DNA of 33,934 bases. It comes from Priapulus caudatus. Its lineage: Eukaryota; Priapulida; Priapulimorpha; Priapulimorphida; Priapulidae. The stretch lies in the NCBI RefSeq assembly GCF_000485595.1, contig NW_014577099.1, positions 412,433 through 446,366 of the forward strand, given 5' to 3'. The notes beneath the pieces were generated by a model. It saw only the letters and a program-made list of their open reading frames with translations, searched no databases and was not told where the DNA came from. The position numbers and the translations under genes were made by a program. Below are positions 1 through 33,934 of this stretch, piece by piece (position 1 is the first letter of the stretch; the number at the start of each line of letters is the position of its first letter).

Positions 1-234
1 AAATTTACGTTTATAATCGTAGCAACAGACCTCAGAAGAGCCCAGACGCTCTGCGGCTCTTGTATGTATCTAGATTGATTTGATTTGATCACGTTTGATT
101 TGGCGATAGACGAGCCTCGGCAATTGCTCCATTCCATGATTCAATACGCCTATTCAGTATTCGTGCCTTTGATTTGTCAATTCGTCAAATCGTCAATTCG
201 GCGATTCAATTTGGCAATTCGTTATTTAATTGCT
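1..234. other. AT-rich left edge, no gene seen
   Basis: Short AATTCG/TCAAT-type words recur (about 170-234) and run into the tandem array that follows. No open frame with recognisable protein similarity and no RNA gene is visible. Confidence 0.5.
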
Positions 235-460
235 CAATTGAACGTTTGAATGATTAAACGACTGTTCAATTGAACAATCAATCGATCAATTGAACGTTTG
301 AATGATTAAATTGACTGTTCAATCGAACAATCAATCGATCAATTGAACGTTTGAATGGTTAAATTGACTGTTCAATTGAACAATCAATCAATCAATTGAA
401 CATTTGAATGATTAAACGACTGTTCAATTGAACAATTAATCGATCAATTGAACATTTGAA
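235..460. repeat. Tandem array, about 53-bp unit, 4.3 copies
   Basis: Units begin CAATTGAACGTTTGAATG at about 235, 287, 340, 393 and 445. They differ by a few substitutions (AAACGACT against AAATTGACT, CGAT against CAAT) and by 1 bp in length. Each unit contains the internal palindrome TTCAATTGAA, so single strands could form small hairpins. It is a minisatellite with no coding sense. Confidence 0.85.
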
Positions 461-908
461 TTTTGACACATATCCCCCTCCCATATGTTTATGCCGCATC
501 TGTCTAGTAAGATCAGATCCTTGCACAATGTACAATAATTTTCTTTGCATTTTCTTGATGTTCCATGCAGGATGTTTCGTGAAATTTTGCCTGTGATGGA
601 TTATCCCATGTGTATTCTACATGTTTACAACAAATAATTGATTGAAAATTAGAAAAACAAAATATTACCTTGAAACATTAATAAGTTAGTTTTAAAACAA
701 TGATGTTTTGCATAATAAAGTGTTAATAATGACGATAGGGCCTATAATATAGAATCCAGCAGCATTGTGATGTGGATTATGAAGGAGTCATATAAATTCA
801 GCTAAGGCACCTGGTGTGCATGAGCTTAAAAACATTAAAGTTAATGTGGGTAATACGTGGTGCATACGTTAAAACTACAAAGATAACAACATTTTTAATA
901 TTGTCGAT
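461..908. other. Intergenic or intronic, nothing recognised
   Basis: AT-rich sequence with stops in all frames. I see no transposon termini, RNA gene or conserved exon. It ends at the 9-bp target duplication of the foldback element that starts at 918. Confidence 0.45.
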
Positions 909-917
909 CATACTGGC

Positions 918-1225
918 GCTGAGAGGGTCTATGTCCCCCGGGGTACTGCCGGAACGTACCCTGGGTAGGGTCCGGTATACCGAAACGTACCCTGGTACTA
1001 TCTAATATGCCGGACCGTACCTCGCCTACTCCACTAACGAGTCTAGGGAGTCACCTACGCCTACTCCCTAACCCAAACCCTAACTCTAACACTAACCCTA
1101 ACCCTAACCCTAATCCTAACCCTAACCATATCAAATAGTGACCAGGGTACGTTCCGGTATACCGGACCGTACCCAGGGTACGTTCCGGCAGTACCCTGGG
1201 TGACATAGACCCTATGACTATGAGC
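918..1225. mobile_element. Telomere-core foldback element, copy 1 (arm type A, inverted)
   Basis: The left end is GCTGAGAGGGTCTATGTCCC. The right end is its inverted counterpart, GACATAGACCCTATGAC, followed by a duplicated TATGAGC tail. The element is flanked by perfect 9-bp direct repeats CATACTGGC (909-917 and 1226-1234), a target-site duplication. The arms contain CCGGAACGTACCCTGG. Between them lie AGTAGGCG-type sequence and a run of CCCTAA repeats (about 1074-1130), here in C-rich orientation. No protein is encoded, so it must be non-autonomous. Open frames over the element are by-products of the repeat. Confidence 0.85.
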
Positions 1226-1234
1226 CATACTGGC

Positions 1235-2058
1235 AGTAGCAGTATCCAATTTATTGTGGAAGCGGTTGTGTGGTCTGCGAGTTACTACTGAAATGTGAAA
1301 TCGCCTGAAGGTTTACGATATTTTTTAATAGAAATAAGACGACCCCCAGATTAATTTATGCAGTCGTGCTTAAGTAGAACATAAGGTAATTCAACACGCC
1401 CGTGTATTTGCTCCATGGTCAATACAAATCGAGAGATGGTTAAAAGTAGCACTGTAGCGATATGTTTTTCGAAAGCGCTCTTTGCTAGAGGTCTAATATA
1501 ATTCAATAGAATAGTGGTTTACATTCGCGCGCATGCGCTATAGTACAACTTCCTTGTGACCCATTATACTGTACGAAGGCGGCGCTCACTAAGTGTTGCA
1601 ATACCTGCATGCGTGCCATTTTTTGGTACACGGCGTACGTTGCGACACGGCGCACAAGCAACGTTCGCAATTGCGCAACGGTTCAAAGCCCGGATGACAT
1701 ATTTGCTAGCGTTACTACGCACTTTGACTAACGGCGCGATTGCGCCAGCTGGGTGAGTTCTGGATGCTTCTGACGCTTGCTATCGCTCCTAATTGGGAGT
1801 TGCTGCGTAGCTGGCTGGTTGGCTGGTTGGTTGGTTGGCCAAGACCGTTCAGGGTCGAACGCGTTGGCTAGGCTGAGTCATGCGTACGCGTTTCTATTTA
1901 GCCAGGCTGCATGCGCCATCATTGAGCTCCAAGTTACATGCGAGTTGCGACGCACTTTGATACAGTGGTGTGTATGAGTAAGGCAAATGAAAAGGGGGCG
2001 TGAACCGTTTATGTGCAGTTGCCCTTGGTGGCACACGTTACTACGTCTTACTAGTTAT
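1235..2058. other. Gene-poor stretch with a CpG-rich patch
   Basis: About 1530-1760 is richer in G+C and CpG than its surroundings, with short palindromes such as GCAATTGCGC. About 1808-1840 has a (CTGGTTGG)-like microsatellite. A 66-residue frame at 1556-1756 shows no family similarity I recognise and ends at a GTGAGT-like word. I do not call it an exon. Confidence 0.4.
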
Positions 2059-2111
2059 ACCAAAGACCCTATATGCTGTATATACGTAACTAAGTATATA
2101 GGGTCTTTGGT
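2059..2111. repeat. Perfect 16-bp inverted repeat (hairpin)
   Basis: ACCAAAGACCCTATAT (2059-2074) is matched exactly by its reverse complement at 2096-2111, with a 21-base loop. The arms contain AGGGTCT, as do the termini of the foldback elements that begin 30 bp downstream, but facing the other way. It may be an internally deleted or related foldback element. I found no target duplication. Confidence 0.7.
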
Positions 2112-2140
2112 TGTACTCAAACAAAGAGGAAGTTAATATG

Positions 2141-2390
2141 GCTCATAGGGTCTATGTCCCCCAGGGTAATGCAGGAACGTACCCTGGGTACGGTCCGGTA
2201 TACCGGAACGTACCCAGGTAACTATTTGATATGGTTAGGGTTAGGGTTAGGGTTAGGGTTAGGGAGTAGGCGTAGGCGACTCCCTAGACTCGTTAGTGGA
2301 GTAGGCGATTGAGGTACGGTCCGGCATATTAGGTAGTACGTTCCGGCAGTACCCTGTGGGACAACCCTGTGGGACATAGACCCTATGAGC
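2141..2390. mobile_element. Telomere-core foldback element, copy 2 (arm type A)
   Basis: Ends are GCTCATAGGGTCTATGTCCC and GACATAGACCCTATGAGC. About four TTAGGG repeats lie at about 2233-2262, followed by GGAGTAGGCGTAGGCGACTC. The right arm is shorter than the left and contains a small CCCTGTGGGACA duplication. The left flank GTTAATATG (2132-2140) is not repeated on the right. Its reverse complement instead lies just left of copy 4 (2850-2858), as expected if the DNA between copies 2 and 4 has been inverted. Confidence 0.82.
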
Positions 2391-2402
2391 GACACTAATA
2401 AT

Positions 2403-2673
2403 GCTCATAGGGTCTGTGTCCCCCAGGGTACTGCCGGAACGTACCCTGGGTACGGTCTGGTATACCGGAACGTACTCTGGTAACTATCTGATATGGTTAG
2501 GGTTAGGGTTAGGGAGTAGGCGTCTCCCTAGACTCGTTAGTGGCGTAGGCGAGGTACGGTCCGGCATATTAGATTATGATAGTACCAGCAGAGCATATAA
2601 ATCACGTTGAATTATATGGACGGTAACCAGGGTACGTTCCGGCAGTACCCTGGTGGACATAGAGCCTCTCAGC
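2403..2673. mobile_element. Telomere-core foldback element, copy 3 (arm type A)
   Basis: Ends are GCTCATAGGGTCTGTGTCCC and GACATAGAGCCTCTCAGC. Perfect 9-bp target duplications ACTAATAAT lie at 2394-2402 and 2674-2682. The core holds about three TTAGGG repeats (about 2493-2514), fewer than in copy 2. Only 12 bp separate it from copy 2. No coding capacity. Confidence 0.85.
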
Positions 2674-2858
2674 ACTAATAATGAGCACACTACATATCCA
2701 TTTTTGTCAACACTTACTACAATCAAATATATGCATAATATTATAGGTACTCATATGTTATTTTCTGTAGATAGAAAGGGTGTGTGAATTGTCAGATTTA
2801 CAGTGTGAGTAATTATCATATTTAATCACCGACGAATAATTAAACATGCCATATTAAC

Positions 2859-3070
2859 GCTGAGAGGGTCTATGTCCCCCAGCGTACTGCCGGAACGTAC
2901 CCTGGTACTATCTAATATGCCGGACCGTACCTCGCCTACTCCACTAATGAGTCTAGGGAGTCGCCTACGCCTACTCCCTAACCCTAACCCCTTAACCCTA
3001 ACCCTAACCATATCAAATAGTTACCTGGGTACGTTCCGGCATTACCCTGGGGGACATAGACCCTATGAGC
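2859..3070. mobile_element. Telomere-core foldback element, copy 4 (arm type A, inverted)
   Basis: Begins GCTGAGAGGGTCTATGTCCC and ends GACATAGACCCTATGAGC. The core has C-rich telomeric repeats (about 2977-3009, interrupted by CCCCTTAA). The left flank CATATTAAC (2850-2858) does not match the right flank ATTATTAGT. It is the reverse complement of the left flank of copy 2. This is the shortest type A copy. Confidence 0.82.
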
Positions 3071-3082
3071 ATTATTAGTGTC

Positions 3083-3308
3083 GCTCATAGGGTCTATGTC
3101 CCCCAGGGTACTGTCGGAACGTATCCTGGGTACGGTACGGAATACTGAAACATACCCTGGTAACTATTTGATATGGTTAGGGTTAGGGTTAGGGAGTAGA
3201 CGTAGGCGACTCCCTAGACTCGTTAGTGGAGTAGGCGAGATACGGTCCGGCATATTAGATAGTACCAGGGTACGTTCCGGCACCCTGGGGGACATAGACC
3301 CTCTCAGC
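3083..3308. mobile_element. Telomere-core foldback element, copy 5 (arm type A)
   Basis: Begins GCTCATAGGGTCTATGTCCC and ends GACATAGACCCTCTCAGC. Perfect 9-bp target duplications ATTAGTGTC lie at 3074-3082 and 3309-3317. Two to three TTAGGG repeats lie at about 3176-3194, followed by the AGTAGACGTAGGCGACTC segment. It sits 12 bp from copy 4, head to tail in a cluster. Confidence 0.85.
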
Positions 3309-3317
3309 ATTAGTGTC

Positions 3318-3602
3318 TTTTACCTGTTATTCATGGTGGCAGTAGATGGTGACGATTATTAGTAATAATTGCTCCATATACTTTTCCCCGAGGTGTTTTG
3401 GGGTGTTCGTGGTGGGATATATGCCACCTTTGGTGGGAAGACATGATGTGAGCTATTTGTTTGAGTGTATCTAGTAATACGTAGTACTTAGCGAGTGCCA
3501 CTGAGGGCGACTGCACTTACACAACTAACATGCTCAGCATCGCCCCAATCTCCTGTCTACACTGCCACAGAACATTTCGAGTGCAGATCAGCCTCTAGCG
3601 CA
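3318..3602. other. Spacer between foldback elements, no gene seen
   Basis: Unique sequence with scattered stops. A frame at 3495-3755 runs into the next foldback element and is not supported as coding. Confidence 0.4.
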
Positions 3603-3611
3603 CACAGTAAC

Positions 3612-3830
3612 GCTGAAGGGGTCGTTGTCGTATCAGGTACTACATATATGTACCCGAGATACATATATGTATACACAAAGTGTACCAGACTTGTACTACA
3701 GAAGTGTACCCTAACCGTAACCCTAACCCTAAACATACCTCATATAAAAATATAAACATAAAACTAAACGACCTAAAACTACCTCGCGGTACATATATGT
3801 AGTACCTGATACGACAACGACCCTTTGTGC
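3612..3830. mobile_element. Telomere-core foldback element, arm type C
   Basis: The arms GGTCGTTGTCGTATCAGGTA...CATATATGTACC (left, from 3620; right, inverted, to 3823) are nearly perfect inverted repeats. They share no sequence with the type A arms. The termini GCTGAAGGGGTC and GCACAAAGGGTC (read inward) resemble GCTGAGAGGGTC of type A. Flanks are CACAGTAAC (3603-3611) and CACACTAAC (3831-3839), a 9-bp target duplication with one mismatch. The centre holds CCCTAACCGTAACCCTAACC (about 3708-3732) and then an AT-rich stretch. No coding capacity. Confidence 0.75.
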
Positions 3831-3839
3831 CACACTAAC

Positions 3840-4647
3840 CAACACCCTACACCTGTCCACATGTGATTAAATGCAAGTTTCTGCATTTATAAAAAAAATT
3901 CTGCAATGGATGAGCGAACATGAACCATACAATTTTTATTGTTATCAAGCGAACATTGCAGAGAACCCAACTCTCAGTGCTTTTGAATAGTTCCAGTAGA
4001 ATGTGATTTGACTGTTTTCCTATGGTTTAGTTCCGCTTATAGGAAGCCCTACCTTTGCACTGATTAAACTGTAGCATGCAAGATGATGCACAGCACGGAA
4101 GATAATTGACCGACATGTAACGCGTGACGTACAAAAACCTTCCCTACAAAACAATGCAAACATGCCAGATATGAAACTTGTTCTATTACAAAATGATATG
4201 AGTATGTAGTTATGAAAAACTGTATACTGTTGTAATTAAATGTTTATACATTTGTATCAAGAGTAGCATTTGTTTGTATTTAAAATTGTATGTGACGTGC
4301 ATCTAAATCGTGGCCTAAATGTGTTAGTTTAACTGCTCGTCAGATTTACACAGAATAGAAATAATTATTACCTGTATGCAATACCTGTATATGTTACCTG
4401 GCCCGCTATCTGTGCACATGTATAAAATAGTAATTATCTTTTTTCATGCTCTCTCCCTCTCACCTGTATACAATCTGCCATTTTCTCTTTTTCCCTTTCT
4501 CTCTATGTTCTTTGTCTATTCCCTCGAAAACAATCCTTTAATGTATATTGAACACAAACAGCTACTATCCCCTTTCTTGCTTGCTCATTTATTGTGACTA
4601 TATAAGATAATCACGATAGTTACACGGGCACACATTTTGAATTGCAG
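3840..4647 (+). other. Probable 3' part of a Tribbles intron
   Basis: Sequence left of the first visible Tribbles exon, ending in the acceptor TTTTGAATTGCAG (4635-4647). AT-rich, with a pyrimidine-rich CTCTCTCCCTCT-type patch near 4449-4505. I looked for an upstream exon encoding the kinase N-lobe or the metal-position segment that precedes the SLE motif and found none. The 5' exons are probably beyond the left edge. Confidence 0.5.
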
Positions 4648-4783
4648 GACGTCGCTGAAGCTAGACAGCCTAGACGATGCGTGGGTCTTGGACGAGGAAG
4701 ATGACATGCTATCAGACAAGCATGGCTGTCCTGCATATGCATCCCCAGAGATTCTTAATAGCACCAGCTCTTACTCGGGCAAG
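4648..4783 (+). CDS. TRIB: Tribbles exon: activation segment
   Basis: Acceptor AATTGCAG ends at 4647 and donor GTGAGT starts at 4784. The exon begins with the third base of a split codon and ends on a codon boundary, giving 45 residues from [14 protein letters not shown] to TSSYSGK. It covers the pseudo-DFG region and the CPAYASPE segment. Confidence 0.93.
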
Positions 4784-6410
4784 GTGAGTGGCTAGCATGC
4801 AAGGCAAGTTCGCTAAGAAATAAGGAATATACCACAGACATTGGCATTGCCATAATGTTGGGTAAATGTTAACAATCATGTGCATATTGTGGGAAAATAA
4901 GTAACTGTACAGGACACATGTACCAGCGTACCACCTGTTGTTGTGGGAAAAGTTGCTTTGTTAAGCCCATGTATTTGCAATCCAGCTTGGCGTCCATAAT
5001 TGTATTTTACAATGTGGTTTGAGTGTACACTACCATTTGTGATCATATCACACTAGGTATCTATAAGAAGTTGTATCGCGAGCTCATTATCAACTATAGA
5101 TTCTGCAGAGATGCCAACCACTACGATTTATCCGTATTTTATACGAATTTCTATTCCTTTTGCACCACTACGACCAGTTTGTATCAAACTACGAATTTCA
5201 CTGTGATCTTTTTATTTTTTTTTTGTCAATTATTGTCATTTTTTGTCAATTTATTGTCATTTTTGACCCTCAGACTGCAGGAAATTGCATCTCAGAATCA
5301 AAAAATTTTCCAGGGGTCATGCCGGACCCCCCTAGCAAACTCGGGTCACTACGTGACCCTCGAACTACTCATTTGATGACCAGAAACTACAGATTGCTTC
5401 AAATATGTGTTGGCATCTCTGCTTCTGTGAGACCACACGCTGCGTCTGACCACAGTCGGGTGAACTAATGCATGTTGGCTCCTCGTTTGCAATGCAGGGA
5501 GCAGACGTCTGGAGCCTTGGTGTGATGCTGTTCACGATGCTCATCGGCCGCTACCCATTCCACGACACTGAGCCGACGAAGCTGTTCAGCAAAATACGCA
5601 AGGGCCAGTACACGATCCCGGACACGGTGTCGTCACGTGCCAAGAGCCTCATACACAGCTTGATGCGGCGCGAGCCCGCCCAGCGCCTCTCTGCAGAAGA
5701 GGTGCTCGAACATCCTTGGTGAGTTGATGGCGTCGCCAGTCCTACCTTAATTGCACGACTTAATTGACTACCTTGTTTCGACACTCGGTAGGCCGCGGCC
5801 GATTCCATACCCTCGTCCGATCTCGGCTGTTTAATGCAGGTTGCCGTAGTTGAAACTATTTAGATTAGTCATGTTGGAAGTAGGTAATATTGTGAGAAGT
5901 GATTGCTCGTGGCAAAATCTTGATCGTAACATATGGTAAATTATAGTATTGAGCTCTGTCGTATTTGCAGTGATTCTGTTAAAAATTGCATTCTCAAAGA
6001 CCAAATTAGGATATTAGTTAATTTAGATTTAGGAAGTTATAGTTCCTCATCGTGGTTGCCCGTTCAAATTCCCACAGATCACGATATGTAATGAGTAGGA
6101 GCATATCACCTTTGGTATAGTTGAGATTAGGTGTAGATACAGAATCATCTGAGATGTTCCAGGTTACGTTTTTACTCAGCTGCTGTTTCAGTGCCTGCAA
6201 ATCAGTGAGGGTTGATACTTTATCATGAATTCTGCTTTTTGCGCTTGTATGAATATCAAAAGTAAACGTTGTCTATAATTGATTTGTTGTGCCATGTGCA
6301 GGTTTAACAACAGACACTCGTTCAGCCTTCCCCGGATGGACAAGGATGCTAAGGATGTAGAGCAGTTGGTGCCGAGAGAGATTGTGAGCGACGATGATTG
6401 GTTCACATGA
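4648..6410 (+). CDS. TRIB: Tribbles pseudokinase, C-terminal half (3 exons, 5' end outside window)
   Basis: Exons 4648-4783, 5498-5718 and 6302-6410 join in frame over canonical GT-AG introns to give the last 154 complete codons. In order: an activation segment where the family's SLE-type sequence (here SLDD, residues 7-10) replaces the DFG metal motif; [13 protein letters not shown] (22-34); the alpha-F signature ADVWSLGV (47-54); and the C-lobe ending VLEHPWF (114-120), matching the HPWF MEK-binding type segment of vertebrate TRIBs. A short tail follows with EQLVP (139-143), equivalent to the DQxVP motif that binds the E3 ligase COP1. Tribbles proteins are catalytically weak or dead scaffolds that bring substrates such as C/EBP to COP1 and modulate MEK/AKT signalling. 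That role is known for the family and inferred here. The family is usually about 330-370 residues, so roughly half is missing at the left edge. TRIB1, 2 or 3 cannot be assigned; a single ancestral gene is likely in a basal animal. Confidence 0.93.
5105..5422. mobile_element. MITE-like element inside the Tribbles intron
   Basis: The 14-bp word GCAGAGATGCCAAC (5105-5118) returns as its reverse complement at 5409-5422, bracketing about 320 bp. Inside are a T-rich stretch with repeated TTGTCAAT/TTGTCATTTTT (about 5224-5265) and a GGGTCAC...GTGACCC-type palindrome (about 5343-5363). No target duplication is clear. The paired termini suggest a small non-autonomous DNA element, but a chance inverted repeat cannot be excluded. 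Confidence 0.55.
5498..5718 (+). CDS. TRIB: Tribbles exon: pseudokinase C-lobe
   Basis: Acceptor TTTGCAATGCAG ends at 5497 and donor GTGAGT starts at 5719. It holds 73 codons plus two bases of the Trp of HPW. It includes [20 protein letters not shown], the [16 protein letters not shown] helix region, and LFSKIRKGQ, which is close to the SKIRRGQ of vertebrate TRIBs. A frame opening at ATG 5468 reads through the acceptor and is not the real start. Confidence 0.94.
6302..6410 (+). CDS. TRIB: Tribbles last exon: COP1-binding tail
   Basis: Acceptor GCCATGTGCAG ends at 6301. The first base completes the HPW Trp codon; 35 codons and TGA (6408-6410) follow. The tail carries [11 protein letters not shown] and ends acidic-aromatic, DDDWFT. 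Vertebrate TRIBs have Asp at the first motif position; here it is Glu, a conservative change. Confidence 0.92.
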
Positions 6411-7312
6411 ACTGCGCCAACAGCAACAACGCCAATCATTTCACATCTAGTCCACAGCCGTGGACATGTCGCGTGGTGGACGGCGACTTTCCGGCTCTAG
6501 TGCGCATGGACGTGTTTGTGCGTATACCCGCCATCGCTGTTTCATGCTTACAGTTGTTGTGATGTGTGTGTATGTGTGTCTGGCCGTTGTGCGCCCGTTG
6601 AATTTTAGCATGGTTCACGGTACATGACGTTGAGTGTGAAAAATCTGTGTAGGCGTTTTCGATGCGTGCTTAGTGCGTCGTGGCATGTATGATGTAGAGG
6701 CACGTACCGTGAAGTCGTTTGGCCTGTAGGTGCGGGGAGTGAGGATTTTTGTCATGTTGCGTGCTTCAGGTTTTACAGGCGTGTACTTTCATCGTTGTAA
6801 ATAAGAGGCAAATAGTAATTACAAATGTACAGAAGTTGACAAAGATCTCTGTGGTTGGATTGTTAGAAGATACAAAGTTTAAATTCTGTAAACTATGCCT
6901 AACTTGTAAGAATATGTGTACAGTTGTTCATCAAATTCGATCAGTTCTACTATGATTTAGAGGTAAAGATAGGAGAGAGCATATGAGGTGTGCATGGGTG
7001 AGTCTGGGCGTGGCTTGAATGTGTGAGCATGTGTACGGATGTGTGCGTGCGTTATGTGCACGCGAGTATTTTCTCATTTCGGCTCACAAGCTGTATTCTT
7101 CTGAGCAGCAAGTCAGCCAGCCGAGTGTTTGTCTGTCTCAGTGTGGGTGAATGGTATCATAGTAACAAAACTCCACATCTGACCCCAAGTATTTTATATG
7201 TAATACGGCGATATGTCCAACTTAAGTTTGACAAGATTCTGTTAGCATCTACTCTCTTTCAACATGTTCAGCACTGTCGTTTGCATTTTTAATTGTGTAA
7301 TGTTTTATTAAA
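6411..7312 (+). other. Probable Tribbles 3' UTR
   Basis: AT-rich, GT-rich sequence directly downstream of the Tribbles stop codon, with no recognisable coding sequence. The first near-canonical poly(A) signal I see is ATTAAA at 7307-7312. AATAAA hexamers at 9648-9653 and 10798-10803 are later alternatives. Extent is inferred. Confidence 0.45.
7307..7312 (+). terminator. Candidate poly(A) signal ATTAAA
   Basis: The first ATTAAA-type hexamer noted downstream of the Tribbles stop, about 900 bp away. TRIB transcripts usually have long 3' UTRs, so AATAAA at 9648 and 10798 are equally plausible. Confidence 0.3.
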
Positions 7313-9713
7313 TGATAGTAATTATCCTGCCTATGAAGCGGGAGCAACTATGTCATAAAGTGACCTGTGGAAACTAACGTTTGATAAAATGAGTGTTTTA
7401 GATGGCAAGACTTGATATTAATGTACATTTGATGGTAGCACATGCAATTTTTAGTAACAGATTACTTTTTCAAGTAGCACTTATAGTAATAAGCATCACA
7501 CAACATGAAAAACTAAATTATTGAACTGATACTGTTGTGTTCTTTTTAAACCTCACTGTTTGCTAAGTCGACTGGAACTTCTTTTAAAGACAGTGGTTTG
7601 TGAATTTGTCAAACGTTTGACTGCAATATTATGGTATGTTAATATCAAGCCTTGAGTAAGTTTAAATTTAGTATATCTTGTTTCTTACTTTGAATCCAGT
7701 AAGCCGCATACCTTAAGTCTGGGTGCATCCCATCAGAGTAGTCATACATGCATGGTACGGGTCCGTCAAATAGGGTGTGTGGTCATTCCGAAATTCGCCA
7801 TTATCATATCCTAATTGGCAGGACAGTTCACCTACACTGTGGCATAATAGGATGGGCACAGACTTGTGCTATATATATGCGAGCAAATTTCAAAGTTACA
7901 GCTACGATATGTTCTACTATTACGCAAACCGCATGAATACCTCTAAACGGACCGATAAAAGCCCTGGTAGGGTTGGAGCTCCGTATGGATTTCCGCACTA
8001 GCACTTGATCCCTCACACTTGTGAGTCACCGGTTATGTGCATTGCAATAGTATAGTAATAGAATTAAAAGTGGCTGTTTTAACGGCAGTGACCAATGCAA
8101 GTTTAATTAGGAGACGTATTTGCTGCACAGCGTTTACTATTGAAAGTACGTAATCTTCTCCCAATGTAACGCATGATCAACTTCATACATGCTTTCTATT
8201 GAGGTTTATTGGATAAATTGGGACCAGTTTGCTTTGACTTGTTGTCTTACGCGTTGTCTGGCTGCTCTCACACACTTGTTACGTGCCTGTAGGTATTGAA
8301 AAGCGTTTCTCTATTGGTTACTGCCGAGTACTACTTATTGTTCTGTTCTCTGCTTCAGATTTTTTGGTTATTTTTCTGATTGTCGTTCGTCTATTGGCAT
8401 TAAACATTACGCGTAGAAGTACGAGCTAAAGTCAAATGCTGTCACGTGCAAGTGAATTTTATACCACAAGTCTAAGATGCACAACAAATCCAATAGGTAT
8501 ACATTAGCTGTGCCTGTAGTTTCCATGTCTCTGTGCTGTTTGAATATGTCTAGGCACGGCAGTGTACTCGTGGCTGTACATGTAGTAGTAGCAGCAGTAA
8601 GATATCGTCACATATTTTGTAGTGTGTGTCAACCAGGGCTAGTTGGCCCCTGTGTCGTTACCGTTTCCAAAAAACACATAACAGTGAATGTGCGCAGGGA
8701 TTTGCAAGCATGTGTACTGACTGTGCAACGTAACAACACTTCACAAGGCTCACCTAGTGTAATTTGGATTCAACTGACAAGATTATATGTTTTCATATTT
8801 TCTGTATTTGGTCTAAAACTGCGACTGTGGATGCTTAACTATTGCTGTCACACTTGGCACCTGTTTATGTTTTGTAGATGTCATCAAGATGTTAAACCGT
8901 TTAAAATAGGACTTGTTCGATTTAATTACGTTCTGATAAGTGTGTTCTGTGTATCTTTACCTGTGCGTATACAATATTTTAATGAATGTTGAGTGTGTGC
9001 TGTTCAGGCATCCAAAGCCAGTCGTCATCATTATAGTACAGTATATTACAGCACTTATCGTACATATGTACATTTCTGGGTAGAAACCGCAGTATAATTT
9101 CTTTGTTTTATCTCCGCAGACATGTACATGTGTGCAGTGAGTTCCGCGTGCCGTGTTGTAGAGCATACTAAAACTTTGCCAGCTCCTATAACTGTTTTCC
9201 GATGTAAACGTTCGCGTATTTACGTCTATGGAACGTTGTAAAGACCTATTTTGTAACCGCAAATCACACTAGTTCATACGTTTTTATAATCATCAATTTG
9301 TAAAAGATGCTGCTAACATGGTTTTTACGAGAGCAGGCCTTGGTAACACACTAAAACTATTAATTTGTGGTGTTAAGTGATGATGCAATGTACCTGCAAA
9401 CCTACAAGTGCAGTTTTGCTACGAAATCTTCATAATTGAATTTCATACAAATACAGTAATCAGTATAGTCGGTCTATCGTCACGCGACTATCTTCTGCCG
9501 TGTAAACCGTCTGCACTGCACGTATGTAGATGCTCGTCAGTTATGTGGTAGTAGTAGCTATTGTGTATCTGCTATTCAGAAGCACTCTAGAAATGGCCTG
9601 CTGTACAGATGGTAATATCACTTGCGGATCCCACACTTCAGCGGTAAAATAAATGCTTGTGACATACATAAATGCTTGTGAAGCAGCTGTTGATTTTAGC
9701 GCCACAGTTTCTG
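7313..9713. other. Convergent intergenic region, no gene recognised
   Basis: AT-rich with scattered GTGT words. A 171-codon frame (8477-8992, + strand) is the longest uninterrupted frame outside the repeats. It is rich in Cys, Val and Leu and has no family motif I recognise. AATAAA at 9648-9653 is followed by two copies of AAATGCTTGTG. Nothing else is supported. Confidence 0.4.
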
Positions 9714-9780
9714 TGAAGAGAAAGAGTGAGAGAGAAAGAGCGAGAGCGAGAGAGAGGGAGAGCGCTCGCGCTCGCGCGCT
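9714..9780. repeat. (GA)n microsatellite running into a GCTCGCG palindromic patch
   Basis: Imperfect GA/GAAA repeats (about 9714-9762) are followed by GAGCGCTCGCGCTCGCGCGC, a self-complementary CpG-rich patch. It is a simple-sequence repeat with purine/pyrimidine strand asymmetry. Confidence 0.85.
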
Positions 9781-11301
9781 AGAGGGTAGCTAATTTAAAG
9801 CTCTGTATAGGCGAGTGGTATATCATCATGCATCCGCCTGACTACATTGCCAATGCAGATTTAACACGGTTGGTGTCCCTTGACGTGATATAAACGACCT
9901 GGACGTTTCAATAGATTGGGAAAACTTCTGGTCTGGTAAATCTTTACCATTCAAGAGGGTGTGCGATGTTAGTACGTCGTAATGCGTTATCGTAATGTGT
10001 GCTGACGTCGTTTCACGCGGGAGTTCGCATGCTCCTTAGGCTGAGAATGGAAATTTATGCATTTTTGATGGAATTGCTGCTTCACGTTACGGGTGCAGCG
10101 CTATACGTGGTTATTGGTGGATGGCGCAACCATAACGCTGCAGTTGTATGATCTGGTCTGTTCTGTGGCTAGTCTTGCAACAACCATCATTAGTAGTGTG
10201 CAAGAGAAGATTGATCTCACAAGTTGCGTGAAGTAGATGGCTGCTCGTTATGACACGTATAAGTTATCTGTTCCCTTCCTCTCCGTTTCTCTCTGTTCAT
10301 ATCTTTCATTCATCAGTTCACTGGCACACACGAACAAACAAAGGCGCGCGCGCGCACTCTCTTCTCACACATATATTTATCACCCCCTTATGCAAGCATG
10401 TGTCCGGACAACCTGATAATGATCGCACTACATGAATGACAGGTGCTGATCCCAAGCTGACCTTTGGGTTTTATGCAAATATATCCTGTTTCTGAAATCG
10501 CTCGACGCTGTATGGAAAGTTTGGAGTTTGTCTTTAGTTGCATCTCTGTGTAGGCTGAGCGGTGAACGCGGTATGGCCCGTTGCGCTCGTAAAACTTCAC
10601 ATACTCTCCTGGAAAACATATAAAAGATGATAATGCAGTAGCGATGTAACGTATATGTGGCGCTACGCGCCGGTACGATAAACCGTATCACCGCCTGTCC
10701 GTCTAGTGTTGTTGTTACTCGTGGTGTCCCAGTCGTTGCACAACACTTCTGTACGAACCACGCCGTATTCTTCAGGAGTGAAAGTATTGCCGTTCAAAAT
10801 AAATGTTGAAATTATCGTCTCTGTAGAATGTTTTATTTGCTGGCTTTGTCATGTGTAGTTATTGCCGACCAGAAAAACAATTAAGATACTAAATAGAAAA
10901 CTTTATTCATTTTTCAGTGCTCTACACAAAGCGGAACATTTCGACCATTGTCAAGTATTCACACTAAACATATTTCCCAGTAAGAAACCATTCAAATTAT
11001 ATATCAAAATTCATGCGTAAATGACAGTGGGAATGTACAACTACGCTCTTTTCACTTATTTTGCATCACCTTAATTAGTCAACACATTGACGACCGCAAA
11101 AATTACAACTTTAACACTTCCTTTTACAAAATAAGCTTGATTAACACGGTTATCAACTGACTGTAGGAAACTAGACGAACTTGACTTATTATAGTCAGTC
11201 TTTTTACAAGATACTTACCCATACCTTTCTCTCTTCTTCTCCCTTGGTCCTTCATGGTAAAGAGCACATTCTTGGACGTTATAGTAGCGATATATATGGC
11301 G
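9781..11301. other. Intergenic, no gene recognised
   Basis: Contains a CGCGCGCGCG run (about 10345-10357) and AATAAA at 10798-10803 (+), followed by T-rich and GT-rich sequence. A reverse-strand AATAAA at 10907-10902 could serve - strand transcripts. Frames on the - strand at 10388-10691 resemble no known protein. Confidence 0.4.
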
Positions 11302-11310
11302 GTCAGTGAT

Positions 11311-11473
11311 GCTCGTAGGGTCTATGTCCCCCTGACCTCTGTTTGACCTGGCTCGTTTAGATATTTCTGACTAACCCTAACTGTAACCCTAACCCTATAT
11401 ATATATATATTAGTCAGAAATAGCTAAACGAGCCAGGTCAGACAGAGGTCAGGGGGACATAGACCTTATCTGC
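11311..11473. mobile_element. Telomere-core foldback element, arm type B
   Basis: The terminal 22 bp (GCTCGTAGGGTCTATGTCCC + CC) match type A copies. The arms are unrelated to type A: TGACCTCTGTTTGACCTGGC then TCGTTTAG...TTTCTGACTA, repeated inverted on the right. Perfect 9-bp target duplications GTCAGTGAT lie at 11302-11310 and 11474-11482. The apex is CTAACCCTAACTGTAACCCT, then CCCTA and (TA)n (about 11373-11411). At 163 bp it is the smallest member and almost entirely hairpin. Confidence 0.85.
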
Positions 11474-11482
11474 GTCAGTGAT

Positions 11483-12468
11483 GGGGGAAAGTTGTAAGAA
11501 TTCAGGATTCAGGATGCCGTTGCCCGAAATTTAGACGAAGACATCAATAGAGATTGGGCGTAGGCAGAAAGAGGGAGAGGTAGAGCAATGCACTATAGTA
11601 GAGGTAATTCCATAACACAAGATAACTTTGTAATATGATTTATGACATGCCATGTCTATCCTTTAACACTTTTGGTGAAGGTCCAGCAAATATATAAACA
11701 GCCGAAATTCACCAGTAACTCGCCGCTAAAAATCCATAAAAACACCACAGCTTGCAAACATGATGGACATTGACTGAAAAGTTTTACTGAATGTGGGATT
11801 AGTCCCGCATTGCTCAATACAGATGATTATAATCACCTAACCAAAGATCGATCTATCTGTACCGGTCAATAGCTGTTTATATGGGTGTTTGTTTAATTTT
11901 GCTATATCCTTCACATCTAGATGCCAAATACGCGATAAGATCAGTTACTTGAAGATTTGCTTGGAATTTTGTCAGCTAAGCAAAATTATGTGTATTTCGT
12001 CATCAGTTAGAGTGAATTTTACACAAAATTGAACTCTTACGCATGTAAATAACAAATTTATACAACTCTAAAATAGAGGTAAGATAGATACTCGCGGAGG
12101 AAAAACGCTTCAGTGACCAATATGGGAGTCGGATGAATAAAGAGAAGAAGAAAATAGATGTATAAAATGATCAGCAATGACCACACGTTTTTCTCTAACA
12201 TTTTTCCTTGATAAACAAACATGAAACCATATTCGGAAACTCAAGGCACACATCATGTGTGAATGGTAAAAACTAATCACAAACACAAAATTATTTAAAT
12301 GATTTAACTGTGAAGACGATTTGGTAACAATTGTGATTACACCACCTAGAGATCTCAGTTTCACCAGTGACCTATTCTGGTATAGTTGGTCAAAGCTTAC
12401 TTAAAAGATAACGCAACTCCAGCTTTAGGACAAATAACAATAATTTTAACAATCTTCTCATAAAGCTA
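11483..12468. other. Downstream of ERGIC3, no gene recognised
   Basis: AT-rich unique sequence beyond the ERGIC3 3' end. No conserved exon, RNA gene or transposon end was recognised. Confidence 0.4.
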
Positions 12469-12474
12469 TTTATT
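12469..12474 (-). terminator. Candidate ERGIC3 poly(A) signal
   Basis: AATAAA on the - strand, 20 bases after the stop codon (12494). This would give an unusually short 3' UTR. A second AATAAA at 10907-10902 would give about 1.6 kb. The choice is undecided. Confidence 0.4.
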
Positions 12475-12493
12475 GCTATGCAAATGTCGAACC

Positions 12494-12573
12494 TCAAGAG
12501 GCTTTCCCGAGATCTATTTTCTTCTGTATCATTTTCGCAGAATGAAAGATGAAAGCGTCTACCAGGCCTGCCA
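12494..12573 (-). CDS. ERGIC3: ERGIC3 last exon: end of TM helix and cytosolic tail
   Basis: Acceptor TTGTTTTAG precedes 12573. It completes the split Val codon, then 25 residues from AGLVDAFIFHSAKM to KKIDLGKAS, and TGA at 12496-12494. The tail differs from human KKIDLGKTT only at the last two residues. Confidence 0.94.
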
Positions 12574-15500
12574 CTAAAACAAGCAAGAAAAACGTGTTAT
12601 AACATGGAGGTGTTGGTCTAACTGGTTTCAAATATACAGCTTACAAATGCTAGTAGAGGAGCACACACATATATTATAATACATACATTCATAACACATC
12701 ACAAAATGAAATAAATTTGAGCTTGCGATATCTATAAATGAATGTGGAATTAAGTTCAAGCTCCCTTGTTGAAGGTTGAAAATTCACTTCTGCTGTCAGT
12801 GGTACTAGCTTTTTCTCTATCACCCCCGGCAACCATTGCAAAGTCCCCCGAAAGTTGACAAGCTGCACTGCATCAGACTGCACAAAATGTCTGGTCCACG
12901 TTATGGTTTACATGTCACTGCTGCTCGTGACTTTCCTTGCCAAACACTCGGTTTTGTATGGACGGCAGTACGAGATCCAGCCTGGTTCTTGGTCACTAAA
13001 TACTCTTAAACACTAACTCCGCTGGTGCTTTGCCTGTAGTTGCCTGTGGTGTTACTCGATACATAGACAAGAAGCGGTGCAGAGGGTCCTCCACCAGGTC
13101 ACTCTGGGATAGCTTGCGTCCCATTTTCACTGTTTGCATGGCCCTCTATGCTAACCCGTCACAGGCTGGGCGGTATGGGCAAACATTTAATGTGCCTAAT
13201 ACGGTTTATTTGCAGACATTCTTGAATTCCGCACTGGTAAAATATGTGCTGTGCCGTTCATTGTCTGACACGATCGTACTCGGCAGTCATAGGGTCACAA
13301 ATGTCTGCCGGAGTTTAGTGAGTATGGAACTAGTTGTTGCAGCTGTTACCACAGGAGCATCAATATATTTACTCGCCTCGACAATGACAAGAATCATTCG
13401 TCCATCCAATGGTTCTGCATAGTTAATATGAGTGATGTTATGGCTGCCCTGGCCACTCGCATGTGTATCGGCACAGATGGCGGCAACTGGCGATGGATCT
13501 GGCACATACCACAATCTTTCACCTGTTCTTGTCAGCGTCTATTCCCAGCCACCAGACGTAGCTGCATGCTAATGCTTTCATCTTCACAATTCCTGGGTGG
13601 GTTCCATGCAACTTTTGCACCATTAGGTCACAGCATTGTGGTGGAAGTTGGAACAATGACTCACATTCCCCATATTAACACACCTTCTTCAACCCTCAGT
13701 TCATTTAGCTTATCACTGTAGGAAGGCAACGCCTGAACAACTACCCTCCCCCCACCATAACACAAAATCACCCTAAGCACAATTACCCCCAGGCAATCAC
13801 TCCCTGACAATCCCCCCAATGATTTTAGTTCGATTTGTTTTTTGATTGGGTTTACCACACTTGTGTCATGCCTTCCCTCATGCTGAGCATGCTTTCCTGT
13901 TGTAGGACGCGGCCTCGCACGATAGACCTGCACAGGCTCTACCGTAACTTTTGTGTGCAACATAGTTGTCTCACGTGTCCTTGACGGTAGCAAGGTTACA
14001 AACATAGGTAATTCAGATAGTGTCATGTCAGTATCATTAACTCCCTTTATCTTCATTTCCCATCCAAACACTTCTGTTAGATCTGAGAATTTATCTCTAT
14101 GTTTTTATCATGGAAGTCTAATTTTTTTCTTTGTGGCTGCAAACAGGAGTGAAATTTATCTAGAGCTTTACCGGTTTGCTGCGTAGCCTATCGAAATACT
14201 AAAGTGTCATATTCCCTAATTTGCTTTGGGGCAAAATAATCGTCTAGTTCGGCTTTCATCGGGGCATAGGTGTCACTATCTATCACTCCAAGTGCTTCAC
14301 TAGGATCAAACCCTTCTTCACCGGGCAACAGGTAGAAGTAAGGCTTTCTTTTGTTTATCAACTGCAACGTCTGCGTTTGCTAGCTACCAGACAGTTCTCA
14401 AAACAATATGTCCATCGTTCCCAACGAGAGCCTGATCTTTGATTGTTGCACAGAAGATGGCTTTTCTCATTGCAACCATATATCAAGAATATAAAGTGCA
14501 AAGGGTGAAGTCGTTTATATTGGTGACATTGCAAATGTTAGGATATTCTCCAAGCATCCTCTTACCATGTTCCATGAGCCTCTTACCATGTTCCATGAGC
14601 CTCTTACCATGTTATCATGAGCCAAATATAGCGACATGAATTTGCAACCGAGTTGAAATTCTATGCATTTCGGAACCAGTCTGTAGACGTATACAACATA
14701 AACATTTTAAATGTCTAGCAGCAATTTGTTGTTGGTTAAAAAGTCTGGTAGAGTCGAACAGTTAGGGTATTTATGAACATGGTAATGATATAAGAGCTAC
14801 ATACCTGTGAACACTCCTCCAATGATTGCACAAACTCCTGTGAGAAAATGGAAGAATGACCTGAAACAGATAACAACAGTTATATAACAATTACACTGTA
14901 ATGAGCTGCCCAAAACCCAACTTTTGATTCATATAAGACAAGCGTCTGGAGATGATATCAACAAGAATAATTTAATGTCATATAAAAGCAAGTGCAAGAG
15001 ATTAGGAATAAATAAAAACAGATTTTATTTTATTTATTCACTTCTGATGAGATACTACTAAAAAGAATACGAATAAAATTATCATTACCTTTTTTGCTCT
15101 GTGTATTTAACCATCATAGGTGAGAGCTCATACATCATGAACATTCCAGGTAGCCCCTGGTCCCCACTCGTTGCTGATACTACTTTAGAATTGGTCGTAA
15201 TTGAGTACTGATTTGTGTACAAAACCTTTTGGGATAAAGTGAAATATAACGTAAGATTTTAAATCGATTAAATCCTTCACTGGATACAAGACATGCTCGC
15301 TAACATTTGCGAGCTGCATCACATCTGCATGAGACAAGAAGAATTTATATTGTCTTCACATATATGTTTGAAGCATTTAATATTACATGATCGACATATA
15401 CATTTTTAAAATTCAAGGCACTTTTCTCTATTACAACTGCAGAAAATTTAGCCATGTACTATTAATAAGGCCTCCAGTAGCAAAAAGGTAAGTGGAGCAT

Positions 15501-18500
15501 GGGACAGGTCTGACTAATCAATATACTAGCTCTGAACCTGAATACTCAGCAGTGAAGTGTGAAAGAACCGAGTGGGAAATTTAGTGCTCGCTCGCTCACT
15601 AGTGCCAATACTATTTCAGTTTAATTACAATTAACACCCTGTACAGACTGTAAAATTTGATCCTACGTTTAACTTTTCTGGGTCAGTCCCTGGCCAGACG
15701 CGCGCTAATTCGCAGCGTACAAACAACACTCAACAAACCGGGTTGAGGTAGCATGAGTTGGCTGCGCATGCTTAGTTTAGCATGTAACGTCTCATAGCAG
15801 ACAGAAATTGCAGAAAAAGCAACAGCTGTAATAACAGCAAAAGAAGAATATTAACAGATTACCAAATACACAGCAGTATCTTTTATCAGCAATAGAAGTA
15901 CAAATATGCACATTTTTATGTGTGCCTTCCTATACCCTTTGTGTAGATTCTTTTGACCACATTGCAGTAAGATTCTTTACCTCTTTGTCATCCCAAGGAC
16001 TGCATGCATTTGCCATTATATGAACCAAGTTGTTTATGCTATATTAGTATACACTATAGTGAGTTGCAGATCAAAAATGAAATTGCAGACAATTCCAGTT
16101 GCGTTTTTACTTTTAATATATAGGTACTCAAACAAGGCTATGCGCATGTTCATATAGAAATTTACCCCACATCTGGTCTGGTTTACTTACCCACACAGTT
16201 TAGCCCCAGATAACAACGTACAGGATAACTTTTGGGATAACGCGGGCATGGCCCACCTCATTGCGTTTACCAGGGCATGCCAGGATAATCGGAATACCCA
16301 TATTCAATAATACGCCCAGTAGCGCTCATAGGGTCTATGTCCCCCAGGGTACTATCGGAGGGTACCCTGGGTACGGTTCGATATATCGGAACGTACCCTG
16401 GTAACTATCTGATATGGTTAGGGTTAAGGTTAGGGTTAGGGTTAGGGGTAGGGAGTAGGCGTAGGCGACTCCCTAGACTCGTTAGTGGAGTAGGCGAGGT
16501 ACGATCCAGCATATCAGATAGTTACCAGGGTGCGTTCCGATATGTCGAACCGTACCCAGGGTACCCTCCGATAGTACCCTGGGGGACATAGACCCTATCA
16601 GCCCCAGTAGCTTCTGCTGTGTATTTTGTGTCTGTATGCTGTGATTTAGCAAGCGTACCACGAGCCTGGCTTGGACTGGTTTGATATAGCATTAAAATTT
16701 TGCAGTCTGTACCGTCTACTAGTTAGGACTTGTGTGTATTTAGCCCTAGACAGAATGTAAACACTGGAAAAATTTAGTCTGGGCTAGAAGATCAATTTTG
16801 TAGTCTCTCTGTATGGGGTATTAAATATGACTGCGAATGTTGCTTGAGGGATAGTTTGCATTTGATAAACGGCCTTATCTGACCACACTATGACAAGGTT
16901 AGTTTGATTTTAGAGAGGTGGGCTAAATCCCAACATATATATTTTACCAGCTAGGGGAATTTTTTTATCATACCACTTTCTACAACGTACTGTATAAGCC
17001 GTATTTTCTGAGTACAGATATTTTGGCGAATTCAGACTTGACAGACAATTTTTGCAAGTGGTTAATTTTGCGGTCGGTGAATTATGAATTATTCGGTATT
17101 ATTCAGTATGAACTATTCGCGTGTTTTTATTTTCACGGTAGGGGATGCATTCGCGAAATTCGCGAAAATTAAACCACCGCGAAATATACAGCTTATACAG
17201 TAGTCTACTATGCTACAGGGATTCCCCACCAGGTTCCTTCATACGTTGTACAAGCACGCATATAAATAAATAAATATATATATATACTTTTTCAACATAC
17301 TTTTTCATCCAGATTTAAATATGTTGTCGGCACAATCTTCACAAAATATTGAAACATCATTTGATCTGGAATAAAGAATTATAATAATACATGATTTATT
17401 ACAATTACACATTACACACAGAATTAGCAGTTGTAGCCACTATTTTGAATCAATATAATATATTGAAAATAAATTTATATGAACATTTATGAAACATTTT
17501 ATGGAATATTTTTCAACAATGGATTAAAAACATAGGTTTTATATGTATATATATTATCAGGAGTGAATAATAAAAATAATCTATTATTATTCACTCATTA
17601 TGTTATGAATATTATATACACCCTATTTCACTGTAAATTACATTGTTATACTAAACATCGTAATAAAATGGCATATATCACAGTACAGAAATAGATTTAT
17701 AAGGGAATGAAATGGAAATTTAAAGTAACCTTCGCGCTGCGTATGCAAAAATAGCGGGCTCAGCCGGGATTTGAACCCGGGACCTCTCGCACCCGAAGCG
17801 AGAATCATACCCCTAGACCACTGAGCCAAATCACAAATAAGGATATTCATTATTCTTTCTTGTCATATGATCAACATATTCACAAACCAGTTTTTGTTAA
17901 GGATCGTTTTATGTAATTTTAACATGTCATATAAAGCATAGAACGACCGCAGGTTATAACTAATGTGATGTTGGCTTTAAAATTGAGCTTCCGATTTCGT
18001 CACGAATTTATACTTTGCCTGGGCGCACAGTATGAATCATTCATCCACCTGGTGGCGCTACCATCCAATGACGGTGTATTGCCTCAGAACACGTACACAG
18101 TATCAATATTGCCTACGCGCCCTGACTGCAGTCACTACATGTCACTCGTCTAATAGCAATAGCACATGAAGTATTAAAGGCATACTAGGCCCATTGATTA
18201 TGCAATGTTGACGAATGCTAGAATAACTGGCACCTTGTGTAGTTAATAATTACATAACCTTATTACATCCAAACGAGTATTAGTTTGTCCAATATGCTGG
18301 TTACTAAGAATACCTAAGATGTCTAATTGAAATCCGCAGTCCAAAAAATCAGTTGTTTACAGTTTCAAACCGCTGCCGGCGAAGCGGGTGTGATGCAGAT
18401 TTATAGTGCACCGGACATTTTCGCACGCATGCTCGGCCGTACGCAATGCTATCATCAGTGATTTCGTAAACACGGACGCCTGTGATAAGGAACTTTTTGT

Positions 18501-21500
18501 CAGGGCTGTCCATGTGCGTCCGTGATTAGTACTCGTGTTTTACTCCATTTCCATGTTTAGTCTGTGGCCGTGGTTACACCGCTGACACCTACATTTCATC
18601 TGGCGTCCAAAACATATGGGCCGCACAAATGTTTACGTCATCAATTGACTCCTGGATGACATTTACGGCACGTAAATAAATATCAACAACCGATTTCAAG
18701 TCTTGCTTGTAATGTAACCAGCAGTGATATTGGACAAACTAATACGCGTTTGGCTATAAGGTTATGTACTTATTAACTACACAAGGTGCGAGTTACTTTA
18801 GCATTCGTCAACATTGCATAATCAATGGGCCTAGTATGCCTTTAATAATATGGGCACCAGTCTGAGGTTTGTGGAAAGACGGCGTGAACATTAATTGCCT
18901 ATATTAAAGACACAAGACATTGCTCCTATTTTGTGGATCCTAATATCCCAAAATATCTGCACAGACGTAACACGACGACTTTCTTTAAATGAATTATTAA
19001 AGGTGCCTGCCCTTATTAACACCTACTTCAAGAAAAATATGGGGAAAAGTTGATAATTAAACCATCATGTCACAATATCCTCGAAATTACAATTATTCCC
19101 ACTTGTTCGCATTGGAAACATAAGGAAATCGGTAACATTCTGGTTCATTTCGATACGATTGTTGGACTTCCTGAAATGACATCAGCAGGAGTCCATGTGA
19201 CTCTGAAAATTCTGCTATACATAACTAAAAATCCACGTGTAACGATTTAAGATGCTTGGTAAAAAGAGAATTATGAGTATAAGAGAAAAGCATTGAGACA
19301 CAATCAGTAAAACCATGAGCTACCAAGCATTGACTCAACTACAGAGTCGATCGCTACTGTCACCAGCCCACGCAACACAGGTTAAACAGTGCAGTCTAAC
19401 GGCACACAGAAAACGACTTCAGCACCCGGCTACCTACCTTTGTTATTATACTGAAGTGAAATATAATACATTGTTAAATATATTTACAATGTATTTTGTA
19501 TCATTAAGTATACTGTTACTGTTATATAATACATTGTTAAATATATTTACAATGTATATCAGTGATGTATATGTTACAATCTATTAATAAAACAATACAT
19601 TGTTGTATACTGAAATATGAATATACTGGTTTCAGTTTTAAAATCACATTTTGTAGTAATCTACAGCAGATAACACAATATTTCAATCTTACTTTCCAGT
19701 GATTACTATAATTTGTGTCATGCATTATCTTGATCTGTAGTTTCTCTCTTCGTACGACTTCCTCTTTTTGAGGGCACAGGATCAGTTTGTTTCTCTTGAT
19801 AAAAAGTTTACCAGGCCAGCTTTGAAGTGTGCCATTAACCCATCAGACACCTTCCCACCCTGAGGAAACTCCTACATGCAAACTGTGTCTGGAATGTGCA
19901 CATTCCTGCAACTAGCGTATTGCGCATAGAATTTTCTGGGTATAAGGTACTAATTTTATTTTAAATTAATTCACTCTCGCTCCCAGCATTATCACTACAC
20001 TCTGTCACATCATTAAATAATCAATATTTATTTTAAAATGTTTCCCTGCATTCATAATTACGCTTGAATTAGGGGAGACACATAGAAACACATCTTAAAT
20101 TATATAATGGAAGTGAAGTGGAAAACGTGACACACATAACGGAATTTAATATTGCTATTGTTTTTTTCTGGGACACATTACTCTTGTTTTGTGTGGTATC
20201 ACAGTACCATGCAGTAAAAGTAGTTGTTAAAGATTCATTACTCTCAGAAATATAAATACCAGTGAATGTGAATAGGACAGACAATTGCTTAAGTCTGCTT
20301 TTGGGCTCATCCTAATACCTGATCAACACACATAAAACTAAACACATTTGACATTTGCATCCATGGTCATGCAGCAGTGAACCAAATTGTATTTGTAGCT
20401 TGCAAATCTTTTCATAAAATACACACAATTATGTTTCAACTCCCTAATGGTTGTAAATTTTGTTTTAATGTAAAAAGTTATCTTCCACATTAAGCTTATT
20501 TCTTTAAATAAATACATGGAAAGAATAGATCATCACATGCATAAATTAGTTGCTTACTGTGTTTGTTAGAACACATAAAAATCCTTTCAAGCCATAGAAC
20601 GACATTTGACCCCTTAAACTCATATATACACGCATAATACATTTTTTAATTGCCATTATATCTCAAATAGGAAAAGTTGTTGAAGCTCTTTAAATTTGTG
20701 CAATGATTGTGTTGTTCTCATTTGACCTTTAGGCACCAACTCTGACCTGGCATGACTGTTTAAAGCTTGACCCTTGATGCATAATTATTATCAACATAGT
20801 AGATGAAACCAGCGGTCCAGCACATTTAGATTTCGAAGCATTATTCTCGATAGATGGATGGAGGCATACACACTATTGCCACTCTACAAGGTCTATTTCA
20901 TTATGAGAGATGAAATAAAAACATTTTACCTTTATGAGCCACGACTTCCAGGTGATCTAGTGGGTTTTGCAGACCAGGGTAGTCCTGACCGAAGGAAAAG
21001 TGCTTAATGGAGTGGGTCATGTTAAACTGCAACAGAGAGGCAGCAAAATATATACAGGACACATCCTTCTATTGCAAGAGTACAAATTACTATACATATA
21101 ACCTAGTTCTCAGACATTTACTTTTACATATATACATATATAAAGAACATTTGGGTTTTCATTGAGCGACTCTTACATACAGGCTCTACGATTTGTTAGA
21201 GCACATATTCTAACCATCAGCTACTACAGCAACATACAGAGCTGATACAACAGTGAATACAGCAGACAATCTCCTCTTATAGAACAGTTATGTCATAGAG
21301 ACGTTGCACAGTTTTTTCGCATCTCATATAATTTGACATAAACCCCACCATTATTGCTGTTGTGCTACATAATCAGTGTTACACTGTACTGACTTAATTA
21401 AAAGTGAAAGATCATGCTTTATCTTACCTTTGTACCTGAAAATGCCTGCAAGTCATGAACTGTAAAAAATCAGAATCTTTATCATTTAAAATAACTTTGC

Positions 21501-23632
21501 ATTCACATAAATTTATTTAAGTCAAAGAACATGCCTTGTTAATTTTGTACATTGATAAGTGGCAATTGTTATATACAGTTAATCCTTTTAATGCAGATTC
21601 TCAATTATTTGTTATGTAAATCGTATATAATATATGATAAGCTATAATGCACTTAATTATTACAGTAGTATTCAAAACACTACTGGCTCACCATGAACAT
21701 GATGTTGCTGAAAGCTTTTCCCTGGTGCTATATGGAAGTTTCCAGCAACCTGTTTAATCAATTGTCAAAACTAGTGTCACACTTTTCTAAATATGAAACA
21801 TGGTTACAAATTAAATATAAAGAAATAGGATAAAAAATTAATACTTGCAACAAATTTACACCTTAGACTCAAGTTTAGTCATTGGGATAGTGATTAAAAA
21901 ATCTGCAATACAGCAAGGAAGAATTTTTAATGGACACAGACAAAGAGTAACCGAAACATAGTTTCAATCAGATGTAATAGCTAATTTGGTAGGTCGAGAG
22001 GAAGCACATGCTGGAAATACACATGATGGAAGCACAAGATAATGGAAATACTACTAGGTTTTAACCAAATCTTTTGCTCACGCTCATTATTACTTGTATT
22101 AGGGCTAAATATGAGCATGGAACTGTGCACGGGCACAGATGTATCTCGTGGTCATATATAAACCAATGATTATTATATAGAAAATGTCAGTTGGAGTTAA
22201 AGGTCAGGACACACTGCAGCGACAACGATGGGCCGTAATGTTTGATGAAAGTTGAGGAAATTATAAACTATTGTTTCCAATGAGCTGTTTCAGGCTCACA
22301 TGATACAGTCTAACAACAACTATAACAGCAAAAATATTTAGAATCGCTTCCAATTTCCAGCGACATGGTCGTGCGATATGTAGTGCATTTTTTCTTGCAA
22401 CAGCACGGCTTCTATGCAACATTACATGGCAGGTGGCTGATGTTGGCAACAAATGTTGAACCATGTTTCATCAGCTTAAAGCAATAATTTCACATTTCCC
22501 CAACCGTTCTCATATTTTCTTGACTGTTCTGATACTTACTGGCACTATTTTATTAACACCAAGTGTATACAGTTATGTCTAACATGTCTTAGAAAACTCA
22601 CACATCACTTTCAGCGATACGTGCATTGATCTGCATTTTGAAATAGATTTGTTTACACATATCTACATCAATAAGCACATGATTCTCGAATCTCATGAGA
22701 TGCTATTGACTGGTGCCGACACTGCCAGGCTGTACACTGTACTGTGTTACCCTTGCCTTTGTCTACATGTCGAGATATGGTAGTATAGAAATATTTACGA
22801 TACATAAACATGTACACTTTTGTTTTGTGATAGCATTACTTATATTTCAATTTTGCAAACCTTAGGAATCCAGGTGCAAGTTTGCTGTTCTTTTGTTGTT
22901 TTATACCCTATAACAGCAGCCCAAACTTAGCAATTTTTATGCTGGAGTAATCAGTAATATATCTGCTAACAATTGAGACCTAACTTGTCTACATGTATGA
23001 AATTTTTAATTGTTTAATTTTTCGATTTAATCAAGAGATAATAACTTCAGTATGTCATGAATCCATTACCTTATTAACTTCCAGATATCCATAGAGATGA
23101 CAGCCTTCATTCTGCTGCTTCTCCAGCTTCTCCGTGAAACCCTCTCGCTTGCACTGCTCTATTTCTGCCGGCGTTATGAATGCCCATCCCTTCTTCCTGT
23201 AAGCTTCTCTCACTTCCTCACATGTGTTACAGCACCTACACATAAACTGCCATTAACACCTAGAACTCTAGCACCTAGTGTATTATGGATGTCCTGTGTT
23301 TCTATGCCAGTTGAATAGGTTCAATGAACCAAAACAATTCACTTACTGTCCGTTATAGGTTTCTGCTCCATAGCAACTTTCACATCTGCTTGTATTTAGG
23401 GTAAGCTTCAGAGACTGTTAAAACAGATATTTTTTACATAATTATTATAGACAAATAAGGTAAACATTTAGTTATTACATATACTTGTGTTACCTAATTT
23501 TATATATATTCATAATATTAGAATAAATCAATTACACAGATAAAATTTACACAGCAGTATCGCTGCTTTTTGTGTGAAATTGCAGTTATTTTGTACATAC
23601 CTCAATAATATCTTCAGACTTGTCACCAATGA
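12494..23632 (-). CDS. ERGIC3: ERGIC3/Erv46 cargo receptor, C-terminal two thirds (10 exons, 5' end not found)
   Basis: On the - strand, exons 23632-23601, 23414-23347, 23235-23070, 21749-21692, 21459-21428, 21026-20930, 17365-17301, 15225-15089, 14860-14805 and 12573-12494 join in frame to 262 complete residues and TGA. Landmarks: RCESCYGAE (20-28) and CCNTCEEVREAY (34-45), the lumenal cysteine cluster; EGCHLYGYLEVNKVAGNFH (76-94); NMTHSIKHFSFGQDYPG (120-136); GDQGLPGMFMMYELSPMMVK (193-212); a hydrophobic C-terminal membrane segment, FLTGVCAIIGGVFTVAGLV (223-241); and the cytosolic tail KKIDLGKAS. ERGIC3 works with ERGIC1/2 as a cycling receptor for secretory cargo and retrieval of ER proteins. 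Human ERGIC3 has 383 residues, so about 120 N-terminal residues, including the first membrane segment, are missing. I could not find them at 23633-33934, so they probably lie beyond the right edge. The introns hold a tRNA, a gypsy fossil and MITEs. Confidence 0.95.
12770..14360 (-). pseudogene. Decayed Ty3/gypsy retroelement (gag and integrase remnants)
   Basis: Lies in the last ERGIC3 intron, same strand. From the 5' side: a gag-like segment (about 14346-14130) with YLLPGEEGF and DDYFAPKQIREYDTLVFR, interrupted by TAG at 14190-14188; an unclear segment with several frames (about 14070-13730); the RNase H-integrase linker and zinc-binding region (HPGIVKMKALACSYVWW, then CGMCQIHRQ in another frame, about 13630-13470); the integrase core (13430-12900); and the integrase C-terminal RNFRG-like region, seen as NFRGTLQWLPGVIEKKL (about 12862-12810). 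The first catalytic Asp appears as Asn (INYAEP, 13424-13422). The catalytic Glu codon position is TAG (13148-13146). Further stops and frameshifts break the core. The protease, reverse transcriptase and both LTRs were not seen. It is inactive. The + strand frame at 13030-13422 is its antisense shadow. Confidence 0.88.
14361..14557. other. Rest of the ERGIC3 intron upstream of the gypsy fossil
   Basis: May still be gag-derived on the - strand, since the next 5' segment of a gypsy gag would fall here. I could not recognise a clear motif. Confidence 0.35.
14558..14621. repeat. 21-bp tandem triplication
   Basis: CCTCTTACCATGTTCCATGAG repeats at 14558-14578 and 14579-14599, then once more at 14600-14621 with a one-base insertion and a change (GTTATCATGAG). 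The array starts close to the 5' side of the gypsy remnant. Confidence 0.92.
14805..14860 (-). CDS. ERGIC3: ERGIC3 exon: C-terminal transmembrane segment
   Basis: Acceptor CTGTTTCAG precedes 14860 and donor GTATGT follows 14805. 56 bases encode the end of a split Arg codon, SFFHFLTGVCAIIGGVFT, and the first base of the next Val. Human ERGIC3 has SFTHFLTGVCAIIGGMFT here. Confidence 0.95.
15089..15225 (-). CDS. ERGIC3: ERGIC3 exon: lumenal juxtamembrane region
   Basis: 137 bases starting VLYTNQYSITT and ending GDQGLPGMFMMYELSPMMVK then YTEQK and two bases of Arg. The acceptor ATCCCAAAAG is weak in pyrimidines, but the reading phase and family similarity fix it. Donor GTAATG follows 15089. Confidence 0.94.
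15226..16314 (-). other. ERGIC3 intron, 3' part
   Basis: AT-rich intron sequence. I recognise no gene or repeat up to the target duplication of the foldback element at 16324. Confidence 0.45.
16324..16602. mobile_element. Telomere-core foldback element, copy 6 (arm type A, intronic)
   Basis: The best preserved copy. Arms of about 93 bp start GCTCATAGGGTCTATGTCCC and the inverted right arm ends GACATAGACCCTATCAGC. Perfect 9-bp target duplications CCCAGTAGC lie at 16315-16323 and 16603-16611. Between the arms lie TTAGGG-type repeats (about 16418-16447) and AGTAGGCGTAGGCGACTCCC. Both arms carry the same departures from the other type A copies (CTATCGGAGGG instead of CTGCCGGAACG; GGTTCGA instead of GGTCCGG). 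It lies in the intron between ERGIC3 exons 17301-17365 and 15089-15225. Confidence 0.9.
16612..16987 (-). other. ERGIC3 intron, no further feature
   Basis: AT-rich. An imperfect inverted pair TAGCCCTAGAC / GTCTGGGCTA (about 16740-16787) could form a hairpin. Nothing else was recognised. Confidence 0.4.
16988..17202. mobile_element. MITE with CTGTATAAGC termini and TA duplication
   Basis: Terminal inverted repeats CTGTATAAGC (16990-16999; reverse complement at 17191-17200) are flanked by TA on both sides (16988-16989 and 17201-17202), as in Tc1/mariner-type non-autonomous elements. The interior holds the CpG-rich motifs TTCGCGAAATTCGCGAAAAT and CACCGCGAAAT, which I recall from abundant repeats in marine invertebrates. 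No coding capacity. Confidence 0.8.
17301..17365 (-). CDS. ERGIC3: ERGIC3 exon: lumenal beta region
   Basis: 65 bases between acceptor TTTATTCCAG and donor GTATGT. They complete a split Asp codon and give QMMFQYFVKIVPTTYLNLDE and Lys. Human ERGIC3 has MMFQYFVKVVPTVYMK. The donor falls in an AT-rich, partly duplicated patch (TACTTTTTCAACATACTTTT on the + strand). Confidence 0.94.
17756..17827 (-). tRNA. tRNA-Pro(CGG)
   Basis: A 72-base gene on the - strand. The acceptor stem GGCTCAG pairs perfectly with CTGAGCC, followed by discriminator C. Box A is TGGTCTAGGGG and box B GGTTCAAATCC. The anticodon arm is CTCGC-TTCGGGT-GCGAG with anticodon CGG (17795-17793). There is no intron and no encoded CCA. 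A T5 run on the - strand just past the 3' end (about 17746-17755) is a pol III terminator. It sits inside an ERGIC3 intron, same strand. The body matches vertebrate tRNA-Pro almost exactly; the last two acceptor pairs differ in a compensated way. Confidence 0.97.
17828..18171 (-). other. ERGIC3 intron upstream of the tRNA
   Basis: No gene recognised. It provides the 5' flank of the tRNA gene, which has internal promoters. It ends at the inverted-repeat element that starts near 18172. Confidence 0.4.
18172..18847. mobile_element. MITE with about 135-bp terminal inverted repeats
   Basis: The left arm (18172-18304; TATTAAAGGCATACTAGGCC ...) is matched by the inverted right arm (18714-18847). 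Shared blocks include CCATTGATTATGCAAT, TTGACGAATGCTA, TTGTGTAGTTAATAA and ATTAGTTTGTCCAATAT. The arms differ by scattered substitutions. The ends contain TTAA on both sides (18174-18177 and its mirror), so a TTAA target duplication is possible. A TA or palindromic target fits equally well. The interior has an ACGGACGC...GCGTCCGT inner palindrome. No transposase is encoded. Confidence 0.85.
18848..19461 (-). other. ERGIC3 intron, no gene recognised
   Basis: Two short frames (19050-19250 and 19315-19587 on the + strand) have no family similarity that I see and lack a coding context. Confidence 0.4.
19462..19557. repeat. Exact 33-bp direct repeat with palindromic ends
   Basis: The same 33 bp, starting TATAATACATTGTTAAATAT and ending ATTTACAATGTAT, occurs at 19462-19494 and 19525-19557. 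ATACATTGT and ACAATGTAT are reverse complements, so each copy can fold into a hairpin. A further ATACATTGTTG is at about 19595-19605. Confidence 0.88.
19558..20929 (-). other. ERGIC3 intron, 5' part
   Basis: AT-rich, with several poly-T/poly-A stretches. No gene, RNA or transposon end was recognised. The intron starts with donor GTAAAA after 20930. Confidence 0.4.
20930..21026 (-). CDS. ERGIC3: ERGIC3 exon: NMTH...DYPG region
   Basis: 97 bases after acceptor CTGTTGCAG: FNMTHSIKHFSFGQDYPG, then LQNPLDHLEVVAHK and the first base of a split Asp codon. NMTH is an N-glycosylation sequon in the lumenal domain. Human ERGIC3 has NMTHYIQHLSFGEDYPG. Confidence 0.95.
21027..21427 (-). other. ERGIC3 intron (401 bp)
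   Basis: GT-AG intron between exons ending at 21428 and starting at 21026. Nothing further was recognised. Confidence 0.6.
21428..21459 (-). CDS. ERGIC3: ERGIC3 microexon (32 nt)
   Basis: Acceptor TTTTTTACAG precedes 21459 and donor GTAAGA follows 21428. It completes the split Val and encodes HDLQAFSGTK (human HDLQSFGLDN). Together with the preceding exon it restores the HVHVHDLQ motif of the family (here HHVHVHDLQ). Confidence 0.93.
21692..21749 (-). CDS. ERGIC3: ERGIC3 exon: VAGNFH segment
   Basis: 58 bases after acceptor ATTAAACAG: VAGNFHIAPGKSFQQHHVH plus one base, then donor GTGAGC. This is almost identical to human VAGNFHFAPGKSFQQSHVH. Confidence 0.95.
21750..23069 (-). other. ERGIC3 intron (1,320 bp)
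   Basis: AT-rich intron with no gene or repeat family recognised. A - strand frame at 22261-22464 has no supporting motif. Confidence 0.45.
23070..23235 (-). CDS. ERGIC3: ERGIC3 exon: cysteine cluster
   Basis: 166 bases. The acceptor is TTTATGTGTAG before 23235 and the donor GTAATG after 23070. Its first base completes a Gln codon; then CCNTCEEVREAYRKKGWAF through EGCHLYGYLEVNK (55 residues). This is the longest and most diagnostic ERGIC3 exon. An ATG 8 bases upstream lies in the intron and is not a start. Confidence 0.96.
23347..23414 (-). CDS. ERGIC3: ERGIC3 exon: RCESCYGAE
   Basis: 68 bases between acceptor GTTTTAACAG and donor GTAAGT: SLKLTLNTSRCESCYGAE, then TYNG and two bases of Gln. 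CESCYGAE is invariant between this gene and human ERGIC3. Confidence 0.94.
23601..23632 (-). CDS. ERGIC3: ERGIC3 microexon (32 nt), first visible exon
   Basis: Acceptor TTATCTTTCAG precedes 23632 and donor GTATGT follows 23601. Two bases of a split codon and IGDKSEDIIE are encoded. The segment is poorly conserved in the family (human has a Glu/Asp-rich stretch here). The call rests on two good splice sites and the correct phase with the next exon. Confidence 0.75.
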
Positions 23633-23707
23633 CTGAAAGATAAACAAGCAGACACGTTCAATTTTACATGACATAAATTTTCACAAGTATACTAAAAATT
23701 ACATTGA

Positions 23708-23781
23708 TAGTCTATCAAATAGTAGGGCACACACTGTGTGCCAGTAGTCTATCAAATAGTAGGCGCACACACTGTCACTGT
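23708..23781. repeat. 37-bp direct duplication
   Basis: TAGTCTATCAAATAGTAGG followed by GCACACACTGT occurs at 23708 and again at 23745. The second copy carries one extra base and a CACTGTGTG extension. CACACTGTGTG is palindromic. Confidence 0.88.
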
Positions 23782-23834
23782 GTGAAAATTCCCTGCTAAA
23801 TATTTGAGTGCATTAAATATTAGGCCGTCGCTAC

Positions 23835-24947
23835 CATTGTTGTAGGTCTCGAGACCGGTCTTAGTCTAGAGACCGGCCTCGACACCGTTTTCCTTGGTCT
23901 CGGTCTCGGTCTTGGCCTCGGAGTGCAATGACTCAGACTCGGACTCGGACTCAAGCCCTCCGGACTCGATGACTCGGGTCGAGGCTACTACATACATAGT
24001 ACACAACTGTACATATTGTAACACGCAGTTTACAAGAATTTAAAACTAAACTCCTAGGTTTGTCTAGATAACACGCGCCTAATCTCTGTAACGGTTTCAA
24101 TGGCTCGATTAAGATTCTTGTCCCTTTGGTTTGAATCTGCTGTCACTTCGTCCCTTTGCGCTTTTTCTACAACTTCGAAGGTGCTAGCACTCTTTCATTT
24201 GGTTCAACAAGCCGTGTGTGTCATTCTCGTAAAACACAAATGGTCTCGTTACTTTGACACATTTCGTATGACTCATGTTCTCTGTGTTTTCGGCTGACTA
24301 TAGAGTACCGAGTGTGACGTCACGTTGCAAGACAACGTACGGCTGGTTCTCACACAAGCCACTGGCTCCATGGGTAGCCAGAGGGTCAACTGTTGTGCGT
24401 ACGTAAAACACGATGTGTGTGCGCTGCAGACAGCGGTAAAGCATCGGTAGCAAGTCGTTCTTACAATATTTAATGAATTTAAAAAAAAATTCAAGAAAAA
24501 AAATTTTTTTTTTTTTAAATTTTTTGGGTTCAATTAATTTTTTTTCCGCGTTGCTTTTCACTTCCATCCTTTGGAAATCTATAAAAACTGCCAATATGAC
24601 TCTCATAATGATGGTTACAATCGCGGTACAAAACACGACACGCAGTTAATGTTACCAGAGCATATGATTGTGTAGAACCAGCAGGCTCGTGTGTCATGCC
24701 ACCGTGACGTCATCACTTCGGTACTTCTATACACTTTCGAATGTCTATGATGCACTGTTGCGATTTTTTTCCCAATTTTTTCCTGATTTTTTCCCCCTTC
24801 TCCGTGATTTTTCCCTTTTTTTTTTATCGAAAACTGGACTCGGACTCGGACTCGGGTGATGTGGACTCAGACTCGGAATCGGAGCTCGACGGCGCGACTC
24901 GGACTCGGACTCAGACTCGTGGGGGTGCGGACTCGACTACAACACTG
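23835..24947. mobile_element. hAT-like non-autonomous element with GACTCG subterminal repeats
   Basis: Termini CATTGTTGTAG (23835) and, inverted, CAGTGTTGTAG (ending 24947) fit the CAGTGTTGTAG-type ends I associate with hAT elements. Flanks GTCGCTAC and GTGGCTTA are an imperfect 8-bp duplication. Subterminal hexamers mirror each other: GGTCTCGGTCTCGG / GACTCGGACTCGG near the left end (about 23850-23990) and GACTCGGACTCGGACTCG near the right (about 24837-24935). A further inner inverted pair brackets the centre (GTACCGAGTGTGACGTCAC near 24305; counterpart near 24701-24723). The middle is an A/T homopolymer hairpin (about 24480-24550). There is no transposase frame; a DSDSDS-type frame over the hexamers is repeat translation. 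Confidence 0.7.
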
Positions 24948-25035
24948 GTGGCTTACGCGTCCGTTACCGGACGCCGCAGCTCCAGGCATACGCCTATATC
25001 ATCATTCTTTCTCATATATCTATCATCATGCATAT

Positions 25036-25126
25036 TATATATATAGCCTATAGATATATATATATATATATATACTATATACTATATATATATATATATA
25101 TATATATCATATATATATCTATCATG
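25036..25126. repeat. (TA)n microsatellite
   Basis: Nearly uninterrupted TATATA runs with a few ACTATA and CATATA breaks. It can extrude as a cruciform or hairpin. Confidence 0.95.
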
Positions 25127-27039
25127 TATAATAATATTATCTCGCCCCCCTGTTCTTTCTCATATATATTTCTAGATCATCATATTATCTTATGTGAACC
25201 CAACTATATTTTGTTGCAGTAAAAAACAATAAACAATAGAGTTTTTACCAGAGATATTACTTACTTTGAAAGGCGTTTGCACATGCGGCAATTCCAAACG
25301 CTCATTTCTCCAGTACTAGACTGCAATACTCGTCGTTGTCATGCGCATAATCACACTACCTTGTATGACAAAATAAACTTCTAGTTCTTTCGCATTTGAC
25401 GTGCGCGTCCCAACAAGAAAGACGGTGCGAATATCGGTAAGTCAGGCGCCAACGCTTAAATTGTTTTCAAAAAAGCCATAACATCAAAGTGTGACGTGAC
25501 GCAGCAGTTTTTCATCTCTTCCTGCGCCCGTACGCGCTGTACCGCGGCACGCTGCCACGGTTGCTTGGAGTATTGGGGACACTGTCAACAACCATCGGAG
25601 GGAGAATTCCCGTCAACAACCATTAGGAGGTATTTTCAAAATACCTTTGTATAAGACAACCGCGCCAGTGAAATGAGGTCAGGAAGTACGAGTTTATTTT
25701 AGCCATAGGGCGGGGGCTAGTATAGATTGCATGACACGACAGTATTTTGCCTAGTCGTAGTAACTGGGAGAAATAGCGTTTGATGCGTGCATATGTGAGC
25801 TTTAAGTGATTATATCAAAAAATGGTGTTTTTTGAAACTTTACTGAAAAACAAAAGCATAGATAACTGCCAGTAGAAATCAACCATTTGAAGAGGGCCGC
25901 ATAGCCTAAATCGTGAGCGTGAATTTGGGAATCTGCTGCTGAGCTTTTTGCTAATGGATGACGGCGACGGCGTAGCCAACTGCGTAAATATTAAACTAGC
26001 TAACACCACACTGTGGCTGTTTAGCCTGTAGTTTAATATTTATGCACTCTATAATATATATATATATATAAATATTTATATTAAGTTGTTATGTATGTGG
26101 ATTATCAGAATAGCGAGGTATGAGTCGTAAAATCCAATGCCAGCTAAACAAGGCTACAATGAATCAGCGCTAGTCAAAAGGAAGCAATGGACTGGTAAGC
26201 TGGGCTTCAACAGTTCATGACAAACCAGAGGAAATACAACGACGTTGGCCTAAATTTTGACTGTGAGGGTTGGAAAACTGCAGTATAATTGGTGGGCATA
26301 CATACTTTGAAAGGAATGCTCATTTGTGTTTGTTTGATTTAAACATAGCCATGATATATTTAGAGAGCAGCGATTCATTGCGCGTTAGTTACTATTGTCA
26401 GCTATGGCAGCATGGATAGTAACTAGCTGTGGTCGTACTACAGTTCGGTAAACAATTAATGACATTACTCCGGTCTGATACAATTATATAATCGGTTTCT
26501 ATTGCAGAAGCCTATCTACGCTTTCTTTTTCAGTCGGTCTTCGCATTTGGGATCCTTGGTTAGGCCTGGTTCAAGCCGTGGTCTGCAGTTTGTAACCGTC
26601 ATTGTTCGTGCGTCACGTAATGCTAGTATTGTGGTATACATTGTTTTCTCCTGCTGCATCCATCGTGCTCGCATACCTCGAAAAACTGGAATGAAATATG
26701 CTTTTCATGATTAAACTAACATGTATACATTAAACTAATACATAAGGAAATACATGAAAACACTAAACAACATCTGTGTTAGTCTATTACATTGCTTTAC
26801 ATAACATTAGGATTAATGCAATAACTATTGATATCCAAATATTAACATTCATGTTTAATCCATAGATCATAGTGTTTTGTCATAGCTGCTGCTGTTTTTG
26901 TACGTATTTGCTAACTTACATAACCCTACACCCTAAAGTTTTCTCATATGAAATATGTTGAAATATGCGGCTAGCCACGCAAGTTATTTGTCGGAATTTG
27001 GTAATATAATATATCATTATATATATTAGTATATACAGT
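25127..27039. other. Probable far-upstream ERGIC3 intron, no gene recognised
   Basis: Contains a GC-richer patch at about 25480-25680 with a doubled GTCAACAACCAT (25586 and 25613 area) and the palindrome GGTATTTTCAAAATACC (about 25630-25646). A short (TA)n lies at about 26055-26070. No exon similar to the missing ERGIC3 N-terminus was found in frames I could read. Confidence 0.4.
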
Positions 27040-27115
27040 GAACCCCGAAGATACGAAATGGCTGCGACAAACGAATTTTCAAGATACAAACGAGCTCCGT
27101 TTGAACGTTAATGTA
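27040..27115. mobile_element. Possible pogo/Tigger-like terminus
   Basis: TACAGTGAACCCCGAAGATA followed by ACGAATTTTCAAGATACAAA has the look of a pogo-like terminal repeat, with TA before CAGTGAACCCC. A related word set (CGAAGATACAAACTTTTCAAG) recurs at about 30495-30530. CAGTGAGACCTCGGGTAC occurs near 30627. No matched second end was proven. Confidence 0.4.
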
Positions 27116-27354
27116 TTGTACAAGTCGATAAAATCACACATACCAAACCGTCTTACGAATGCAGCGCAATTCAGGGCATAGGCCGTACTAGCGCGCTCTC
27201 TTTCCGGTGACTCAGCTTAAGGCAATCTGGTATCGGGTGTGAGAAAAAACTTTCATTTTTCCGGAAATAGCAAACGGTTTAGTGGCCTGCGCAACTCGAG
27301 GAATCGCTCGGGTCCATAGATACACATGTGTACACACGCATGTGAACCTCCTGA

Positions 27355-27432
27355 ACCCTAAAACGGAAAGGACTAATCCCCGCGGCACTCTGCGTGAAGG
27401 ACGAGCCCCACAATGTAGGGCAGTGCTTAGAC
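27355..27432. repeat. GGACTAATCCCC repeat block, copy 1
   Basis: CCCTAAAACGG then AAGGACTAATCCCC and a GC-rich stretch ending CCCCACAATGTAGGGCAGTG. Similar sequence, reverse-complemented, lies at about 30165-30240, again next to telomere-like CCCTAA repeats. It may be a subtelomere-type or transposon-derived repeat. No gene was recognised. A CCCAAAAATTTTTTTTTTGG hairpin follows at about 27458-27479. Confidence 0.5.
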
Positions 27433-28144
27433 ACTCGGGGCCAGCCGAAGGGGTGGATCCCAAAAATTTTTTTTTTGGGCACCGCAAATTTATATTCTAC
27501 GGCCCAAAATGATAAAGTGGTCAGCAATTTTCCATTGGCATTTTTCGCACGTGTACCCCTTGCTGCGCCGGCTGCGCGCAAGCGCATGCGCTGTACGCCA
27601 GCGATGGAAACCGTGCGGAAATATCAAACATGATTGAATGCGAGCGATTCAAGCCGGGCGTATTTGGCATCGCTGCAAATCACGCTGCCGTCGTAACCGC
27701 ACACACCGCGGCGCCGACTCGGGCACCGTAATTTATCGCATCGCAAGCGGCCAGCGCGCTAGAAAACCTCGCACAGTGTGTCCTAGGCCTTTTAGTTGGA
27801 TCATCAACACAGCTATTTAGTAATTTGCGTACGATTCGGCGTACGCGCAATGCGCGAGGCCGTTTAGGGATTGCCAATTTAAATCAAAGCTAAAATTTAC
27901 GCTAAACCTCTTGCGTAACTTTACACGAGCTGACGACCGGTGCCCCGTAAACACTCGACGAAATTTCGCAGGTGTTCTCCAGCATACCCGCAAGCTACAT
28001 TATTTTATGAGAAAACATTATAAATTACTAGCTCAACTAAAAATAACATAAATAGATTACCATACTACACTGACAGGCGGCCACCCTTTGACGCTTCTTT
28101 TGTCATCCAGCTTGCGCAGTTGTTTTCGCTTATAAGCCGAGTGT
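27433..28144. other. CpG-richer stretch, no gene recognised
   Basis: About 27540-27870 is relatively rich in G+C and CpG. Several overlapping short frames exist on both strands with no family similarity, which is usual for such composition. Confidence 0.35.
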
Positions 28145-29395
28145 TCGTAGTTAGCCGGTGTACGTGCACACGCCACGCACGTGTACGTGCACACGCACGC
28201 ACGTGTACGTGCACACGCCAACGCACTTGGACGTGCACACTCGCCACGCACGCCCGAATCTGTTACGCCTGTGCACCTGGCCACCCGCTACGGCTGTTGA
28301 CTTGTGGCACACGCACGCACGCACACGTGCCAGCAAGCACGGCGGTACGCACGTGGTACGTGCGACAACGCACGCCGACGCACGTGTACGTGCACAGCGC
28401 ACGTCACGTGTCTTTATCGTGTGCGATCAACACACGCACGCACGGTGGCACTATGACCAGGCAACGCAAATTCTGCACGTGTAGGCACGTTCACGTGCAC
28501 GCCCTACGTGCACACATCGCACGGCAGCCCACGCTATACGTACACCAGCCACGCCACGCACGTGCTACGGTGCACACGCCACGCAACGCTCGTTACGTGC
28601 CACACCGTGCCCCACATATAACGCACCGCCTACACGTGCACAATCACGCACCACACGTGGCACCAATCACACGCACGCACGTGTACGTACACGACACACG
28701 CCACTGCCCGTGTACGTACCACAGCGCACGCACGCACTGACGCATCGTGTACGTGCACACGCCACGTACGTCGTAGTCGTGTTACGTGCACATCACACGC
28801 ACGCACGCACGCACGTGACATGCACACACACGCACGCACCACGCAACGCGACCACGCTGCACATGCAGCGCTACGGCACGGCACGCTACGCACCGTACGC
28901 ACGGTACGTGCACCTACGCATCCACGCACGCTGTACTGTTGCACGCCACTACGCCACGTGCTACCGGTGCAGCACACGCCTCGCACGAACGCACGCCGCA
29001 CAGCGTGCACGATTGCACGCACGCATCGCAATAAACGCACGTGTACGCCTGCGACCACTGTACACACGCGCACGTGTACGTAGCACACGCACGACGCATC
29101 GCACGCCTGTACGCCGCATGTTTACGCTACCTCCACCACCGTGCACGCACCGATCGGTGGTACCGGTACACACGCACGCACGCACGTGTGTACGTGCGCA
29201 CACGTCCTCACGCCACACACGTGGTACGTGCATACACTACGCACTATATATCTGTTGCATGCATGCACGCACGCACGTGGCCTTGCTTGTACCATCGCAC
29301 ACGCCACGCATTCGCACCGCTAGCGTGTAACGTACACACGCACGGTACGTACGCACGCCACCGCCCAACCGTGACGCTGTCGCTTGCTTCATGAG
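28145..29395. repeat. 1.25-kb degenerate ACGCACGTGTACGTGCACAC array
   Basis: Built almost entirely from CACG, CACGCACG, GTGTACGTGCACAC and GCACACGC words. The first four units are spaced 22-24 bp (TACGTGCACAC at 28161, 28184 and 28206; a variant at 28230); spacing then becomes irregular. Long sections alternate purine and pyrimidine strictly, and the + strand is C-rich over G. Edges are abrupt: unique sequence up to about 28144 and after about 29395. Long frames over it on both strands (for example 28120-28740 and 28710-29330) are Thr/His/Arg/Cys/Val-rich repeat translations, not proteins. Confidence 0.9.
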
Positions 29396-30064
29396 TGTTG
29401 ACCACGTTAATCAACTTTACTAATAATCGACACAGATTGGCACACACATCACATCCCCCACGCTCATCCAGTGAGACTAGGAGCTTATACGAGCCTACCT
29501 TCTTGGTTTCTACCAATCACAGAGAGGCCGTCAGTATTGAGCCGTCCTATCGCCGGTATGCGGCGGCTTTGCATCGCCGGCGCTTGACGCGGCGCGCGGT
29601 GGTTTCGATCGATCGCGTTACTATTAGGCGATCGGTGCCTGCGTTATAAGTTCATGGCCCCGTCCCTCGCTGTCGGGCTACGAGCACTCGTACGGCGTAC
29701 GTCTGACAATCTTCAGTATATATAACAGTGAACAAAATCGCTCATCTCCTTCTCGCTCGCTTGCCGTGGTGCGATGATTGTAATAGCGCAAACTGATGGG
29801 TTACAACTAGCGAAAGCCGTGTCCCGCGAGTTTGCCTGATAAATCGAACTCTGAGCACTTGTTTTGCCGCTGTTTGCGTTCAGTTTAACGACCGCAACAG
29901 AGAATTTGTACTTCGCCCAAAGATATAAAATTTTTGGCGCCTGTTAATATTTTGTTTTGGTATTTTTAGTCGCCCCAGCCAGACGGTTTTGGTCGCATTG
30001 AGCGACGGGCGACCGGCGCCCTGTGTGTTCGATGCACTGTATAGCGGCAGTCGTGGGTTGGGGT
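29396..30064. other. No gene recognised; GC-rich patch
   Basis: About 29530-29645 is CpG-rich (CGCCGG and GATCGATCGCG words). The remainder is ordinary. No RNA gene or exon was recognised. Confidence 0.35.
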
Positions 30065-30295
30065 ATCTCGCGTTAGGTTAGGGTAGCGTTTACGGTTAGG
30101 TTAGGGATATAGGCGTTCATGGGTTAGGCGTTAGACGTTAGGGTTAAGCGTTTAGAGTGGGAGGCCCTACCACTGACCCGACCACTCCTCACACTGTGGC
30201 GCCTCACCCCGCACAGAGCTGCCGGGGGATTAGTCCTTACCCCGAACCTAACCCTACAACCTCTACACCTAGGAACCCTAACCCTAACCCTAAAC
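30065..30295. repeat. Degenerate telomere-like tracts facing each other, with GGACTAATCCCC block copy 2
   Basis: The left part (about 30073-30155) has G-rich GTTAGGTTAGGG and GGGTTAGGCGTTAG variants. The right part (about 30244-30294) has C-rich AACCTAACCCTACAACC and AACCCTAACCCTAACCCTAA. They bracket a GC-rich centre (30160-30240) whose reverse complement resembles 27370-27430. The inverted telomeric arrangement recalls the foldback elements, but no AGGGTC termini or 9-bp duplication is visible. Confidence 0.65.
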
Positions 30296-31200
30296 AGAAA
30301 AAAATTAAAAAGATAAGATACAAAAGAAATAAACAGCTATGGTCTATTACCCTGGTATGTAAACATGAGTATTTCTCCTGCGTGTCCCAAGAATCCAGCT
30401 TTACGTACGCTGACTCATTGAATGTCGGGGTTTGTGCTCTATGATTTGCACTTGCTGTACGTAAAATTGCTTAAATACGTCCCTATTATAGCGGCTCGAA
30501 GATACAAACTTTTCAAGCATACGAACAAAACTCTGTTAAAAAGAATTTAATTTGATCTGGGGGCCGTGTCTATATTCTTGCTTTAAATAATACTATTTTA
30601 TACTACACTTCGATAACTTACTGGCACAGTGAGACCTCGGGTACATGTACACATCCATGTAATCCGCGAGCTTTTGTCATTCCATTCCTCCGTGAATGCT
30701 CGTCAACAAAAGCGTCGCATGCTACTTGGCTGTGCCGTCACGCGTAGTAGTTAAGCCTCAGACACAAACAGGATGACCATCAGTATGCCACTTATAACAG
30801 GTAACTGCTGAATACAAATCACAAGAATGCCAAGTATACTTATAGAGATATGTTGACTCCTGCCGGCATTTTACTGCCAGTACAACTGTATTACACATGT
30901 TATACTACTGTATACATGATTATTAACAATATCGTCCCTTATACCCACAATGTACTTGGTTTACCATGGGGTGTGGTGAATAAAAAAAAAAAAAAAAACT
31001 AAATTAATTTGCTTATAATTAAATTATACATCAACGGCCTACAAAATATGAAACGGCTCATATGACCACTGCGACTCGTGCTGCTTCTCCACCCTCGAAG
31101 AACAGTTGCCAAGCATTTCCAATATATTTTGCACGTTTACGTGAGCGAGGGCCCTAATCAGCAAAGGTGCCCAATCTTATGTTTATATATTACCTAAATG
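30296..31200. other. No gene recognised
   Basis: AT-rich. It contains a 17-base poly(A) run (about 30983-30999), a possible pogo-like repeat relic (30495-30530) and CAGTGAGACCTCGGGTAC near 30627. Confidence 0.35.
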
Positions 31201-31214
31201 CTATTTTAACGCGA

Positions 31215-31620
31215 ACGTCTGCTTCATATTTACGCGACAAACTTCTCCATACATATAACTGAAACGTACTATGCTCGTTTTACTTAAATCTCCATGTTAC
31301 AATATTTTGCTTTTGTTAAAATACATATAAAAACGACCTCTGTCTGCTAGCCCTTGGGCCTGAAAAGTCGTTAACATGCGCAACTTATTCAAGATCGTGC
31401 GCCTTTGAGTCGCGCCACCATCGTTGTCTTAAGTGATAATTGTCAGTCGTTGAGTTTTAAAACGATTAAAAAAAATATTTCGGAATGGTGCATCAAGCCG
31501 ATGAAACTTTTCAGTAGGCGAATTGTTAACCTAAATTAACTCTGAGTAATCCTCTAAGAACGCCTAGAATTAAAGAATCCTTTAAAAGCGATACTCTTTC
31601 TAGAATTTAAGCAGACCATA
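31215..31620. repeat. Dispersed repeat, copy 1 of a diverged direct duplication
   Basis: It aligns in order with 31880-32280: ATAACTGAAAC / GTAACTGAAAC, TAGCCCTTGGGCCTGAAAAG / TAGCCCTTGCTGAAAAG, GTCGTTGAGTTTTAAAA / GTCGTTAGTTTTAAAAA, ATATTTCGGAATGGTGCAT / ATATTTCTAACGGTGCAT, and CCTAAATTAACTCTGA / TCTAAATCAACTGAAA. The offset is about 665 bp. No coding frame was recognised. Confidence 0.7.
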
Positions 31621-31879
31621 TTATGACAGTAGATTTGCATAAATAAATTAAGCCCCTACCTACATGATATTCGTAATAATATACGCGATTGCACGTGTTT
31701 GTCATAAAAACAAAATTTAATTTTCGAAATTTTGACGCATTTTTGGGTGCTGACATGACACCCGTGCGCTCGATCCGTGCTAGTCACCCTGCAAAAAGTT
31801 CAGCGCATTTCCAATTTAAATTTTGCAAGTTACAGACGGAGTCTAACCACAAAAGTTGCAATTATATTTATTACTTAAA

Positions 31880-32280
31880 ATGCTATATTTTAAACCAAAC
31901 GACTATTCATTTTATGACAAATTTTATCCATATTAGTAACTGAAACTATCGTTGTCGGTTTATAAAATTATCTGCAATCCTTCTTGCTCATCTAAACTTT
32001 ATAAATTAAGAAAGCACCCTCGCGTGCTTGTAGCCCTTGCTGAAAAGTCCCATTGCCGCAGATTTTCAGATTAGCTGCGCTTTGGAATGGCCGCCACCGT
32101 CGATTGTCAATCAAACTGCAGTCGTTAGTTTTAAAAACATCTTTTCAAATATTTCTAACGGTGCATTGAACAACCATGAAATTTTTAAGTGTAGCGTAAG
32201 TTTTATCTAAATCAACTGAAAATAACCCTAGAACCTAGCGAGTGATTATGGTATTCCTTTAATCATATGATTATATGTGC
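31880..32280. repeat. Dispersed repeat, copy 2 of the diverged direct duplication
   Basis: Partner of 31215-31620, with matching blocks in the same order and orientation and many substitutions and small indels. It is either an old tandem duplication of about 665 bp or two insertions of one repeat family. Confidence 0.7.
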
Positions 32281-32596
32281 AATTTTGATACGATAGCTCA
32301 TATAGCCGTTTTCAGAAACATGCGCCTAAAGTGTATATTGCTTATGCTTAAAGGCCGGATAGTAGTACTCTAGGATTTTACTGCGGGTGGGCGTATATGT
32401 TTCTCCCATGCCATCGACAGGTCTTGCGCGCGGGACGATCTCAGTGTTACGTCACGGCGACACTGGAACGTCGGCCTATCTCCGGGAAAGCAATACAGAG
32501 AAGCATGACAGAAGCTTGTTGCAACTGCATTACACCGCAGCTTGGCTGTGATGGGCTTTACCCTTCACGCACATAACCTTTGGATGGCGAAACCTT

Positions 32597-32712
32597 TAAC
32601 CTAACCCTAACCCTAACCAAGATCCGCTAACCCTTAACAGCCTAACCCAACCGTTAACCCCTAACTCTAACCCTTGATGCCTCTAACCCTTAACCCGCTA
32701 CAACCCTAACTT
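32597..32712. repeat. Degenerate CCCTAA telomere-like tract
   Basis: CTAACCCTAACCCTAACC is followed by spaced variants (CCCTTAAC, CCTAACCCAACCG, CCCCTAACTC, CCTCTAACCC, CAACCCTAACTTAG). It has one orientation only. No foldback arms were recognised on either side. Confidence 0.85.
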
Positions 32713-33715
32713 AGACCCAGTTTAATTACACCGTAATACTAACACTTTTAACACTTTAACACCTAACACACAATAGGTTTTTAAATGGAGTTTAAAGACT
32801 AAAAGAACATAGAAAAATGTAAAAAAATTTAAACCAGGCATTGGGAAGGATTTCGAAGCCCACCACCTTTTCAAGAAATAAACGGTCCGGCCGGCCCATT
32901 GACCCTGACGTGTGGTGGCTGAAGAGTTATGTAATTGCCCTAGTATCATACATATGCCGGGGCCGGGCCGGCGGCGGACCCGGCGCCGCAGTCTAGCGGT
33001 GACCCGCCAGCAACCGCGGCCGTGACGCAGGTGGCGTCGGCGCCGCCGCCGGCTCCCCCGAGATGCCCTGTGTGTGAGCAATCATCACAGTAACGGTTGA
33101 GCATAGAATGTTTACCGCCACGCACCGTCGAGTTCCATAAATACGCGTGCGTCATTGGTCTTACTGGTGGTGCACGTCACACTGACGCTTACACTGACGT
33201 CACGCCCGAACCTTCGGAATGGCATGCGAAACATATTATCCACGCTTTTTACTGGGGCCATCACAACTTCGATACTGTTACTCGGTTGGACTTAACAAAT
33301 ACGTTCTTCCTGAAAACCCGACACATATGTGGTTCACCAGTGATACTTAATTTAACTTGTAACACTAATTGAATTATACGAATCAACACTACGAAATATT
33401 GATAAAGGCCATGCCATTTGTCACACACCCCACAACCTCTTGCTGGTGCCATACGCTCTGATAAAGATTGTCCAATTTGTAATCTTATTTTGCTACACGT
33501 TACAAGACCAGATGGGCTGAATCACTCAACAGGGCAATTATTATTATTTATACCCTAAAACGCACTATCATATAACTACGCGAACAGATTGCTTCATTTT
33601 TAGTCCGACAAATAATTTATCCATATTTAAGCAGCTCGAGCGAACCATCGGGATTTTGAGACACAACCATCCGCCAAGCCAGCATTCCCTGAATTCTCTC
33701 AATGTTGGAATTTCT
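32713..33715. other. CpG-rich islet and flanks, no gene recognised
   Basis: About 32955-33065 is very GC- and CpG-rich (GGGGCCGGGCCGGCGG, GCGCCGCCGCCGGC), unlike anything else in the window. It could be a promoter-type CpG island or a fragment of structured RNA DNA, but I see no rRNA or snRNA core sequence. Frames on both strands (32722-33155 and 33097-33372) lack recognisable domains. If ERGIC3 continues rightwards, this would still be intron or its 5' side. Confidence 0.35.
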
Positions 33716-33835
33716 TTTATTAATTAATTAGATTAATTAAAGCTGGGGAAAAATTTAATTAATTTAATTAAGTGAGAAAAAATTAACTTAAAGTAATTAA
33801 ATCCTGTTTAATTTTTCAATTAATTTGCGATCCGG
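33716..33835. repeat. TTAATTAA-rich low-complexity tract
   Basis: Repeated TTAATTAA, TTTAATTAA and AATTAATT words, partly palindromic. Simple AT-rich sequence without coding sense. Confidence 0.8.
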
Positions 33836-33934
33836 ATTTAGTGCCCTCTGGAACTTGTACGGTGCAGCGTGGGGGAGGATCTTTACATTTCACGGACGAG
33901 AACATTCTTCCTGCCGAGGATTTACATTTTCGGT

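Follow-up and report, generated by a model that had tools for sequence, protein, structure and literature searches.

A probable family of short foldback transposons with telomere-type repeats in the core in Priapulus caudatus

Telomeric repeats that lie inside chromosomes are usually taken as traces of an earlier chromosome fusion or break repair. Short TTAGGG arrays inside chromosomes are treated in the available part of PMC6410037, and the arrays described here resemble them, with the difference that the element carrying them, together with its ends and target duplications, can be seen directly. No foldback element or MITE containing telomeric repeats was found described in the literature covered, which included few subscription papers, nor in the accessible parts of PMC6532368 and PMC5615363.

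The foldback family Tm1 of root-knot nematodes has a 9-bp target site duplication (TSD) and a MULE-like transposase. Its likeness to the present family lies in the long composite inverted repeats, the 9-bp duplications and the short MITE-like members found beside a longer coding one (PMC3169594, available part). In the same part of that source the Tm1 duplications have no clear target consensus, whereas the present family targets NNNANTNNN, and the string 'telomer' is absent from its main text, whereas the present cores are mostly telomeric. Rehavkus, as given in the available part of PMC6446971, shares the 9-bp duplication, terminal inverted repeats (TIR) of 26-400 bp and tandem repeats within the element, but it encodes a PHD-finger transposase and has a minisatellite before the 3' TIR, and the present family is known from non-autonomous copies. 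In the case of Galileo (P superfamily), the available part of PMC2775673 describes long inverted repeats and, at the breakpoints of inversions, both chimeric copies and exchanged duplications, as well as a target consensus, GTAGTAC, which is likewise centred on AGT. Membership in Galileo, judged on duplication and target, was rejected, with 7-bp duplications and GTAGTAC in that system against 9-bp duplications and NNNANTNNN here.

The window, that is, the whole stretch of 33,934 nucleotides of P. caudatus DNA that was analysed, contains the following features.

918..1225, minus strand (TTAGGG strand): E1, complete foldback element; 9-bp duplication CATACTGGC at 909-917 and 1226-1234.
2141..2390, plus strand: E2, carrying a GCTCAT-type end on each side; flanked on the left by GTTAATATG (2132-2140) and on the right by GACACTAATAAT (2391-2402); read as an inversion breakpoint copy.
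2391..2858, no strand: segment of 468 bp between E2 and E4, containing E3; putatively inverted through E2 x E4 recombination.
2403..2673, plus strand: E3, complete element; 9-bp duplication ACTAATAAT at 2394-2402 and 2674-2682.
2859..3070, minus strand: E4; left flank CATATTAAC (2850-2858), right flank ATTATTAGTGTC (3071-3082); read as the other inversion breakpoint copy.
3083..3308, plus strand: E5, complete element; 9-bp duplication ATTAGTGTC at 3074-3082 and 3309-3317.
3612..3830, minus strand: E6, second subfamily (end GCTGAAGGGGTCGTTGTCG) with a telomeric core; duplication CACAGTAAC / CACACTAAC (8/9) at 3603-3611 and 3831-3839.
11311..11473, minus strand: E7, common end type, unrelated arms (CTGACCTCTGTTTGACC...) and a telomeric core; duplication GTCAGTGAT at 11302-11310 and 11474-11482.
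16324..16602, plus strand: E8, complete element; duplication CCCAGTAGC at 16315-16323 and 16603-16611.

All eight elements of a preliminary description of this DNA were thus recovered at their positions, and the observation itself, of elements, ends and duplications, is confirmed. The 9-bp duplications which it gave for six copies are perfect in E1, E3, E5, E7 and E8 and match at 8/9 positions in E6; E2 and E4 have no target duplication of their own. A single plan for all eight, as it proposed, holds for the end type, common to all, but not for the arms, which in E6 and E7 differ from those of the other six. Its interpretation as a whole is partly supported.

Inverted arms were returned by a repeat finder, among the 25 of 92 pairs listed, for E1 (73 nt, 95%), E3 (65 nt, 85%), E7 (72 nt, 89%) and E8 (93 nt, 97%). 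E8 is predicted to fold into a single long hairpin, the loop of which holds the telomeric array, at -120.5 kcal/mol compared with -38.1 +/- 3.7 kcal/mol for 200 shuffles. These arms and this fold are the long, hairpin-forming inverted repeats by which foldback elements and MITEs are recognized.

The search of the whole genome with the terminus, which the preliminary description had suggested, gave 5,552 matches (2794 + 2758) with at most 3 mismatches in the 385-Mb assembly, window included, against 3 (3 + 0) for the reversed-pattern control. The exact terminus had no match in viral and general contig collections, and a phage search likewise gave none; eukaryotic repeats are not expected there. 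Paired copies were sampled as 51 main-family pairs, mostly the first places among the 100 terminus matches listed, and the sample favours intact copies because those places have one perfect end. Including the end motifs, 48 of the 51 pairs measure 151-345 bp, so that the many dispersed short copies typical of foldback elements and MITEs are found here. The asymmetric end pair GCTCAT/GCTGAG, as a defined element would show, occurs in 30 of the 51, and identity to the consensus has a median of 95.3% (range 79.6-98.8%, 46 copies). Two copies of the sample are long (L012, 5053-7244; L027, 4976-6867), and their interior is other sequence. Genome-wide, only 23 copies combine the same end with a different sub-terminus.

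The flanks agree at 8/9 positions or better in 29 of the 48 pairs with both flanks readable, and exactly in 20. In 5000 shuffles the mean was 0.86 pairs and the maximum 6, and the comparison with chance that had been proposed for the flanking 9-mers comes out for a duplication of fixed length, 9 bp, as in foldback elements and MITEs. The 19 evaluable pairs below 8/9 we attribute, for the most part tentatively, to recombination, small indels or assembly errors. Of the 26 different sites with a duplication, 24 conform to NNNANTNNN, and 18 of these 24 are A[G/C]T; position 4 is A in 25 sites and position 6 is T in 25. A foldback element at L014, unrelated to the family, has an 8-bp direct repeat and a telomeric tract.

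The core was described earlier as always telomeric. This is true of the window, where each of the eight elements has at least two telomere-type hexamers. In the wider sample, in which a test across copies had been proposed, TTAGGG is present in 49 of the 51 main-family pairs and absent from L011 and L038, and the rule also fails in both long elements with E6-type ends that were fetched (L055 and L056; L055 with a 682-base gap, L056 with none), whose core is GGA-rich without TTAGGG. Direct junctions between three pure hexamers and the AGTAGGCG core occur at 594 places genome-wide (control 0).

The arrays could be ordinary interstitial telomeric sequences, left by break repair or chromosome fusion, around which palindromes arose. 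Of the 34 runs of at least three hexamers in the fetched DNA, 25 are inside paired copies and nine outside, as this explanation would allow, two of the nine being in unpaired family copies. We consider it very improbable, because independent repair events would not reproduce the common ends, the asymmetric end pair, the 9-bp duplications and a fixed AGTAGGCG junction at hundreds of places.

Telomeric tracts lie at or beside the hairpin centre despite unrelated arms in the main family, E6, E7 and the L014 element, and the long E6-type elements have GGA-rich tracts there. Hairpin apices in this genome might recurrently acquire G-rich repeats, apex breaks being healed by telomerase or templated repair and the product then multiplied by transposase, and much interstitial telomeric DNA might be so made; as a general account this seems rather unlikely.

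The excess of termini, the agreement of flanks, the NNNANTNNN sites and TTAGGG in 49/51 pairs therefore argue for a target-selective, non-autonomous foldback DNA transposon family. Very probably it is a family of short elements mobilized in trans, with 9-bp target-selective insertion, a telomeric passenger core and recombination from copy to copy. Terminus counts, flanks and the 594 core junctions bear out the earlier proposal of a foldback transposon family with 9-bp duplications and telomeric repeats as cargo.

The elements, mostly of about 150-350 bp, would be non-autonomous foldback DNA transposons whose GCT-NNN-(A/G)GGGTC..TGTC ends may be recognized by a transposase acting in trans. Insertion, presumably by cut-and-paste, would use a 9-base stagger at the two-fold symmetric target NNN-A-N-T-NNN, mostly A[G/C]T; duplication and target are read directly from the flanks. 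The passenger would be the central module GATATGG-(TTAGGG)n-AGTAGGCGTAGGCGACTCCC..., an ancestral hairpin core having probably received the telomeric tract in one event or in a small number of events. That later transposition has dispersed the interstitial telomeric arrays is shown by the copy number, by the duplications and by flanks that mostly differ.

A transposon carrying telomere repeats, with visible ends and duplications, would be a direct alternative route to interstitial telomeric repeats, and it advises caution in the cytogenetic reading of interstitial TTAGGG signals. The system also allows testing for an action of telomerase or of telomere-binding proteins on mobile DNA.

As to the source of the transposase, the family could be specifically Mutator-like (MULE or Rehavkus) and moved by a MULE transposase of this genome. 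Duplications of 9 bp together with long inverted repeats are compatible with MULEs and fall within the ranges in the available part of PMC6446971 (duplication of 8-11 bp, 9 for Rehavkus, and long TIR). Rehavkus and Tm1 offer parallels, and 46 MULE-domain matches occur in the genome, but so do 11 Merlin-type matches, and the Tm1 duplications lack the consensus present here. None of seven of the 46 MULE matches, examined in six regions, is demonstrably bounded by family ends; the family copy at L054 is a separate short insertion, and the end beside an assembly gap at L051 leaves some doubt. The sister MULE copy 4.4 kb upstream has no exact end motif at the matching place before it. Taking both sides together, this assignment is tentative, close to balanced and slightly on the doubtful side.

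Neither an autonomous copy nor a transposase was tied to the ends in the material covered. Of the 23 copies with a different sub-terminus, none shares its contig with any of the listed MULE or Merlin matches (compared by eye). No transposase was seen by eye in the two long copies at L012 and L027, nor in about 0.9 kb inside each end at L037 and L042, which resemble ends of longer elements.

Within the proposed foldback family, neighbouring copies may recombine in either orientation because they are near-palindromic, and this would give chimeric copies, exchanged duplications and small inversions, as the flanks of one cluster, E2-E5, suggest. The left flank of E2 is the reverse complement of the left flank of E4 (9/9), and so are the right flanks (12/12). 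These mutually reverse-complementary flanks, new here, fit a 468-bp inversion by recombination between copies, and the cluster would be a compact candidate case of inversion between adjacent foldback copies.

That the cluster instead reflects an error of assembly or several independent insertions, without inversion, we regard as unlikely. Some repeats in the assembly contain gaps (L012, L051, L055), which makes mis-joins of repeats possible, and the variant GGGTAATGC, common to the left of E2 and the right of E4, is not predicted by the inversion model. Against this stand the 9/9 and 12/12 matches, and the putative copy between E3 and E5 ends in GCTCAT on both sides, the product expected from an unequal E3/E5 crossover. 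Furthermore, a matching duplication is missing in all three like-ended copies of the sample, E2 included, compared with 9 of the 29 evaluable copies that have the normal pair of ends (Fisher p 0.044, post hoc).

The foldback transposon family of Priapulus caudatus is real and target-selective, and it spreads telomeric repeats, as the preliminary description had proposed in treating these repeats as transposon cargo. The window (C39:412433-446366 of a 385-Mb assembly with 2,952 contigs) contains Tribbles-like exons from ~4648 to ~6410, with relatives recovered by protein search, and is therefore animal nuclear DNA. All eight foldback elements described there are in place (E1 918-1225, E2 2141-2390, E3 2403-2673, E4 2859-3070, E5 3083-3308, E6 3612-3830, E7 11311-11473 and E8 16324-16602). 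The single sequence plan ascribed to the whole set applies to E1-E5 and E8, the main family, but not to E6 and E7. E7 has only its end in common with them; E6 is a member of a second subfamily, whose end reads GCTGAAGGGGTCGTTGTCG.

The genome-wide search with the 20-base terminus (≤3 mismatches) gave 2,794 forward and 2,758 reverse matches, far above the 3 and 0 of the reversed-pattern control. At two ends per copy, these matches would amount to about 2,800 copies, with more diverged ends escaping the pattern. A looser pattern, barring C after TGTC, returned 550 and 514 matches (control 1 and 0), which overlap those of the 20-base terminus, so that the two counts are not additive. The 100 looser-pattern matches listed comprise 55 of E6 type and 45 main-end variants, about half of the latter GCTGAT (all counted by eye).

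Target duplications were tabulated in the window and in 40 stretches of the same assembly taken at the first-listed terminus matches, each with a perfect end. Also included were L057 and L058, found with the looser pattern, and L054, a chance find next to a MULE. Facing ends <700 bp apart were taken as a pair, which gave 51 pairs, 48 with both flanks readable; 21 more end matches, some of them chance matches, were kept unpaired. The flanks agree at ≥8 of nine bases in 29 of the 48 readable pairs and at all nine in 20, whereas in 5,000 partner shuffles 0.86 pairs on average, and never more than 6, reached ≥8/9; the flank matches thus exceed chance. An earlier pass on fewer loci had shown 16/29 agreeing, 11 exactly (null mean 0.83, maximum 5).

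Three copies in L017 (2595-5725) share the duplication CAAAGTAAG and identical outer bases, and are thus duplicates of one insertion, produced by a local duplication that took in the element. The 26 distinct duplicated sites have A at position 4 in 25 cases and T at position 6 in 25 (both in 24, A[G/C]T in 18). The outer bases show weak symmetry. These sites define a palindromic target, NNN-A-N-T-NNN. E6-type copies fit it as well, judged by eye: TGCAGTAGG stands at both flanks in L055, ATCAGTAAC at both flanks of a copy in L012, and CCTACTGAG/CCTACTCAG in L056, where one end has two extra bases.

The ends of a copy are unlike, the TTAGGG strand having GCTCAT on the left and GCTGAG on the right in 30/51 pairs. 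Identity to the consensus in 46 aligned copies (median 95.3%, range 79.6-98.8%) suggests a fairly recent spread of the family.

According to PMC6446971, MULE duplications are 8-11 bp and Rehavkus has a 9-bp duplication and TIRs of 26-400 bp; PMC3169594 presents a foldback family with 9-bp duplications, a MULE-like transposase and no clear target consensus. The 9-bp duplication fits a MULE, which would be a candidate superfamily by this comparison. The genome holds 46 MULE-domain and 11 Merlin-type matches. Reading covered six regions, which contain 7 of the 46 MULE matches; the other 39 and all 11 Merlin-type matches lie elsewhere. Two of those covered have family copies or ends nearby, and no MULE among them is demonstrably bounded by family ends, with some doubt at L051, where a family end adjoins an assembly gap.

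E2 and E4 have no duplications of their own. On their left sides, E2 is flanked by GTTAATATG and E4 by its reverse complement; their right flanks match in the same way across 12 bases. From these mutually reverse-complementary flanks, the simplest reading of this one cluster is that two copies recombined and so inverted 2391-2858. With the segment restored to its former orientation, GTTAATATG would read as a normal 9-bp duplication, and the other copy, flanked on each side by ATTATTAGTGTC, would separate E3 from E5, as the putative product of an unequal E3 x E5 crossover. Such a crossover predicts two GCTCAT ends, which the pieces show. The variant GGGTAATGC, common to E2 left and E4 right, is not accounted for by the inversion and may derive from gene conversion. 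Inversions of Galileo were likewise inferred from exchanged duplications and chimeric copies (PMC2775673).

TTAGGG is present in 49/51 pairs, with at least two occurrences in 47. The two pairs lacking it are L011, with other sequence in its interior, and L038, a 56-bp pair. Contrary to what had been stated, the core is not always telomeric: in L055 (with 682 N) and L056 (with none), E6-type ends enclose elements of ~1.6 kb whose core is a long GGA-rich repeat lacking TTAGGG. Three pure hexamers fused directly to the AGTAGGCG core occur at 594 places genome-wide (control none). Among the matches listed, two such junctions are ~50 bp or less from an E6-type end, so the core module seems to be common to both subfamilies:

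C19:554805, hexamer-AGTAGGCG junction, E6-type end at 554747
C20:100046, hexamer-AGTAGGCG junction, E6-type end at 100117

Runs of ≥3 hexamers lie inside paired copies in 25 of 34 cases (275,619 non-N bases, L009 onward and the window), a sample picked for the family and not a genome-wide fraction. Beyond the eight elements, the window has degenerate telomere-like stretches at 30065-30295, after a ACGTGCAC-rich repeat region (~28150-29370), and at 32595-32715.

PMC5615363 describes tandem repeats as integral parts of transposable elements in general. A literature search covering few subscription papers brought up no account of a telomeric core in a foldback element. Folded as single-stranded DNA, E8 forms a single long stem whose loop holds the telomeric array (-120.5 kcal/mol vs -38.1 for shuffles).

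A foldback unrelated to the family, at L014 774-1095, has the ends GGYGCRAATCCACTTTAGGCACC, and a flanking 8-bp direct repeat GTTACTTT (by eye). Its arms end inwardly in (CCCTAA)4 and (TTAGGG)3, and a portion of the same arm, TTAGGG included, recurs at L012 ~5345-5392. As telomeric tracts occur in hairpins whose arms are unrelated (E6, E7 and this foldback), hairpins may have acquired them recurrently.

Further repeats were observed in the same stretches. In a MULE-bearing region, L050 1518-1680 has (TTAGGG)4 followed ~110 bp on by inverted CCCTAA repeats. At L012 960-1070, (TTAGGG)3 adjoins the palindrome CAGAGCATATAAATCAAATTAGTTGATTTATATGCTCTG, a similar half of which lies inside E3, near 2587. 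The window also includes a small palindrome, CCAAAGACCCTATAT...ATATAGGGTCTTTGG, directly ahead of E2 (2060-2110), an inverted repeat unrelated to the family (18172-18847; 92-nt arms, 96% complementary, 492 nt apart) and a tandem repeat of 4.3 copies of a 53-bp unit with 93% matches (234-461).
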